Origin: Planctomycetota bacterium
GTDB lineage: Bacteria > Planctomycetota > Planctomycetia > Planctomycetales > Planctomycetaceae
Assembly (NCBI GenBank): GCA_027618475.1
Contig: JAQCEJ010000001.1
Location: 1 to 64,000 of the forward strand
DNA length: 64,000 bases
Reading direction: 5' to 3'
The notes under the pieces were generated by a model. It was not told the DNA's origin, searched no databases, and was given only the letters and a program-made list of their open reading frames with translations. How positions within the stretch are numbered: position 1 is the stretch's first letter; every line of letters starts with the position of its first letter. Of this stretch, positions 1 to 64,000 are shown in pieces. A program made the position numbers and the translations under genes.

Positions 1-15
1 TTTCCTGGGGTGGAC

Positions 16-435
16 TCAACTCGCCTGCCTATTCACTATTCTTAAGAGGTTTTGACGGAGCCTCATTGTTTTTTCGAGATCGTGAGGTGCGGTGAATTGA
101 GGTGGGAGAGACGCGGCCCACTTATCCCCAAAGCCCTCACGGTAAGTGTGAAGGTGGGGACAAGGGATTTCGATACCATCAGGGTTCGTATGCGGCGGGC
201 CATCAATATCGAGACGTAAAAGAATCTCCGTCACCGCATATCGATTCATGTACGTGCACTTCTTCAGCTTAATCCTACCTTTTCGATTAACGTCGAAAAT
301 AAAAGCCTCGCGTCCATCGGTCGACCTCGCATTGAGTTGAATGGACTCGTTTGAGTCGGGAAAAGAAATGGTTGACGAATCCACGAGTTTTTTTGGCATC
401 CGCAAGAGTTCGACTATCTTAACTTGGGTTAGCAT
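16..435 (-). CDS. DUF6978-like protein of unknown function
   Basis: A 139-residue soluble protein. The segment with CTYMNRY, LRLDIDGPPHTNPDG, IPCPHLH and YREGFGDKW matches what I remember of the DUF6978 family, which has no established function and is often found in accessory or defence-rich DNA (family memory, not a search). The ATG at 435 was chosen because GGAG lies 5-6 bases upstream (on the minus strand) and the family usually starts near MLTQ; an ATG at 495 would add 20 residues without a ribosome binding site. It ends 15 bases from the window edge, so any downstream partner gene is out of view. The DNA looks more AT-rich than the neighbouring dehydrogenase gene, which is compatible with transfer. 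Confidence 0.7.
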   Translation of the reverse strand: MLTQVKIVELLRMPKKLVDSSTISFPDSNESIQLNARSTDGREAFIFDVNRKGRIKLKKCTYMNRYAVTEILLRLDIDGPPHTNPDGIEIPCPHLHTYREGFGDKWAASLPPQFTAPHDLEKTMRLRQNLLRIVNRQAS

Positions 436-544
436 ATCTCGCTCCAGTACCCCCAAAACGTCATCACAACTGATTATAAAAACAGGTGTGATCATTTGCA
501 ATCATAAAATCAGGCATGTGATTTGGCGCGAAGCACCACAGCTC

Positions 545-3500
545 TTACTTGTGCCCATGATGCCCCCCATGAAACAGCTCGTGGTGCTCATCTCCCATCG
601 CGATTACGTACGAGATCAAATCCAGAATCTCTTCGCGCGTCATTTTATCGAGCAGGCCCTTCGGCATGATCGATGTCGGGGATTTTTCTTTCGCGACGAT
701 GTCGGCGACTTTTAACTCGACCGGCTCGGTCTTTGCCAATGGGTTTTCGATGACGGTGAGCGTTGTTGGCGTTTCTTTGAGGATCATGCCGGTGTGGACT
801 TTGCCCGATTCCATTTCGAAGATGTAGGTCTGGAACTTCTCGTTGATTCTCGCCGACGGGTCGAGGAGTTCTTTCAGGATGTCGAGCCGTTTGAGTTTCG
901 GATCGAGCTTCGCCAGGTCGGGGCCGATTTGTTGGCCGATGTTGTTCAGCTTATGGCAGGCGACGCAGTTCGCGACCGTAAACATCTGCTTGGCGGTGGC
1001 GAAGCTGCGGCCTTCCTTTAATTCGGCGACGGCGCCGGCGAGTTCTTCGTACTTCCATTCCTTGCGCGGGCGGTTGAACTTGAGCATCTCGTCGTGAATT
1101 TCTAACGGATGCGCCGCCATGTACGCTTCGGGGTCGGTCTGGTAGTCGATGAGGTTGTCGACGACGTACAGCGCACCGTACATCCGCCGCCAGTGGCCGG
1201 GGTACGTGCAGACGTATGGATAAACCCCAGGCTCGGTCGGTGCGGTAACGCTGAGTCGCTGCGCTTGTCGCGGCGGCAGCAGTTTGCTCGCGAAGATCAC
1301 GTTATCGCTCTCGGGAATATACTGCCGTTCGAGCGCACCAGGTTGCGTCGCGGTCGCTTCGCCCAGAAGGCCGACTTCGACGAGGCTGCCGGGCTGAATG
1401 ATCACAAAATTGTGCGGCATGATGTCGATGTTCTCAAAGAAAATCTCGACCGGCTTGCCCGCTTGCACCACAAGCCGTTCTTTGTCGTAAACCATCTGCT
1501 CGGGAACGGTCGACAACCGCAACACGCGGACGGCGAGTTCGCCGAGTTGCTGGCGGATCGGAACGGCCTCTTCAGCCGGGAGCAGACTGGCGAGGTTATC
1601 GGCGAACTGCATGATGTCGAGCGACGCGGGGGTCGTCCGCTGGTCGACGGGGATCGCTTCGATCCGTGCGAGCAGCGTTTCGAGCGTCGGTCCGGCGACT
1701 TCCGGCGGCCAGAACGTGACTGGAATTCTTAGCATCGCCTGCACCGCACTTTGCCGATTGATATCGGAATCGAGAAACGGCAACAGCGATTTAAACGTAT
1801 CGGTCTCTTTGCCGCGGACCGACGTCAAACCGAGCATCGCCGCCCGGCGGATTTGATGTCGTGGCGACCCGTTGCCGACGTTAAACGTCGCCAAGGTCTG
1901 CGGAGCGGGTTGCCCCGTGAGCGAGACGACGGCATTGCGATTCGCATCGAGGACTTCCAGCGAATAGCCTTCGAGCCGTTTGCCGAGTTCCCCTTCGTTG
2001 CGGTTGTAGATAACGATCGATTCAATCGGGCGTGCGCCGCCGAGATCGAGTTCCCACCAGGGGTCTTTCGACTGGTCGGTATGGGTTTGAGAGTTGTCGC
2101 CGTAATTGCCGCTGGTGTTGCCGTCGATGGCGCGTTCGGGTTTACCCTCGTGTGCCGTCGTACTTTGCGTCGCTTTGCCTTCGCGCGCGATGTTTTGTCC
2201 GCCGCTCATCACTTCGACCTCGGCGAGCGTGAGCACTTTCTGATCGCCGGGGATTGTAATGCGCACGAATTGCCCGATGACGGCATCGTTTTCGGTTTCG
2301 GGAGATTGCAGATTCTCGGGCAATGTATCGAGCAGCGGCGCAACGAGCGGATACATCGCCGCTTTTTGATTCGGGTCGCGGACATTCGGCATCGCCGAGA
2401 CGAGATCGCGCAGCGACGGTAAGGTTTGCGTCGCGAGTTCCCATGCCGGCGCGACGTCGCCGTCGACGGCGACGAGCGAGACGAAGCCGAGTTGCCGGGT
2501 GACGGCCAGATTCGCTTTGAGAGCGAGATCGACGAGATCGTCGCGGATCGATTGCAGTTCGTCGGCATCGCGAGCCGTCAACATGCGGACGAGGTCGAAG
2601 AGAATACTCTGATCGGTTTGCGTCTGCGGGTCGTCTTGACGGTGAATGAAATCGAGCATCACGGCGAGTTCAGATCGGTTTTCAGAATCGGCTAACCCGG
2701 CGACGGCAGATTGACGGACTTCATCGCGCAACCCCGGTCGCATCAGAATTTCGGTATTCACAACGACGTTGCGGTCGAGCGACAACAAATCGTCGACGTT
2801 GATCACCTTCACGAAATAGCGAAGGCCCTGCGGCGTTTTGAAGTCGATCGGCGTCTTCGCAGCGAGTGCTCTGGTGATCACTGGGTCGAGAGCACGCAGC
2901 GTCTCGCTACGCACGAAATCGATGTACTGATCGGTGGGGTGTTCCATCGCCACGAGGACGATTTCGATCGCGGTTGGGTCGTTGAAGAAACTGGCGGCAC
3001 GAACGGCTTCGAGACGGACGCGCGGGTGTTCGTCGTTGGCCTGATCGCGCATCATATCGAGTGCCGAGGGAATGCGGTCGCGCCAGTAGCAGAGGATTCG
3101 CGTCGCCGCCGCGCGGGCGCGGAAGTCGGGCGATTTCAACATACGATTCAGCAGTTTTTCATTAACGACGTTGTGATACTGATGCACCCAGAGCGCTTCG
3201 AGCATCTGGTGTTCGTAATCGGGATCGTTCTTGTCGAGGGTGCCGATCCATTTCTGCACGCCGGCGACCACGTCATCGGTCGGCCTCCCGCCGAGTTCGA
3301 TTTTCGCGCGGTAGCGAACGCGGTCTTCGGGTTCTTTCAGCAGATCGAGCAGATGTTCGATCGGTTCACCGACGACGGCGACCGGCTTCAACAGTTCGCG
3401 GCCTTTGTACGTTACGCGATAAATGCGGCCGTGGGCGCGATCGCGGCTGGGGTCGCGGAGATTGTGCTGCATGTGCCCGATGATCGGGTTCTGCCAGTCG

Positions 3501-5749
3501 AGAAAGTAGAGTGCGCCGTCGGCTCCGACTTTGAGATCGGAAGGCCGAAAGTTCGGGTCGCTCGACGAAAGCAGCGGTTCGACTTCGGTCCCTGCGAAAC
3601 TCGAATCTTGATCGGTGATCTTGTATTGCAAAATTCCCTGGAAGCCGATCACGTTGGCGACGAGCAGATTTCCTTGCATTTCTTCGGGGAAATGCCGGCT
3701 CGAAAGGTATTCCATACCCGGGCAAGGCCGCGTCCTCTGCATATAAACCTGCGGCGGGTTGCGATGTTTTTCGGGATAATCGAGATGTCCGGAAAAGAGC
3801 GCGGCATGAAACGGCCGCGAACCGGTGCCGTCGACGACGATGTCTTGTCCCCAGCGGTCGAAGACGTGTCCGTGCGGATTGGCGAACCCGTACGTCACGT
3901 AAACATCAAACTTTTGCGCACGCGGTTCGTAACGAAAGACTCCGGCGTTGACGCAACGGACGTTCGGCCCCCAGGGGGTTTCGACCTGTGTATGATGGAA
4001 CGTTCCTTCCTGAAAATAGAGGGCTCCGCCCGGGTCGAGCACGAAGCTGTTCGCCGTGTGATGCGTATCGGCCGAGTCGATCCCATTCACGACGCGAATG
4101 CGCAGATCGGCGTGGTCGTCGCCGTCGGTATCTTTGAGGAACCAGACGTCGGGAGCCTGCGCGATGAGCACGCCGCCGTTGTAGAACTCGAAACCGGTCG
4201 GGCAGTGCAGATTGTCGGCCCAGGTGATGCAGTTGTCGGCTTTGCCGTCGCCGTCGGTGTCCTCGAAGATGAGGAGTTTGTCGTTCATCGGTTCTTTGGG
4301 TTTCCAGTGGGGGTAAGTCGGCCACGACGCGGCCCACAAGCGACCCTGCGGATCGAACGCCATCTGCACCGGCTTCGCGAGTTCGGGAAACTCTTTTTCA
4401 GAAGCAAAAAGATTGACTTCGAGGCCGTCGGCGATCGTCATCTTTTCGATCGCTTCGTCTCCGGTGTAGAAGAGGTGTGCTCCGTCGGCGAGCGGCCCCG
4501 GTTTGTTGGTGACGACAGGAATGAATTCGGGGGTGTTGTAATCGTTGACGACGAGATCGTCGCCGTTGACGACGGCCCAGATGCGTTCGTCGCGGTTGGC
4601 GGTCATCACGTCGAGAACTTCGAGTTCGCGCTGCATCACGACGCGATTGGTCTGGCCGTCGGTGAAGGCGAGATCGGCCCGCGCGCCGAACATCGAGTAT
4701 CCGTCGACGGTGCGGTAACGGTTGAACCAGTAGAAGTTCTTTTCGAGAACCGCCTGCCGCGTTTTGTCGAGTGTTTTTTGTTTGTCGTCGGTGAGCTTCA
4801 GCGGAATTTGCGGCTTCGCCGTCGGCTTAATGAGAAGCTGATCGATGATTTCGGCGAGGTGTTTGTTGCCGTCATCGGTCAGGTGGATGCCGTTGATCGT
4901 CTGCGGTTGCTTGACGGCGTCGTACAACTGTTGCGTGGGATGAAAAATATCGACGAACGTCACGCCATTATCGGCGGCGACGTCGGCCATCGCCTGCGTA
5001 TACATTTCGAGGCGGGCGTTGTTTTCTTTTCCGTCGGGAAGGTTCGGCGTATTGAGATCTTCGTGCGCGATGGGAGAGAAAATCACCACACGCGGGGCCG
5101 ATTCGCCGTTGTATTGCTGGGAAAGTAGGTGCTGAATGTAATCGGTGAGATCCTGACGAAATTGATCGAGCCCCGCTTCGCCGGCGAACGATTCGCCATA
5201 GCCGAAAAAGGCGAAGACGACGTCGGTCTCTTGTTTGGTGAGATGTTCATCCGGAGTGCCGAAGCCCATCGAGCGGAGGCGAAGCGTGAGTTCGTCTCCC
5301 GAGAAGCCGAGGTCGCGAAAGGCGAGTTTGTGTTTCGGATAACGCTGATAAAGCATCGCCTCGAGCCAACCGTCGTGCTGCATGCGATCGGCGAGCGTGT
5401 TGCCCACGAAGCAGATGTGGTCCCCTTCGTTCAGGACGAACGGTGTCGGTTTCGGCCGCGGTTTTTTCACGGCAGCGGCATTGGGTTTTTCGTCGGCGAG
5501 TGCGAGTTGTTCCTGCGGGGGGGCGACGGGTAGCTGCGTGCCACAGAGTGCAGAATCGTCGTCATCCAGTGCGAGGGGAAGGTTCGCGACGTTACCGGTT
5601 TCGACGGCGAACTGGCCACCGTCTGCGGGTTCCGTTGGTACCGACTCCGGCGAGAAACTGAACGCTGCTGCGGCGAGCGTCATGGACAAAACGGCGGGAA
5701 CGAGAATGAAGCGACGGTCTGTCGAGGAAGTCAATGCGTGTTTGCTCAT
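545..5749 (-). CDS. PVC-type multidomain membrane-bound dehydrogenase with cytochrome c
   Basis: A 1,734-residue exported protein. In order: an N-terminal hydrophobic signal or anchor (about 12-35); an SGNH/GDSL-like domain (about 105-315) in which the usual GDS nucleophile motif reads FVGNTLAD, while the C-terminal catalytic-type GIHLTDDGNKH is kept; a beta-propeller of the PVC membrane-bound dehydrogenase type (about 430-800, with repeated DTDGDG-like calcium-style motifs); HEAT-like repeats (about 815-1130); a discoidin (F5/8 type C) domain with DPWWELDLGG (about 1175-1285); a cupredoxin-like domain with PHNF and CTYPGH copper ligands (about 1410-1535); and a cytochrome c domain with heme motif CVACH near 1590 and a likely Met ligand in SIMPKG. 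The tail is His-rich. The family is thought to oxidise sugars or alcohols in the periplasm and pass electrons to heme; the substrate is unknown. ATG 5749 is preferred over TTG 5791 because the signal peptide follows it. The long open frames on the opposite strand are shadows. Confidence 0.9.
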   Translation of the reverse strand: MSKHALTSSTDRRFILVPAVLSMTLAAAAFSFSPESVPTEPADGGQFAVETGNVANLPLALDDDDSALCGTQLPVAPPQEQLALADEKPNAAAVKKPRPKPTPFVLNEGDHICFVGNTLADRMQHDGWLEAMLYQRYPKHKLAFRDLGFSGDELTLRLRSMGFGTPDEHLTKQETDVVFAFFGYGESFAGEAGLDQFRQDLTDYIQHLLSQQYNGESAPRVVIFSPIAHEDLNTPNLPDGKENNARLEMYTQAMADVAADNGVTFVDIFHPTQQLYDAVKQPQTINGIHLTDDGNKHLAEIIDQLLIKPTAKPQIPLKLTDDKQKTLDKTRQAVLEKNFYWFNRYRTVDGYSMFGARADLAFTDGQTNRVVMQRELEVLDVMTANRDERIWAVVNGDDLVVNDYNTPEFIPVVTNKPGPLADGAHLFYTGDEAIEKMTIADGLEVNLFASEKEFPELAKPVQMAFDPQGRLWAASWPTYPHWKPKEPMNDKLLIFEDTDGDGKADNCITWADNLHCPTGFEFYNGGVLIAQAPDVWFLKDTDGDDHADLRIRVVNGIDSADTHHTANSFVLDPGGALYFQEGTFHHTQVETPWGPNVRCVNAGVFRYEPRAQKFDVYVTYGFANPHGHVFDRWGQDIVVDGTGSRPFHAALFSGHLDYPEKHRNPPQVYMQRTRPCPGMEYLSSRHFPEEMQGNLLVANVIGFQGILQYKITDQDSSFAGTEVEPLLSSSDPNFRPSDLKVGADGALYFLDWQNPIIGHMQHNLRDPSRDRAHGRIYRVTYKGRELLKPVAVVGEPIEHLLDLLKEPEDRVRYRAKIELGGRPTDDVVAGVQKWIGTLDKNDPDYEHQMLEALWVHQYHNVVNEKLLNRMLKSPDFRARAAATRILCYWRDRIPSALDMMRDQANDEHPRVRLEAVRAASFFNDPTAIEIVLVAMEHPTDQYIDFVRSETLRALDPVITRALAAKTPIDFKTPQGLRYFVKVINVDDLLSLDRNVVVNTEILMRPGLRDEVRQSAVAGLADSENRSELAVMLDFIHRQDDPQTQTDQSILFDLVRMLTARDADELQSIRDDLVDLALKANLAVTRQLGFVSLVAVDGDVAPAWELATQTLPSLRDLVSAMPNVRDPNQKAAMYPLVAPLLDTLPENLQSPETENDAVIGQFVRITIPGDQKVLTLAEVEVMSGGQNIAREGKATQSTTAHEGKPERAIDGNTSGNYGDNSQTHTDQSKDPWWELDLGGARPIESIVIYNRNEGELGKRLEGYSLEVLDANRNAVVSLTGQPAPQTLATFNVGNGSPRHQIRRAAMLGLTSVRGKETDTFKSLLPFLDSDINRQSAVQAMLRIPVTFWPPEVAGPTLETLLARIEAIPVDQRTTPASLDIMQFADNLASLLPAEEAVPIRQQLGELAVRVLRLSTVPEQMVYDKERLVVQAGKPVEIFFENIDIMPHNFVIIQPGSLVEVGLLGEATATQPGALERQYIPESDNVIFASKLLPPRQAQRLSVTAPTEPGVYPYVCTYPGHWRRMYGALYVVDNLIDYQTDPEAYMAAHPLEIHDEMLKFNRPRKEWKYEELAGAVAELKEGRSFATAKQMFTVANCVACHKLNNIGQQIGPDLAKLDPKLKRLDILKELLDPSARINEKFQTYIFEMESGKVHTGMILKETPTTLTVIENPLAKTEPVELKVADIVAKEKSPTSIMPKGLLDKMTREEILDLISYVIAMGDEHHELFHGGHHGHK

Positions 5750-6018
5750 GGATATCTCGGCGATGTTGGTAGTCGTGGGATGACCGGGCAAGAGTGCCGG
5801 TCAACGGAGTTCCGGGATGAATTGCGCAGCACACGGTGCCGCTACAAACGACGAGCTACCGATTGTATCGCCGCAGAGAGAGAGCGTCGACCATGCGGAC
5901 AACGGAACAGAGCCGAGAGAGTGGGAAAGGGGGAGAGGGGGAGAGGGGGAGACGGTGAGATAAACGCGTGGGGACTCAAAAACGTTTAGCCGCCACGCAA
6001 CGCGGAGCGCGCTCTCAA

Positions 6019-8220
6019 TTACTCGGCGGCAAAGAACGCGCGGAGGTCTTTGAGTACCTGTTTGGCACGGGACTGGAACACCGACGCCTTGCGGACCCTG
6101 CCCAGAGGTTTGATCTGATAATGAATTTGCACGCGTGAAACGCTCGACTTGCGGCCGTTAACCACTTTGTTGTACGTCTCGCCAAAGACCAGTTCAAGTT
6201 CTACCGGTTTACCATCGTCCGCTGCACTCCAGTACGGAAACAGTCCTTTGCGGCCGAGTCGGATCACGGCTCGCTCGGGCGAAGCCGAAACAACTTTCGC
6301 GTTGAACTCGTTGACGAATCCCGACAATTTATAAACGATAATGTTGGCGGCAATGCACGATTCGAACGAACCTTTAGCCACGAACGATAAATCTTCGATT
6401 CCCTCTTCCGCCGCTTCGTCGATCTCTTCGTCCTTATAGAGTTGATCCTGAGTGAGCGATTTTGTGCAGTTACGGCCGGCATTTTTGGCGCGATACAGTG
6501 CCGTGTCGGCCCTTTTGAGAATGCTTTCGATCGAATCGCCGAACTCCGCCTCGGTGACTCCGAACGACGCCGTGACCTGTCGCCCTTCGAGTTGCGGGAT
6601 CGACAAGCGAGAGAGAGCTGTGCGGAGCCGTTCGGCTTTGAGAACAGTCTGTTCGAGATTGGTTTCGGGATTGACGATCACGAATTCTTCGCCACCGAAG
6701 CGTCCGATAATTTCACCCGAATAGAGTTCCATCTGCAGCAACCGGGCGGTTTCGATCAATACGGCGTCGCCGACATCGTGCCCGTACGTGTCGTTGATCG
6801 ATTTGAACAAATCGATATCGAGGAAAATAAGGCTCAACGGCTGAGGCGCACGTGAGGAGTTGAAATGATTCACATGGCGGGCCAGTTGAGTTTCGATTTC
6901 ACCGCGGTTGTTGAGGGAGGTCAGGGGATCGCGCGTCGCCGCCAGTTTGAGTTCGCGAAATTCGATAGGATGACTGTTGCTGCGCGATAGATTGCGGAAG
7001 ATTTCCGCAACGCCGTGCAAGTGTCCTTTTTCATCCCAGATAGGAATCGACTGCACTTCGACGCGAACCCATTGTCCGTCGACGTGTTGCACCGAACATT
7101 CTCCAGTAAAACTGCGACCGTCGCGAAGCACGCGTTGAATGGGTATCTCGCTGTGAGGGAGCGAGGTGCCGTAATCGTCGGCGTAGCGGATGGCGTTGTC
7201 GGCCCAACTCTGCCCCAGGACATCGCTTGAAGCGTGTCCTAGCAGTTGTTCCATGCCGTGATTCCAGATGCGAGTTTTCATCTTGGGATCGACGACGTAG
7301 AAACCGTCGTACATGCTTTCGAGCTGATGCAGATACGAAAAGATGCGACAGAGACTTGCGGTATCGGCCGATTCGGTCGCCTGACGTTGTGACGACCGGG
7401 TATTGCGTTCGTCACCCAGGGTTCCGTCGGGCTGTATTGTCAGGCTGAAATCACGGGAGGGGGACTTGTCGAGTTGATGTCTGGTCTGCTCGAAAAACTG
7501 ATGTCCCACGGTATCGAGCCAGCGCGACAATGCGTCGACGACGTTGCCGTCGAATTGAGTTCCCGTGGCATTGTTTAACGTCGCCATAATTTCGTCGTGG
7601 CGCATCTTCGGTCGATAGACCTGATCGTGCGACATCGAGTCGTAGGCATCGGCAACCGACAGCAAGCGTGCTCCCAGAGGGGTCTCGGTGCAGCAGCCGT
7701 TGCAGGTATCGTGATAACGGCTTTGCAGGTTGCTGATGATATTGATCACGTTGTGGTCGACGCGGCAGGCCTGCAACACCGACTGGGTGATGTTGTAATG
7801 CAGCGTCATCAGGTGGGCTTCGTTGGGGTTCAGCTTTCCCGGTTTGAAAAGAATGTTGTCGGGAACGCCGATCTTACCGATGTCATGCAGCAGCGCTGCG
7901 ACTTCAAGGATTTTCAGCGAACGGTCTTCCCAGCCCAGATGCTTCGCCATCGCCACACACATCAGCGCCACGCGGCGGACATGGCGTACCGTCTCGGAAT
8001 CGCGGTATTGAAGCGACGTCAACAGCCGGCGAAATACATCGGGGGCGATAATCCCGTCGAGATCGGTCTGCGATTTCGACGCCGGTCCGACGTTTTGAAC
8101 GTGATGCCCCAGCATCAGCAGTTCGAGCAAGACGCGCGACGATTCCATCTGAGGAACCCGCTGTCCGCTGGAGACTTCCGCCGGCGTAGGACGTTCGGGT
8201 AACGCGATACTGTCGACCAT
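6019..8220 (-). CDS. HD-domain / PAS / GGDEF signalling protein
   Basis: A 733-residue cytoplasmic protein, probably in cyclic-di-GMP signalling. Residues about 70-240 form an HD-GYP-like fold with His80, the HD pair at 112-113 (LLHDIGKIG), His170 and an Asp in VADAYDSM. The loop that should carry the GYP signature is missing: CNG is followed directly by CCTETPLGAR. A PAS domain (about 300-415) precedes a GGDEF domain (about 430-590) with the active-site sequence GRFGGEEF, so cyclase activity is plausible. The inhibitory RxxD I-site expected just upstream is absent (YSGE instead). The last 120 residues are beta-rich and basic, and I do not recognise them; no RxxxR PilZ motif was seen. ATG start with a weak AGGG upstream. 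The gene is transcribed alone, 278 bases after proC on the same strand. Confidence 0.88.
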   Translation of the reverse strand: MVDSIALPERPTPAEVSSGQRVPQMESSRVLLELLMLGHHVQNVGPASKSQTDLDGIIAPDVFRRLLTSLQYRDSETVRHVRRVALMCVAMAKHLGWEDRSLKILEVAALLHDIGKIGVPDNILFKPGKLNPNEAHLMTLHYNITQSVLQACRVDHNVINIISNLQSRYHDTCNGCCTETPLGARLLSVADAYDSMSHDQVYRPKMRHDEIMATLNNATGTQFDGNVVDALSRWLDTVGHQFFEQTRHQLDKSPSRDFSLTIQPDGTLGDERNTRSSQRQATESADTASLCRIFSYLHQLESMYDGFYVVDPKMKTRIWNHGMEQLLGHASSDVLGQSWADNAIRYADDYGTSLPHSEIPIQRVLRDGRSFTGECSVQHVDGQWVRVEVQSIPIWDEKGHLHGVAEIFRNLSRSNSHPIEFRELKLAATRDPLTSLNNRGEIETQLARHVNHFNSSRAPQPLSLIFLDIDLFKSINDTYGHDVGDAVLIETARLLQMELYSGEIIGRFGGEEFVIVNPETNLEQTVLKAERLRTALSRLSIPQLEGRQVTASFGVTEAEFGDSIESILKRADTALYRAKNAGRNCTKSLTQDQLYKDEEIDEAAEEGIEDLSFVAKGSFESCIAANIIVYKLSGFVNEFNAKVVSASPERAVIRLGRKGLFPYWSAADDGKPVELELVFGETYNKVVNGRKSSVSRVQIHYQIKPLGRVRKASVFQSRAKQVLKDLRAFFAAE

Positions 8221-8367
8221 AGTCCAACCCTGTTGCGAATGGTGTGTTACATCTCGAATCCGCAGATCGTCGTTCGATTCGCTTTGTACGCGAAGAGGAC
8301 AAGCGACAACGGCTTTCGGTGTCAGTCAATCGATTCCAAAGAATGGAAAATGACGATAAGTTCTGAT

Positions 8368-8410
8368 GTTGAAAATGTATGACACGTCGCCGACGTGTCA
8401 AATTTTCAAC
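8368..8410. repeat. 43-nt near-perfect palindrome between proC and the HD/GGDEF gene
   Basis: Two nested inverted arms are visible: GTTGAAAAT (8368-8376) with ATTTTCAAC (8402-8410), and TGACACGTC (8380-8388) with GACGTGTCA (8392-8400) around a 3-base loop. It could be a weak terminator of proC (no T-run follows on the minus strand), a binding site, or a dispersed hairpin repeat. The outer arm shares GTTGAAAAT with the palindromic element at 21310-21445. Confidence 0.6.
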
Positions 8411-8498
8411 CTCCGAGAACGGCGAATTTCGCAAATCATCGTGACTGGATGCGTTTGCAGGGAAGAGAAGGGGCGTCAGAAGAAGATGATCGTCGCGA

Positions 8499-9326
8499 TT
8501 ATGACGGTTTCCCGAGTTCCTGCGATCGCAGCGTCGCCGCTTTGACGGCCTCCATCACCGTGCCGCGCAGTCCGCCGGCCTCAAGGGCGTGCAGTCCGGC
8601 GATCGTCGTTCCCCCAGGACTGGTGACGGCGTCTTTCAATTGCCCGGGATGATCGCCCGTTTCGAGAACCATTTTCGCGGCCCCGAGCAGCGTCTGGGCG
8701 GCGAGTCGTGTGGCGATATCGCGAGGAAGTCCCATGTTCACTCCGCCGTCGCTAAGTGCTTCGATGAACTGATAGGCGTACGCCGGGCCGCTGCCGGATA
8801 ACCCCGTCACGGCGTCGAGTAAACTTTCCGGAACACGGACGGCGATACCGACCGCCGTCAGCAGTTGTTCGACCCATTTTCCGTCGGCTTCAGTTGCTCC
8901 GCCTCCCAGACAGAAAGCCGACGCCGACTCTCCGACGAGGCAGGGGGTGTTCGGCATCACACGGATGATGCGGCAGTGATTCCCCAGCACTTCGGTGAAT
9001 CGTCGAATCGGAACGCCGGCGGCGATCGAAACGAGTAAATGATCGGGTTTGACCTGATGGTGAATTTCTTTAAGAACCTCGGTCATGTTTTGCGGCTTGA
9101 CCGACAAAAACACGGTCTTTGCCTGATCCATCACCGCTGTATTGTCGGAAACAGTGCGGACGTTGCACGTTTTGGCAAAATGCTGCAAGAACTGGGGCGA
9201 GACATCGCTGCCGATAATCTGCTCGGGAGCACACACCTTCGAATGCAGAATTCCGCGGGCCAACGCCACGGCCATACGTCCCGTTCCGATAAATCCAATC
9301 GTCGGACGTGCCTCGTCTTCGCTCAT
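8499..9326 (-). CDS. proC: pyrroline-5-carboxylate reductase
   Basis: A 275-residue protein of normal family length. It reduces 1-pyrroline-5-carboxylate to L-proline with NAD(P)H, the last step of proline synthesis, in the cytoplasm. The N-terminal Rossmann motif IGFIGTGRMA (about 10-19) binds the cofactor, VKPQ and MPNTPC are family-typical, and the C-terminal signature runs through TGLSGSGPAY and SPGGTTIAGL. The ATG at 9326 has AGGAA eight bases upstream. It is divergent from the alpha/beta hydrolase that starts at 9490, so the 160 bases between probably hold both promoters. Confidence 0.96.
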   Translation of the reverse strand: MSEDEARPTIGFIGTGRMAVALARGILHSKVCAPEQIIGSDVSPQFLQHFAKTCNVRTVSDNTAVMDQAKTVFLSVKPQNMTEVLKEIHHQVKPDHLLVSIAAGVPIRRFTEVLGNHCRIIRVMPNTPCLVGESASAFCLGGGATEADGKWVEQLLTAVGIAVRVPESLLDAVTGLSGSGPAYAYQFIEALSDGGVNMGLPRDIATRLAAQTLLGAAKMVLETGDHPGQLKDAVTSPGGTTIAGLHALEAGGLRGTVMEAVKAATLRSQELGKPS

Positions 9327-9489
9327 CTTCGTATTCCTGTTAAGGACGTCTTTCTCGTGCTTTTTGTTTCGTGTCGGGAGAATGCCGTTCGTCGAAATGA
9401 TTCTCAGGAACGCTCTTGCGCTTGACTCCCGTCTCTCGACACTTGACGATGACCATCGTGATAAGATTTGTCAATCCCCGTATCGCGGT

Positions 9490-10434
9490 ATGTTGGTCGT
9501 TCCGGAATCTGAGGAGTTCGTTGTCCCGATGAATCTGCATTCTGACTCGGACCGTACTCTCGTCGTCGATCATGTCTGTTACGTGATCACCGAGGATGGC
9601 GTGCGCCTCGATGGGGTGTTGCAGCGCGCCCCGGCGAATGCGAACGCCGATTGCATTCCGGTTGACGTGTTTCTCCTCGTTCATGGAACGGGAAGCAACT
9701 ACTATGCAGCCGGGGTTCTCGAACGTTTCGCTGCCGATGCACTCGTCGGGGGAACCGACGTGCTGCGGGTTAATACCCGTGGCCACGACGGAATCTGTGC
9801 TCTTTCCGGACCGGGAAAACGACGCTTTGGTGGGGCGGCGTTCGAAGTCGTCTCCGATTGCCGACACGATCTCTCAGCCTGGCTCTCCGGGCTGGAATCG
9901 CGCGGATATCGCCATGTCTGTCTGGTCGGTCACAGCATGGGCGGGGTGAAGTCGATCTTTGCGCAGGCTCACGATCATCATCGACTCGTCGAAGCTGTTG
10001 TTGCCGTATCGTCTCCACGCTTTTGTCATCGCCTGTTGATGTCGTATCCTCAGACAAAGCGGTTTCGCGACGATTGGCAACGTGCCATCACACGTGTCGA
10101 ACAGGGAAACGGCGGGGAATTGATCCACGTCATGCAACCGCTTCCCCTCTGGATGACCGCCGAGGGATTCTTGGCGAAATACGGTCCCGACGACCCTTAC
10201 GATCTCGTGCGGTGGATTCCAGACGTTAACTGCCCGGTGCAATACATCGTCGGCTCGCAAACCGTGGCGACATCGCCTGCATTTTTCGAAATCGACAGCC
10301 AACTCGAACAGATCATTCCCAACAGTTACAATTTCACGGTTCAAGTCGTCGCCGACGCCGACATGAATTACAATGTCGCTCCGGAGAAACCGTATGAACT
10401 GACGGAGCGCTGGCTGCGCGAAGTGAATGTCTGA
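9490..10434 (+). CDS. alpha/beta hydrolase
   Basis: A 314-residue alpha/beta-hydrolase-fold protein. LLVHGTGSNYY (near residue 60) is the oxyanion-hole strand, and GHSMGG holds the nucleophile Ser149. The acid and histidine lie in the C-terminal part and cannot be pinned down by eye. There is no signal peptide, so it probably acts in the cytoplasm as an esterase or lipase; the substrate is unknown. The start is uncertain: ATG 9490 and ATG 9529 both precede the first conserved strand (TLVVDHVCYVITEDG), and longer in-frame extensions would run into the divergent proC promoter region. It is followed 77 bases later by apt on the same strand, but the two jobs are not obviously linked. Confidence 0.85.
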   Translation: MLVVPESEEFVVPMNLHSDSDRTLVVDHVCYVITEDGVRLDGVLQRAPANANADCIPVDVFLLVHGTGSNYYAAGVLERFAADALVGGTDVLRVNTRGHDGICALSGPGKRRFGGAAFEVVSDCRHDLSAWLSGLESRGYRHVCLVGHSMGGVKSIFAQAHDHHRLVEAVVAVSSPRFCHRLLMSYPQTKRFRDDWQRAITRVEQGNGGELIHVMQPLPLWMTAEGFLAKYGPDDPYDLVRWIPDVNCPVQYIVGSQTVATSPAFFEIDSQLEQIIPNSYNFTVQVVADADMNYNVAPEKPYELTERWLREVNV

Positions 10435-10511
10435 ACTTCGACCCGAGCCGCTTCTTATGTTGAACCCTTCATATTCGACGAACACTAATCCGTTCCAGGA
10501 GTCTGTCCTTC

Positions 10512-11045
10512 ATGGTTGAAATTTCCGATTTGAAGTCCTTCATCCGCACGATTCCCGATTTTCCCAAACCGGGAATTATGTTTCGCGACATCACACCATT
10601 GCTGGCGTCTCCCGAGGCATTCGGGAAGGTGATCGATACCCTGGCCGATCGATATCGCGGGCAACAGATCGACGCGGTACTTGCCGCCGAGGCGCGCGGC
10701 TTCATATTTGCGGCTCCCCTGGCGCTCGCGCTGCAAACGGCATTCATACCGATTCGTAAGCCGGGGAAACTGCCGTTTGATACTCAGGCGTTTCACTACG
10801 AGTTGGAATACGGCACCGATTCGCTTGAAATGCATATCGATGCCATCGAAGCGGGGGAGCGGGTACTGTTGGTCGACGATCTGCTGGCAACGGGGGGCAC
10901 GATGAAGGCTTGTGTGCACCTCGCCGAACAAGCGGGAGCAACGGTCGTCGGTTGCGCGCATGTCATCGAATTGACGTCGCTGAAAGGACGCGAAAAACTT
11001 GCTCCTTGCGACGTCTTTTCGCTGATCGAATACGATGGGGAATAA
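10512..11045 (+). CDS. apt: adenine phosphoribosyltransferase
   Basis: A 177-residue cytoplasmic enzyme that converts adenine and PRPP to AMP in purine salvage. The N-terminal [18 protein letters not shown] is characteristic of Apt, AAEARGF (about 59-64) is the adenine-side motif, and [13 protein letters not shown] (118-130) is the PRPP-binding motif. The length is normal for the family. The ATG has AGGAG ten bases upstream. It converges on the PilZ gene, with 19 bases between the stop codons. Confidence 0.96.
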
Positions 11046-11064
11046 CTCGCTGCCCCGTGATCAC

Positions 11065-11472
11065 TCACATCGTGGCGCGGCCTGTCAGACGGGCACCAAA
11101 TTCCCAGAACCCTTCGTGAACCTGTCGGGAGCGGATGATCTCGGCATTCAGCCAGATCGGTCCTTTGCCGGTCTCGAGGCAGAGAACAAAACTGGTGAGT
11201 TTGATGTTTCGCGTGTATAGAAACGAAACGCCGTTGTTGCTGATATTTCGAATTCGAACCAGAAAGGAGTTCGAATCGTCGGTTGGTCTGACGACCCCTT
11301 CTCCATTGGGAGGGTAAATCAAAGATGACGTGCGGAGATTCTTCCGAGGTGACGAGCGTTTTTGTATCTGATGCCCCTTGAGTCGATCGGCCCAGCGATC
11401 GAGACTCTCCAAAGCGCGCATCGCCCGACGAGATTCGGATTGTTCGACGTCTGACTGTGATGTCGTATTCAT
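11065..11472 (-). CDS. small PilZ-domain protein
   Basis: A 135-residue protein with one PilZ-like domain. RSSPRKNLR supplies the basic N-terminal motif, and RIRNISNNGVSFL corresponds to the second PilZ motif (D/N-x-S-x-x-G). PilZ domains bind cyclic-di-GMP, so this is a likely effector, possibly of the HD/GGDEF protein at 6019-8220 (inference). The first 40 residues look helical and charged. The ATG at 11472 follows GAGG. It is a single gene, convergent with apt. Confidence 0.8.
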   Translation of the reverse strand: MNTTSQSDVEQSESRRAMRALESLDRWADRLKGHQIQKRSSPRKNLRTSSLIYPPNGEGVVRPTDDSNSFLVRIRNISNNGVSFLYTRNIKLTSFVLCLETGKGPIWLNAEIIRSRQVHEGFWEFGARLTGRATM

Positions 11473-11731
11473 TGCCTCGATCCCGCAAGATCACGGATTG
11501 TCGGCCACCCGTATGTGGGGGAAAGCCCGGTCATTATCAAATACAACATACCTTTCGTTTTTTGAGGTCAACCGATTCTTGTTCCACGAGAAGAGGTTCT
11601 CGCTGCAAATCTTTCGATTCTTGCGGTGTTTCTCGCCTGATTCGGAAAATCCCCACATTCGCTGCCGATGGCGATCGTCTTACAATCGGCACGACGAGAC
11701 CGGGCGGAGACGGCCGGGTTATGGAAACTTT

Positions 11732-12868
11732 CTACTGGTTCTCGTCGAGAATCTCGCGCAACAGCGGTTCGAACGCATTGGCATGACGCCAGAAACCAAA
11801 GTCGGTGGGGTGCGAACCGTCGACGGTATCTTCACCATCCTTACCCAGAAGTTTGTCGCCGGTGAGGTAATAAATCCCCTGCACGCCGCCGTCGATCAGT
11901 TTTTCGAATTCCTGAAGCAATGCCGCGCGGTTGGTTTCGTTGCGGACGCGCGGCCCGTCGAGCACCTGCGAATTCGCATAACTGCGGTCTTCCACCAGCA
12001 GAATTGGTGTTTCGGGATGCGCTGCCTGCAACTGCTTGACCAGCGGTGCCGTGTTCGCCGACACCGCCGCGGCATCCATGTTCGGCAGACAATCGATGAC
12101 ATACACCGCCGCGTCGATCTCGGCGATGAATTGTGCGACTTCGGCCTCCATCCGTCCGTTGCCCGAAAATCCAAGATTAATCACCGGCCGCTTCAATCGA
12201 CGAGAAAGAATAGCGGTGTGCACCATCCCGGGCCGCGAAGCACAACCACCCTGCGTAATCGACGTACCGTAGAACACAATCGGTTTGGCATGATCGGCGG
12301 GATACTCGGGGCCTTTGAACAATTTGGCCCCTTCGGGCAATCCGATTTCGACCGAAGAGACTCCGTTGTACAACGGAAAATAAAGCATGAATTCGCGCGG
12401 AGCGGCGGTGCTCCCCGCCGTAAATTTGGCCGTGTTCGTGGTTTGTGTCGGTTGTCCCACACTGAGCCAGCGCCATTCGCCTTCGCCGTTTCGGACGTAT
12501 AAGTCGAGTCCGCTGACTCCCGTTGCCGGCATATGCGGCATCGCCAGTCGATCAGAAATCAAAGTCCAGCGTGCGGAGAACGACGGAGCGTCGGTGATAA
12601 AGCGGACGCATTCCCCTGCCGAGTGCCGACTCAATCCCCAGACGGCGTCGCGAACGACTCCTTCGGCCCGTGCGGGAAGGCGATCGTACGGTGCCTTCAA
12701 ATCGGCAAATGCTCTTCCTTCGACGTCGAGCAGGGCGGCATCGTACCATTGCACACCCTCTTCGCTCTTTGACTTAGAAGGCGAAATCGGTTCGTCGGCG
12801 TGGGCGAATGAAAATATCGTCGAGAAAAACAGGGCGTTCAGCAACACGGTTCGTAGAAGATTTTGCAT
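11732..12868 (-). CDS. secreted SGNH/GDSL-family hydrolase
   Basis: A 378-residue exported protein with a signal peptide ending near SFAHADEP. The first half is a beta-rich module (about 40-190). The SGNH hydrolase domain begins with IVFYGTSITQG (Ser near residue 203), continues with NLGFSGNG (block II Gly) and CLPNMDA (block III type Asn), and ends with DGSHPTDFG (catalytic Asp and His near 350). This two-part layout matches secreted esterases that deacylate polysaccharides; the substrate is not known. The ATG at 12868 is chosen because GGAGAG lies six bases upstream and the signal peptide starts there; longer forms lack this. It stands alone between the PilZ gene and a 422-base gap. Confidence 0.88.
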   Translation of the reverse strand: MQNLLRTVLLNALFFSTIFSFAHADEPISPSKSKSEEGVQWYDAALLDVEGRAFADLKAPYDRLPARAEGVVRDAVWGLSRHSAGECVRFITDAPSFSARWTLISDRLAMPHMPATGVSGLDLYVRNGEGEWRWLSVGQPTQTTNTAKFTAGSTAAPREFMLYFPLYNGVSSVEIGLPEGAKLFKGPEYPADHAKPIVFYGTSITQGGCASRPGMVHTAILSRRLKRPVINLGFSGNGRMEAEVAQFIAEIDAAVYVIDCLPNMDAAAVSANTAPLVKQLQAAHPETPILLVEDRSYANSQVLDGPRVRNETNRAALLQEFEKLIDGGVQGIYYLTGDKLLGKDGEDTVDGSHPTDFGFWRHANAFEPLLREILDENQ

Positions 12869-13290
12869 GTGAACTCTCCGAGTGAGTGATGTTCTCGCGA
12901 CGGCCAAGTGATCAAGGTCTCGTCGCGCCGAAGGCATGAACATCAGCATGACGGATCACACGAGGGGAGGCAAGCGTGCTGGAGAATTGCATTGTTCGCC
13001 AAAGGCATCGGCGAAATGGTCGTTTCTCGCAGATGCTATTGTGCCTCGTCCGTTGGCAAGCGGATTCTCTTGTAACGTTTGAGTGTCGTAGACGATCAGC
13101 AGACTCGTTTTGTTTCAGACCAAAAAAAGGGCACCGGACAGAAGCCGGTGCCGCGAGGAGAAAACCATCAACCAGGGGAGAGAGACTTGGTGGAACTGCC
13201 GTTAAGCCGCTCCGGAGGGAAGAGAGAGTTTACATTCAACAGGAGGGAAGGGTGTTGAACGTCTGGTGGGTGTTTGGAGAGTTGTGATGT
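12869..13290. other. intergenic region, 422 bases
   Basis: The segment holds the ribosome binding site and probable promoter of the SGNH hydrolase gene at its left end and the terminator of the repeat-protein gene near 13122-13152. The open frames here lack a start signal and resemble nothing known. No further feature is supported. Confidence 0.6.
13122..13152 (-). terminator. rho-independent terminator of the repeat-protein gene
   Basis: Read on the minus strand: an 8-bp GC-rich stem GGCACCGG/CCGGTGCC (arms 13145-13152 and 13130-13137), a 7-base loop, then a run of seven T (13128-13122). It lies about 140 bases past the stop codon of the gene ending at 13291. Confidence 0.85.
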
Positions 13291-14403
13291 CTAACGGTTG
13301 TTGACCACTTGAATCTGAGGAGAGGCGAGTTTCGGACCGGATGATTTGGCCATCTGGGCCTGAGTGCGTGCCTTCCAGCCGCTTACGCGGACGATGGAAG
13401 GAACGGAGGGACGAAAGGCAACTTCATGTTCGACCGCGTCGGACGAATAGCGACGGGCGTTTTGTCCGCCGTTGGCATTCGCGGGGGAAGCGGTCTCTTT
13501 GCGAATCGGTTCAGAGTAGGTGCGCGTGTCATTCAGAAGGTTGTCGATCGGAGCGTCGCCGTCTCCTTCTTCGTCATCTCGCGAACGTTCGAACTTTTTC
13601 TGAATGGTCGTACCATTCGAGGCATCGGCCGTACGCGACGGCGTTGCCCGTTGCGCACTGATCGGATCGGGAATGGGGGCCATCGCAGTTGCCGTCGGCA
13701 TGCCGTACGGCGAGTACGAGTAAGCGACGGTCGTTCCCGTGGGAACGGTTCGCATGACGGTCACCGGGCGAACGACATCCACCTGGACGGTTTCATATCG
13801 GACCTTTTGTACGGCGACTTTGCGCGTTTCGGTGTAGGGAACCATCTTGGTGACGTTGTAGTTGACTTGTCGCATCACCGTCGTAGGAATTCGACGAGTG
13901 ACCGGAACATTGTACGCCACCACGTTTGGCACATACTGCCGGCTGGCGGTGTAGCGGGGAGTGAATGAATTCCGGATCGAATAGGCCGTGCGGTTGATCC
14001 AGCCTGTGATCGTCGGTCGGTTGTCGTACTGACAGGGAGAAACAGACTGCCGGGGCTGATAGTTGGTCACCCAGCGGCTGTAATCGCGCTGAACGGTCTG
14101 GCATTCGACGACGTCCTGATAGGTTGTCGTGGGAATGCTGGCGGTTTTCACTTCGGTGACGGGGCGATATGCTGTCACCTGTTGATCGACGTACTCGGTT
14201 TCGTATACCGGACGCTGCACGGTTTGTTTTTCGGTGCGATACTCTGTGACCGGCACAGACTGATAGCACGACTGAACAACCGGCACCGGCTGGGCACATT
14301 GGTTGCACGGGTTCTGCGAGTAGAACTGCGCCTGGGCTTGAGAGAACGGCCCGGCGACAGCCAGACCTGACAAACAGACGATGAGACGGACACGACCATT
14401 CAT
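13291..14403 (-). CDS. secreted Tyr/Thr/Val-rich repeat protein
   Basis: A 370-residue exported protein with a signal peptide (cleavage near SQAQAQ). The mature N-terminus has a CxxC-like NPCNQCAQP, followed by degenerate repeats rich in V, T, Y, P and basic or acidic residues (PVTEYRTEKQ, RPVYETEYVD, YRPVTEVKT, and again MVPYTETRKV and YETVQVDVVRP), resembling planctomycete YTV-type surface repeats (family memory). The C-terminal third is charged and low-complexity. The role is probably structural in the envelope; no enzyme motif is visible. ATG 14403, with AGGA nine bases upstream, is preferred over TTG 14427. Single gene with its own terminator. Confidence 0.8.
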   Translation of the reverse strand: MNGRVRLIVCLSGLAVAGPFSQAQAQFYSQNPCNQCAQPVPVVQSCYQSVPVTEYRTEKQTVQRPVYETEYVDQQVTAYRPVTEVKTASIPTTTYQDVVECQTVQRDYSRWVTNYQPRQSVSPCQYDNRPTITGWINRTAYSIRNSFTPRYTASRQYVPNVVAYNVPVTRRIPTTVMRQVNYNVTKMVPYTETRKVAVQKVRYETVQVDVVRPVTVMRTVPTGTTVAYSYSPYGMPTATAMAPIPDPISAQRATPSRTADASNGTTIQKKFERSRDDEEGDGDAPIDNLLNDTRTYSEPIRKETASPANANGGQNARRYSSDAVEHEVAFRPSVPSIVRVSGWKARTQAQMAKSSGPKLASPQIQVVNNR

Positions 14404-14795
14404 GGGCTTGTTCCTAGCGAATGACAAATTGGGTTTTGCGGGGAAGCGAGATGTGATTCGGACAGGACGGCAACGACGGTTTGATTTGAACTGCGTGGGT
14501 ATGATTGCCGTTGCGTGCGGGGGGAGGTTTATCCGAATCCGAAAGGTGGGTCAATAGCGTCTGCAGATTTTGCCGATTTTGAATTTCTTACAGTTTTTCA
14601 GGTGTTTTTCGAGTGAAATTACTTCGAAACCCTCTGTCGATTAACGACTTGTGACCAACCAGGTGACGACGTCAATTTCGCCCCGTCGGTGTCGTTGATT
14701 TCATTCTTACAATGTCGTTTTTACAAACCCGGCTTTCAGCGGGGTGAAGCGTTCGTCCTGCGAACCTGCAACGGTTTTCCTCTTAAAGGTGTTCG
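14404..14795. other. divergent intergenic region, 392 bases
   Basis: This separates the repeat-protein gene (minus) from the glycosyltransferase gene (plus) and should contain both promoters. It is AT-richer in the middle (about 14560-14640). I could not identify convincing -35/-10 pairs or an open frame. Confidence 0.5.
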
Positions 14796-15944
14796 ATGAT
14801 TCCTCCGCACGTCGTCATCGTGTGCGAATACGGCACACTCAATGGCGGAGAACAGTCGCTGCTCTCGCTGCTCGACAACGAATCGTTTCGTTCTTCGTCG
14901 TCAACCACTCCGCGAGTGACGTTACTGGCCCCTGCCGACGGTCATTTCGCCGACGCGTTGAAATCGCGACAGCTGGAACATGTTCCGTTTCGATTGACCG
15001 ATACCCAGGGGAAACGGTTGCCGCGCGAACAGGCTCAACATCATCTGGTCGAGACGCTGAAGTCTCTTTCACCGCAACTCGTTCACGCCAATTCGTTGTC
15101 AATGGGACGACTGACCGGTTCGGTTCGGGACCAGATCGAGGTTCCCTGTGTATCACATATTCGCGACATCGTTGGATTAAGTCGAGCCGCCGTGAGCGAT
15201 CTTAACAGGCTCGACCACCTGATCGCCGTTTCGCAGGCGACGCGGGACTTTCATGTGGCACAAGGCGTTCAATCCGAGTCCATCGAGGTCGTCTACAATG
15301 GAGTCGATACAGCGAAGTTTTCACCCTCGGGGCGAACGGGTGACTTCATCCGCGAACGAAATCTTCCCGCCGATGCGTTTCTTGTCGCGACGATAGGCCA
15401 GATTGGTTTGAGGAAAGGGCAGGACATTCTCGCTGACGCCGCCGTTCGACTCCGCGACAGATTTCCGCTAGTCCATTATCTGATCGTCGGCGAGCGTAAT
15501 TCGACGAAAGCTGAAAATCGGCTGTTTGAGGAAAACCTCCATCGACTATTCGCCGAGGCCGGGTTGACATCGCGTGTCCATTTTCTCGGCTATCGCGTCG
15601 ACATGCCCGCACTGTTGCGTGAAATCGACGTGCTGGTTCACCCGGCCCGGCAAGAGCCGCTCGGGCGCGTGTTGCTCGAAGCGGGGGCCGCCGGCGTGCC
15701 GATCATCGCCACGCATGTCGGAGGGACTCCCGAAATTTTTCCGAACGATGAAGCAGTACTGATCGCTCCCGATAACGCGCAGGAACTCGCCGATCGACTG
15801 GCAGAACTGATCCGCGATGAATCGCTTCGACTGAAATTGGGAACCGCGGCCCGACGTCGCATTTCGGTATCGTTTTCGTCGTCTCAGGCGGCGAGAAAGA
15901 CGCTGGAAATATGGAAATCGTATCTTGATGAGGGGCACTCATGA
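14796..15944 (+). CDS. family 4 glycosyltransferase (GT-B fold)
   Basis: A 382-residue cytoplasmic or membrane-associated enzyme that transfers a sugar from a nucleotide-sugar donor. The N-terminal half has EYGTLNGGEQSLLSLL, typical of an acceptor-binding Rossmann domain. The C-terminal half has the donor-site elements IGQIGLRKGQDIL, FLGYR and HPARQEPLGRVLLEAGAAGVP, with the E-x7-E pair (in EPLGRVLLE, near 285-294). The acceptor is unknown. ATG start after AAAGG. The stop overlaps the start of the cupin gene by four bases (ATGA), so the two are translationally coupled. Confidence 0.9.
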   Translation: MIPPHVVIVCEYGTLNGGEQSLLSLLDNESFRSSSSTTPRVTLLAPADGHFADALKSRQLEHVPFRLTDTQGKRLPREQAQHHLVETLKSLSPQLVHANSLSMGRLTGSVRDQIEVPCVSHIRDIVGLSRAAVSDLNRLDHLIAVSQATRDFHVAQGVQSESIEVVYNGVDTAKFSPSGRTGDFIRERNLPADAFLVATIGQIGLRKGQDILADAAVRLRDRFPLVHYLIVGERNSTKAENRLFEENLHRLFAEAGLTSRVHFLGYRVDMPALLREIDVLVHPARQEPLGRVLLEAGAAGVPIIATHVGGTPEIFPNDEAVLIAPDNAQELADRLAELIRDESLRLKLGTAARRRISVSFSSSQAARKTLEIWKSYLDEGHS

Positions 15945-16267
15945 CACCGACATTAACCCATCTGTTGGCAAACCTGCACGACGACCTGCCCGAAGAACTC
16001 TTCGAATCGCTTGTCGATTCACCTCATGTGCGAATCGAGCGGATCGTCTCGAAAGGACATCGTTCACCCGACGGGTTCTGGTACGATCAGCCGCAGAACG
16101 AATGGGTGCTTCTGCTCAAAGGGGACGCCGTGCTCGAATTCGAGGGTGAGCCTTCGGTTGAAATGCAACCGGGGACGGCTGTGTTGATTCCCGCACATTG
16201 CCGTCATCGTGTGATTCAGACCTCTGCCGACGAGCACACCGTCTGGCTTGCCGTTCATTTCGATTAG
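15941..16267 (+). CDS. small cupin-domain protein
   Basis: A 108-residue single cupin barrel. The sequence around DAVLEFEGE, the turn MQPGTAVLIPAHCRH and the final strand TVWLAVHFD give the usual jelly-roll pattern, with His residues in the second motif that may bind metal. Small cupins of this type are often sugar isomerases or regulators, and coupling to the glycosyltransferase suggests a related substrate, but this is inference. It starts inside the last codons of the glycosyltransferase (ATGA overlap). It is convergent with the antiporter gene. Confidence 0.85.
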   Translation: MTPTLTHLLANLHDDLPEELFESLVDSPHVRIERIVSKGHRSPDGFWYDQPQNEWVLLLKGDAVLEFEGEPSVEMQPGTAVLIPAHCRHRVIQTSADEHTVWLAVHFD

Positions 16268-16305
16268 CGGCGAAGAGAATGTCTTTGTACCGGGTGAAAA
16301 CGGGA

Positions 16306-17739
16306 TCAGATGAAGAACAAGAACGTCGTCACGATAAGAATCGGCACCAGCACGCCGAACGAATAGATCATGAAACCGAAGAAGCCGGGCATCTTCACCC
16401 CGTTCTGTTCGGCAATCGCTTTAACCATGAAGTTCGGGCCGTTACCGATATAGGTGTTCGCTCCCATGAACACGGCTCCACACGAAATGGCCGCGAGAAT
16501 CGCCGAGGCATTGGTCTCCGCCGGCAGTTTGAGAAACTCGGCGAGATATCGTCCATCGACCGGGACGTGATACGTACCGGCGGCGGTGGCAGCAAATGTG
16601 AGATAGGTCGGGGCGTTATCGAGAAAACTCGATAAGAGCCCGGTTCCCCAGAAATAATGCCAGGGCCGGCTGAAACCGAGCGATGCCCCATGCTCGTTGA
16701 GGATCAGTAACGCCGGTGTCATCGTCACGAAGATGCCGATAAACAGAATTGCCACCTCCAGAATCGGCTCGAATGAGAAGCGATTCTTCTCGCGATTTTC
16801 CCGTTTGGTGGTGGCCATGGCGAGTCCGCCGAGGCCGAACATCAGCGCCTCTTGAATGCCGAAGGGCCACGGTTCGCCGTCGTTACCGTAACCGTTTCCC
16901 GAGCAATATATCGTGACGACGATCCCCATCAGAAACAGAAAATTCCATTTGCCGTCGATCCCGAACGGGGCGTGACGCTGCACCTCTTCGAGTTGCGACC
17001 CTTCTCGTTCGACTTCCTCTTTGTTGAATACGACTTCGTCCCATACGTGAAAGATCACCAGCAGCACGCCGTTGACGAATGCCCATTCCTTCCAGAGCTG
17101 TAATGTCCAGTCGAACGGTACGCCGACCAGAAAACCCAGAAACAACGGAGGATCGCCGAGCGGGGTGAGCAGTCCTCCGCAGTTGGAAACGACGAAAATG
17201 AAAAATACGACGATGTGCGTGACCCGCTGTCGCGACTGATTGGCTCGCAACATCGGCCGAATGAGCAGCATCGAAGCTCCGGTTGTCCCGATGATGCTCG
17301 CAATCGAACCTCCCAGCGCCAGAAACCCGGTATTCACCAGGGGTGTACCCGACAGCGAACCGCGGACGTAAATTCCGCCGCTGACGACGTACAGCGAACC
17401 CAGCAGCGCAATAAATGCAATGTATTCTTTGAGTTTGTGTTCGAGTTCGTAAACGCCCGCCGTACCCCAGACGACGAGAAAGTAGATGACGACGGGAATC
17501 GTAAACGCGGCGGTGACGATCGCTCGGTTGCGGTTGTGTTCCCACCAGTGTCCTGCCGTCAACGGAAGAATAGCGATCGACAACAATAGCCCGGCGAAGG
17601 GAAGAACCGTCCAGACCGGCATCTGTTCTCCCATCGAAGGCCCCGTCGCTTCTTCAGCCGCGACAACCGGCGAAGGAGATCCCAACCCCAGAACGACCAG
17701 GACGAAAAGGCACCCCACCCGATTCTGCCAGCTCAACAT
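16306..17739 (-). CDS. NhaD-like sodium:proton antiporter (ion transporter superfamily)
   Basis: A 477-residue polytopic inner-membrane protein. An N-terminal signal-like helix ending near PVVAAEE is followed by roughly twelve hydrophobic segments. Recognisable conserved patches include LPLTAGHWWEHNRNRA, NCGGLLTPLGDPPLFLGFLVGV, SFLDNAPTYL and GANTYIGNGPNFMVK, characteristic of the NhaD/citrate-transporter superfamily. It probably exchanges Na+ (or Li+) for H+. ATG 17739 is preferred: the TTG at 17748 sits too close to the upstream AAGGA. Single gene, convergent with the cupin gene and divergent from xseA. Confidence 0.88.
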   Translation of the reverse strand: MLSWQNRVGCLFVLVVLGLGSPSPVVAAEEATGPSMGEQMPVWTVLPFAGLLLSIAILPLTAGHWWEHNRNRAIVTAAFTIPVVIYFLVVWGTAGVYELEHKLKEYIAFIALLGSLYVVSGGIYVRGSLSGTPLVNTGFLALGGSIASIIGTTGASMLLIRPMLRANQSRQRVTHIVVFFIFVVSNCGGLLTPLGDPPLFLGFLVGVPFDWTLQLWKEWAFVNGVLLVIFHVWDEVVFNKEEVEREGSQLEEVQRHAPFGIDGKWNFLFLMGIVVTIYCSGNGYGNDGEPWPFGIQEALMFGLGGLAMATTKRENREKNRFSFEPILEVAILFIGIFVTMTPALLILNEHGASLGFSRPWHYFWGTGLLSSFLDNAPTYLTFAATAAGTYHVPVDGRYLAEFLKLPAETNASAILAAISCGAVFMGANTYIGNGPNFMVKAIAEQNGVKMPGFFGFMIYSFGVLVPILIVTTFLFFI

Positions 17740-17956
17740 ATCTTGCAATATCCTTCACCGCACGCTGCGTCGGTAAAAACACCGACGTTTGACGGTTCTA
17801 TTCAGATGAAGATTTTACAGACCGATGCGGGTTGATGTATAACACGTTCTTCGCTTCATTGCCATGTTGATCGTTTGTGCGAATTTCAACTCCAGGCGAC
17901 GAACGTAGTTCGAGCGTCGTTATCCTTCTGTTCCTGATCGGAATCGGTTTTCCTCA

Positions 17957-19183
17957 ATGTCCGGTAAGCCTTCAATACCCGAGCGTCTCAACTTGCCGAT
18001 CTGGTCGGTGACCGAGACGACGCTGCGCATCAAGCATGTGATCGAAGAACAGTTTCCGATGGTCTTCGTCGCGGGTGAGATTTCGAATCTGGTGCGGGCG
18101 ACGTCGGGACATGTGTATTTCACGCTCAAAGACGAGACGGCGCAGCTGAAAGCCGTCATCTGGAAATCCACCGCCGGCCGTCTGAAATTCGACCTGCACG
18201 ACGGCCTCGAAATCATTGCCGGTGGCGCGGTCGAATTATATCCGCCACGCGGGCAGTATCAATTGATCGTTCAGGAAGTCGTCCCACAGGGGATGGGAGC
18301 TCTCGAACTGGCGTTTCGGCAGCTGCAAGCCAGGCTGGAAGCCGAAGGGTTATTCGACGCCGAACGAAAACGTCCTTTGCCCCGATATCCACGGCGAATC
18401 GCGCTGGTCACCAGTCCGACCGGAGCCGCCGTTCGGGACATGTTGCAAGTGATCACCCGCCGCTGGCCGGCCTGCAATGTGGTGATCGTTCCCGTTGCGG
18501 TGCAGGGGGGTGGAGCGGCACAGGAAATTGTGCAGGGTTTGCGTGATGCCGCACAGATTCCGCTGGTCGATGTCATCGTTGCCGGTCGCGGCGGTGGCAG
18601 TCTCGAAGATTTGTGGTCGTTTAACGAAGAGATCGTCGCGCGAGCCATCATCGCTTCCCCGATTCCCGTAGTGAGTGCCGTCGGTCACGAGATCGACGTC
18701 ACCATCGCCGACCTCGTGGCTGACCGTCGGGCACTCACTCCCAGCGAAGCGGGCGAAATTGTTGTTCCCGACCGGCAAGAGGTGTTGCAGTCGTTGCAAC
18801 ACCTGATGGAATCGCTGAATTCCCGCATGTCGGCGCATCTAAAACGATATCGCCTGCTGCTCGATCACCTGGCAGAACGGCCTGTTTTTCGTCGTCCTCT
18901 CGATCGCCTTCGCTGGGAAGCCAGCCGGCTCGACGACTGGTCGGCACGACTAAGCCGATCGGTCGTGCAGTTGCTGCAGCACACTCGGCAGAACGTCACA
19001 CACGCAGCAGGAACTCTCGAAGCCCTCAGCCCGTTACGCGTGCTTGAAAGAGGTTTCAGTACAACACAGAATGTCGCCTCGGGAAAATATCTCCGTCGTG
19101 CCTCCGAATCTAAAGTCGGAGATGTCATCAGCACCCGTTTGCATGAAGGAACGATCATCAGCCGCGTGGAGGATGTGAAGTGA
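17957..19183 (+). CDS. xseA: exodeoxyribonuclease VII large subunit
   Basis: A 408-residue protein that with XseB forms exonuclease VII, which degrades single-stranded DNA from both ends. The N-terminal OB-fold (about 10-105) includes VAGEISNLVRATSGHVYFTLKD. The catalytic core carries TSPTGAAVRDML, GRGGGSLEDLWSFN and SAVGHEIDVTIADLVADRRALTPSEA, all standard. A coiled-coil stretch follows (about 270-360) and the C-terminus has the family-typical VLERGFS. The length is slightly short for the family but complete. It is followed 76 bases later by xseB, so they likely form one transcript. Confidence 0.97.
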   Translation: MSGKPSIPERLNLPIWSVTETTLRIKHVIEEQFPMVFVAGEISNLVRATSGHVYFTLKDETAQLKAVIWKSTAGRLKFDLHDGLEIIAGGAVELYPPRGQYQLIVQEVVPQGMGALELAFRQLQARLEAEGLFDAERKRPLPRYPRRIALVTSPTGAAVRDMLQVITRRWPACNVVIVPVAVQGGGAAQEIVQGLRDAAQIPLVDVIVAGRGGGSLEDLWSFNEEIVARAIIASPIPVVSAVGHEIDVTIADLVADRRALTPSEAGEIVVPDRQEVLQSLQHLMESLNSRMSAHLKRYRLLLDHLAERPVFRRPLDRLRWEASRLDDWSARLSRSVVQLLQHTRQNVTHAAGTLEALSPLRVLERGFSTTQNVASGKYLRRASESKVGDVISTRLHEGTIISRVEDVK

Positions 19184-19259
19184 CCGACGACGCGGGCGTT
19201 TCGGCAGAATTGTTTCCCCTTCTTTTCAACAGTGCATCGTAATACGAAAGAGAATTCAA

Positions 19260-19547
19260 ATGGCCAGGAAAAAAGAGGACGTTGCCGCCGACGAGCCGTC
19301 GTTCGAACATTCGCTGGAAGAACTGCAACTGATCGTCAAACGGTTGGAAGAAGGAGAGATCGGGCTCGAACTCTCGCTCGGCGAATACGAACGGGGCATC
19401 GGCCTGCTGCGTCGCTGCTATCAACTGTTGCAGAATGCCGAGCAGCGCATCGAAATTCTAACCGGGTTCAACGATGCGGGAGAACCGATCATGCAGCCGT
19501 TTGATGCCAAGGCGACGTACTCGCCTCCGAGTAAAGGCAAACAATGA
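19260..19547 (+). CDS. xseB: exodeoxyribonuclease VII small subunit
   Basis: A 95-residue helical protein that binds the large subunit. The diagnostic stretch is FEHSLEELQLIVKRLEEGEIGLELSLG, split by family-typical spacing, then YERGIGLLRRCYQLLQNAEQRIEILTG. The C-terminal 30 residues are a variable tail. It sits directly after xseA in the same orientation and converges on the kinase gene, with 24 bases between the stops. Confidence 0.96.
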   Translation: MARKKEDVAADEPSFEHSLEELQLIVKRLEEGEIGLELSLGEYERGIGLLRRCYQLLQNAEQRIEILTGFNDAGEPIMQPFDAKATYSPPSKGKQ

Positions 19548-19571
19548 GCCCGAAAGACAGTTGGCGCAGCT

Positions 19572-21263
19572 TTACTCGGACGATTCTTGTGACACCAGCT
19601 TTTGTCGGGCGAGATCGACGAATTCTTTTGCCTGCGGATCATCCTCGTATAACACGATGAGCGCCTGCCAGATTCTGACGGCTTCCTGGGCTTTCCCCTC
19701 GCCGACGAATGTGTCGGCCTGTGCCAGTGACGAGTGAGCGAGTTCGTAGCGATCGTTTTCCTCCGAGCGTTGGTTGCTCAGCTCGATCAACAGTTCTTCG
19801 ACGAGTTTTTTCTGCACTGCGTTTTGTTCGTCGTCGAGTAAGACCAGCAGCGACGTGAGGATCGCCTCCGAGCGGGTATCGTCGCCGAATTCCTGGTAGT
19901 TTTTGGCCAGTTTCAGCCAGCGTTCGATCTCGTTGCGGGCGACTCCCGCTTTGCGAATCGTTTTTCGGGTAAACGTCGATTTGAGTTCGTACAACTCGAT
20001 TTGTTCGAGATACGGTGCAACCCGTTCCTGCCAGGTTTCGGGATCGGCGGCGAGCAACGGCTGAAAGAATTCTGACTTCGCACGCACCCAGTCTGTTCCC
20101 GGCTCGTGTTTCATGAGTTCGACACCGGCGTCGAATTGCTGTTCGGAATTCAACTGTCGTGGGGAAAACCACCAGAATCCTCCGGCGATCAGCAACACAA
20201 ACGAGACGACGAGCACGATCGTATTGCTGAAAAAATTCGAGACGGGTGTTCCGCGAAGCTCGGATTCGATTTCCGCCCGCAGAAAATTTCGCATCATGGT
20301 CCCGACGCCGGCACCACCGTGACCGGAGCGTGGCCGCTTCGTTTCCCCCGCGACGACGGTGGGAGCGAGATCGATTCCCGCCCCGGTCAGTTCGACTGTA
20401 TGCGGTCCCGATGAGATTTCGACTTTCATCAGAACTTCGTTCAGTCGTCGCGAGAGTACAAAGGCATCGGGAAATCGCTTGTCGGGGTTCTTGTCGAGCA
20501 GCGTACAGACGATCTCATCGAGCCAGCTGGGAATTTCGGGAACGAACGTTCGGGGATGATCGAATTGTGAAAATCGATGTTTTTGAATGATGTCGATCGT
20601 CGTTTTTCCCGTAAAAGGGGGGCGGCCGGTGATCATCACGTACATCACCGCACCCAGCGAATAGAGATCGCTTTTCTTGGTGACCCGCTGTCCCTGTGTC
20701 TGCTCGGGCGACATGTATTCGGCGGTTCCGATGATCCCCCCGGTGACCGTCAATTTGCTGGCGGCAAAGACCTGCGCCACGCCGAAGTCGGTCAATTTGA
20801 CGGTCCCGTCGGGCGAAATCATCAAGTTGCTCGGCTTCAGGTCGCGGTGAATGATCCCGGCATCGTGAGCGGCCTTCAGGGCAGAGCAGATTTGCAGAGA
20901 AATTTCGATGACCTGACGCCAAGGAAGGCGTTTTTCACGATACAACGTTTGGGTCAACGTCTCGCCCTCGACGTATTCCATGGCATAATACGAGGTTTCC
21001 TCGTCGACGCCGCTGTCGAAAAGTTTGACGACATGGGGGTTTTCGAGTTTACGTAACGCTTCGATTTCCCGGTTGAACCGCTCGACAAATCCATCTTCGC
21101 GGGCGAGAGTCGGGGGGAGAACTTTCACGGCTGCCAGACTGCCGGTGACCTTATGGCGTCCCTTGTAGACGGTTCCCATACCTCCCGCGCCGAGTTTCCC
21201 CTCGATGAGATAAGGTCCGATTTGCGGCGGCAACGATGAGGGATTGGTGACTGACGTCTCCAT
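19572..21263 (-). CDS. Hanks-type serine/threonine protein kinase with a membrane segment
   Basis: A 563-residue membrane kinase. The N-terminal catalytic domain (about 15-285) is complete: glycine loop GKLGAGGMGTVYKG, Lys47, HRDLKPSN (139-146), DFG (159-161) and the activation-segment end GTAEYMSPEQ. A linker with Pro and Gly leads to one trans-membrane helix (about 348-367). The C-terminal half (about 370-563) is helical and TPR-like, probably outside the cytoplasm, and could be a sensor or scaffold. Substrates are unknown. ATG start. It lies alone, convergent with xseB, and its upstream side faces the exopolysaccharide operon. Confidence 0.93.
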   Translation of the reverse strand: METSVTNPSSLPPQIGPYLIEGKLGAGGMGTVYKGRHKVTGSLAAVKVLPPTLAREDGFVERFNREIEALRKLENPHVVKLFDSGVDEETSYYAMEYVEGETLTQTLYREKRLPWRQVIEISLQICSALKAAHDAGIIHRDLKPSNLMISPDGTVKLTDFGVAQVFAASKLTVTGGIIGTAEYMSPEQTQGQRVTKKSDLYSLGAVMYVMITGRPPFTGKTTIDIIQKHRFSQFDHPRTFVPEIPSWLDEIVCTLLDKNPDKRFPDAFVLSRRLNEVLMKVEISSGPHTVELTGAGIDLAPTVVAGETKRPRSGHGGAGVGTMMRNFLRAEIESELRGTPVSNFFSNTIVLVVSFVLLIAGGFWWFSPRQLNSEQQFDAGVELMKHEPGTDWVRAKSEFFQPLLAADPETWQERVAPYLEQIELYELKSTFTRKTIRKAGVARNEIERWLKLAKNYQEFGDDTRSEAILTSLLVLLDDEQNAVQKKLVEELLIELSNQRSEENDRYELAHSSLAQADTFVGEGKAQEAVRIWQALIVLYEDDPQAKEFVDLARQKLVSQESSE

Positions 21264-21309
21264 AAAGGCTTATCCGTTCGTATCGGCCTGTTGTTTAAGC
21301 GGTTGTTGT

Positions 21310-21445
21310 TTAACAGCCCGTTGAAAATGAGGGATGATCAAATTATGTGTGCCACGGGTGGCTTGTCCACCCGTGTTTTTCTGACGTCTCACAATCACAC
21401 TGCCGGGCAAGCCGGCAGTGCCACCCATTTTCAACGGGCTGTTAA
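21310..21445. repeat. 136-bp palindromic element with 20-bp terminal inverted repeats
   Basis: The ends are perfect inverted repeats: TTAACAGCCCGTTGAAAATG (21310-21329) and its reverse complement (21426-21445). Inside are two smaller hairpins, CACGGGTGG/CCACCCGTG near 21353-21375 and CACTGCCGG/CCGGCAGTG near 21398-21420. No open frame of substance. The structure is that of a non-autonomous MITE or REP-type dispersed repeat. Confidence 0.8.
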
Positions 21446-21652
21446 GACAGGGGAATCACATGCAGAACAGGTCAGACGTCGAGTGTACGGTGCTGGAATT
21501 CGCAGGGTCAATGCCGCCGCCCCTGCCCGTTTGGGAATGGGGGGAGAGGAAGCCCCGTTCGCTGTTCTGGGGCATGAGGAGAATTCTCTTAAAACGGCGG
21601 GACTTATGGTCTTGGCCCATTTCGTTGTCGTTCCGATGCCGGCAAATCGCAG

Positions 21653-21681
21653 TTGACGCGTTTTGAAATATTTTCTATTAA
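21653..21681 (+). promoter_or_regulatory. candidate sigma-70 promoter of the exopolysaccharide operon
   Basis: TTGACG (21653-21658), a 17-base spacer, then TATTAA (21676-21681) on the plus strand. It is the best-looking -35/-10 pair in this gap and would give a leader of about 210 bases. In that leader GGGGAG (21700-21705) can pair with CTCCCC (21751-21756), enclosing CCTGG/CCAGG (21719-21723 and 21736-21740). Confidence 0.45.
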
Positions 21682-21897
21682 GCCTCTCCGATATTACCAG
21701 GGGAGAGCGTCCGCTCGACCTGGATGAGTCGCAAACCAGGAATGCGTTCGCTCCCCGCAAGATAACGCGATCGCTTTCTTGAAGTTAAATCTGACTTGAT
21801 CTTGACCCGTCGACCGAGCAAAAAGTGCGGTTTCACTTGCGTGACAGCCTTTTTTGCACCGTTCGAAGATATTGTTTCGCGATGCGATAAGGACAGC

Positions 21898-23067
21898 ATG
21901 CGTAGGATACTAGAGGGACACCGGACAAGGATGGCCGGCGATCTTTACCGATCGCTCTGGCGCGGTGCTCTCCTATTCAGCATACTATTAACGGTCGTGG
22001 GCTGCTCGGGCCGAAAATATTACTCTCCCGAACAACTCCCCGAAGAACTGGTCGCCCATCCGCAGGTCAATCCCCGCGGGCTGGATCTCAGTAAGCTGGC
22101 GGCTTCGAGTCTCGGCAACGACAAGATTACTCCGGGCGACCGTCTGGAAGTGACCATTTCGGCCGGCTTGACCAAAGACGATATCATCACCGTCCCCGTC
22201 GGGGTCGACGATCACGGGAATATTCAGCTTCCCGAAATACCCAAGCCGATTCAGGTGGGGGGATTTCGACTGGACGAAGCCGAACGCCTGATTGCCGTCT
22301 CGTGCGTTCACAGCGGACTATACATCTCACCGACGGTCAGCGTGACGATGAAAGAACGGCGTCTTAACACCGTGAGCGTTCTCGGTGCCGTGAACAAGCA
22401 GGGAATCGTCAAATTGCCACGAACGGCGTGCGATCTGCTCTCGGTGCTGGCGGAAGCCGGCGGGCTGAGTGATGACGCGGGAACGACGATCGAAGTTCGT
22501 TCGAACGTACCGATCGGCAATACGAATGGCGAACCCGATCGTATCGCGGGCAAACTCGACGCGGCGACCTTGCAAGCGGGCCACAGCATGCCGATTCGCA
22601 GTAACGCCGATCGCGCCGCCGGGGGATCGCATTCGACGAAAATCGATCTTGTTTCCGCCACGCAGGACGGGTCGACATTCGGTTACAACATTCCCGACGG
22701 GAGCACCGTGATCGTCGAACAGCGGGTTCCACAGCCGATTACGGTGCAGGGACGGGTCAGGTTCCCCGGCGTACAGGAATATCCGACAACTCACAGTCTC
22801 CGCTTGCTCGATGCCATTGCTCTGGGAGGGGGAGTCAGTTCACCGGTGGCCAGTCGGGTGATCGTCATTCGTCCCAATCCGGCGGATGCCGAGCATCCTG
22901 TCGTCGTCAAAACCAGTCTGAACAAGGCCAAACACAGCAATGCCGCAAACGTCATGCTGGCGCCAGGCGATACCGTGTACGTCGAGCAGACTCCGGCGAC
23001 GGTGTTGCTCGACGCCGTTCAAATCATTCGCTTCGCTTTCGGAGCTTCGCTGGGGACATTGTTGTAA
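21898..23067 (+). CDS. polysaccharide export lipoprotein (Wza-like)
   Basis: A 389-residue outer-membrane-type lipoprotein with a lipobox ending LLTVVGCSG (Cys36). The Poly_export domain begins at ITPGDRLEVTISAG and is followed by two SLBB-like repeats (TVSVLGAVNKQGIVKLPR and ITVQGRVRFPGVQEYP regions). Such proteins form the channel that carries exopolysaccharide across the outer membrane. ATG 21898 is preferred because AAGGA lies just upstream; a later ATG at 21931 has no room for a ribosome binding site. It is the first gene of a three-gene operon, with the tyrosine kinase starting about 50 bases after its stop. Confidence 0.9.
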   Translation: MRRILEGHRTRMAGDLYRSLWRGALLFSILLTVVGCSGRKYYSPEQLPEELVAHPQVNPRGLDLSKLAASSLGNDKITPGDRLEVTISAGLTKDDIITVPVGVDDHGNIQLPEIPKPIQVGGFRLDEAERLIAVSCVHSGLYISPTVSVTMKERRLNTVSVLGAVNKQGIVKLPRTACDLLSVLAEAGGLSDDAGTTIEVRSNVPIGNTNGEPDRIAGKLDAATLQAGHSMPIRSNADRAAGGSHSTKIDLVSATQDGSTFGYNIPDGSTVIVEQRVPQPITVQGRVRFPGVQEYPTTHSLRLLDAIALGGGVSSPVASRVIVIRPNPADAEHPVVVKTSLNKAKHSNAANVMLAPGDTVYVEQTPATVLLDAVQIIRFAFGASLGTLL

Positions 23068-23121
23068 TTCGAATTCGAACACTTGGGTGGTCGTACCTGT
23101 CGACCGATGGCTTTACTTCGC

Positions 23122-25491
23122 ATGACTCAGAATTCCGACCTGTCGATGACTGCAAACGATCGCCGCGATCTCTCGTCGGGTGCGACCGAGTCGTTTGCGC
23201 CGGAAACAACCCTGATTCATCAGTTGCTTCGATTCTTCCGTCTCGCCAGTCTGCGGAAGGGGATCATCATCGCCTGTTGTGCGATTTGCACAGGTCTGGG
23301 CGCACTCTACTACATCACCGCCACACGAATGTACCTCTCTCAGGCGCAGCTGATGATCATCAACACCGGCGCGAACGTGATGGCGGATAACTCCTCCAGC
23401 AGCGACCGGCTGACAAAAGATATGATGCTGACGTTTCAGGCGGTCATGATGAGCGAGACCGTCATTCGCGACGCCTTGAAGCATCTGCCGAAAGATCAAA
23501 GGGTCGATTTTCGCGGCATGAAAGCCTCGCAGGCGGTTAAGGCCTTTCAGAACAATCTCAACGTGACTGCGGTGCGTCATACCAACGTGCTCGCGTTGAG
23601 CTACATCTCGACCCACAACAAGGCCGCCGCCGCCGCGCTCAAAAGTCTGCTCAAATCATATGTCGACTTTATGGATCGAACCCATCACGGCCAATCGCAA
23701 GATAACCTCGAAATTCTCACGAAACAACGGGCTGCACAAGAAGCTCTGCTGGTCGAACTTCAGAATGAATACCAGATCCTGCAGCGGACATCGCAATTCA
23801 TCGACAGCGGCGAAAAACCGATGAATCCTCTCGCCGAACGGGTTAAGCAGCTCAACGACCTGCTGGTCATCGCGACAAAGGAGGCGCTGGTTGCGAAAGG
23901 GGATCTCGATGCCTTAAACGACGCCGTTCGCAACGGCGAAGACGTGATGCAATACGTGATGACCAACATGGAAGTCGTCGGACGAGATTTCCTGATGAAC
24001 GAACTGGGGATGAGTCCTCAGGAGAACTACGCACTCAATCGCATGAACGATGAGATCATCAAAGAGCAGGGCGAACTCCGCGTCGCTCAAGAAAAATACG
24101 GACCCAACCATCGGCATGTGCAGCAATTGATCCAAAGCATTCGGGCCAAGAAAGAATACATCGAAGGCCTTCCCGAACAAAAGCGGAAAGCGACCGAACG
24201 ACTGAAACGGGAGCACCTCGGCCCTAAAATTCTGCAGTATGCCCAACAACGGTATCACAAGGCCGTTGAAACCCGCGAGAATCTCCGTCAGGAATTCATC
24301 AAGATGGAGCAAGAGGCGCTCAAGAAAAACGCGGAGTTCAGCAAAATCGCCTCGCTCTCGTTCAAGATCAAAAACGTACAAGACTATCTCGAAGAGATCG
24401 TCGAGCGAATGGGAGAAATCGATCTCGCCAACCAGAGCAACGGCATTCAGATGGCCGTCATCGCCGATCCGCTGGTTCCCGATCGTCCCATTTCTCCGCG
24501 ACTGACTTCCGTAATTGCCATCGTGGTTGTCAGCGGGTTCGGTCTCGGCCTGTTCGTCGTCTATATTCTCGACGTGCTCGACGATCGTTTCCGTACCGCC
24601 GAAGAACTCCGTTACGTGCTGGGAATACCGATTCTCTCGATGATTCGCGAAATGGTGCCCGGTGCGGGCAAAGGGATCGATGCCGTTCAGACTCACGCTC
24701 TTCCCAACAGCATCGAAGGGGAGGCGTTCCGCATGTTGAAAACCACGATCGATTTTATGGACTCCGAAACGTCGCGCGTCGCCATCACGAGTTCTGAACC
24801 GGGGGACGGCAAGACGACCGTATTGGCGAACCTGGCGGTCGCCTATGCCCAGTCGGGAAAGCGGACGCTCCTGATCGATGCCGACATGCGCCGACCAGGA
24901 TTGACGTCCTTACTCGATTTGCGAGGCGACTTCGGCTTGTCGCGCATTCTGCATGACGAACGGGCCGTCGGCGATGCCGTCGGCGAAAACCTGATCGAGA
25001 CCGGTTCGACCGGTCTGCATGTGATTCCCTCGGGACCCCGTCCTCCCAATCCGGCAGAGTTGCTGGCGAGCACGCGGTTCGCCGATCTGCTCGAATGGGC
25101 CGACGGCCGATACGATCAGGTGCTTATCGACGCTCCTCCTGTGCTCGCGGTCACCGACCCGGCCATTGTCGGCCGCGTCGTCGATGGCATGGTCCTTGTC
25201 GTCCGTCCCGACAAGAATCATCGACGTACGGTGATCCGCGCCGTTGAAACATTGACGGGCTTGAACTGTCATCTCTTAGGGCTTGTCGCCAATCATCTCA
25301 ATCCGCAGAGCGAAAAAGGTTACGGCTACGGCTACGGCTACGGTTATGAATACGGATACGGACACGACGAGGCGACCAACGAAGCGCATGGTCCGCTGCC
25401 GGAAGATCGATATACCGATGCGATTCCGTTAAACAATTACGCGGCGTCTGATTCCGGCGATCACGATGACGAATATCGCTACGCAGCGTAG
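23122..25491 (+). CDS. Wzc-like chain-length regulator and tyrosine autokinase
   Basis: A 789-residue inner-membrane protein. The N-terminal part has a Wzz-type domain with a first membrane helix (about 45-65) and a long periplasmic coiled coil (about 150-440); the second helix is near 460-485. The C-terminal BY-kinase domain has Walker A SSEPGDGKTT (near 559), Walker A' LLIDADMRRPG and Walker B QVLIDAPPV. A tyrosine cluster made of GY repeats (DNA 25319-25366, about residues 733-748) is the expected autophosphorylation site. It controls polymer length and export with the Wza-like and Wzy-like proteins. The start is uncertain among ATG 23107, 23122 and 23146, none with a good ribosome binding site. 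Confidence 0.92.
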   Translation: MTQNSDLSMTANDRRDLSSGATESFAPETTLIHQLLRFFRLASLRKGIIIACCAICTGLGALYYITATRMYLSQAQLMIINTGANVMADNSSSSDRLTKDMMLTFQAVMMSETVIRDALKHLPKDQRVDFRGMKASQAVKAFQNNLNVTAVRHTNVLALSYISTHNKAAAAALKSLLKSYVDFMDRTHHGQSQDNLEILTKQRAAQEALLVELQNEYQILQRTSQFIDSGEKPMNPLAERVKQLNDLLVIATKEALVAKGDLDALNDAVRNGEDVMQYVMTNMEVVGRDFLMNELGMSPQENYALNRMNDEIIKEQGELRVAQEKYGPNHRHVQQLIQSIRAKKEYIEGLPEQKRKATERLKREHLGPKILQYAQQRYHKAVETRENLRQEFIKMEQEALKKNAEFSKIASLSFKIKNVQDYLEEIVERMGEIDLANQSNGIQMAVIADPLVPDRPISPRLTSVIAIVVVSGFGLGLFVVYILDVLDDRFRTAEELRYVLGIPILSMIREMVPGAGKGIDAVQTHALPNSIEGEAFRMLKTTIDFMDSETSRVAITSSEPGDGKTTVLANLAVAYAQSGKRTLLIDADMRRPGLTSLLDLRGDFGLSRILHDERAVGDAVGENLIETGSTGLHVIPSGPRPPNPAELLASTRFADLLEWADGRYDQVLIDAPPVLAVTDPAIVGRVVDGMVLVVRPDKNHRRTVIRAVETLTGLNCHLLGLVANHLNPQSEKGYGYGYGYGYEYGYGHDEATNEAHGPLPEDRYTDAIPLNNYAASDSGDHDDEYRYAA

Positions 25492-25578
25492 GCAATCATC
25501 ATCGCTCCCCCTCCCGACGAGAGAGGGAGCGAATGCATAATATTCTGTTTCTCATAGGCACGGCAGGGAGGCGATTAC

Positions 25579-28341
25579 GTGTCAACTCAACGGATTCGCA
25601 GACGCAAGCACAGTGAGGGATCTACCGGACAGGGGGAACATGTGATATCGGATGGCGTTCCGCCCCTCGCTGCCGGTTTGTCGATCAAACTTGTCGATCT
25701 CGGCTTTATCGGATTGATCTGCGTGATGCCGTTCATCATGGGGGGCCGGCAGGCGCTCGGTGAACTCGCGCTCGTGGGGCTGGCAGGTTATCTCGGCGTG
25801 GCGTGGTGTCTCGCCCAGTTTCTACAGCCGCAACCCGATTTCATCCGCAGTTGGGCGTATTGGATATTGGCATTCGCCTTCGGACTTGTCGCGTTACAAC
25901 TGGTGACGCTGCCGCCGACGATCGTGCATCAGATATCGCCGCATCTTTCTAAAGCCTTGCCGCTGTGGTCGCCGGGAAGTGAATCGCCGATCCATCTCGG
26001 TCCCTGGTCGCAAATCAGCCTGACTCCTCACGAAACTTTGCAGGGGCTGATCGTCTTGGTCGCTTACAGCCTCATCTTTGTCGTGGCGATGCAGCGCATC
26101 CGTCGGCTCGAAGACGTGCAGATGTTCTTCCGCTGGATGGCCGTTGCGGCGGTCGCGATGGCGGGTTTTGGGCTCATTCAATTCGCGTTCGGAAACGGCA
26201 AGTTCTTCTGGTTTTATGAGAGTCCCTACACCGATGCGCTCGGTGCAGTGAAGGGAAGTTTCACCAATCGCAACCATCTGGCTCACTTTCTCGCACTCGG
26301 CATCGGGCCGCTGATCTGCTGGGGCGTTGGCATGTTTCAACGCTCCGGGTCGAATACGTCCTCGCGGGGAGGTTTCGCGTCGGGCTCTTCGGCGCAGCCG
26401 AATTACGGTGGTTTGCTGATCGTTCTATGTGGACTCGGACTGATCTTACTCGCGTGCGTTCTGTCGCTGTCGCGTGGCGGAATGATCGCCATGCTCGTTG
26501 CATTCGCATTGATGCTCGCCGTCATGATTCGTTCGAAACTTCTGGGGGGGCCGGCACTCATCGGTATGGGCGTGCTGGCGTTGGGGTTGTCGGTCGGCAT
26601 TGTGGTGTGCGGCGAAGAGATGGTGCAGAGCCGCGTCGATACCGTCGTCTCGGGCGATCTCGATGAATTAGACAAGAAAAACCGTCGGCAGGATATCTGG
26701 GAAGCGGTCGTTCTGGCGATCAAAGATTTTCCCGTTTTGGGAACCGGTATCGGCAGTCATCGCGACGTCTATCCTGCGTATATGGAAAAGGTGCACCCTG
26801 TCGAGTTCTCTCACGCCGAGAACGGTTACCTGCAAGTCACGATGGAAGGTGGAATTGCCGGTTTGATTTTGATGCTGTCGGGCTGGGCTGTCTGTTTGTG
26901 GGCGGCGTTCACCGGCTTGCAACGTTCGTCGTCGCAACACACAACGCTGGCTTTAGCGGCGGTGCTGGCGGGACTCTGTGTCAGTCTGGTGCATTCGCTG
27001 GCTGACTTTGTCTGGTATGTTCCCGCATGCATGGTGCCGGTCATACTGCTGGCGGCGTGTGGATTCCGATTGCAGAGTATGATACGACCTCAACTTCCAT
27101 CTGCGATGGCCCGCACCCCCTCGCTTGGCATTCCCAGGATTTTCTGGGGAGCCGCATGTCCCGGTGGAGCGTTGCTCGCCGTCTGGATGATTTTGCAGCA
27201 GCTCCCGTCGGTCGCGGCTGAACCGCACTGGCACGAGTATCTGAAATTGACGCTGAACGACGAAAGCGAAACCCCATCGAGCGAATTGGATGACGAAGCA
27301 TCGGCAGACGACGCAAACGACAATGAATTCGATTCGCTCAAGAAAAAATTGCACGCGCTGACGGCTGCGGTGAAGGCCGATCCGCAGAACTCGCGCATTC
27401 GCCTGCGGACGGCATTCGCTTACATGACCGTGTTTCAGATCATGCAGAACAATTCGGAAAACGCGATGTCGCTCTCGCAAATTGCCGACGCCGCCCGCAG
27501 TTCTCCCTTCGAATCACCGGAACAGATGCGGGAGTGGGTCAACAAAGTCGTCGGTAAGTCGCAGAAGTATCTCGACGGCGCGATGTTGCACGCCCGCGAA
27601 GCGTTAACGCTCTCCCCGATGCAGGGGCATGGTTACATGTATCTCTCCGAACTTTGTTTCCTTGACGGTGAAGATCAGGAAACGCAATCGGCCTATCTGA
27701 ATCAGGCTCTCGCCGTTCGCCCCTACGATCCGCAGATTCTGTTCGCCGTCGGACGCGACGCCCTGGCCCGCGGCGACCTCGAACTCGCCGCTCGAAACTG
27801 GAAAGGGTCGTTTCATCGGAGCGCGGTGTATAAGCAGAGAATCATCGATCTGCTGGCCGATTTTGTTCCGGCATCGTTCTTTACAGAGAATTTCGAACCC
27901 GACGCGCAATCGCTGCAATTGCTGATCAAGCGATATGAAAACTCGACGCGACAGGAAGATCTGCATGTGCTGTTGCGTGCCTTTGCCGAGGCAGCTCACA
28001 CCGAATCACAAGTCACCGAAGGGGATAAGGCCGTTCAACTTTTGATTTTGGCGCACCGGGCCTACGATCAGTTGCAAGAGACCGAGGAGGCCTGGCAATC
28101 GTTGAACGATGCCTTGTCGATCGACGAGAATTCGTACGAAGTGCATTACGCCGCCGGTCTCTGGTTGTATCGGCAAGAGAGATTCTCCGAAGCCGTCAAA
28201 CATCTCGACTGGTGCAACGAGCACAGACCCGGCAACAACAAACTTCGGTTGTTGTGCGAGAGAGCAAGAACGCGGTCTTCAGGCCGCACGGCGGTCCGCA
28301 GCGTGAGTCATTCGTCGGATGACGACGACAAACTATTCTGA
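25579..28341 (+). CDS. O-antigen ligase/polymerase-family protein with TPR region
   Basis: A 920-residue membrane protein. The N-terminal half (about 30-500) has ten or more hydrophobic segments and the Wzy/WaaL-type periplasmic region (KGSFTNRNHLAHFLAL, VLGTGIGSHRDVYPAYM, HAENGYLQVTMEGG). This is the family that polymerises or ligates polysaccharide repeats. After a last membrane helix near 530, residues about 570-900 are TPR-like helical repeats with an acidic linker. The GTG at 25579 has GGGAGG eight bases upstream. It is the last gene of the exopolysaccharide operon. Its final codons (SSDDDDKLF) and stop are part of a 38-bp sequence that occurs again at 33341-33378. Confidence 0.88.
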   Translation: MSTQRIRRRKHSEGSTGQGEHVISDGVPPLAAGLSIKLVDLGFIGLICVMPFIMGGRQALGELALVGLAGYLGVAWCLAQFLQPQPDFIRSWAYWILAFAFGLVALQLVTLPPTIVHQISPHLSKALPLWSPGSESPIHLGPWSQISLTPHETLQGLIVLVAYSLIFVVAMQRIRRLEDVQMFFRWMAVAAVAMAGFGLIQFAFGNGKFFWFYESPYTDALGAVKGSFTNRNHLAHFLALGIGPLICWGVGMFQRSGSNTSSRGGFASGSSAQPNYGGLLIVLCGLGLILLACVLSLSRGGMIAMLVAFALMLAVMIRSKLLGGPALIGMGVLALGLSVGIVVCGEEMVQSRVDTVVSGDLDELDKKNRRQDIWEAVVLAIKDFPVLGTGIGSHRDVYPAYMEKVHPVEFSHAENGYLQVTMEGGIAGLILMLSGWAVCLWAAFTGLQRSSSQHTTLALAAVLAGLCVSLVHSLADFVWYVPACMVPVILLAACGFRLQSMIRPQLPSAMARTPSLGIPRIFWGAACPGGALLAVWMILQQLPSVAAEPHWHEYLKLTLNDESETPSSELDDEASADDANDNEFDSLKKKLHALTAAVKADPQNSRIRLRTAFAYMTVFQIMQNNSENAMSLSQIADAARSSPFESPEQMREWVNKVVGKSQKYLDGAMLHAREALTLSPMQGHGYMYLSELCFLDGEDQETQSAYLNQALAVRPYDPQILFAVGRDALARGDLELAARNWKGSFHRSAVYKQRIIDLLADFVPASFFTENFEPDAQSLQLLIKRYENSTRQEDLHVLLRAFAEAAHTESQVTEGDKAVQLLILAHRAYDQLQETEEAWQSLNDALSIDENSYEVHYAAGLWLYRQERFSEAVKHLDWCNEHRPGNNKLRLLCERARTRSSGRTAVRSVSHSSDDDDKLF

Positions 28342-28353
28342 ACGATCGCTCTC
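28316..28353 (+). repeat. 38-bp direct repeat, left copy
   Basis: A perfect 38-bp match to 33341-33378 in the same orientation. It begins CGGATGACGACG and ends CGATCGCTCTC. This copy contains the last eight codons and the stop of the polymerase gene. The repeat-to-repeat distance is 5,025 bp. Confidence 0.93.
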
Positions 28354-28453
28354 ACACTCCATCCGTGCAAGTTCAAAATGGTGTTTCCCCGTCCGAACTC
28401 CTGTCTATCGCAATACTTGCATGTCGAATCATCTATTGAACCGCTCGGCGATC

Positions 28454-31400
28454 TCACAACTTCACCTTTCTTAGCTCGTCATGAAGCTTCTTTCTTCGCT
28501 TCTTTAACTTATCGATGGCGCGTTTCGCCTCGAATTCAGAAACCGCCTGCAACGCTTGTTGAAGAAAAGGGTGAAGGGGGCGATGAGCATCGCCAGGATC
28601 AACGAATCCAACGAGTGCATCGAAATAGACGAGTTGCTCATTAGGATCCTTCTCCTCGATGATCAGGCGTGTCAAATCGATCACGCGGCGGCGATCCCGC
28701 CGCTGTTGTTTCGCCACTATGGCGGCACGAACCACATCATCTGAAGAATCGTCAAGTATGTTCGTCAAAGCATCATCAATGGCATCTTCGAGCATGGCCC
28801 AGCCGGCTAACTCGGCACCTGCGGTTCGAACGATTTCAATTTCGTCGCGCATTAAATGGAACACCGTGGAGTCGGGTATGCGGTTTTCCAGCGCGCGGCC
28901 GACGGCGACTCGAACCAGTTGTGACTTTTCCCTGGGATATTGCATAACAAGCCATTGAATTGCGCGAATTTCATCGATCTTCATCAGAATCGACGGATAC
29001 AATTCACGGTCATGGGCTTCATCATCTTCCAATGCACGGCACGCGGCTGCGAATGCTGCTTCGGGGTCAAATTCTGCTAGACATTGGATGGCGTTAGCCT
29101 TAGATCCCACGCACCAAGAGGGACCCTCAGCGTCAGCACACGCGTGATGAAACAACTCGCGAACCCGCGAATCTTGAAACACCTTTGTTCGGACTTCCGC
29201 TGGTCGTATCTCTGTCAGAAAGAGCTTGAGGAAGGAATATCCGTCAATCCACCGGTGATTTGGAATGTGAGATAACGCAATTTCAGCGACCACGTCGTGG
29301 TACTCGGTCAGATTGATGAGGTTGATCGCGGTTACAAAATCGAAGTGGACCTGCAGATCTTCGTACAATGCGGCCCATGCGTCCGGTGTTCCCGCGTTTT
29401 GGAGCATTTGAATCGCGGAAAAACGCTGCTTGCCGACCTTTAGGTGGTCGGAAACTCTTGCGACTCCCTCCTTCGAACAATCATTTAATGATTCAAGGGA
29501 GATAATACAGGCGTGGGCCAATTCCGAGTTTGGATCGCACTGGTCGAGGATTGCGTGAAGGCGAGAGCAATCTTCCTCGCTCCCTACTACTCCGAGTGCT
29601 ATTACGCTTCCGACGGTCGGCGTTTGTTCGACCGTCTGTCTGAGCGATTCGGTCCAGACGTCTGTTATCGGTCTTGGAGCCCTCTTTAGATCGGGAGACG
29701 TTTTCATTCCCCACTTCTTAATTCCTTCAGCTACGAATTCCCATCGTCCAAGTTGCGCTAGAATCTTCATTGCCTCATCTTGAACGACGGGAACATCACC
29801 ACCACCCGGCCAGCACTCATCAGAAAGGGTGATTTGCCGCAATCGTTCGATCGTGAGTGCATCGGAACGTCTCGATGACCATTCGAGAGCGGCGTGCTTT
29901 CCGTACTGGTCACCCCTAATGAGGAATTCGTTCGTGACGGCTGTCAGCCCGTCACCGCCAATAAGATTCAGAATCGCAATTGCAGGATCGCGTTCGATTC
30001 CGGTTGCCCATTGGCCAAGTTGAGGTCCGATTCTTAGCACGTAGTCGCGGAGAACACGTTCGAACGAGGTACCTCGTCGGGCACGAAGCACTTGCAAATG
30101 CTCCGGTGCAGCCAGTTTCGCGATAAACGCCAGCTCACGATGAAGGACGTTGCAAGAGTCCGCATCCCCACGGAGTTTTGCGTCAAGCACTCGGCCCAAT
30201 GCATCGATCGCAATTTCCAGCATCGCGGTGGAGATGTCGTTTTCCCGGTTTTGAAAAGCGAGCGCGATTTTCCAAGGATCGTCAGACCTTTGCATCCATT
30301 CAAGCAGGGCCGCGTGTGTTTCCAATCGACGTCGTTCGAAAATCTCGGTGAATGCTGAATTCCTCCACAGGTTAACTTCCATTGGATCCGTACGCGACAA
30401 TCCAGCGACCGCTGCATCAGGCGCGAGACGAGAGAGTGCTTGCAATGCCGGCGCTGAGACAAGATCAATCTTGCTTCCAATCCACTGGTGTAACCAGCCC
30501 GTTTCCGAAGTGTCGCGATATCTGGCGATGTTGGCGACTAAGCTGCGCGGCTTTTCGGCCCGCGTCTTTTCGAACAGCATCGCTTTGACTAAATACCACG
30601 TCCGTCCTCCGTCGTTCGCGTTCGCAACCAAGTAACCCAGATCGTGCACCGGTTCCGTCGCCGGTTCAGCACACTTGATCGCATTTACCAGCCATTGCGG
30701 CGCTTCACGAACCGATTGTCGCAGAGCATCAAATGTTTCCCTGTAGAGAAGCAAAGCGTTCTTTACTTGCTCGCCAAATAGGGTGGGATCGCGTTGGGCA
30801 GTAACATGAATGGTCCAAAGGTGGTCGAGCAATGTGGGGCACGGTGCTAAACGAAGAAGATTCACGCCGCGTCGCTGCTCTTCGTAATCATCGGATTCGA
30901 TCAGAGGTCGTGCGAACGTTTCTATTCGATCCCTGCCAACAACAGAAAGACACCTCATTATCCGCTTCAGAATCCAAGGTTGACCCACGAACGAACAAAG
31001 GCGGCCGTAGACGGCATCTGCTATACAGGCTCCGAGCGTCGGCACAAGTTTGTCGTATAAGAGTTCCGCATACCGTGTGTTGGCATTTTCAAGCGATTCA
31101 AGGATTCGGATGCAGAGATCGACGTGTTGCTCGTTGCCGCGACTGAGTCCCCACAGCACATCCATTGGAACATAATCGAGGAAGGCGTCTTGATCGCCAG
31201 ACTGGATGCGTACCTGCTTCGCCACGAATTCGACCACGGCTTCAGCCGTGATGCGTCCGGTACGAAAATCACCGCATAAGGTCTGAGCAACGGCCCATTG
31301 CAGCAGGCGGTCATGGAAAATGCGATAGCTGTCGCCGACTGCGATAAGCCAGCCGACACCCATTAGGCGAGCCAAGGCTTGATTATCGATACCGGCGTCA

Positions 31401-33052
31401 ACAAGTTGACGGGGCGACCATGGATATGGCGCCCCCTCCCTAGCGCCACGTGCTAAGTTTTCAACGTAGCCTAAGTCAAGGGGCCAGTCGCTTTGCGGAC
31501 CATTTGTTAATCTGTTCCAGACGCTCTGATAAAGTTCGTATTCGGTCGACGCATTCCAGCCCATCTCACCGAGTTGCTCGCAATAGATTCTCGCCAGAAG
31601 TGGCTTACGCAGTGGTTCTCGTACGTCAATTGGGATTTCCGCCCAGCCGGTTTCGAGACGGCGGTCCACATAATCGTGAAGTTCCTCCCATGAGAAATCC
31701 CGGCATTCGTAGACGTGAAATCGATTCGGATAGGCCGCCTGCAAATTTTTGGCGTACTTCGGAGGCAAGGCAACAACGAGGCTGGATGACAATGCTCGCC
31801 AGTCTTGCTCGATTAATCGACGCGCCTCTTCGTACGTTACCACCCCGTCAACGAACACTGCTAAGCCGACGTCAGAGTTGGTGAGCTTTTTTAGCCTCTT
31901 TATGATGCGTGAGAGGGGCAGTACCTCGTCGCCATCGTGTATCTCATTCCAAAACACTTCAGCACATTTCTTCAACGTCGCCTCGGCAGTTCCTTCCGAT
32001 TCGACGAGAATTGGTAGTAGCGGTCCGGTTGCACGCTTGGCGAGAGCGTTGACGGTCCACGTCTTACCGGCTCCACTTTCACCAGTTAGAACAAGGATTT
32101 CTCCGGTATGGGGAGCAACCGGCAGTTCTGCCAGACGGACGTCGACATTTTCGTCGTATCCGATTCGTTCAGTTGCTCGACTTACCAGGCACCGTGCGGA
32201 ACCGATGTGGTTCGTCCAGTCCGTCAATGGCGTCGCATCCAACCCGTGATCCGAAAGAAATTTGTTTGCATCAATCACTGCTCCGCCGATCGTTGAGGCT
32301 TTCGCGAGTTCCATTGCAAGATGATCACGGATACGTGGGATGTCATCGTGTTTGTCAACAATCGCGAGCAACAAGGCATCGATCGACTGTTGGACGGATT
32401 GAAGATCCTGTCCACCGACAAACTCAAAGCCGCCGACCAACTCTCTCACCCGCAGGTATAATTCCCGGTTGTTGAGGTTGAGTTTCTTCACTGCCGAACG
32501 CTCGGATATCACGTCTGCGATTTTTAAGAATAGCGAGCGTTCTGTGATAGGCAGGGGAAAGAAAGTCTCGGTAGTGTCTGACTTGAGTCGGAGCCTGATC
32601 GGGACGTTATCGTCCAAATGGTCAAGTGGATCGTCCAATGTGCCGCGACTTCGAAGTGTTCGGAAAAACGTCTCATAAACTTGTCGCCACGATCCCATTC
32701 TTCCTTCAGTGACGAAGCGAAATGTGGAGACATTAGAAACTGTGGCATCTACCGCGAGGAATAGATCAGGAAAAACATCCTCGATGATTTCTCTCAGCGA
32801 CCACGTGCCACCGTCAGATCGAGCCTTGATTTGTTCGACAATCCTTCCCGAAGCTTGGTGCAATTGAAGATCGCCGCCACCGTCGCGCGGCTCTAAAACG
32901 ATCGTGAAGGCCTCCGGTTGTGAAGAACTTATCGGAGCGGAATTCATAATGCGCAGCGTTGCAACGTGAAGCAGACTGCGGAGTAGCTGGTACACCACTC
33001 CATTGATTGTGCTACCTCCTCCGCTTGCTACCTTCCCTGTCATATTTCCCAT
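28454..33052 (-). CDS. Avs-like STAND NTPase with N-terminal nuclease-like domain
   Basis: A 1,532-residue cytoplasmic protein. The N-terminus (MGNMTGKVASGGGSTINGVVYQ) leads into a putative Cap4/PD-(D/E)xK-type nuclease: RDGGGDLQL then IVEQIKAR (about 50-77), where the acidic residues and the QxK pair would form the active site. A P-loop NTPase follows, with Walker A VLTGESGAGKTW (near 326) and Walker B-like AVFVDG (near 399), and a helical lid/winged-helix region to about 600. The remaining 900 residues are helical HEAT-like repeats without other motifs. Nuclease-NTPase-repeat proteins of this kind in the STAND/AVAST group sense phage proteins and then cut DNA (family knowledge); antiviral function here is inferred. 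The ATG at 33052 has AGGA upstream. It is the only large gene between the 38-bp repeats. Confidence 0.75.
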   Translation of the reverse strand: MGNMTGKVASGGGSTINGVVYQLLRSLLHVATLRIMNSAPISSSQPEAFTIVLEPRDGGGDLQLHQASGRIVEQIKARSDGGTWSLREIIEDVFPDLFLAVDATVSNVSTFRFVTEGRMGSWRQVYETFFRTLRSRGTLDDPLDHLDDNVPIRLRLKSDTTETFFPLPITERSLFLKIADVISERSAVKKLNLNNRELYLRVRELVGGFEFVGGQDLQSVQQSIDALLLAIVDKHDDIPRIRDHLAMELAKASTIGGAVIDANKFLSDHGLDATPLTDWTNHIGSARCLVSRATERIGYDENVDVRLAELPVAPHTGEILVLTGESGAGKTWTVNALAKRATGPLLPILVESEGTAEATLKKCAEVFWNEIHDGDEVLPLSRIIKRLKKLTNSDVGLAVFVDGVVTYEEARRLIEQDWRALSSSLVVALPPKYAKNLQAAYPNRFHVYECRDFSWEELHDYVDRRLETGWAEIPIDVREPLRKPLLARIYCEQLGEMGWNASTEYELYQSVWNRLTNGPQSDWPLDLGYVENLARGAREGAPYPWSPRQLVDAGIDNQALARLMGVGWLIAVGDSYRIFHDRLLQWAVAQTLCGDFRTGRITAEAVVEFVAKQVRIQSGDQDAFLDYVPMDVLWGLSRGNEQHVDLCIRILESLENANTRYAELLYDKLVPTLGACIADAVYGRLCSFVGQPWILKRIMRCLSVVGRDRIETFARPLIESDDYEEQRRGVNLLRLAPCPTLLDHLWTIHVTAQRDPTLFGEQVKNALLLYRETFDALRQSVREAPQWLVNAIKCAEPATEPVHDLGYLVANANDGGRTWYLVKAMLFEKTRAEKPRSLVANIARYRDTSETGWLHQWIGSKIDLVSAPALQALSRLAPDAAVAGLSRTDPMEVNLWRNSAFTEIFERRRLETHAALLEWMQRSDDPWKIALAFQNRENDISTAMLEIAIDALGRVLDAKLRGDADSCNVLHRELAFIAKLAAPEHLQVLRARRGTSFERVLRDYVLRIGPQLGQWATGIERDPAIAILNLIGGDGLTAVTNEFLIRGDQYGKHAALEWSSRRSDALTIERLRQITLSDECWPGGGDVPVVQDEAMKILAQLGRWEFVAEGIKKWGMKTSPDLKRAPRPITDVWTESLRQTVEQTPTVGSVIALGVVGSEEDCSRLHAILDQCDPNSELAHACIISLESLNDCSKEGVARVSDHLKVGKQRFSAIQMLQNAGTPDAWAALYEDLQVHFDFVTAINLINLTEYHDVVAEIALSHIPNHRWIDGYSFLKLFLTEIRPAEVRTKVFQDSRVRELFHHACADAEGPSWCVGSKANAIQCLAEFDPEAAFAAACRALEDDEAHDRELYPSILMKIDEIRAIQWLVMQYPREKSQLVRVAVGRALENRIPDSTVFHLMRDEIEIVRTAGAELAGWAMLEDAIDDALTNILDDSSDDVVRAAIVAKQQRRDRRRVIDLTRLIIEEKDPNEQLVYFDALVGFVDPGDAHRPLHPFLQQALQAVSEFEAKRAIDKLKKRRKKLHDELRKVKL

Positions 33053-33075
33053 CACTTCCTGCAAGGATACCCCCG

Positions 33076-33339
33076 GGGTGCCCCAGACAATTTTCTATGC
33101 CTATTCTTGGTTTTGGGTGGCCCAGACGCCCCGTCGTCTGGGTCGCGAAGCGATAAGAAGCTGCTATCAATCGCTCAATGATACCAAAACGCCCTCGTCG
33201 ATTCATTCAATCCACTCGCTGACTGTTCGTCATTTCTTCATGATGCGATGGCACGTTGGAACGTCAATGATTCATTGTTGCAACAGGACATGCTTCTTGT
33301 GCCAAAGGCACCCAGACGCAGGGGTGTCTGGGCCACCCC
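33076..33339. repeat. inverted pair of CCCAGAC hairpin repeats
   Basis: GGGTGGCCCAGAC at 33115-33127 is the exact reverse complement of 33326-33338. Each unit is itself a hairpin (33121-33128 with 33135-33142; 33311-33317 with 33326-33332). A diverged third copy, GGGTGCCCCAGAC, lies at 33076-33088. The pair frames 224 bases upstream of the nuclease-NTPase gene and ends directly at the right 38-bp repeat. No open frame with a start signal is supported between them. Confidence 0.75.
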
Positions 33340-33340
33340 G

Positions 33341-33378
33341 CGGATGACGACGACAAACTATTCTGAACGATCGCTCTC
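33341..33378 (+). repeat. 38-bp direct repeat, right copy
   Basis: Identical to 28316-28353. Here it does not belong to a long gene; the sequence to its left is the CCCAGAC hairpin repeat and to its right the upstream region of the fatty-acid modification genes. Confidence 0.93.
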
Positions 33379-33440
33379 GCACCGCGATGATTTATCCCCT
33401 CGGAAGTGAATCGGTAAGACATTTCGGTACACTTCGGAGG

Positions 33441-33743
33441 ATGATTCAATCGTGGTTTGTGATTATCGTCGCCGTCGCCATGGGTTCATCCGCTGTTGTA
33501 GCCGGCTACTGTGAGGCTGCGGTGCAACCCGCATATGAAACTGTCCGGGACATTCGAACGATCATCACCCAGGAACGAATGCACTCGATCGCCACGACAT
33601 TTGATTCGTCGCCGGAAATGATTAAAATGGTACGTGATCGTTTGACACCAAACGTCCATCGTGTTGGAACGCAATTTTCCACTTCCACGGGAGAGTCCTA
33701 TGGCAGTGACGATTGGCAAGCCGATCGAGCAATTCGAATCTGA
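33441..33743 (+). CDS. possible small secreted protein
   Basis: A 100-residue open frame whose first 27 residues (MIQSWFVIIVAVAMG, SSAVVAGYCEAA) look like a signal peptide, followed by a short helical, charged region. I do not recognise it. GGAGG directly abuts the ATG, leaving no normal spacing; an upstream ATG at 33387 would add 18 residues. The 3' end overlaps the methyltransferase gene by 44 bases in another frame. It may be a real small gene in front of the lipid operon or chance coding. Confidence 0.35.
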   Translation: MIQSWFVIIVAVAMGSSAVVAGYCEAAVQPAYETVRDIRTIITQERMHSIATTFDSSPEMIKMVRDRLTPNVHRVGTQFSTSTGESYGSDDWQADRAIRI

Positions 33744-35076
33744 AGATCGACCATATGTCGATGAGGTGTTTTCCCCTCAACCGCTGCCGGACCATGGCTG
33801 CGGGGGTTCCCCGTCAGATCGTCATCCTACCGGCTGGATTGCGCGACACCTCGCACACCACATGGTGCGGATGGGACGGCCTCTCGTCACGCTGAAGTCG
33901 TGGAAGGGAGAAATTCTGTACGACGCCGGTCCGCAGAGTGTCGGTACCATTCACTTTCTCGAACGTCCTCCGAGCTGGTCGTTGTGGCGGAATCCTCAAC
34001 TTTGTTTCGCCGAGGGGTATGTTGACGGTAAGGTTGTCGTCGAGGGGGAGTTGAAATCGATTTTGCTTGCGCTGTTTCGAGCGCAGGTTTCTACATCGGC
34101 GAAGAGATCGTGCGGCTGGTTGTCGGAGTGGTGGCCTCACCGCAAGAATACGCTCACACGCGCGCGTAACAACGTACACCATCATTACGACATCGGCAAC
34201 GATTTTTATCGGTTGTGGCTCGATCGACAGTTGCTGTATACCTGCGCGTTTTTCCACGATCCTTCTGCATCGCTGGAGGAAGCCCAAATCGCCAAAATGA
34301 ATCGCGTCTGCCGAAAGTTGTGGTTGAAACCGGGAGAACACGTCGTCGAAGCGGGTTGCGGCTGGGGATCTCTCGCCTTGCATATGGCGCGCGAATTCGG
34401 TGTGAAAGTCACCGCCTACAACATTTCGCGAGAACAGATTGTGTATGCCCGTGAACGGGCTCGTCTGGAACAACTCGATCATCTGGTGACGTATGTCGAA
34501 GACGACTGGCGCAACATCTCGGGAACGTACGATGCCTTTGTTTCCGTCGGTATGCTCGAACATGTCGGTACTGAAAATTATGTGGAACTGGGGGATGCCA
34601 TTCGGAAATGCCTTCCGGTCCATGGACGTGGGCTCATCCATTCGATCGGTCGCAATCGACCGAGGCATCTCGACGCCTGGACCGAAAAGTACATTTTTCC
34701 GGGGGCGTATCCCCCGGCGCTCAGCGAAATGACCGACATCTTCGAGCAGTCCTTCTTCTCGATTCTCGACGTCGAAAACCTGCGTCGACATTATACGTTG
34801 ACGCTCGATCATTGGCTTGATCGCTTCGAACGGCATGTCGAAAACATCCGCGAGATGTTTGACGAGCGGTTTGTGCGCATGTGGCGGATGTATCTCGCCG
34901 CATCGTCGGCGACATTCGAGGCGGGTGAATTACAACTCTTCCAGGTCGTGTTCGCTCCCGGAAAGAACAATCACATTCCGTGGAGTCGCGACGGATTGTT
35001 GTCTGTCGACGGCGAACAATGCCGTTCTGCGTCGGTGCCGCTGTTCATTCCTTCTCCAATTCCTTTTGGAGAATAA
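33700..35076 (+). CDS. cyclopropane-fatty-acyl-phospholipid synthase-family methyltransferase
   Basis: A 458-residue S-adenosylmethionine-dependent enzyme acting on unsaturated acyl chains of membrane lipids. The N-terminal domain (about 40-140) is the lipid-binding part seen in this family. The methyltransferase core starts with NVHHHYDIGNDFYRLWLD, then LLYTCAFFHD, and the SAM motif VVEAGCGWGSLALHMA (near 225). YVEDDWRN and SVGMLEHVG are family-typical. The C-terminal LDHWLDRFERHVENI is also conserved. ATG 33700, with GGGAGAG five to six bases upstream, is clearly the start. The stop lies two bases before the FAD-enzyme start, so the two are coupled; this suggests the methylated lipid is processed further. 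Confidence 0.92.
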   Translation: MAVTIGKPIEQFESEDRPYVDEVFSPQPLPDHGCGGSPSDRHPTGWIARHLAHHMVRMGRPLVTLKSWKGEILYDAGPQSVGTIHFLERPPSWSLWRNPQLCFAEGYVDGKVVVEGELKSILLALFRAQVSTSAKRSCGWLSEWWPHRKNTLTRARNNVHHHYDIGNDFYRLWLDRQLLYTCAFFHDPSASLEEAQIAKMNRVCRKLWLKPGEHVVEAGCGWGSLALHMAREFGVKVTAYNISREQIVYARERARLEQLDHLVTYVEDDWRNISGTYDAFVSVGMLEHVGTENYVELGDAIRKCLPVHGRGLIHSIGRNRPRHLDAWTEKYIFPGAYPPALSEMTDIFEQSFFSILDVENLRRHYTLTLDHWLDRFERHVENIREMFDERFVRMWRMYLAASSATFEAGELQLFQVVFAPGKNNHIPWSRDGLLSVDGEQCRSASVPLFIPSPIPFGE

Positions 35077-35078
35077 CT

Positions 35079-36236
35079 GTGCAGAGCTACGATACCGTGA
35101 TTGTCGGCGGCGGGCCCGCCGGTTCGACATGTGCCGATCACCTGCGCGCGGCGGGGCTCGACGTGCTGCTGATCGATCAGCGCGAATTTCCCCGCGACAA
35201 AACCTGTGCAGGTTGGATCACTCCTCCGATCGTTGAGACGTTGAATCTGAATATCGAGGAGTATTCGCAGCACGCCGTTTGCCAGCCGATCACCGCGTTT
35301 CGGACGGGGATGATCGGCGGTAAAGCCGTTGAGACCGATTACGGCCGCATCGTGAGTTACGGCATTCGCCGCTGCGAGTTCGATGATTATCTGCTCAAGC
35401 GGTCGGGGGTGCCGACGCAACTCGGCCACGCCGTGAAGTCGCTCGAATACCGCGACGCACAGTGGGAGATCAATGGCGAGATTCGTACGCCGCTGCTGAT
35501 CGGGGCCGGCGGACATTTTTGTCCGGTGGCCCGTCAACTCGGGGCGAAGAGCGAAGAATCGGCGACGGTTGTTGCCGCTCAGGAGATCGAATTCGAGATG
35601 TCGGACGATGATATCGGTCGCTGCAATGTCCAACCGCATCAACCCGAACTTTATTTCTGCAGCGATCTCGCCGGTTACGGCTGGTGCTTTCGCAAGCGGA
35701 ATTTTCTGAACATCGGCCTCGGTCGCACGAATGGTGAAAAGGTCTCGCACCACGTCGATGCGTTCGCTGACTTTCTCAAACAGACGGGACGATATACGGG
35801 ACGATTTCCCGGAAAATTTCACGGCCATGCCTATCGTCTCTACGAGCGTGAATTTCCGCAGTTGTTCGGCGATGGCGTATTGCTGATCGGCGACGCCGCA
35901 GGGTTGGCGTATCCACAAAGCGGCGAGGGGATTCGTCCCGCCGTCGAATCAGCGGTCCTCGCGGCGGAAACAATCATTGCGGCGAACAAAAGCTACGGAC
36001 GTGACCAACTCGCACCGTACCGCGATCGTCTGGTCGCCCGACTGGGAACCCCGCGAAACACCGATGGCAACCACTGGCTGCCGCAAAGCTGGCTCTGCAC
36101 CCTAGCGGGCACGTTACTTGGTACGAAGTGGTTTACGAAACACGTCGTTCTCGATCGCTGGTTTCTCCATGCCAACACGGCAGCTTTGAAGAGCAACCAC
36201 GAACGTCACGAAAAGCACGAACGGAAAGTCATCTGA
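35079..36236 (+). CDS. FAD-dependent oxidoreductase, geranylgeranyl-reductase-like
   Basis: A 385-residue flavoprotein. The N-terminal Rossmann motif TVIVGGGPAGSTCADHL binds FAD; DKTCAGW follows the family pattern, and GDGVLLIGDAAGLAYPQSGEGIRPAVES is the second FAD motif. The family reduces isoprenoid or fatty double bonds or hydroxylates aromatic rings. Tight coupling to the cyclopropane-synthase homologue suggests a lipid substrate (inference). The GTG at 35079 has GGAG eight bases upstream. The last 14 residues (NHERHEKHERKVI and preceding Ser) are encoded by the left arm of the palindromic cassette at 36195, so the original C-terminus was replaced by repeat sequence. Confidence 0.88.
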   Translation: MQSYDTVIVGGGPAGSTCADHLRAAGLDVLLIDQREFPRDKTCAGWITPPIVETLNLNIEEYSQHAVCQPITAFRTGMIGGKAVETDYGRIVSYGIRRCEFDDYLLKRSGVPTQLGHAVKSLEYRDAQWEINGEIRTPLLIGAGGHFCPVARQLGAKSEESATVVAAQEIEFEMSDDDIGRCNVQPHQPELYFCSDLAGYGWCFRKRNFLNIGLGRTNGEKVSHHVDAFADFLKQTGRYTGRFPGKFHGHAYRLYEREFPQLFGDGVLLIGDAAGLAYPQSGEGIRPAVESAVLAAETIIAANKSYGRDQLAPYRDRLVARLGTPRNTDGNHWLPQSWLCTLAGTLLGTKWFTKHVVLDRWFLHANTAALKSNHERHEKHERKVI

Positions 36237-36329
36237 AATAAATCACACCACAATATTGACCATAATCACAGAATCTTCAAATATCATATCGAGAGCATCT
36301 CGTTCGTGCTTTTCGTGACGTTCGTGGTT
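36195..36329. repeat. 29-bp perfect inverted repeat, left border of the GxxExxY cassette
   Basis: Arms at 36195-36223 (beginning AACCACGAACGTCACG) and 36301-36329 (beginning CGTTCGTGCTTTTCG) are exact reverse complements, with 77 bases between. The left arm lies inside the oxidoreductase coding sequence. Similar shorter sequence occurs at 36731-36780. Confidence 0.92.
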
Positions 36330-36363
36330 ATTACTCAGGAGTTGCATGTGCGATGCATAAAAC

Positions 36364-36732
36364 ATTCTGTTCAAGGAGGAATGCTACGCGATCAATGGAG
36401 CGATTTTCGACGTTTACCGTGAAATGGGATGCGGGTTCCTTGAACACGTTTATCAAGAATGTCTTGCCAAAGAGTTCGGCCTGCGGAATATCGCTTACCG
36501 TGAAAAGCCCGAGTTGCGTTTAACGTACAAGCAGATGCAACTGGAGCGAACTTACGAGCCCGATTTCATCTGCTTCGACACGATCATCGTCGAACTGAAA
36601 GCCGTCAAAGAGATCGCACCTGAGCACCAAGCGCAAATCCTGAATTACCTCAAAGCAACAGGACTCAAACTGGGACTCCTGGTCAATTTTGGAGCCTATC
36701 CCAAGGCCGTCATTCAACGATTTGCTTTATGA
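36364..36732 (+). CDS. GxxExxY family protein (PD-(D/E)xK nuclease superfamily)
   Basis: About 120 residues. The signature GCGFLEHVYQECL gives the GxxExxY motif. ERTYEPDFICFDTIIVELKAV has the Asp and the ExK of the PD-(D/E)xK fold, and LNYLKATGLKLGLLVNFG is the family C-terminal block. Function is unknown. The reading frame has no ATG, GTG or TTG upstream of the ATG at 36424, yet conserved residues (FKEECYAINGAIFDVYREM) are encoded before it. An in-frame stop at 36358-36360 limits the start to the ATT at 36364 or CTG at 36367; otherwise translation starts at 36424 and the protein is truncated. GGAGGA at 36375-36380 points to an out-of-frame ATG. It may therefore be a decaying copy. Confidence 0.75.
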   Translation: MLFKEECYAINGAIFDVYREMGCGFLEHVYQECLAKEFGLRNIAYREKPELRLTYKQMQLERTYEPDFICFDTIIVELKAVKEIAPEHQAQILNYLKATGLKLGLLVNFGAYPKAVIQRFAL

Positions 36733-36780
36733 ACCACGAAAAACACGAAATCGCGTTACTTGTTCGAGCTTTTTGTGGTC
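36731..36780. repeat. imperfect palindrome, right border of the GxxExxY cassette
   Basis: GAACCACGAAAAACACGAAA (36731-36750) is roughly complementary to the segment ending TTTTTGTGGTC (36765-36780). It repeats the NHEKHE-type motif of the left border and overlaps the stop codon of the GxxExxY gene. Confidence 0.65.
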
Positions 36781-36812
36781 AATGATCATGCAATATGTGC
36801 AGATGTCAAGAC

Positions 36813-37373
36813 TCAATCCCCGTGCTTCTGACGCAGGCGCGACGATGTTCTCAGCATCCATTGGATGCGTTCGAATTCGTTCAGCCAGTCTTGCACTACG
36901 GCAGCGGTGAGATGTTCGGAGTCGGGGATCAGGCCGGTCGGGCAGGTTGTTCCTTCAAGGCTTCCCGCCATGTTGCGGTATTTCGAGAGGGTGCGGTCAC
37001 CGGCCCAGCCGCAGGCAAGGTCGTCTTCGCTGAGGAATACTACCATCGGCACGCGAGCGCCACCGCAGATCGACAGCGATTTCGCGAATTCGGGATGCGC
37101 ATCGCGGTCGAGATAGCGGATGTGCAACCTCGGGGTCTGCGTCGCAAAATGTTCGAAAATTGGGCATTGATTCACACAATCGCCGCACCAGGCACCGGCG
37201 AGCACGAGTGCTTTCATGTCCCGCGTAAAGCTCTTGAGCAGTTGGATCTGGGCATCGGTCAGTGTGATCTGCTGGTGAAAATTTTCCCAGCGGCGACGAT
37301 GCTCATCGGTCCCGTATTGCTGCAAGAACTGCTGATACGGCAAACCGGCGGTGAATAACGCGGCGTAATTCAT
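36813..37373 (-). CDS. thioredoxin-fold protein (Thioredoxin_9 type)
   Basis: A 186-residue cytoplasmic protein with a thioredoxin fold. AGAWCGDCVNQCP (active-site Cys63 and Cys66, plus a further Cys) and the cis-Pro region GGARVPMVVFLSED mark the domain. The N-terminal helix YAALFTAGLPYQQFL and the RRRWE segment are typical of this stand-alone group. It probably serves as a thiol reductant or chaperone; the partner is not known. ATG 37373 gives the usual family start (MNYAALF); ATG 37394 is possible. Single gene on the minus strand, divergent from the MBL hydrolase. Confidence 0.85.
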   Translation of the reverse strand: MNYAALFTAGLPYQQFLQQYGTDEHRRRWENFHQQITLTDAQIQLLKSFTRDMKALVLAGAWCGDCVNQCPIFEHFATQTPRLHIRYLDRDAHPEFAKSLSICGGARVPMVVFLSEDDLACGWAGDRTLSKYRNMAGSLEGTTCPTGLIPDSEHLTAAVVQDWLNEFERIQWMLRTSSRLRQKHGD

Positions 37374-37590
37374 ATCGAATCTTTCTTCATTCATGTCGAG
37401 GCGCACGTGGAAAAGTGCCGCCGTGGGGGACTGCCATCGGCAAAATTCAATGTGTTTTTCTGTGCGTCGATTGTAGGGGATCTCGAGGAGCACAACCACC
37501 GAAGCCGCTTTAACAATTGTCCTATGCGGCAGCGGAATCTACAATGACAGCCGAAGTCACATCGCCCATCTCATCAGTGAAGGAATTCGC

Positions 37591-38379
37591 ATGTTGCCTC
37601 GACGAGAGGTTTTTCCGCACGTTATCGAAATGAACCATCAGGCCCGGCGTCGTTTGGGCTGCAGTGTCTATTTGATCTACGACGGACCGGAATGGATGCT
37701 GATCGACATCGGATATGAAGATACCGTTGCCGAAATTATCGACATGATTCGCCAGATGGATTTTCAGCTCACACACTGTAAATATCTGGTGGCGACACAT
37801 GCAGACGTCGATCACGTGCAGGGAATGAAACAAGCCCAGGAATTGCTTCCGAAAGCGGTGACGGTGGCGCATCCCGAGGCGGCCGAATTGATGAAATCCG
37901 CCGAGAGAATTATGACGTTTGCCGAAATTTCGGCACAGGGGATTTCAATCGATCTCCCCGCCATCGAAACAGGACTTACCATCAATGAAGGAGACACGCT
38001 GACCGTCGGCGATCTGACAATCGACGTCTGGAACACGCCGGGGCATACCTCCAGTCAGCTGGCGTTTCGCATGGGCGACTTGTTGTTTTCAGGAGACAAT
38101 GTCTTTCGCGACGGCTGTGTCGGAAACATCGATGCGCATCACGGGTCGGATATCGCCGACTTCATCGCATCGCTCGAACGAATTCGCGACAGCGACGTCA
38201 AATGGCTGCTTCCCAGTCATGGCCCCGTCTTCGCAAACGATCGCGCCTTCATGCAGAAAGTGATCGACCGATTGGAACAATACCAGCACATGGCCGACTT
38301 CGGCACATGTGCCGTCGACTGGCCGTTGCTCGACGAATGGGAAGACGAACTGGCAACAGGGCAGGGCCCCACCGAATGA
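37591..38379 (+). CDS. metallo-beta-lactamase-fold hydrolase
   Basis: A 262-residue protein of the MBL superfamily. After the first strands ([15 protein letters not shown]), the metal motif reads HADVDHVQG (His70-His75): the second position of the usual HxHxDH is Asp. [10 protein letters not shown] gives the next metal His, [11 protein letters not shown] the bridging Asp, and LLPSHGPVF the last His. The likely activity is hydrolysis of a thioester or phosphoester; the substrate is unknown. No signal peptide. The ATG has AAGGA eight bases upstream. It stands alone before a 355-base gap. Confidence 0.88.
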
Positions 38380-38734
38380 CAGGGACAGAGCCCGTGTGCT
38401 CACTCTTTCCATAGTTCCCATTTTACCTGTCTGGCAGAAACTGGCATTCCTTTCGAGCTGATCTAAAGGGAAGGCCAAGTTGGAATTGACGAAATGTCGA
38501 TGTTTAACCAAAACGTGTCTCTGGATCTGATGTTCCGTCTTTGAGACAGCCGGTTTTTGCGGGCGTTTTTGTTCACTCCCCGCGACAGGCGTCTCTACGT
38601 GCGAGCCATAAGCTTTTTTTATTATCATTCGAGCCGGTGCTTTCGTTTAGAATCGACCTCGGCGTCGTGCGTCTTTCCCGGCAAAGGGTGAGTGACGTAA
38701 CGAATTCGATTTGAATCGAAACGACGACTCCTCG
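38380..38734. other. intergenic region, 355 bases
   Basis: No open frame, tRNA or strong terminator was recognised. It must contain the end of the MBL transcript and the promoter of the exporter gene. A T-run near 38611-38620 has no convincing stem before it. Confidence 0.5.
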
Positions 38735-41683
38735 ATGAGTCTTTGTATGACCAAATTCTACGAGAAAAAAGATTACTGGGGAAACAGCCTTGCCTTATGG
38801 GTACTGGTTGGCATGGTCTTCGTGCTTCCACTGGCTTGCTGGTCGTTGACGCACATCGATCTTGAAAACGACGTCCATAAGTGGCTCCCTCAAAACGACC
38901 CCTCGTCCAAGACGCTCAAATGGTACAGCCAGATCTTCGGTGACGATTCCAATATCCTGATGGCCTGGGATGGAAGTTCACTGCAGGATCCGCGCGTCCG
39001 TAAGCTCGCAACGCGGCTCAAAGGGGTGGTAGGAGAAGACGGCGTTCGGCGGTTCGGTTTGAATGAGGTCAAGGACGTCATCATCCCTCACGATGTCCTG
39101 GGCTTAATGGCGGAAAACAACGTCGCTCCTGAAGACGCTCTCCAGCGGTTGGAAGGAACGCTCATCGGCAGCGGCCTGATCAAAGTACGGCTGACCGAGG
39201 AAGGACGCTCGCGCAAAGAAAAAGTCATTCAGTTACTGACAGAGCAGGCGCGACAGCGGCTTCAGCTCGAGATCGAAATCGTCCCGGCGTTTACCGAATG
39301 GGAAGATACCTCTTTCTCCGACGAAGAGCTGGCACGACAGCAGGGAGAAACATCGCGCGAAGCGGCGGATGCGCACGAAGACATCAACTCAAAAAATGCG
39401 GTGGTGGCACAGGGTAATCCGACTGCGGGTGACGACGAGGCGAACGACGACGAAGCCGGCGATGACGAGTCGGCTGCCGACAATGAGCCGGTCGAGATCC
39501 CTGCGTTGACGATTCCCACGCACGATTTTCAAATTCGCTGGACAGGTATTCGTTCCGGGACTCCGGAAGTTGACAGTTTCAAGACGCTGGCAACAGGACT
39601 GCGACTCGACAGAAATCCGAATCAAAAAAGCGATCTGGCCCTGATTGACGGCTGCTTCTTCGCTCCTGGTTCTCCGGTGGCGGTCATCATTACTCTTTCG
39701 GAAGCAGGAAATGCCGAGTCGTCGATCGCGATAAAAAAGATTCTCACCATTGCCCAGGAAATCGGTATTCCCGCCGATGACATTCATATCGGCGGACGAC
39801 CGGTCACGACCGCCACACTGAACGGGGCAGTGAAAACCGTATCGTGGAATCCGGCGGAGAAGTGGTGGAATCTTCCCGCCCGATCGGGGCTGCTGACCGC
39901 GATTCTGGTCTCTGCATTTCTCGCGTTTGGAACACTGAAGAACGCCCGTCTGGCAACTTACGTGCTTGTGGTTTCGATTTACGCAACCGTGTTGGCGGTT
40001 TCCTTCGTCCCCGCGACCGGCGGCAGCATGAACATGGTGCTGGTCGTTATGCCGATTCTGCTGCTGGTGATCACCCTCTCGGGTTCGATTCATCTTGTTA
40101 ATTATTGGCAGCATGCGGCTCAAAAAGACATCACCACTGCGGTGGGAGAAGCGGTTCGGGTGGCACGGTTGCCGGTCATTCTGGCAAGCGTTACGACGGC
40201 CATCGGGCTGGTTTCGCTGTCGACAAGTTCGCTGGTTCCGGTTCGAGATTTCGGTATCTATTCGGCGGTTGGCTGCATTATTTCGCTGGTCGTGATTTTA
40301 TACGGATTACCTTCCGTTCTGCTCTATTGGCCCGCCAAAGTGCATGTTGAGCAGGATCTGAGACGGAGCGGCTGGCGTTTGGTCGGACAGATGATTCTCA
40401 AATACCGTTGGGGAGCGTTTGTCATCTGCGGTGCCGGCTTCCTGTCGGGAATCTATTCGTTGCAGTGGTTTCGCACCGAGACGAAGGTCATTCGTTATTT
40501 TGCCGATCACACGCGCATCGTAAAAGATTACTGGTTTCTCGAAGAGAATCTTGCGGGGATTACCCCCCTCGATATCGTGATTCGCTTCGACAAAGAAATA
40601 CAGGATAAGACGACCATTCTGGAACGAATGGAAATCGTACGGAAAGCCGAACGGCAAGTCGGATCGCATCCCGAGATCAGCGGGACGCTTTCTCTGGCCG
40701 ACTTCCGGCCGATCGCAGAAATTCCTCCTTCGGACGCCTCGTTTATCAAGCAGGCCCAATATCGCAAGCGGGCTCAGATCACCGAGACCAGAATTAAAGT
40801 GTCGGTCGCCAAACAAGGTAATACGTTTTACGCCGTCTCCGACAGCACCGTCGATCTGAATAAGGACGGTTCGCCCGACCTCGTTACCGCCGGCGATGAA
40901 TTGTGGCGTATCACGGCTCAGTCGTCGGTCATGTCAGATGCCAATTACGGCGATCTGACGTCTGAAGTCGACGAAAATGTCCAGTCGGTTTTGAAATATT
41001 ATCCGGGCTCGCATCACATCATCACGGGGACGGTTCCGTTATTTCTCCGTACGCAGCAGGCGGTTCTCGAAAGTCTGATCGTGAGCTTCGGCCTGGCGTT
41101 TGCGGTGATCGCCGTCATTATGATGGTCTTCCTGAAAAACCCGATCTCAGGATTGATCGCGATGTTCCCCAATCTGCTTCCCGTGGCGACGGTTTTCGGT
41201 TTGATTTCGTTCCTTGGAATCGCTGTCGACACCGGGACGATGATCACGGCGTCGGTTGCGCTCGGTATTGCGGTCGACGGCACACTTCACCTGCTCAGCT
41301 GGTTCCGCGACGGTGTCATGAAGGGTATGAGCCGCCGGGAAGCGATCGTCGAAGGGGTCGCCCACTGTGCACCGGCGATGTGTCAGACGAGTCTGATAAT
41401 TGCACTGGGGCTGTTTGTGCTCTTTCCGTCCGATCTGTTGCTCATCAGCCGTTTCGCGTGGGTGACGTCGGCGTTAGTGGCCGGGGCGCTGGTTGCCGAC
41501 CTGATATTGCTTCCCTCACTGCTGGCCGGTCGCCTGGGCATGATGATCGAAAAAGACATCTGCGGCGTCCCCGAAACGGTTCCCTTAACGTCGGCGGTCG
41601 GTAAGTCTGCTTCGACCCGCAAAGCGATGCAACCTCATGCGACGAAATTGTCGTCCCGCTCGTCCAAGAGTAAAATGGGATAG
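38735..41683 (+). CDS. MMPL/RND-superfamily transporter
   Basis: A 982-residue inner-membrane exporter. The first membrane helix (about 20-40) is followed by a large periplasmic domain that contains a very acidic stretch (DDEANDDEAGDDES, near 235-250). A first bundle of about five or six helices (about 380-560) is followed by a second periplasmic domain with a calcium-style DLNKDGSPDL and a second bundle (about 770-940). The layout is that of hydrophobe or lipid exporters (HAE2/HpnN/MMPL). The cargo is unknown. ATG 38735 or 38747; no ribosome binding site decides. Transcribed with a 131-base gap before the GroES-like gene, perhaps independently. Confidence 0.9.
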   Translation: MSLCMTKFYEKKDYWGNSLALWVLVGMVFVLPLACWSLTHIDLENDVHKWLPQNDPSSKTLKWYSQIFGDDSNILMAWDGSSLQDPRVRKLATRLKGVVGEDGVRRFGLNEVKDVIIPHDVLGLMAENNVAPEDALQRLEGTLIGSGLIKVRLTEEGRSRKEKVIQLLTEQARQRLQLEIEIVPAFTEWEDTSFSDEELARQQGETSREAADAHEDINSKNAVVAQGNPTAGDDEANDDEAGDDESAADNEPVEIPALTIPTHDFQIRWTGIRSGTPEVDSFKTLATGLRLDRNPNQKSDLALIDGCFFAPGSPVAVIITLSEAGNAESSIAIKKILTIAQEIGIPADDIHIGGRPVTTATLNGAVKTVSWNPAEKWWNLPARSGLLTAILVSAFLAFGTLKNARLATYVLVVSIYATVLAVSFVPATGGSMNMVLVVMPILLLVITLSGSIHLVNYWQHAAQKDITTAVGEAVRVARLPVILASVTTAIGLVSLSTSSLVPVRDFGIYSAVGCIISLVVILYGLPSVLLYWPAKVHVEQDLRRSGWRLVGQMILKYRWGAFVICGAGFLSGIYSLQWFRTETKVIRYFADHTRIVKDYWFLEENLAGITPLDIVIRFDKEIQDKTTILERMEIVRKAERQVGSHPEISGTLSLADFRPIAEIPPSDASFIKQAQYRKRAQITETRIKVSVAKQGNTFYAVSDSTVDLNKDGSPDLVTAGDELWRITAQSSVMSDANYGDLTSEVDENVQSVLKYYPGSHHIITGTVPLFLRTQQAVLESLIVSFGLAFAVIAVIMMVFLKNPISGLIAMFPNLLPVATVFGLISFLGIAVDTGTMITASVALGIAVDGTLHLLSWFRDGVMKGMSRREAIVEGVAHCAPAMCQTSLIIALGLFVLFPSDLLLISRFAWVTSALVAGALVADLILLPSLLAGRLGMMIEKDICGVPETVPLTSAVGKSASTRKAMQPHATKLSSRSSKSKMG

Positions 41684-41814
41684 GACGTCATCGTTGCGAG
41701 CGATGAGTGTAAGCATTCGAAGGTCGAAATACGGCCTGCCATGTGCTAACGTTGCCGGTTTTCAGGCGTTCGAACGGGCTTTCAATTATTAGAACACAGA
41801 GGGAGATTCGTCTT

Positions 41815-42168
41815 GTGACCGATTACGTGGAACCGTTGGGAATGCGCGTGCTCATTCGAAAGGACGAGAGTCGTCAGAAAACGCGCGGGGGAATCGTGTT
41901 GCCCGATCAGGCGGAAATTCCGACAATCACCGGTCGCATCGTGGAAATCAGCGCCCAGGTAAGACGGAACGAAGATTTCCCGATTCGCAAGTACGATAAA
42001 GTGCTGTTCCACCCGAAGAATACGATTCCCGTCGATTTTGAGCCGGATAACGTGCTGTTTGTGGTTCCCGTCGAAGATATCGTCGCGGTCTTTCGCCGGA
42101 GCGAGAAAGCCCGCCCCGCCGGCCAACCGGCCGATGAAGGGGATGAGACGTTGAGCGACGAAGAATAA
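41815..42168 (+). CDS. GroES-like co-chaperonin
   Basis: A 117-residue protein with the Cpn10 fold: VEPLGMRVLIRKDES, RGGIVLPDQAE (mobile-loop region), GRIVEISAQV and YDKVLFHP correspond to GroES strands. The mobile loop and roof region are shorter and diverged from classical GroES, and a charged tail of about 20 residues (AGQPADEGDETLSDEE) follows. No groEL is adjacent, so it may be an extra or specialised copy, as planctomycetes often have several (family knowledge). The GTG at 41815 has GGGAG about ten bases upstream; longer in-frame versions lack one. Confidence 0.8.
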   Translation: MTDYVEPLGMRVLIRKDESRQKTRGGIVLPDQAEIPTITGRIVEISAQVRRNEDFPIRKYDKVLFHPKNTIPVDFEPDNVLFVVPVEDIVAVFRRSEKARPAGQPADEGDETLSDEE

Positions 42169-42194
42169 GGCTTGCCTCCCGAGTCAAACCGATC

Positions 42195-43208
42195 TCACAA
42201 CCTCACAAACTTGCGCAGCGATGGGGTATCGGCCGGGATGATTCCTTTATACCCACCGGCAGACATCGTGACTTCTGCGACGTAAATGTCGCCCCAGGGG
42301 TCGGTCCAGATGTCGTGCGGGGCGTAGAAGTCGTCCGGCGCCTGTGGGTCTTTACCGCCGCCGAATCGCGACAAGAGTTTTCCGTCAAGATCGAAAACGC
42401 TCACGCGCCCTCCGGTGGCTTCGGTGTCCGCCAGAGTCCCCGGCCACATGCCAGCGGTGTACCCGACTTCGGCCACGAAGGCGATATCGTGCTTGTCGAT
42501 AAAAATCTGACAAGGCCGCGCGATTTCGGTCCATTCGCGTACGAATTTGCCGTCGGGCGTAAAAATCTGAATGCGGCTGTTCTCGCGATCGGCGACGTAA
42601 ACCAGTCCCTCGCGATCGATGGCGATGCCGTGCGGCAGATGAAACTCTCCCGGTCCTGCTCCCGGTTCTCCCCAGGAAAACTCCAGCTTGCCATCGGGCG
42701 AAAATTTATGAATTCGCGCGTTGCCGTAGCCGTCGGCGATGTACATCTCACCTGTCGCCGAGAGCGCCAGGTTGCACGGATGATTAAACGGCCCGGCGGG
42801 TCGCTGAATCGTGCGATAATCGAAGCCGACGGCACCCGTCTCCGAAGGTTTTCCGGTACCGAGTGTCATCAGCACTTCCCCTTCGGCAGTACATTTAGTG
42901 ACGGTGTGCCCCATATCGTCAGTGAGGTACAACAGATCGTCGGGACCGATCGTAATGCCATGCGGCCGCGTGAAGCTCCCTTCGCCCCACGCCCGCAACA
43001 ATTGTCCGTTGCGATCGAAAACAATCACGGGATGTTCGCCCCGATTGAAAACGAAGACGTTGCCGTTGGAATCGGCGGCGACCGACGTCGCTTCGACAAA
43101 ACTCCATCCGGCGGGTAATTCACCCCATCCCGCCGCGGCGACGTATCGATAATCGCCTTGCCCGACCTGTCGAAGTGGATTTCGTGACGTTGAGTTTTCA
43201 GCCGGCAT
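42195..43208 (-). CDS. NHL-repeat beta-propeller protein
   Basis: A 337-residue six-bladed propeller. Repeats of the form HPVIVFDRNGQLLRAWGEG, KFSPDGKLEFSWGEPGAGP and IFTPDGKFVREWTE, interleaved with PHGIAIDREGLVYVADREN, are NHL repeats. Members include peptidyl-alpha-hydroxyglycine lyase-like enzymes and binding scaffolds; the HGIxID and DxxN pattern does not settle which. No obvious signal peptide is present (the N-terminus is MPAENSTSRNPL). ATG with AAGGAAC upstream. It converges on the GroES-like gene and follows the prenyltransferase-repeat gene on the same strand by 100 bases. Confidence 0.88.
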   Translation of the reverse strand: MPAENSTSRNPLRQVGQGDYRYVAAAGWGELPAGWSFVEATSVAADSNGNVFVFNRGEHPVIVFDRNGQLLRAWGEGSFTRPHGITIGPDDLLYLTDDMGHTVTKCTAEGEVLMTLGTGKPSETGAVGFDYRTIQRPAGPFNHPCNLALSATGEMYIADGYGNARIHKFSPDGKLEFSWGEPGAGPGEFHLPHGIAIDREGLVYVADRENSRIQIFTPDGKFVREWTEIARPCQIFIDKHDIAFVAEVGYTAGMWPGTLADTEATGGRVSVFDLDGKLLSRFGGGKDPQAPDDFYAPHDIWTDPWGDIYVAEVTMSAGGYKGIIPADTPSLRKFVRL

Positions 43209-43309
43209 CTCTGTTCCTTTTTAGAAGCGGTTTCTTAACCCTCTGGGCAGCGAGTGACCAGGACGGTCTGGTCGTTTCCATCGTTGCCAATCGGATTATG
43301 AAACCAACT

Positions 43310-44875
43310 CTATTCGTTTTCTTCGTAAATTGCGGCGTGGCGTAACGGAGTTTCGAGAATCAAAAGGCACATTGCCGTTACGTACAACCGGCCCGCTTTG
43401 TCGCCGTATTCCCACGGAGAACCTTTAGGCCGCGTCGGATGCCAGCTCCCCAGAATGTCTTTTCCTTTGGCGCGACCGCCGGCGGTGCTCTGATTGTCGG
43501 CGATGACTCGTTTTACGCTTGCGAACCACGACGTCCAGGTGTCGCCTCCCAGATTATGCAATAATTGAGAGGTATAATACCATTGATAGACGTTTCTTTC
43601 TCCCTCCGACCAGTTCGGCTCGAACATCGGATCGACCAGATACTGAATACCTTCCTTCATCGCGGGATGATCTTTCTCCCAACCGAGCCATTGTCGGCAG
43701 AGCAATCCTTCGGCGGTCATCGCCGGTGAGACATTTTCGAGTGGGTCGATCTGCATGTACTTGTAACGAAAACCGCCATCCTCTTGAACCGAGTCGAGAA
43801 AACGGGATGCCTGCTCGAACGCTGTGGAAGGAACATCGAGTTCAGCGGCTCGGGCGGTGTTGAGCGCCATCAGTGCCCAGCCGGTGACCGAAAGATCACC
43901 GGTCGTCAATCCCGACTGCGGTTGATACTTCCATCCTCCATCGTTGAGATACTGAGAGTCGAGCAAGAATTGAACGGCCCGTTGTGCGGGGTCGCGGAGG
44001 TTCTCATCGCCGGTGAGTGCAAAGGCTTCACATAACGCGATAGTCGCTTGCGCATGAGCGTAATAGGCGGTTTGCCGGCCGAGTTCGTCCCAGTCGTGCA
44101 AATCGCCGTTCGTTTTTTGAGTGCGCACCAGCCAGTCGATTCCCCGTTTGATCTTGTCCTGATATTTCCCGTCGAGGTGCGTTTCGCCGACGCCGAGAAA
44201 CACCAGCAGTGCCAGTGCCGTCGCTCCGGTATCGGTCTTCAGACTGGGGGAGGCAGCGTCGGGATAGTTTGCCAAACCGCGCGACTTATTGCCGACGTCG
44301 AGTTGCCAGCTTCCATCGTCCCGCTGTTGACGTCCCATCCAGGCCAACCCCAACACGAGCGATTTCGTCGCCTCGTCTCCCCCGGCACCGGCAGTGAGGT
44401 CAATCCGCTGGCGGCGATGCGCAAACATCTGTTTGGACGCCGCCGGTTTCACCGTGCGGGCGTCACCCGGTTCTGGCGCTGCTTGAACCATTGGCTTTTC
44501 CATCGGTTTCGTCGGAAGAGGCGTCGAAAACGTGCCGGCAGGAATCGCCGCGATCTTCACCGGCGTCATTGCCCGCGATTTGGACTTCATGGCGGAGGGG
44601 GAGAGCCAATTGATGACGATCTCATCGAGAATTTCGCGTTCGCGCAGTTGATGCACCAGTGTCGCCAGAATCACCAGTACGCAGAGATGCAGGCCCAGAC
44701 TGATGCCAACTCCTCCCAGACTGGTCGTCGTCTGACGTTGGAGTTCCTGAAGAAACGTCAGCGGTCGCAACTCGGCTTCGTCGGCGGAAACCCGAATCCG
44801 GATCGAATTCGTAGCCGCTCGCCGACGTCTCGGCTGCGGCGATTTCGGTGCCGGTGTAGGGGGATGAGAGGACAT
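43310..44875 (-). CDS. membrane-anchored prenyltransferase/squalene-oxidase-repeat protein
   Basis: A 521-residue protein. A basic, Pro-rich N-terminus precedes one membrane helix (SLGLHLCVLVILATLV, about 58-75), then a Pro/Lys linker, then an alpha/alpha-barrel (about 155-510) with repeats such as LAWMGRQQRDDGSWQLD, IDWLVRTQKTNGDLHDW, LNDGGWKYQPQSG and VQEDGGFRYKY. These are the QW-like repeats of terpene cyclases and complement-like proteins. The catalytic DxDD motif of squalene-hopene cyclases was not seen, so an enzyme activity is doubtful; such proteins are common and uncharacterised in planctomycetes. ATG at 44875. Confidence 0.85.
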   Translation of the reverse strand: MSSHPPTPAPKSPQPRRRRAATNSIRIRVSADEAELRPLTFLQELQRQTTTSLGGVGISLGLHLCVLVILATLVHQLREREILDEIVINWLSPSAMKSKSRAMTPVKIAAIPAGTFSTPLPTKPMEKPMVQAAPEPGDARTVKPAASKQMFAHRRQRIDLTAGAGGDEATKSLVLGLAWMGRQQRDDGSWQLDVGNKSRGLANYPDAASPSLKTDTGATALALLVFLGVGETHLDGKYQDKIKRGIDWLVRTQKTNGDLHDWDELGRQTAYYAHAQATIALCEAFALTGDENLRDPAQRAVQFLLDSQYLNDGGWKYQPQSGLTTGDLSVTGWALMALNTARAAELDVPSTAFEQASRFLDSVQEDGGFRYKYMQIDPLENVSPAMTAEGLLCRQWLGWEKDHPAMKEGIQYLVDPMFEPNWSEGERNVYQWYYTSQLLHNLGGDTWTSWFASVKRVIADNQSTAGGRAKGKDILGSWHPTRPKGSPWEYGDKAGRLYVTAMCLLILETPLRHAAIYEENE

Positions 44876-45303
44876 ACCGGCGTGCTCCAGCCAAAACTGC
44901 CCGCGCGCGAGATGTTTGTTGCGTTAAGTTGCCGAACCGATGCTGCGACACGATGTCGAAACCAGCTTGATCGGTGATCAAGTTTAAGCACGGACGAGGC
45001 GAAATTGAAAGTCGCGTCGCGTACAACTTGGCGGACAAATATCTTAAAACGATACAAATGATTAGATATTGTCGGCGGTCGCCCGACGAATTTCATCATT
45101 TTTTGATTTCGATTTGCGTCCCCTTCCAGAAATTGCTAAACTTGTCGGTCCGACGGTGCGATAATCCTGATTTATTGCCTTGATATACCGGGCGATAAAT
45201 TCGGCACAACAATACAGCGTCTGACACCGTTTCCTGCCGGTTTGGCCGGCGTAGGGAGACGATGCCGGGGTGGATCAAGACACATTGAGAAAGGACGGCT
45301 TGA
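44876..45303. other. divergent intergenic region, 428 bases
   Basis: This lies between the prenyltransferase-repeat gene and rpsU. It contains the candidate rpsU promoter at 45114-45142. The rest shows no open frame with a start signal and no clear structure. Confidence 0.5.
45114..45142 (+). promoter_or_regulatory. candidate sigma-70 promoter of rpsU
   Basis: TTGCGT (45114-45119), a 17-base spacer, TAAACT (45137-45142), about 160 bases upstream of the rpsU start. It is a sequence match only. Confidence 0.35.
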
Positions 45304-45501
45304 GTGGTTAAGTTGCGTTTGCGGGAACACGAATCGATTCAAGATGCAGTCAAACGGTTTCGTAAGCTGGTCGAACACGCCGGTATCAAAAAAGAAATGC
45401 GACGCCGGGAATATTATGAAAAGCCAAGCGATCTGAATCGTCGCAACCGCCGTCGTGCAGAACGTCGCAGCCGCATGGCCCGATTGAATCCGCAGACGTA
45501 G
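45304..45501 (+). CDS. rpsU: 30S ribosomal protein S21
   Basis: A 65-residue basic protein of the small ribosomal subunit, involved in mRNA binding at initiation. [18 protein letters not shown], the [13 protein letters not shown] stretch and the Arg-rich [13 protein letters not shown] tail are typical of bS21. It starts at GTG 45304 with AAAGGA about ten bases upstream, and the reading fits the family N-terminus. Single gene with a strong terminator 32 bases after the stop. Confidence 0.96.
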
Positions 45502-45532
45502 TTGTCTTTCCACGATGTCTTCGACTTAAGAT

Positions 45533-45560
45533 ACGCACCGCTTCGACGGTGCGTTTTTTT
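45533..45560 (+). terminator. rho-independent terminator of rpsU
   Basis: An 8-bp stem ACGCACCG/CGGTGCGT (45533-45540 and 45547-45554), a 6-base CTTCGA loop, then a run of T to 45560. Confidence 0.9.
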
Positions 45561-45593
45561 ATGTCTGTCGAACGTCGGTATGCTGAAGCAAAA

Positions 45594-46445
45594 TCAATAG
45601 GAGTAAAAACCGTGCCCCGATTTGCGGCCGAGGCGTCCGGCATTGACCATTCTTACCAGCAGCGTGCAGGGGCGGAATTTCGGATCCCCCGTCTCGCGAA
45701 ACAACACCTGCAAAATCGACAGGCAGATGTCCAGTCCGATGAAGTCGGCCAGTTCCAGCGGACCCATCGGATGATTGCAGCCGAGTTTCATCAACGCATC
45801 GATCGTCTCGGCGTCGGCGACACCCTCTTGCAGCGTGAAAAACGCCTCGTTCAGCAACGGCATCAAAATGCGATTGACGGCGAAGCCGGGGCTGTCGTTT
45901 ACGCCGAACGCCCGTTTGCCCATCCGCTCGGCGAGCGTTTTCGTTGTTGCCATCGTGTCGTCTGAAGTCTGCAACCCGCGCACGATTTCGACCGGTGCCA
46001 TCACGGGAACGGGATTAAAGAAGTGCATTCCTACCACTTGGCCGGGACGTTGAGTCGCTCCGGCGATCAGCGTGAGGGAGACGCTCGACGTATTACTCGA
46101 AAGAATCGTCTCGGGACGACAGAGTTCGTCCAGACGGCGAAAGAGATCGAGCTTGAGTTCTGTCCGTTCGGAAATCGCTTCGATCACGAAGTCGGCGGCA
46201 GGTGCCGCTGCATCAAGATCACCCGACCAGAGGATGCGATCGAGAATCGATTCAGCGGAGGCGTCTTTGATCTTGCCCCGCTCGATCCCCTTGTGAATTG
46301 AGCGAGTAATGCGCTCTTGCGCGTTGCGACGTTGAGTCTCTTGCACTTCGACAGCAGTCACAGCGATACCGTGTACGGCGGCAACTTCGATAATGCCCGC
46401 TCCCATCGTGCCGGTGCCGATGACGAGCAGATTCTGGATATCCAT
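45594..46445 (-). CDS. 3-hydroxyacyl-CoA (3-hydroxybutyryl-CoA) dehydrogenase
   Basis: A 283-residue NAD-dependent enzyme that interconverts 3-hydroxyacyl-CoA and 3-oxoacyl-CoA in fatty-acid or butyrate metabolism. The Rossmann motif VIGTGTMGAGI is at the N-terminus; ILSSNTSSVSLT (catalytic Ser), GMHFFNPVPVM (catalytic His and its context), VNDSPGFAVNRIL and CNHPMGPLELADFIGLD are all classical. The length matches the single-domain bacterial Hbd type. ATG 46445. It converges on rpsU and is followed by no related beta-oxidation genes in view. Confidence 0.93.
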   Translation of the reverse strand: MDIQNLLVIGTGTMGAGIIEVAAVHGIAVTAVEVQETQRRNAQERITRSIHKGIERGKIKDASAESILDRILWSGDLDAAAPAADFVIEAISERTELKLDLFRRLDELCRPETILSSNTSSVSLTLIAGATQRPGQVVGMHFFNPVPVMAPVEIVRGLQTSDDTMATTKTLAERMGKRAFGVNDSPGFAVNRILMPLLNEAFFTLQEGVADAETIDALMKLGCNHPMGPLELADFIGLDICLSILQVLFRETGDPKFRPCTLLVRMVNAGRLGRKSGHGFYSY

Positions 46446-46597
46446 GAACGGCCTCTTCTCCTGGTGCCCGATGAATGAACTGGTTGAGTTCCAGTGTATC
46501 GACGGGGGGAGTCCAGGGTCCAGAGACGAGCGTCAGAAGGCTCAAGCCGTTTGGCCGCCATGCGCAGGTTTTGCGGAGCGGAGTATCTCAAGTTCGC

Positions 46598-47545
46598 CTA
46601 ATACGGCTGCACGACCGGCACTCCTGACATGACAGTTGGCGGCGGAGCCCCATAGATCGGCGTACTGATCTGAACCGGCTGCGGTGCGTTGGCGTACATC
46701 GGAACGGGCTGTCCCGGATATGTCGCCGTCGGATAGGCCGGTGCGTATAAGGGAGCCGCATACGCGGTCGTCGGAGAGTTTGAATAGGTCGGTGCCGCGT
46801 AGGTCGTCACAGGTGCGTTGGTCGATAACCACGGCGTGGATTGATAGGCCGTGGTCGTTCCCGATGTCGGTCCGTAAGCGGTCGTCGTGCTCGTGGCGTA
46901 ACTCCCTGAGCCTTGCAACGTGACGAGACGCGATTGCACTTCGGGTTGATACCATTGCTGGGCCAGCGAATGTTGATAGAGCGCCGCTGCCTGATCGGTT
47001 CGGCCGGAATCCTGATAGACCTGGCCTAAGTGAGCCAAAGCTTTCGGATGGCGCGGATTGGCCTGCAGCGCGCTGCGCAACGATTGTTCAGAACCGGCGG
47101 TATCACCCAATTCGCGTTGAACGAATGCCAGTTCGACGAATGGTTCAGCCTTATACGGTTCGATGTCGGCCCATTCCTGCGCGAGGGCAAGTGCCTCACC
47201 TTGCCGGCCGGACTCGATATAGAGCTGTGCCAGCGAGTGATACGACGGTTGATGCGACGGATCGATCGTCAGTGCCCGGCGGTATGTCTGCTCGGCCCCC
47301 ACCAGATCGCCTTGTTTCTTCATCGCCGCCGCCAGATTGTGAATGTAATCGGCGTTATCGGGTTGATCGGCGACGGCCCGTTCGAAGTCGCCGCGCGCCC
47401 AGGCGTATTGACCTCTTTCGAAGTAGGCGGTACCCGATTGATTCATAAGATAGCCACTCGATCGACTGCAACCACTGACGAGGATGAAAGTCAGTCCTAA
47501 GTGGAACAGAGCGATTCGACCGGTCATTTTCCGGTAGCTGCGCAT
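46598..47545 (-). CDS. TPR-containing lipoprotein
   Basis: A 315-residue lipoprotein with a lipobox FILVSGC (Cys26). Residues about 38-200 are four to five tetratricopeptide repeats (ARGDFERAVADQPDNADY, AEQTYRRALTIDPSHQPSY, and further units). The C-terminal 110 residues are low-complexity, rich in Y, P, A and T (TAYAAPLYAPAYP), and probably extended. TPR lipoproteins commonly act as scaffolds for secretion or envelope complexes; the partner here is unknown. The ATG at 47545 has GGAGG eight bases upstream. Same strand as the hydroxyacyl-CoA dehydrogenase, 152 bases before it. Confidence 0.88.
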   Translation of the reverse strand: MRSYRKMTGRIALFHLGLTFILVSGCSRSSGYLMNQSGTAYFERGQYAWARGDFERAVADQPDNADYIHNLAAAMKKQGDLVGAEQTYRRALTIDPSHQPSYHSLAQLYIESGRQGEALALAQEWADIEPYKAEPFVELAFVQRELGDTAGSEQSLRSALQANPRHPKALAHLGQVYQDSGRTDQAAALYQHSLAQQWYQPEVQSRLVTLQGSGSYATSTTTAYGPTSGTTTAYQSTPWLSTNAPVTTYAAPTYSNSPTTAYAAPLYAPAYPTATYPGQPVPMYANAPQPVQISTPIYGAPPPTVMSGVPVVQPY

Positions 47546-48058
47546 TTCGGCCGCCTCCAGACACAGATTTCAGTAGGTGAGATTGGGTTGATGTGTAACG
47601 ACGGGATGGATTCGGTATCGTTTTTTTACCCTGCTTTGGTGAATCGGTCCGCTCGAATTCGCGAAGAGTCTTCCACGAGAATTGAAAACGAAACGAATCT
47701 GTTGAGGGCTGAAAACGAAAAATGTCTGATGAAATGTTGATTGGGGAGCGGGAGAATAGCCGCAGTCGAAATCTGCTGCAAGACCAGTTCTGCATCTTTT
47801 GCCGGAATTCGAAATTCACCCCCGCGAATTTCGAAAATCCTCGATTTGGGGCTATCGCCGGAATGACGACGAAATGCCCTTATATCATAGGTGGTTACCG
47901 CATTTCTGCACGATAGTACCCCTGAAATCACCGTCGGCGACTCCGCTTGCAACAATTTCCCCCGAGCAGTAATCTCCGCCCCTCACCTCGTAATCTCCCC
48001 CTCACGCGATCTTCACGTCTTTTCGTTTCTTCCTCCTCACACGTCTCTTCGTTCAAAC
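47546..48058. other. divergent intergenic region, 513 bases
   Basis: This lies between the TPR lipoprotein and the Gfo/Idh/MocA gene. The middle is AT-rich (about 47600-47760), suitable for promoters, and 47940-48058 is CT-rich. Open frames here lack start signals and protein-like composition. Nothing further is supported. Confidence 0.5.
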
Positions 48059-48958
48059 ATGCTCCGCCTCGGTCTCGTCGATTTCGACACGTCTCATAGC
48101 ATCGAATTCACACGTCGGTTCAATCACGTGGGAATCGATCGCGATCAATGGGTAGAAGGTGCGCGCGTTGTGGTGGGTTGTCCCGGTACATCGATCATGT
48201 CCCCCGAACGAATTGCCGGCCATGCCGAGCAGATTGCCGCCTGCGGTGTAAAACTCGTCGACGACCCTGCCGACATGATCGGCGAGATCGACGCCGTGCT
48301 CATCGAATCGATCTGCGGTGCGGCCCATCGAGAGCGGATGGAAACATTTCTTCACGCCGGCATACCAGTGTTTATCGATAAACCCTTTGCTTCGAGTGCA
48401 GAGGATGCAAAGGCGATTGTGGATCTGGCGCGAATCAACAGCATTTCACTGATGAGCAGTTCGGCCCTTCGCTTTTCCGACGATATTCTGACATTCCAGT
48501 CCAAGAATCACGGACGAATACACGGCGTCATCAGCTACGGACCGGCCCATCGCGCAGAAGGGAACCCGGGTTTACTGCATTACGGAATTCACGCCATCGA
48601 AGTGGTCTATGCCCTGATAGGGCCGGGGTGCGAAATCGTTTCGGCATTACATCAGCCCGAAGCCGACGTAGTCACGGCACGCTGGAATGACGGTCGGTTT
48701 GCCCATATTCGCGGCCTTCGCTCGGGTGCCAAATCGTACGGACTTTTGATTCATAGCGAAGCCGGCATGATCCCTCTGCCGATCTCGGCACGATTTGCCT
48801 ATCGCAACTTATGTCGCGAGATCGTGACGTTTTTCGAAACGAAGAGGCCGGCCGTTCCCATCGACGAGACCCTCGAACTGATCACTTTTTGTCTCTCAGC
48901 GCTGAACAGCGAACAGCAGGCAGGAAAATGGATCGATGTACGGGACGCCATGAAGTGA
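48059..48958 (+). CDS. Gfo/Idh/MocA-family oxidoreductase
   Basis: A 299-residue NAD(P)-dependent enzyme of the sugar and inositol dehydrogenase family. The N-terminal Rossmann part starts MLRLGLVDFDTSHSIEF; the cofactor-side motif VFIDKPFASSAEDAKAIVDLA contains the conserved Lys of the KP motif, and HYGIHAIEVVYALIG has the usual H-x3-H context. It is somewhat shorter than typical members (330-400), with a compact C-terminal domain. The substrate is unknown. ATG 48059 starts the Rossmann strand directly; upstream in-frame sequence is non-coding in appearance. A secreted protein gene follows 101 bases later. Confidence 0.85.
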   Translation: MLRLGLVDFDTSHSIEFTRRFNHVGIDRDQWVEGARVVVGCPGTSIMSPERIAGHAEQIAACGVKLVDDPADMIGEIDAVLIESICGAAHRERMETFLHAGIPVFIDKPFASSAEDAKAIVDLARINSISLMSSSALRFSDDILTFQSKNHGRIHGVISYGPAHRAEGNPGLLHYGIHAIEVVYALIGPGCEIVSALHQPEADVVTARWNDGRFAHIRGLRSGAKSYGLLIHSEAGMIPLPISARFAYRNLCREIVTFFETKRPAVPIDETLELITFCLSALNSEQQAGKWIDVRDAMK

Positions 48959-49059
48959 AACCATTACCTGTAGAAATACCGACCGCCAACCCGGTCGTGA
49001 AATTCAGAATTATGAATACGAGATTATCGAATCGACGTTATGCGACAGGGAGGTCGCCG

Positions 49060-49905
49060 ATGAAATTGTTTGTCTGGTTGACAATCGTGTTTTTGTGGAT
49101 GGGCTGGAATCCCCTTACGTCCGCGCGCGCCCAGGAATTTCGCGTCGTGACAAAGGTGTATAAGATCACTGGTGCCGATAAATCAGAACCGCTGGCGCGC
49201 AGTCTGACGATCTTTCACGCGGGTAAAGTCTACGATCACCTCGACGGCATTAAAGAAGTCACCATTTTCGATCCGGCGCATCGTCAAATTACGCTGTTAA
49301 GTATCGATCGCCAGTTGATGGCACGGGTGCACCTCGATGAAATTCGCAATCTGCAAAACGTCGCCAGAAACGAAACCGAAAAATATATCGCCGAATTACG
49401 CCAGAAGCCCGATGCCAATACCGAAAAAACGATCGCCATGCTCAAATTTCACTGGGATCCCGTATTCGTCGAAGAATATGACGAAAAGCAGCGTCGGCTG
49501 CGTTTGACGAGCGAATTCGTACGGTATCAGGTCGTCGCCACTCAACGCAAAGAAAGTGAAATCGTCGAAGCCTACCTGCGCTATGCCGACTGGACCGCAC
49601 AGCTGAATTCGGTTTCGCACCCCACGTTGCCGGCGAATCCCCGCTTGAAATTGAACGAAGCGCTACTGAAGCGAAATCTGATTCCGATGGAAGTCGAACT
49701 CTGGGCCGATCTCGAAGATAACTTGCACCTCAAAGCCTCACATACGATCCATTGGGAACTCGACAACACCGATCGTACTTCGTTGCTGCATTGGGAGAAC
49801 ATGCTTCAGGATCGATCTCTGAGAAAACTCCCGCTCGAGCACTACCTGCAGATCGTCAATGGGATCGCGGCCGGACCGCCACGCACCGGGTCGGTGAAGA
49901 AATAG
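49060..49905 (+). CDS. secreted protein of unknown function
   Basis: A 281-residue exported protein with a signal peptide (MKLFVWLTIVFLWMGW to a cut near SARAQ). The mature part is a mix of beta strands (EFRVVTKVYKI, LTIFHAGKVYDHL, VTIFDPAHRQITLLSID) and charged helices (ETEKYIAELRQK, ASHTIHWELDN). I do not recognise a family or motif. The ATG at 49060 has GGGAGG six bases upstream. It is in the same orientation as the Gfo/Idh/MocA gene and converges on the sigma-54 activator, with 25 bases between the ends. Confidence 0.75.
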   Translation: MKLFVWLTIVFLWMGWNPLTSARAQEFRVVTKVYKITGADKSEPLARSLTIFHAGKVYDHLDGIKEVTIFDPAHRQITLLSIDRQLMARVHLDEIRNLQNVARNETEKYIAELRQKPDANTEKTIAMLKFHWDPVFVEEYDEKQRRLRLTSEFVRYQVVATQRKESEIVEAYLRYADWTAQLNSVSHPTLPANPRLKLNEALLKRNLIPMEVELWADLEDNLHLKASHTIHWELDNTDRTSLLHWENMLQDRSLRKLPLEHYLQIVNGIAAGPPRTGSVKK

Positions 49906-49930
49906 TCCGCGCACGCGAATTCGCCGAGCG

Positions 49931-52900
49931 TTATCGAATGCCGTATTTTTTCAAGCGGCTGTAGAATGTGCTTCGTGGCACGCCGAGCGCGCGAGCAGCC
50001 TGTGCCAGGTTCCCGTTCGCCGACTGTAACGCCTCTTGCAGAATTTCGCGTTCGTTGGCACTGTTCGTTATGACGTCGCGCGGAGACGTGTCGGTCGTAA
50101 CGGAAGGCAATGTCGCCGCGGACGAATTCGATGTTGTTCCACGCTGCACACGAGCCGGCTTTTTCACCGATGTGCCGACCGAACCATCAGAATTCATCGC
50201 TCGTTCGTCGCGATACTTCGCCCCCACCAGAACGACCTCGGGCAATTCGCGCATCGTCAGCGAATTCCCTTCTGACAGCACGACCGCGCGTTCGATCACA
50301 TTTTCCAGTTCGCGAATGTTTCCCGGCCAGGGATAATTTTCGAGCACTTTGACCACATCGGGGCTGATATGCAGCAGCGGTTTTCCCGTCCGATGGCAGG
50401 CCCGTTTCAAAAAATGCCAGATCAATTCGAAGATATCGTCGGGACGGTCACGCAGCGGGGGCAACTCGAGTGCGACGACATTCAAACGATAGAACAAATC
50501 CTCGCGGAACTGGCCGGTCGTCATCAGTTGTTCGAGCGACCGGTGCGTTGCAGCGATCAAACGAACGTCGACATCGACGGTGCGTGACGAACCGACAGGT
50601 TCAAAACAGCGCTGCTGCAGCACACGTAACAGTTTGATTTGCGTCTCGGGAGTAATGTCTCCGATTTCATCGAGAAACAGCGTTCCGCCGCGCGCCATCT
50701 CGAAACGCCCGATTCGGTCCTGATTGGCGCCGGTAAATGCCCCTTTCACATGGCCGAACAACTCGCTTTCGAGAAGCGTCGGCGACAGCGCGGCACAATG
50801 AACCGGGACGAGCGGCCCTTTCGCGCGAGGGCTGTTTTCGTGAATCGCGAGCGCCAGTAATTCCTTACCGCACCCGCTTTCTCCACGAATGAGAATAGTG
50901 GCATCGCTGAGGGCCGCCTTTTTTGCCATCTCAAGAATTTTTCTGAGGGCGGGGCTGTTCCCTTTGATCGCTCCACGATGAAAAACCTCGCTCGATACCG
51001 CTGCTTCGATACTTTGCTGCTGGGCCAGCTCCGTTTGCAGCACGGTGATCTGTCGCTGTTGCGACGTGAGTTGTTCGGTTTTCGTCTGCAATTCTTCGTT
51101 GAGTGCGTTCAAGTTTTGATGAATACGGGCCGCCTGTAACGCCACCGTTGTCACATGGCTGAGCGCCTGCAGAAATGTGACGTCTTCGGCCGAAAACGTC
51201 GACTGATCGATTCGCGGACCGAGCGCCACCAGACCGAGTACGTCGCCTTCGACCGTCAACGTCTGAATAAGGTCGGCCTTAAGAACATGCAACAGGTTTT
51301 GAATCGGCGAGTCTTCACGCCAGCGCCCCTGTTCCCGCTGCCAGGTCGTCTCTTCCTTCAGTAAGGCGGTCAATTCCGGACGCGCGGCGATCTGCAGTTC
51401 GATCTGCCGGCCATCCGAAACATTGACGAGTTGAAAAACCGCTCCCGTGCGGTCGCGCAGGTAAAACGCAGCCCAGGTGACGCGGAGGACATCGCGGCAC
51501 GAAAGGATCAAACGTTGCGATAACGTCTGCTGATCGACGAAATCTCCGACCGTGCGGTTGACGCGGACCAGCAGTTGATCGAGCTGGTATTTCTCGCGAA
51601 AAAAACGTCGATCGATAATGCGCTGCACACGATCACGGATCCATAAGAGAATGACCGTCACCATCACCGTCGTCAAAAACACTGCCAGCACCTGTTTCGG
51701 CTGCGGTGACGTGTTCAACGTGCGGCTGACGAGGCCTCCTCCCGCCATGATCATGCCGAACAGCACGGCGACGATGCTGCTGACCACGTAGAACCACATT
51801 CCTTTGTCGACGAATTGATCGATCAGTAGAAGTTTGTAGCGAATCATGCCCACGAGGTACGCGACCATAAACGACAGGCTGGCGAGAAACATCGGCACGC
51901 TCGCATATCCGAGCGCAAACGAACTTCTGTCGTACAATGCAAGGTAAAGCGTGTAACCAACGGGAATCGCCGCAAAGATGCCGGCACACAACATCCACCA
52001 CAATTGACGCTGTTCGAGCGGATTGCGCGACGAAACATAACTGCGAATCAGCTGGAACACTGTCCATACGAAGTACGTCGCCGACAAACACAGGTACGCA
52101 TTAATGCCATGTTGAAGCTGGACGATCGATTGTGTCATCCGTTGTGTCGAAGCAACGGCGGTAACGGCCGAAGACTCGCTCTGCAACTCCCATAACGTCA
52201 TCACGAAAAAGATGATGGCAACGGCAGCCGGCACGTAGATCAATCGGGTCGTAGCGCTCAGCCAGCGCGGCATGGACGAATCGCTGCGCGGATAAATCAG
52301 AAAGAAGTTCAATAAGAGCACGGGGACCAGTGCTGCACAGGCCACAAACGGAAAATTCAACCAGAAATTGCTGGCAATCACCCACCAGTGAAACCCACCG
52401 ACAAACGCTCCCATCGTCACCAGAGTCATCAGAAAAAACATACGAGAGGCATTGTCGAACGGGCGATGCCAGTACGCGAGTCCCGCCAGACTCGTTAAGG
52501 CCAACTGCAGTGCAAACCAGATCATCGTTTGGGCAAGTGTCGACCAGGGAAGTGAATTGATCTGCAAATACGTTCGACGGACATCCGGATCCCCTTCCGC
52601 CAGGTATTCGATTTCGACAAACGTACCGATTCCTTCCACGGCAATCACGGGACGGGGAATCGGTTCACCTGTCAGATAGGGATTCGTACCGGCATACAAC
52701 GGTTGACCGCTTGGTACGGCGCTTCGCAACCATTCGAGCGCAGCGGGAAAGTCGCGATACGTCCGCATCGGCTGTTCGCCGACCCGCAGCAGAATGCTGC
52801 CGTTCGCAGGGGGTTCGTTCGTCAGGCAATTGAGTGACGGAAGGGACTGGATCTCAATTCCCGGTCGAAGAGAATCAGGCCCCGCCCGGCCGATCAGTAG

Positions 52901-53032
52901 ACAGCGAACCCCGATATCGGGACTGGTCGTCACAAATCCAATGACGGTCAAGCAATAGATGACCATCGATATGGCAAAGGTAATGATGACACGCCGAGGC
53001 CAGGTATTCGTCGCGGACGTTCTCGCGTACAT
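49931..53032 (-). CDS. membrane-integral sigma-54-dependent transcriptional activator
   Basis: A 1,033-residue regulator. A first membrane helix (about 15-35) precedes an extracytoplasmic region (about 40-160, with a PDZ-like look around GSILLRVGEQPMRTYRDF), then about seven more hydrophobic helices (about 165-470). A GAF-like domain (about 490-650) and a coiled coil lead to the AAA+ core: Walker A GESGCGKE (near 717), the sigma-54 contact loop GAFTGA (near 766), GGTLFLDEIGD (Walker B) and the R-finger region. A Fis-type helix-turn-helix ends the protein (LAQAARALGVPRSTFYSRLKK). It should activate sigma-54 promoters in response to a membrane or extracellular signal. ATG 53032 is used; a GTG at 53140 would add 36 residues across a palindrome. 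Confidence 0.92.
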   Translation of the reverse strand: MYARTSATNTWPRRVIITFAISMVIYCLTVIGFVTTSPDIGVRCLLIGRAGPDSLRPGIEIQSLPSLNCLTNEPPANGSILLRVGEQPMRTYRDFPAALEWLRSAVPSGQPLYAGTNPYLTGEPIPRPVIAVEGIGTFVEIEYLAEGDPDVRRTYLQINSLPWSTLAQTMIWFALQLALTSLAGLAYWHRPFDNASRMFFLMTLVTMGAFVGGFHWWVIASNFWLNFPFVACAALVPVLLLNFFLIYPRSDSSMPRWLSATTRLIYVPAAVAIIFFVMTLWELQSESSAVTAVASTQRMTQSIVQLQHGINAYLCLSATYFVWTVFQLIRSYVSSRNPLEQRQLWWMLCAGIFAAIPVGYTLYLALYDRSSFALGYASVPMFLASLSFMVAYLVGMIRYKLLLIDQFVDKGMWFYVVSSIVAVLFGMIMAGGGLVSRTLNTSPQPKQVLAVFLTTVMVTVILLWIRDRVQRIIDRRFFREKYQLDQLLVRVNRTVGDFVDQQTLSQRLILSCRDVLRVTWAAFYLRDRTGAVFQLVNVSDGRQIELQIAARPELTALLKEETTWQREQGRWREDSPIQNLLHVLKADLIQTLTVEGDVLGLVALGPRIDQSTFSAEDVTFLQALSHVTTVALQAARIHQNLNALNEELQTKTEQLTSQQRQITVLQTELAQQQSIEAAVSSEVFHRGAIKGNSPALRKILEMAKKAALSDATILIRGESGCGKELLALAIHENSPRAKGPLVPVHCAALSPTLLESELFGHVKGAFTGANQDRIGRFEMARGGTLFLDEIGDITPETQIKLLRVLQQRCFEPVGSSRTVDVDVRLIAATHRSLEQLMTTGQFREDLFYRLNVVALELPPLRDRPDDIFELIWHFLKRACHRTGKPLLHISPDVVKVLENYPWPGNIRELENVIERAVVLSEGNSLTMRELPEVVLVGAKYRDERAMNSDGSVGTSVKKPARVQRGTTSNSSAATLPSVTTDTSPRDVITNSANEREILQEALQSANGNLAQAARALGVPRSTFYSRLKKYGIR

Positions 53033-53137
53033 CGAATCGCCGTTGGTAGAATGTCGAAGATGAATAGTATAAGGGCCGTGCTTTCGCTCGGCGCCGAACT
53101 GTCGATTTCGGCGCTGAAAGCGAAACCCAAGTATGTG

Positions 53138-53155
53138 CACATCGGCGCCGATGTG
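53138..53155. repeat. 18-bp perfect palindrome upstream of the sigma-54 activator
   Basis: CACATCGGCGCCGATGTG is its own reverse complement and lies 106-123 bases before the ATG at 53032. It could be an operator, or a copy of the hairpin family at 8380-8400: GCCGATGTGTCAA here versus GCCGACGTGTCAA there. Confidence 0.55.
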
Positions 53156-53403
53156 TCAATCCTCCCAGAATCTCATTTCGGATTCGATCACGAATTGTTT
53201 TTTTATGATTCATAACATGTCTCTATTAAATGTCTTACGGATAATGTTCTGGTCTGTTCCCGTTTTATGATGACTGGAAATGGCAACAAAGATAGGACTG
53301 GTACGACATCTGCAATACCAATACTTTCAGAACGCCAGCCGCAAGTAACAAAATGGTTTTCAATCCTTCCCGCGACTGGTTCTAATGAAATTGAAAACCC
53401 CAA

Positions 53404-53525
53404 CCTGACCCAGCCTGACCCTCGGAAGGGAATTTAACGATCGGAAAATAGGGAATTTGATCCCCTGATTGTGGCCTGACCCACTCCACTTTCAGTTACT
53501 GATACCAGTCAGTACCCTATTTTCC
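53404..53525. repeat. CCTGACCC repeats with 11-bp inverted repeat
   Basis: CCTGACCC occurs three times (53404, 53414 and 53475 regions). GGAAAATAGGG (53443-53453) and CCCTATTTTCC (53515-53525) form an inverted repeat around them. Read on the minus strand, the GGGTCAGG motifs resemble REP-type repeats linked to IS200-like transposases (family memory). No transposase gene is present. Confidence 0.6.
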
Positions 53526-53650
53526 AGGTCGACCTTCGCGAGGGTTTTTTCGTCTTTGTTGCACGAATCGAGTGCGGAGAGCCGCGACGCAACACGGCGA
53601 CGCGAGCATCTGGCGATACGCGTGAACCGCGTAGCCGGTTGTTACGTTCA

Positions 53651-54025
53651 ATGGGTGTACCCCCGACAGGTCTACCCAGTGAGAACAATCGCCGCGCGAA
53701 AATACTCATTTTCGCTCCGGGTAACGATGAGATCGACGGGTTTCGTCGGCGGGGATCGGTCGCGGACGAAATGGCAATTCGCGAACGGGTGATCTATGTC
53801 ACCGATCATCCCTGGCTGCCGGTCAATCGAACGGGACGCGAATTTATCTACGGCGTCGGACAACTCTACGATGTCGACGACGAATCGCTGTTCGAGCACA
53901 CGGAACGTCTGCTTGATATTCTGTCGGCGTTTACGGCGACTCAACCGGTGTCGTTCTCTTTCGCCACAACATCAGATCAACCGGACGATCGCCGTCGACG
54001 ATCACTTGTCCCATCGCGCGCGTGA
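53651..54025 (+). CDS. possible small protein of unknown function
   Basis: A 124-residue open frame with protein-like stretches (RAKILIFAPGNDEIDGFRRRG, split by charged turns; DHPWLPVNRTGREFIYGVG; LFEHTERLLDILSAFTA) and codon use like neighbouring genes, but no recognised family. Its last 95 bases run antisense to the end of the HflK-like gene, and there is no clear ribosome binding site before ATG 53651. It may be a real convergent gene or chance coding. Confidence 0.35.
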   Translation: MGVPPTGLPSENNRRAKILIFAPGNDEIDGFRRRGSVADEMAIRERVIYVTDHPWLPVNRTGREFIYGVGQLYDVDDESLFEHTERLLDILSAFTATQPVSFSFATTSDQPDDRRRRSLVPSRA

Positions 54026-54932
54026 GAATTCGACGCATCACCTCGGCGTAACGGCGTTGTAAGGCCATCTGCCGTGCGTCGGCGATGGTGGTGATTCCCT
54101 GTTCTTCTGCCTTCTGAAATTGCACGACGAGTTTGCGAAAACTTTCCGCTTCGGCGCGGGCGATCTGTACCGTATCGTTTGCTGTTGCCTGCGATTCATC
54201 CGATATCCGTCTCGCTTCGGCCTGAGCCGACGTCTCGCGGTCTTCGGCGTACGTCTGCGCGGTAAGCAGCATCGTCTCTTTCTCGGCCCGCGCGTTGGCG
54301 ACGTCGAGAAAGTAACTCTTCACCCGCACCGGCGGATATACGCCGACGATCGATACGTCTTCGACGTCAACTCCCAACTCCGACGCGGCGGCTTCGTTGC
54401 GAACGGTTTGCGTCAATCGCGTGCGGAGTTCTGACAATCCAAGCGGATGCACAAAGTCGACGCCGCTACGGACGATCAACTCGGTCGCGACCGACTCGGC
54501 AAGCAGGCGTAAACGCAAATCGGGTGACTTGTTCTCCATCAGATATGCGGTGAGGCCCGATTCGGAGAGGCGATATTGCACGGCGATCTGAACGTGAACG
54601 ATATTCTTGTCGCCGGTTAAGAATTGCGATTCGCCCGGCAGCGTCGGAGATTGCAACAGCCCGGTCGTTTCTTCCTCCAACAGGTCGGGGAGGCCGATCG
54701 TCAACGTGCGCAGTTCGTGAATGTTGACCTGATCGACCATTGAGAATGGCCACGGCAGATCGAAATACAAACCGCTGCTCATCAGTCGCGGTTTTCCGTC
54801 GGGGTGCGTCACGAGCTTGCCGCACCGACGAATCACCGCCTGCGTGTTTCCGCGGACGACGTAAAATCCCGTCGAGAGATAGACGATGAACGCGACGAAC
54901 AGAAGTGCGAACGTCATGCGACGTCCTGTCAT
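53931..54932 (-). CDS. HflK-like SPFH-domain protein
   Basis: A 333-residue inner-membrane protein with one N-terminal helix (FALLFVAFIVYLSTGFYVV) and an SPFH/band-7 domain (about 25-260). FLTGDKNIVHVQIAVQYRL is the HflK-type strand, and EVSIVGVYPPVRVKSYFLDV-like sequence with a long charged coiled coil (about 215-300) follows. HflK and HflC form large membrane cages that regulate the FtsH protease in other bacteria (family knowledge); no ftsH is nearby. Its ATG overlaps the HflC-like stop by four bases, so it is translationally coupled as the third gene of the operon. Confidence 0.85.
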   Translation of the reverse strand: MTGRRMTFALLFVAFIVYLSTGFYVVRGNTQAVIRRCGKLVTHPDGKPRLMSSGLYFDLPWPFSMVDQVNIHELRTLTIGLPDLLEEETTGLLQSPTLPGESQFLTGDKNIVHVQIAVQYRLSESGLTAYLMENKSPDLRLRLLAESVATELIVRSGVDFVHPLGLSELRTRLTQTVRNEAAASELGVDVEDVSIVGVYPPVRVKSYFLDVANARAEKETMLLTAQTYAEDRETSAQAEARRISDESQATANDTVQIARAEAESFRKLVVQFQKAEEQGITTIADARQMALQRRYAEVMRRILTRAMGQVIVDGDRPVDLMLWRKRTTPVESP

Positions 54933-56083
54933 GGCGAGCCCTCCGTATTCTCGGGAACAGAAACCGGGTCGGCTTTAGCGGCCTTGATGCTCTTTTCGGG
55001 CTTCACCTCGGTGGTGTTGCCGTCGATGGCAGGGGAAACGTCGCGCGAGGGGCGATCGCGGTTGATCTTCGAGTTCGGTATCTCGGGAATCCCGTCGATG
55101 AATAGTTTCAGAAAACCGCTCGACGCCGAGAGGACGAGCGTCGTCTTCTCGCCGATAATCTGTTCGTAGGTATCGAGTGCCGCAAGATATTGAAAGAACT
55201 CGGGGTCGAGGGCGTGGGCTTCGTTGAGCGTGCGGAGCGCCTCGGCTTCGGCGTCACCTCGTATTCGTTCGGCTTCGGCCTGCGCCCGCGAGAGAACCTC
55301 TTGATAGCGACGGTCGGCCTGACTGCGGATCATATTGTGTTCAGCGAGCCCGGCACTGCGGTATCGATCGGCAATTTTCTTCCGTTCGCTTTTCATCCGT
55401 TCGAAGACGGCTTGTTGGTTACCGAGCGGAAAATTCAGCCGCTTGATGCGGACATCGACGATCTCAACACCGAGTTGATCGCGGAGCGAGGCGCCATCGG
55501 CTTGTTCGCGGCCAAGCTGCGATTTGAGTTGTTGCGACAGGCGATCGAGCGGACCCGATTTGTCGTCGTTCGGTCCGGCTTCAGAATTGTTGACAGTCAA
55601 CAGATCGCTGAGATCGACGCGCCCGGTTTCTGTCGAAAGAATCGATCGCAAACGGCTGTCGAATCGGGCCTCGGCAAGATCGACCGAACCGATGCCTCGG
55701 AAGAATTTCACGACCGGCCGTTCACTGGCGTCGTCCGATGATGAGAGCGCCGGTTCGGCGATTTTCCAGCAGATATAGGCCTCGACCGTGAGATTCTTTT
55801 TATCGCGAGTGAAGACTTCGCGACCGGGGGGATCGAAGATTTGTACGCGGCGATCGAACCGGCGCACGCTGCCGATCGGCCAGGGAAACTTGAAATGTAA
55901 CCCGCGATCGGCAGGACGATCGTAGACCGCACTGATACGACCGAAACGTTCGACGATGACGAGTTCGGTCTCGTCCACCAGCACAATCGTGCTCGCCGCG
56001 ACAACAATGATCGCGGTGACGCTCAGTATGATCAGTATTTTTTTAAAGACCGATGGTGAATTTCCGGTCGTGGCTGAGTTCAT
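54929..56083 (-). CDS. HflC-like SPFH-domain protein
   Basis: A 384-residue inner-membrane protein: an N-terminal helix (ILIILSVTAIIVVAASTIVLV), then an SPFH domain with ETELVIVERFGRISAVYDRP and FTRDKKNLTVEAYICWKI, the HflC-like pattern. The segment VFERMKSERKKIADRYRSAG leads into a coiled coil rich in Ala, Glu and Arg. An insertion of about 40 residues (near 170-210, SEAGPNDDKSGPLD) breaks the usual domain, and the C-terminal 70 residues are an unusual Pro/Ser-rich tail. It follows the P-type ATPase fusion gene after 36 bases and overlaps the HflK-like gene by four. Confidence 0.87.
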   Translation of the reverse strand: MNSATTGNSPSVFKKILIILSVTAIIVVAASTIVLVDETELVIVERFGRISAVYDRPADRGLHFKFPWPIGSVRRFDRRVQIFDPPGREVFTRDKKNLTVEAYICWKIAEPALSSSDDASERPVVKFFRGIGSVDLAEARFDSRLRSILSTETGRVDLSDLLTVNNSEAGPNDDKSGPLDRLSQQLKSQLGREQADGASLRDQLGVEIVDVRIKRLNFPLGNQQAVFERMKSERKKIADRYRSAGLAEHNMIRSQADRRYQEVLSRAQAEAERIRGDAEAEALRTLNEAHALDPEFFQYLAALDTYEQIIGEKTTLVLSASSGFLKLFIDGIPEIPNSKINRDRPSRDVSPAIDGNTTEVKPEKSIKAAKADPVSVPENTEGSP

Positions 56084-56119
56084 TGTATGATTCCACCGTT
56101 GGCTGTTGTTGTCATCGAT

Positions 56120-59100
56120 TTAATGTTCTTCTTCATCCGTTGCCGGCCGTTCTTCGGGTGTCGCTAAACCTGGCAAACTTTGCGGTAAACTCTTCGGCAA
56201 TAGGGGAAAACTCGGACTCGCATTCGTCGACTGAGGGTCAGCGAGCCAGAGATGAGATTGAGAGCCGACAGCGGGGTCGATGATTGTCCATTCGCGTCCC
56301 GTCAATGCCCGTCGCAATGTCGACCAATACATGTGTGTCCCGGAATTCTCTGGTTCGTGGCGATAAACGAGTTGCAGCGCGTGATATCGCGCGAGCGATC
56401 CTGCTACGCTGTCGAGCCGTGTAGCTGCCGATTGGCGAGCGGTGTGCAGTTCGGCGGCTGCGGCTCCGGAGAGTAACATGTCGCCGTTCGCTTCGCCGGC
56501 GATCAGCTTATGCCATAATTCATCGTCGAGATTCCAGGCGCGTGCCGCCGGTGTCACATGATTCGGTTGTGTTTCATCGGTCGACGTCTCGGTTTTCTGA
56601 TCAAATTCGGCACTCACTTCTTTTGCCAGGTCTCGTTCGAGATCGTTGGCGGCACGTTCGCCGGCGACGGAGAGGATCTGTTTCGCCGCATAGGTCCGCG
56701 CTTCGTTAATATATTGTTGCTGCAATTCGAGAGCATCGGCGACCTGTCGATAGGCCGGTACCACCTGCCTGGGAGGGTGAACATCGAGCAACAGCACCGA
56801 TGTCATCTCGATACCCAGACCGTAAGCGACGGCGTGCCGCTCGATCTGTTTTAACGCCTCGTCTTCCATTTCGGCTCGGCCTGCGGTCAGGATTTCTTCG
56901 AGCGAGCGGGAGGCGGCGAGTTCGCCGAGCGTTCCCGCTGCGAGATCGCGCAGCACTTGTTCCGGGTCGGCATGAGCGAAGGCAAACGTCTGCAGGTCGG
57001 CGATGCGATATTGAATTTCCGCCGTCAGTTCGACGGGAACTTCATCACCGGTGAGCCACATGCTTTCTTCGGCGAGCGGCAAATCTTCTCCGTCGCGATG
57101 GGGGCTGGTCCATTCGACCGGTGCGAGATACCGGCCTTCCCCTTTTTCCGGGCCACTCACCCGGCGAAAACCGAGTGAACCCGAACGAATCTGGTCGACC
57201 CGCTCGCGCCTGACCCGTTCGAAGGGGACCGGCCAACGCCAGTGCCAACCGGCGGAAATCGTGGTGAGGTAGCGCCCGCACCGTGTGACAAGCGCCTGTT
57301 CATCCGCCCCGAGCCAATGCACTCCGGTGAGCATCCACCAGAATATTCCCACGGCTATCCCGAGGCGAAATATCAGGCCGCGCGAACGAACGATGGCATC
57401 GGCCCACCAGGAGGGCGAACACGAATCTGCCGCCGATTCGAGAAATCGGCTGATCGTACTCCCGCATCGACCCCACCAGCTTTGCTTCTCGGCTTCGAAC
57501 CACAACAAACGAAGCGAGTTGAGCATCACCGCCAGCGAACCGATTTCGTGAAAGATTGCCGCACTGACGGGAGACATGAAACCGAATGCACACAGCAGCA
57601 CTCCCAGCCCGTTAAGCCCGAACGCGAACAGAAATATTCCTAGGCGGATGACCTCGACAAGTTTTCGCGACAACCGCACGAGCCCTGGGAGCGGTTGTAA
57701 CGGATCCCCCATCAACAGTATGTCACCCGCTTCCGAGGCGAGATTGCAGCCGACCCCGGCTAGAGCGATGCCTACCGTTGCTGTGGCGAGAGCAGGGGCG
57801 TCGTTGATGCCGTCTCCGACCATAGCGACCTTGCGGCCGGCTTGCTGGTGAGTTTCGATCCAGCGGAGTTTGTCAGCAGGCAGGAGTTCGGCTTCGAGAT
57901 GATCGATTGTGCCGAGTTGTTGCACGACCGACTGGGCCGGTGCTTTGCGATCGCCGGTCAACAGCGCGAGTTGTTTGATTCCTTCAGTTCGCAATGTAGC
58001 GAGAATTTCTGCAGCTTCGGGGCGTACCGTATCCTGGACCGAGATCAGTCCCACGATTCGATCGCCGACCGCGACACATAACATAGTGCAACCCTCGCCA
58101 TTCCCATTGGCGATGCGCTGCCGAATGTCGTCATTCAGCGTCATGTTCTGCGATTCCAACAGTCGTTGTGTTCCGACAGTCACACGTTGCGGCGACCTTT
58201 CCCATTGAGCCTGATTCGCGGTGGTTGTCATCCGAGTCGCTGATTTTGCCCAGGGGCCCAGGGCCGTTGCACGGATGAGGGCACTGACGCCGGCGCCCGG
58301 AAACATTTGAAACTCTTCCGGTTCGGGAAGCACCATCTGACGTCGCTCGGCTTCGCGAACGAGCAACCTCCCGAAGAGATGTTCGCTTCGCTTCTCGGCC
58401 ATCGCTGCAACCCGCAGCAATTCGGTCTCGTCGAGAGGGGGGACGGCCCAGATTTGACGTAAAACCGGTTTTCCTTCGGTCAGTGTTCCCGTTTTGTCGA
58501 AGGCAAAGGTGTCGACGTCGGCCAGTCGTTCGAGTGCTGCCGAGCCTTTGATGATGACACCTTTGCGCCCCAACCACGACAGCGCCGCCATTACTGCGGA
58601 GGGAGTCGCGAGCACGAGCGGACAGGGACAGGCGACGACGAGCACACCGAGTGCGGGCATGATACCCGCCTGCCAGTCGCCTGCGGTGATGCGCCAACCG
58701 ATCCATGTCGCAGCCGCCGCCAACAGCACCGCCGGCAGAAACCAGCGAGCGAAACGATCGGCCAACCGTTCGACCGTCATCTTTTTCGCCGTCGCCGATG
58801 AAATCAGTTGCAAGACTTGTGCAATGACAGTCTCCCCGCCGACGCGCTCGGTACCGACAGTTAAGGTGCCGAACTGATTAAGCGTTCCCGAATAGACGAG
58901 ATCGTTTTGCGATTTCTCGACCGGCAGGCTTTCGCCGGTGAGCGAACTTTGATCGACCGCAGAGAGACCGTCGAGCACTCGACCGTCGACGGGAATTCGT
59001 TCGCCGGGACGGACGACGACAACATCGCCAGCGTCAACCTGATCGACGGGAATATCGACTTCATTACCGTCGCGGAGAACGTGAGCCACATCGGGCAACG

Positions 59101-59545
59101 CCTGAAAAACGCTGCGAATCGCCGACCGGGCACGGTCGATGGTATACCCTTCGAGACTCTCGCCGCAGAGAGCGATGAAGACGACGAGCGCCGCAGTCTG
59201 ATGTTCTCCCACGATGATCGCCGCGAGACAAGCTATCGTCAGTGCCAGATCGGCACCGACGCGTCCGCTGAACAGCCCGTCGAACGTCTGATAGAGAATT
59301 CTCGTTCCGCCGATAACGGCCGCGAGAAATGCCAGCCGATACCCGGCCAAACTCTGGTAAGGGGTCCAGTCGGTTCGTCCGATCCAGCCGATCCCCAAAT
59401 CGACGAAGAGCAGCGCCCCGACAATCGTTGTGAGGAGATACAACGCCGAAGCGGCGGAGCCCGCAGGGGATTGATCGTTCTCGTTGTTGATGGATCCCGG
59501 TTCGGGAGGAAGAAACTCCCGAGAGGATTCAGGAACGTAATGCAT
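56120..59545 (-). CDS. P1B-type metal ATPase fused to an HflK-like SPFH domain
   Basis: A 1,141-residue membrane protein. Residues 1-700 are a heavy-metal (P1B) ATPase: TGES actuator loop in [13 protein letters not shown], membrane metal site [11 protein letters not shown] (near 305), phosphorylation motif DKTGTLT (near 352), and hinge [11 protein letters not shown] (near 578). There is no N-terminal HMA or CxxC metal-binding domain. The HP dipeptide of the nucleotide domain reads HL ([11 protein letters not shown]). After a new membrane helix (about 725-745) an SPFH/HflK-like domain follows (about 750-970: [39 protein letters not shown]), then a coiled coil and a C-terminal tail. It presumably exports a metal ion such as Zn or Cu, with the SPFH part making or joining a membrane cage. 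First gene of the operon; ATG with no ribosome binding site. Confidence 0.9.
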
Positions 59546-59782
59546 GAAGCGCCAGCGTCTTACGGATCAAGTTATTCTGATCACCGGCGACCTCCCTGCC
59601 GACACTTTGCCGATGTCCGTCCGAACCGTCCGGCTGAAATTGATTGAATTCATCTTACCGCTGCCGGGGCGAGGAATCCAGAGGTTGCCTCGAAAGCCGA
59701 GGGCGAATATGGCCAGTCCGTCCCACTCGTTTCGCTGTGCGTCGGCGAAATTCTGCGGACGGGTGGTTTTCGGAGGGGAGAA

Positions 59783-60556
59783 TCAGCTCCGGCCGATGAT
59801 GTAACGCCTCGGGTCAACTTCGTCACGCAGGACGCGAAGCTGCTCGGGGGTAGGTAATGACGTAATGCGAGAGGCGGTCGGTTTGAGCAATTCGAAACCG
59901 GTCTGGTTTTGAACCTCGTCCCAGGTGACTCCCGGGTGAAGTGAGACGACCTGCATGCGTTTGGTTTCGTCGCAGTATCCCATGATGGCCAGGTCGGTGA
60001 TGACGCGGTATGGTCCGGTTCCGGGGGGAAGCCCGTTCGCTTCGCGGGCGCCGGGACCGTTGAGATAACCGGGCGTCGTGATGAAATCGACTTTTTCGAC
60101 GAAACGTCGGCGATCGTGCGGGGTGATCACCATCACGTTCCAGCACAGCGAACCGAGATCGTTGGCACCTCCGCTTCCGGGAAGACGGACGCGCGGCTTG
60201 TGATAGTCGCTGCCGATCATTGTGGAGTTCAAATTCCCATATTGATCGATCTGGGCACCGCCAAGAAACGTGTAGTCGACGAGACCGCGCTGGCAGGTTT
60301 CCATAATGTCGGCCATGCTGGTCGCCATCAGCCCTTTGTAGAATGTGCGCGAATCGCCGACGCTGATCGGCATGCGAGGCAGCTGCGGTCCGACGCCCCC
60401 CGCTTCGAACAGAAGCGTTAGATTGGGTGCCGACGTTTTCTGTGCAAGCATCGCCGCCGCGCACGGAGCCCCTGTGCCGACGACGACCACCGCGCCGTCT
60501 GCGAGCAGCCCGGAGGCAGCACAGATCATGAGTTCCATTCGCGTGTAGGTCGTCAT
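59783..60556 (-). CDS. CoA-transferase family I, beta subunit
   Basis: A 257-residue soluble subunit. LLFEAGGVGP contains the Glu expected to carry the CoA thioester intermediate. The N-terminal MICAASGLLADGAVVVVGTGAPCAAAMLAQ, the GGAQIDQYGNLNS block and DLAIMGYCDETKRMQVVSLHPGVTWDEV are typical of glutaconate or 3-oxoacid CoA-transferase B subunits. It transfers CoA between carboxylic acids with the alpha subunit encoded directly upstream (91 bases). The substrate cannot be read from sequence; related pairs work in aromatic, glutaconate or steroid-ring degradation. Confidence 0.9.
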   Translation of the reverse strand: MTTYTRMELMICAASGLLADGAVVVVGTGAPCAAAMLAQKTSAPNLTLLFEAGGVGPQLPRMPISVGDSRTFYKGLMATSMADIMETCQRGLVDYTFLGGAQIDQYGNLNSTMIGSDYHKPRVRLPGSGGANDLGSLCWNVMVITPHDRRRFVEKVDFITTPGYLNGPGAREANGLPPGTGPYRVITDLAIMGYCDETKRMQVVSLHPGVTWDEVQNQTGFELLKPTASRITSLPTPEQLRVLRDEVDPRRYIIGRS

Positions 60557-60647
60557 ATTTGTTAATTGATAAGGGGCAAGGGGTAATGGATAACGGAAGT
60601 CAGGATACGACGCATACGGCGAATAATTACCTATTATCGAAGGTCAA

Positions 60648-61676
60648 TTAGCCATTCGGAAAAAACTCTTCGTGTCGGAGTTCTTGCATTCGGCGCAGGC
60701 CGCCGCAGCGTTCCAGGTATTCGGTAAAATCGCTGACGCCGAACAGATGGTGTTCGAGAAACGCAGCGTAACTCTCTTCGTCGACTTCGCTTTTCAGCCA
60801 GAGCTGCAAATGGTCTTCGTCCGAATAGTATTCGTAGGGCATGTTCCCCGGATAGCTGCCGTACGGAACCTCGCATACGGCATCGACACAGAAATACGGG
60901 ATGACCGTCGACGTTGGATCGCGTCGGATTTCGTCGTTGGAAATCAGGCGTTCGCAACTGATGATAACCCGTTTCGATGCTCTGGCGAGATCGAAATCGG
61001 CAACCGACGTACCTCTGATGCGGCAGTTTCCGAAAGCATCGGCCTCATGCACATGAATCACGCTGACATCGGGCCATAGCGCCGGGATAGCGACCAGATC
61101 GATGCCCGTAAACGGACAGATGACTTTTCGCGCGGCGCTATGTTTATAGGTATCTGTTCCCGCCATGCTGCGCATTGGCAAGAAAGGGACTCCCATCGCT
61201 CCTGCCTTAAATCGAACCGCGAGGGCGTAGTTCGACCATTCGCAGAACTCGATGTCGCCGCTTTCGGAGACGCGGCGCGCATGCGGAGAAAGACCTCTCG
61301 CTTCGAGACCGATAATATATGCGACGTCGACTCGTTTCAGCAGACGGCCGCGGCCGGTGTTGTTGCCGGCGGCAAGAATCTGAAAATCGTGTGTGGCGGT
61401 ATGACCGGCAAGGCCGAGGTGTTGTTTTTTCTGGCGGACGATTTCGTGCAACAGTGCAGTCGCGATGCGATCCCCGCCGAAGCCCCCGGAACCAAGATAA
61501 TCGCCGTCTTGTACGAAACGTTCGATCGCCTCGCTGACCGACATCACTTTAACGGAGAGGCCTTTCGGTTTGTCGCGAAACGCAAGGCGAGCGGCGTCGA
61601 CATCGGGGGGACAAAACAACGGACCGTCACCGCGATCTGGAAAACCAGAAAAATTCGAGGTGCGATGATCCGCCAT
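60648..61676 (-). CDS. CoA-transferase family I, alpha subunit
   Basis: A 342-residue subunit with GDYLGSGGFGGDRIATALLHEIVRQ (the Gly-rich CoA-binding loop), the TATHDFQILAAG region and IDLVAIPALWPDVSVIHVHEADAFGNCRI, all typical of GctA-like subunits. The first 40 residues are a variable extension (GDGPLFCPPDVDAARLAFRD). It forms the transferase with the beta subunit encoded 91 bases downstream. ATG at 61676 without a clear ribosome binding site. No neighbouring catabolic genes are present to name the substrate. Confidence 0.9.
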   Translation of the reverse strand: MADHRTSNFSGFPDRGDGPLFCPPDVDAARLAFRDKPKGLSVKVMSVSEAIERFVQDGDYLGSGGFGGDRIATALLHEIVRQKKQHLGLAGHTATHDFQILAAGNNTGRGRLLKRVDVAYIIGLEARGLSPHARRVSESGDIEFCEWSNYALAVRFKAGAMGVPFLPMRSMAGTDTYKHSAARKVICPFTGIDLVAIPALWPDVSVIHVHEADAFGNCRIRGTSVADFDLARASKRVIISCERLISNDEIRRDPTSTVIPYFCVDAVCEVPYGSYPGNMPYEYYSDEDHLQLWLKSEVDEESYAAFLEHHLFGVSDFTEYLERCGGLRRMQELRHEEFFPNG

Positions 61677-61846
61677 GGTAATGAGACCGCGCTGCGAAAG
61701 GGATGTGAAACGAATGTTTTCGAATCATCGAGATTAGCCGAATATCATGCATTCGACAAGCGACGCGCAAACCACAAGCTTACGATGGCCGTAGAAGGTC
61801 ATGCGAGATCGATCGACGTGATAAAGATCGTGTGCCACCGAGTCGG

Positions 61847-63175
61847 TTAGAAATTCGGCGGCGGAAGCGGAGGCAAAGGAACCGCAGGACCACCACCTGC
61901 TCCGTCGGAAGGATTCGTCGGCGGAGGTGCCGGAATGAGAGCGCCGTCATCTTCGCCGGGGACGCCGTTCGTCGTACCCCCTCCACCACCGCCACCGCCG
62001 GGAACACCATCTTCGCCGGGATTATGGGGAGGGGTTCCATCACTGGGGGGTGAATTTTCGCCGTCCGTTGGTGGTTTTGCGGGGTCGCCTGCAGTGGGGG
62101 CTCCGGGTGATTCCATTGGACCGTCACCTGCGGGGGGAACGTCCGGTCGAGGCAGAATGTCGTGCGAAGGGAGTCCGGTCTGATCTTCTATCGGTGTTGC
62201 CAGATTTGGTGTCGTACTTGCGACAGGAAATTCATTGGAAACTCTTGCATCCGTCCCCAAACCCAGATCCTGTTGTTGGGCGAATGCCGGTCCCACACCT
62301 CGCTGGCGGAGGGCAGGATCGTCAATGAAATTGTTCTTGCCTGTGTTCACATCTTGTTGTTGCGGGGCCGAAGACGAACCTCCGCTGCCGAGACGCGGGG
62401 TAGAACTGCCACCACTTTGATTGAAACCGTTGCCGATTCTATTGCCGGTTCCAAGGTTAGAATTCCCACCAAATCCCGAGTTTCCGCTGTTGAAACCCCC
62501 ATTGTTTCCGCCATTAAATCCACCGTAGTTGCCACCGTTATATCCGGAGCCGGTTTGCCCGTACTGATAGTTCATGGGATCGCCGGTCCGTTTTTTCTTT
62601 TTCTTCTTGGGCTTTTCGTCGTCATCCGATTCGTCATCATCCGACGCATTTTTTTTGCCGGCAGATTTTGTCTCTTTCGATCCTCTGTTCAAAATCTCAT
62701 TAATACTTTTGCGTCTCGAATCGGAGGGATTGTACTCCTTCGGTTCGTCGGCACTCGACTCTTTCTCCGTCCCGGAGACTTCATCTTTGTCGTTCTGTGC
62801 AATTTCCGTCGGTTCAGTCGACGCCACTGGAGTAGAAAACGGCGAACTGAACGTTGATGGAGAGGCAGGAGTTGTTGCCGTGTTGGATACGACCGGAGAA
62901 TTCACCGGGGGCGATTGCGGGGCTAGTGATGGAGTAGGTCGACTCGCCACCGGCGCGGGAAAGGCCGACGTCACAGGTTGTGCGACGGGTGTGGCAGCGG
63001 GTTGTGTTGTCGGCGCTACGGTCTGATCCTGATGTTGGATCGTCGATGAATCGATGGCCACCGGTTGATCGATCGGTTTGGCCTCGGCCGTTTCTTTCGG
63101 AGCGGACTTCGAACAGCCAGTGGTGAGTGCTACCAGAACAACAGCATTCGCGGCAATTCCAATGACCATTCGCAT
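61847..63175 (-). CDS. low-complexity lipoprotein, Gly/Asn- and Pro-rich
   Basis: A 442-residue lipoprotein: signal peptide with lipobox VALTTGC (Cys21), a Pro/Thr/Ser/Val-rich spacer (about 25-140), an acidic and Lys-rich part with a run of six Lys, a Gly/Asn repeat region (GGNYGGFNGGNNGGFNSGN), and a Pro/Gly-rich end (GGGGGG, then PLPPLPPPNF). No enzyme motif. It is likely a surface or cell-wall linker; function unknown. ATG 63175 has GAGG about six bases upstream and starts the signal peptide; a GTG at 63214 would add 13 residues before it. Confidence 0.75.
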   Translation of the reverse strand: MRMVIGIAANAVVLVALTTGCSKSAPKETAEAKPIDQPVAIDSSTIQHQDQTVAPTTQPAATPVAQPVTSAFPAPVASRPTPSLAPQSPPVNSPVVSNTATTPASPSTFSSPFSTPVASTEPTEIAQNDKDEVSGTEKESSADEPKEYNPSDSRRKSINEILNRGSKETKSAGKKNASDDDESDDDEKPKKKKKKRTGDPMNYQYGQTGSGYNGGNYGGFNGGNNGGFNSGNSGFGGNSNLGTGNRIGNGFNQSGGSSTPRLGSGGSSSAPQQQDVNTGKNNFIDDPALRQRGVGPAFAQQQDLGLGTDARVSNEFPVASTTPNLATPIEDQTGLPSHDILPRPDVPPAGDGPMESPGAPTAGDPAKPPTDGENSPPSDGTPPHNPGEDGVPGGGGGGGGTTNGVPGEDDGALIPAPPPTNPSDGAGGGPAVPLPPLPPPNF

Positions 63176-63435
63176 CGTCACACCTCGTGGGTTAGCGGTT
63201 CGGCGGTCAATCACGTCTCGATAACGACACCGTCAGCGAGTTATTTCATCCCGCCTGTGCGACCCATTGTTCTCGTGAGATAATCGAAGACCCACGAAGA
63301 CAAAGATCGATATAAGCCATTATTTCAAGTATCGGCGATAAAATCCATCCGAAATCGCTATTATTCCCGCCGGTCTTACTTTCGAACAGAATGTGAACAG
63401 TTGATCCCTGCAAGAGCCACAGCTTGTGTCGTTCA

Positions 63436-64000
63436 TCATTTTCGTGTACTGGAAGCCTTTTTTTCCTTGTCGGACGGGGCGCGGAGATCAGGTTTTTGGA
63501 CTAATGTCCATGCCTTTTCGCCGATGACGGTATCTTGCGGAAAATAGCCAAGTTCGTCCTCAAGCACGATCCAGTGGAGAAAACGGGGGTCGGTTTTCCC
63601 GATGTAACGCGTACCGGGAATCATATACTCGTTCACTTCGTCGAGAAAAAGTTTTGATTCTTTAGAAAAACGTCCCCCCTTCGGAGACGGAAAAATCTTG
63701 GCAAATTCTTCCTTGTCTCCGAACGGTGGTTCGACGGTGACTTCGGTCAGCGTGATGACCAGGAAATGACCTTTCGTGCCATCCTTAGTCACGATATTCA
63801 TTTTTTTCTGATCGGCGGTCGTAATCTCGCGCAGCGCCAATTTCCATCGACCGTTGAATTCAATGCGGCGTTGACGTTGTCGATAGAGGCGGTTGACGTA
63901 GTTGGTCGTGTAACTGGCCTGAAACTGTCCGTCCTCATCGAAATGATAGGTGACGCTCCCTCCCAACCAGTCGCCACCTTCATCAGAGAATTGCAGACAT
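63436..64000 (-). CDS. unknown protein, 5' end outside the window
   Basis: A partial gene: the frame stays open from the stop at 63436 to the window edge (187 visible residues), so the start lies beyond 64000. The visible part begins CLQFSDEGGDWLGGSVTY and contains beta-strand-like YHFDEDGQFQASYTTNYV, DGTKGHFLVITLTEVTVEPPF and YIGKTDPRFLHWIVLEDE, resembling a lipocalin-like or start-of-domain fold found in planctomycete secreted proteins (weak impression only). I do not recognise a family. The TTG at 63966 is not a likely start, since conserved-looking coding continues upstream. Confidence 0.65.
   Translation of the reverse strand, partial: CLQFSDEGGDWLGGSVTYHFDEDGQFQASYTTNYVNRLYRQRQRRIEFNGRWKLALREITTADQKKMNIVTKDGTKGHFLVITLTEVTVEPPFGDKEEFAKIFPSPKGGRFSKESKLFLDEVNEYMIPGTRYIGKTDPRFLHWIVLEDELGYFPQDTVIGEKAWTLVQKPDLRAPSDKEKKASSTRK

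What the first reader, a model, noticed from the sequence alone, without database searches (positions are those of the whole stretch)
28316..33378. 5-kb insertion bounded by a perfect 38-bp direct repeat and carrying one Avs-like gene
The sequence shows the last codons, stop and following bases of the exopolysaccharide polymerase gene (28316-28353) repeated exactly at 33341-33378. Between them lies only the 1,532-residue nuclease-NTPase-repeat gene plus hairpin repeats, and no integrase or transposase. The simplest reading is integration at the 3' end of a gene with duplication of the target (attL/attR-like), by an element whose recombinase acted in trans or was lost. The 38-bp length is too long for ordinary IS target duplications. 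An alternative is unequal recombination after a tandem duplication.
Basis: partly seen in the sequence, partly recalled or inferred. Interest (0 to 1): 0.75.

Follow-up and report, generated by a model that had tools for sequence, protein, structure and literature searches.

The report
Foreign defence-like gene beside duplicated gene end
A planctomycete has picked up a large, probably anti-phage gene between two ordinary gene blocks; the 38-base repeat around it is real, but it looks more like a copying accident at a hairpin repeat (REPIN) than proof that an integrase inserted the gene.

Summary
The repeat is real: 28316-28353 = 33341-33378 exactly (41/42 over 28316-28357/33341-33382), and it occurs nowhere else in the 5.93-Mb genome. 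The enclosed 1,532-residue gene is foreign: aberrant codon usage, no homologue in 39 relatives, and full-length homologues in only 2 of 391 other genomes of the phylum searched plus two alphaproteobacterial plasmids. Some homologues lie beside BREX, Mrr or SMC-like defence genes. Its architecture (Cap4/LmuA-like nuclease motif, P-loop NTPase, HEAT repeats) resembles Avs, but no library model files it there. Two facts weaken the attL/attR reading. (1) The right copy is fused, with a 2-bp overlap, to the terminus of a 272-bp REP doublet (REPIN) of a family with dozens of copies in this genome. (2) The left copy is not at a sequence junction: a 107-bp spacer unit (28341-28447), 78% identical to another place in the genome, runs through the supposed left boundary (P = 7e-4 by chance). 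I favour acquisition of the gene plus a separate event that copied 40-42 bp of the Wzy end next to the REPIN (template switching, or a trimmed tandem duplication). att-like integration by a lost or trans-acting recombinase remains possible; no empty site is available to decide.

The parts
25579..28341 (+). Wzy_C / O-antigen-ligase-like polymerase gene with C-terminal TPR; its last 8 codons and stop form the first 26 nt of the repeat
   Evidence: homologues match query residues up to about 898-912 of 920
28316..28357 (+). left copy of the direct repeat (38 nt perfect, 41/42 over 42 nt)
28341..28447 (.). 107-bp spacer unit filling the gap between the Wzy stop and the stop of the nuclease-STAND gene; 78% identical to G000:C162:7998-8104; crosses the supposed left junction 28357/28358
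28454..33052 (-). 1,532-aa Cap4/LmuA-like nuclease motif + P-loop (STAND-type) NTPase + HEAT-repeat gene, ATG at 33052 with an AGGA Shine-Dalgarno-like motif; foreign codon usage
33071..33342 (.). REPIN-like element: inverted REP units 33115-33161 / 33292-33338 plus an extra REP-like arm at 33071-33115; strong single-strand hairpin (z = -4.9)
33341..33382 (+). right copy of the repeat, abutting and overlapping by CG the REP terminus; carries 26 nt of Wzy end plus 16 nt of the spacer unit
33444..33743 (+). small ORF with signal-peptide-like start, first gene after the right copy (no Pfam family)
33661..36236 (+). CMAS (33661-35076) and GGR-like FAD protein (34980-36236; name from my reading of the sequence); block conserved in relatives but not adjacent to Wzy there

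Best explanation
Two separate things lie here. First, a single-gene, horizontally acquired, probably anti-phage gene (nuclease-STAND-HEAT) was established between the Wzy gene and the CMAS operon. It would work like an Avs/NLR-type sensor: C-terminal repeats bind a phage product, the NTPase oligomerises, and the N-terminal PD-(D/E)xK-like nuclease cuts DNA. Second, 40-42 bp from the Wzy end and the first bases of its spacer were copied to the outer end of the REPIN upstream of that gene. Proposed mechanism: replication or repair synthesis stalled at the REPIN hairpin and switched template about 5 kb back using the CG shared by the REP terminus and position 28316, then rejoined downstream. Equivalently, [Wzy end - gene - REPIN] was duplicated in tandem at that microhomology and most of the second copy was later deleted. 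Shown: repeat, REPIN junction, spacer unit crossing the left boundary, foreign gene. Inferred: the order of events, the template switch, and the defence function.
For: Right copy starts at the REP terminus: other REP ends in the genome read CCACCCCG followed in several cases by CG, so the junction has a 2-bp overlap. REPIN family is resident: 51 matches in the genome at E up to 10, two nearly full-length copies at 90% and 84%, with a Y1 (RAYT-type) transposase beside related REPs on C44. REPIN folds strongly as a single strand (z = -4.9). Left boundary is crossed by the 107-bp unit shared with C162; leftward extension of score 7 over 17 nt has P = 7e-4 by chance. No recombinase in the segment. 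The two near-full-length REPIN copies elsewhere show no long flanking repeats, so the duplication is not a normal by-product of REPIN insertion. Foreign gene: GC3 0.54 vs 0.61-0.72 in 16 window genes, and the largest codon-usage distance (0.336) although it is among the longest genes; 0 of 39 relatives and 2 of 391 other phylum genomes have a homologue of comparable length.
Against: The template-switch or duplication-plus-deletion history leaves no independent trace; the downstream 33383+ sequence is unique and cannot show a deletion scar. A 38-42 bp duplicated gene end is also what a site-specific integrase would leave. The left-crossing argument rests on 12/17 matching bases with one paralogous locus.
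Confidence: 0.5

Rival explanations
1. attL/attR-like: the 5-kb segment (28358-33340 plus one core) is a recombinase-less integrated element (CIME-like) that entered the 3' end of Wzy by site-specific recombination, the integrase having been lost or acting in trans.
For: 38-42 bp near-perfect duplication of a gene's 3' end that keeps the gene intact; foreign gene between; 13 tyrosine-recombinase matches elsewhere in the genome could act in trans; the C162 homologue of the left end lies beside a transposase and a tRNA-like fragment, so it could be a relic of a related element end; CIMEs are a recognised class (PMC5704250).
Against: No integrase or relic in 5 kb; no inverted arms of core type in the repeat; target lies in a Wzy tail outside the part matched in homologues; exact abutment of a resident REPIN would be coincidence; no other copy of the core in the genome.
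Confidence: 0.27
2. Insertion of foreign DNA into a staggered break: 5' overhangs of about 40 nt filled in, giving a long target duplication around captured DNA.
For: One-step origin of a long duplication around arbitrary DNA without a recombinase; consistent with the anatomy.
Against: No Ku protein found in the genome, so classical bacterial end-joining is unlikely; it does not explain why the 107-bp unit crosses the left boundary.
Confidence: 0.1
3. Assembly artefact: the second copy or the whole segment order was produced by misassembly.
For: 218-contig draft assembly; reads not available.
Against: Contig is 181 kb, the repeat is shorter than typical assembly k-mers (general knowledge), and the copies differ at one base within the 42-nt repeat.
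Confidence: 0.05

Closest known systems
REPIN / REP-RAYT systems (PMC3116915)
   Same: Inverted REP doublet with strong hairpin, many copies in the genome, Y1 transposases in the genome, one of them flanked by related REPs on C44.
   Different: Here the terminus of one REPIN coincides with one end of a 40-42 bp duplication copied from 5 kb away; the two other near-full-length REPINs show no such repeat.
CIME (cis-mobilizable element, PMC5704250)
   Same: Direct repeats at the 3' end of a gene around cargo without recombinase.
   Different: No related element with an integrase at the same site; REPIN at one junction; no circle or empty site shown.
Avs / AVAST STAND proteins (PMC12931631)
   Same: Tripartite order: nuclease-like N-terminus, P-loop NTPase in the middle, C-terminal repeats.
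   Different: No Avs model hits this protein; one homologue matches Avs2 only around the P-loop; C-terminal repeats are HEAT; trigger unknown.
Cap4 / DUF4297 / LmuA nuclease domains (PMC11291478)
   Same: N-terminal residues 10-265 align weakly with LmuA (E 0.005; best family member 3.4e-5) and have a conserved YQ...EP-GGD...VEQ-K pattern.
   Different: Not matched by Pfam or by PDB sequence search; nuclease fold not demonstrated.

Membership tests
CIME / integrated element with att sites | flanking direct repeats (attL/attR) | tested here: met
   38 nt exact, 41/42
CIME / integrated element with att sites | single att site in an empty relative | not testable with these tools
   no second genome of the genus among those searched; flanks not syntenic in relatives
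CIME / integrated element with att sites | core site with inverted recombinase arms | tested here: not met
   best dyad no better than shuffled sequence
CIME / integrated element with att sites | boundary coincides with a sequence discontinuity on both sides | tested here: not met
   left boundary crossed by 107-bp unit (P 7e-4)
REPIN | two inverted REP sequences with hairpin potential, multicopy | tested here: met
REPIN | REP-associated Y1 transposase in the genome | tested here: met
   14 Y1_Tnp matches; C44:660-1028 lies between related REPs
Avs (AVAST) | similarity to an Avs1-5 family model | tested here: not met
   no Avs hit for the window protein; a homologue hits Avs2 only around the P-loop, E 0.0014
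Avs (AVAST) | N-effector / STAND NTPase / C-repeat architecture | tested here: inconclusive
   P-loop and HEAT found; N-terminal nuclease weak; nSTAND hits sub-threshold
Avs (AVAST) | activation by a phage protein and anti-phage activity | not testable with these tools
   needs experiment

The most novel reading that the evidence does not exclude
The REPIN terminus is the working end of a mobile unit: a RAYT-type HUH transposase moved a REPIN together with the adjacent defence gene, leaving a duplicated gene end, i.e. REP/RAYT-driven mobilisation of a defence cassette.
Probability: 0.06. Interest if true: 0.75.

Novelty: new member of a known kind. Interest (0 to 1): 0.38.

Why it matters
It shows that a long perfect direct repeat around a foreign gene is not by itself proof of site-specific integration: the end of a REPIN and a recurring spacer unit can point to a copying event instead. 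It also records a rare nuclease-STAND-HEAT family, found in few planctomycete genomes and near defence genes elsewhere, that the defence-system library used here does not name.

Tried and rejected
Empty site in relatives: not available, because no second genome of the genus was among those held, and Wzy and CMAS are on separate contigs or far apart in relatives. REPIN insertion alone as cause of the duplication: rejected because the two near-full-length copies on C172 and C153 have no long flanking repeats. Ku-based end-joining: no Ku. Other copies of the repeat: none. The 107-bp unit as structured RNA or coding: no fold signal, no codon periodicity, no Rfam hit on the C162 locus, and on the window only one weak sub-threshold snoRNA match inside the large gene; weak hits in two other genomes are short and lack the rest of the unit. 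Viral-contig and phage searches for the gene: no relative. Single-sequence AlphaFold of the N-terminus failed (pLDDT 37.5), so no fold search was made. tRNA target: no tRNA in the window.

Full report
Observation. The 38-nt identity at 28316-28353 / 33341-33378 is exact and extends to 41/42. With up to three mismatches neither a 35-mer nor a 22-mer of it occurs anywhere else in the 5.93-Mb genome. Surveying 786 kb of this genome, other long repeat pairs look like dispersed REP-type repeats, tandem or segmental duplications or repeated gene segments; this is the only pair of 22 nt or more in the window (the classification is my reading). Between the copies are one large gene on the minus strand and a hairpin element.

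The gene. Its codon usage is the most deviant of 17 window genes tested although it is among the longest (distance 0.336, GC3 0.54 against 0.61-0.72). It has no homologue in 39 relatives; 2 of 391 other genomes of the phylum carry one of comparable length at about 29-30% identity, and two alphaproteobacterial plasmids carry one. One homologue follows PglZ-like, BrxL and KAP-NTPase genes, i.e. a BREX-type neighbourhood; one lies near IS fragments and a tyrosine-recombinase fragment; one is followed by an SMC-like ATPase that hits many defence models; one is near an Mrr-type nuclease. Conserved features are a YQ...EP.GGD...VEQ.K pattern, a P-loop (GESGAGKT) and HEAT repeats. The N-terminus aligns weakly with LmuA. 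This is Avs-like in plan, but not an Avs family member by the models available. Horizontal acquisition is well supported; the defence role is inferred.

The right junction. The element 33071-33342 is a REPIN-like REP doublet: family matches at 51 places in the genome (max E 10), two close copies of nearly full length, strong hairpin, and a Y1 transposase beside related REPs on C44. Its outer end reads CCACCCCG, and several REPs elsewhere continue with CG. The right repeat copy starts at exactly this CG. The REPIN also begins 19 nt upstream of the gene's ATG, so the gene's original promoter region is probably missing or replaced (inference).

The left junction. The spacer between the Wzy stop and the large gene's stop, 28341-28447, is 78% identical to C162:7998-8104. 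The similarity starts at the last base of the Wzy stop and continues through 28357/28358, where an insertion model needs a junction. The extension into the repeat (12 of 17) has P = 7e-4 by chance. The base that differs between the two repeat copies is G in the right copy and in C162, so the left copy probably carries the changed base. Thus the left copy looks like continuous resident sequence, and the right copy looks like a truncated copy of it.

Interpretation. Template switching at the REPIN hairpin, or a tandem duplication joined at REP-CG|GATGACG and later trimmed, explains both junctions and the absence of a recombinase. Illegitimate, microhomology-joined tandem duplications are well known in bacteria (PMC11111574). 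An att-like integration explains the size and position of the repeat, but needs the REPIN abutment to be coincidence and C162 to be a relic of a related element end. I give the first about 0.5 and the second about 0.27. Neither can be decided without another strain of the species, because Wzy-CMAS adjacency is not conserved in the family and reads are not available.

Noticed in passing
36195-36329, 36424-36732: GxxExxY-type PD-(D/E)xK gene (PDDEXK_3) with a 29-bp inverted repeat just upstream (36195-36223 vs 36301-36329) that also recurs on C61: another small inserted-looking unit downstream.
   Followed up: partly
L147 (G000:C162) 7600-9500: 107-bp relative of the left spacer beside an rve-type transposase and a truncated tRNA-like 5' half (GCACCCCTAGCTCAATTGGATAGAGC...), apparently a decayed mobile-element site.
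   Followed up: partly
L054 (G067:C310) 1167-11778: Homologue of the large gene next to PglZ-like, BrxL and KAP-NTPase genes: candidate BREX-associated gene.
   Followed up: partly
L061 15104-19250 (Rhizobium indigoferae megaplasmid): Homologue followed by an SMC/LmuB-like ATPase, a HATPase protein and a response-regulator/TCAD9/APH fusion: possible multi-gene defence operon.
   Followed up: no
L086 (G000:C44) 492-2783: Y1 (RAYT-like) transposase flanked by REPs of a sister subfamily, a candidate driver of REPIN spread in this genome.
   Followed up: partly
L076 (G000:C7) 657-2121; L102 (G000:C58) 1925-2750: Pairs of long repeats at constant spacing (about 1350 and 742 nt): apparent tandem duplications elsewhere in this genome.
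   Followed up: no
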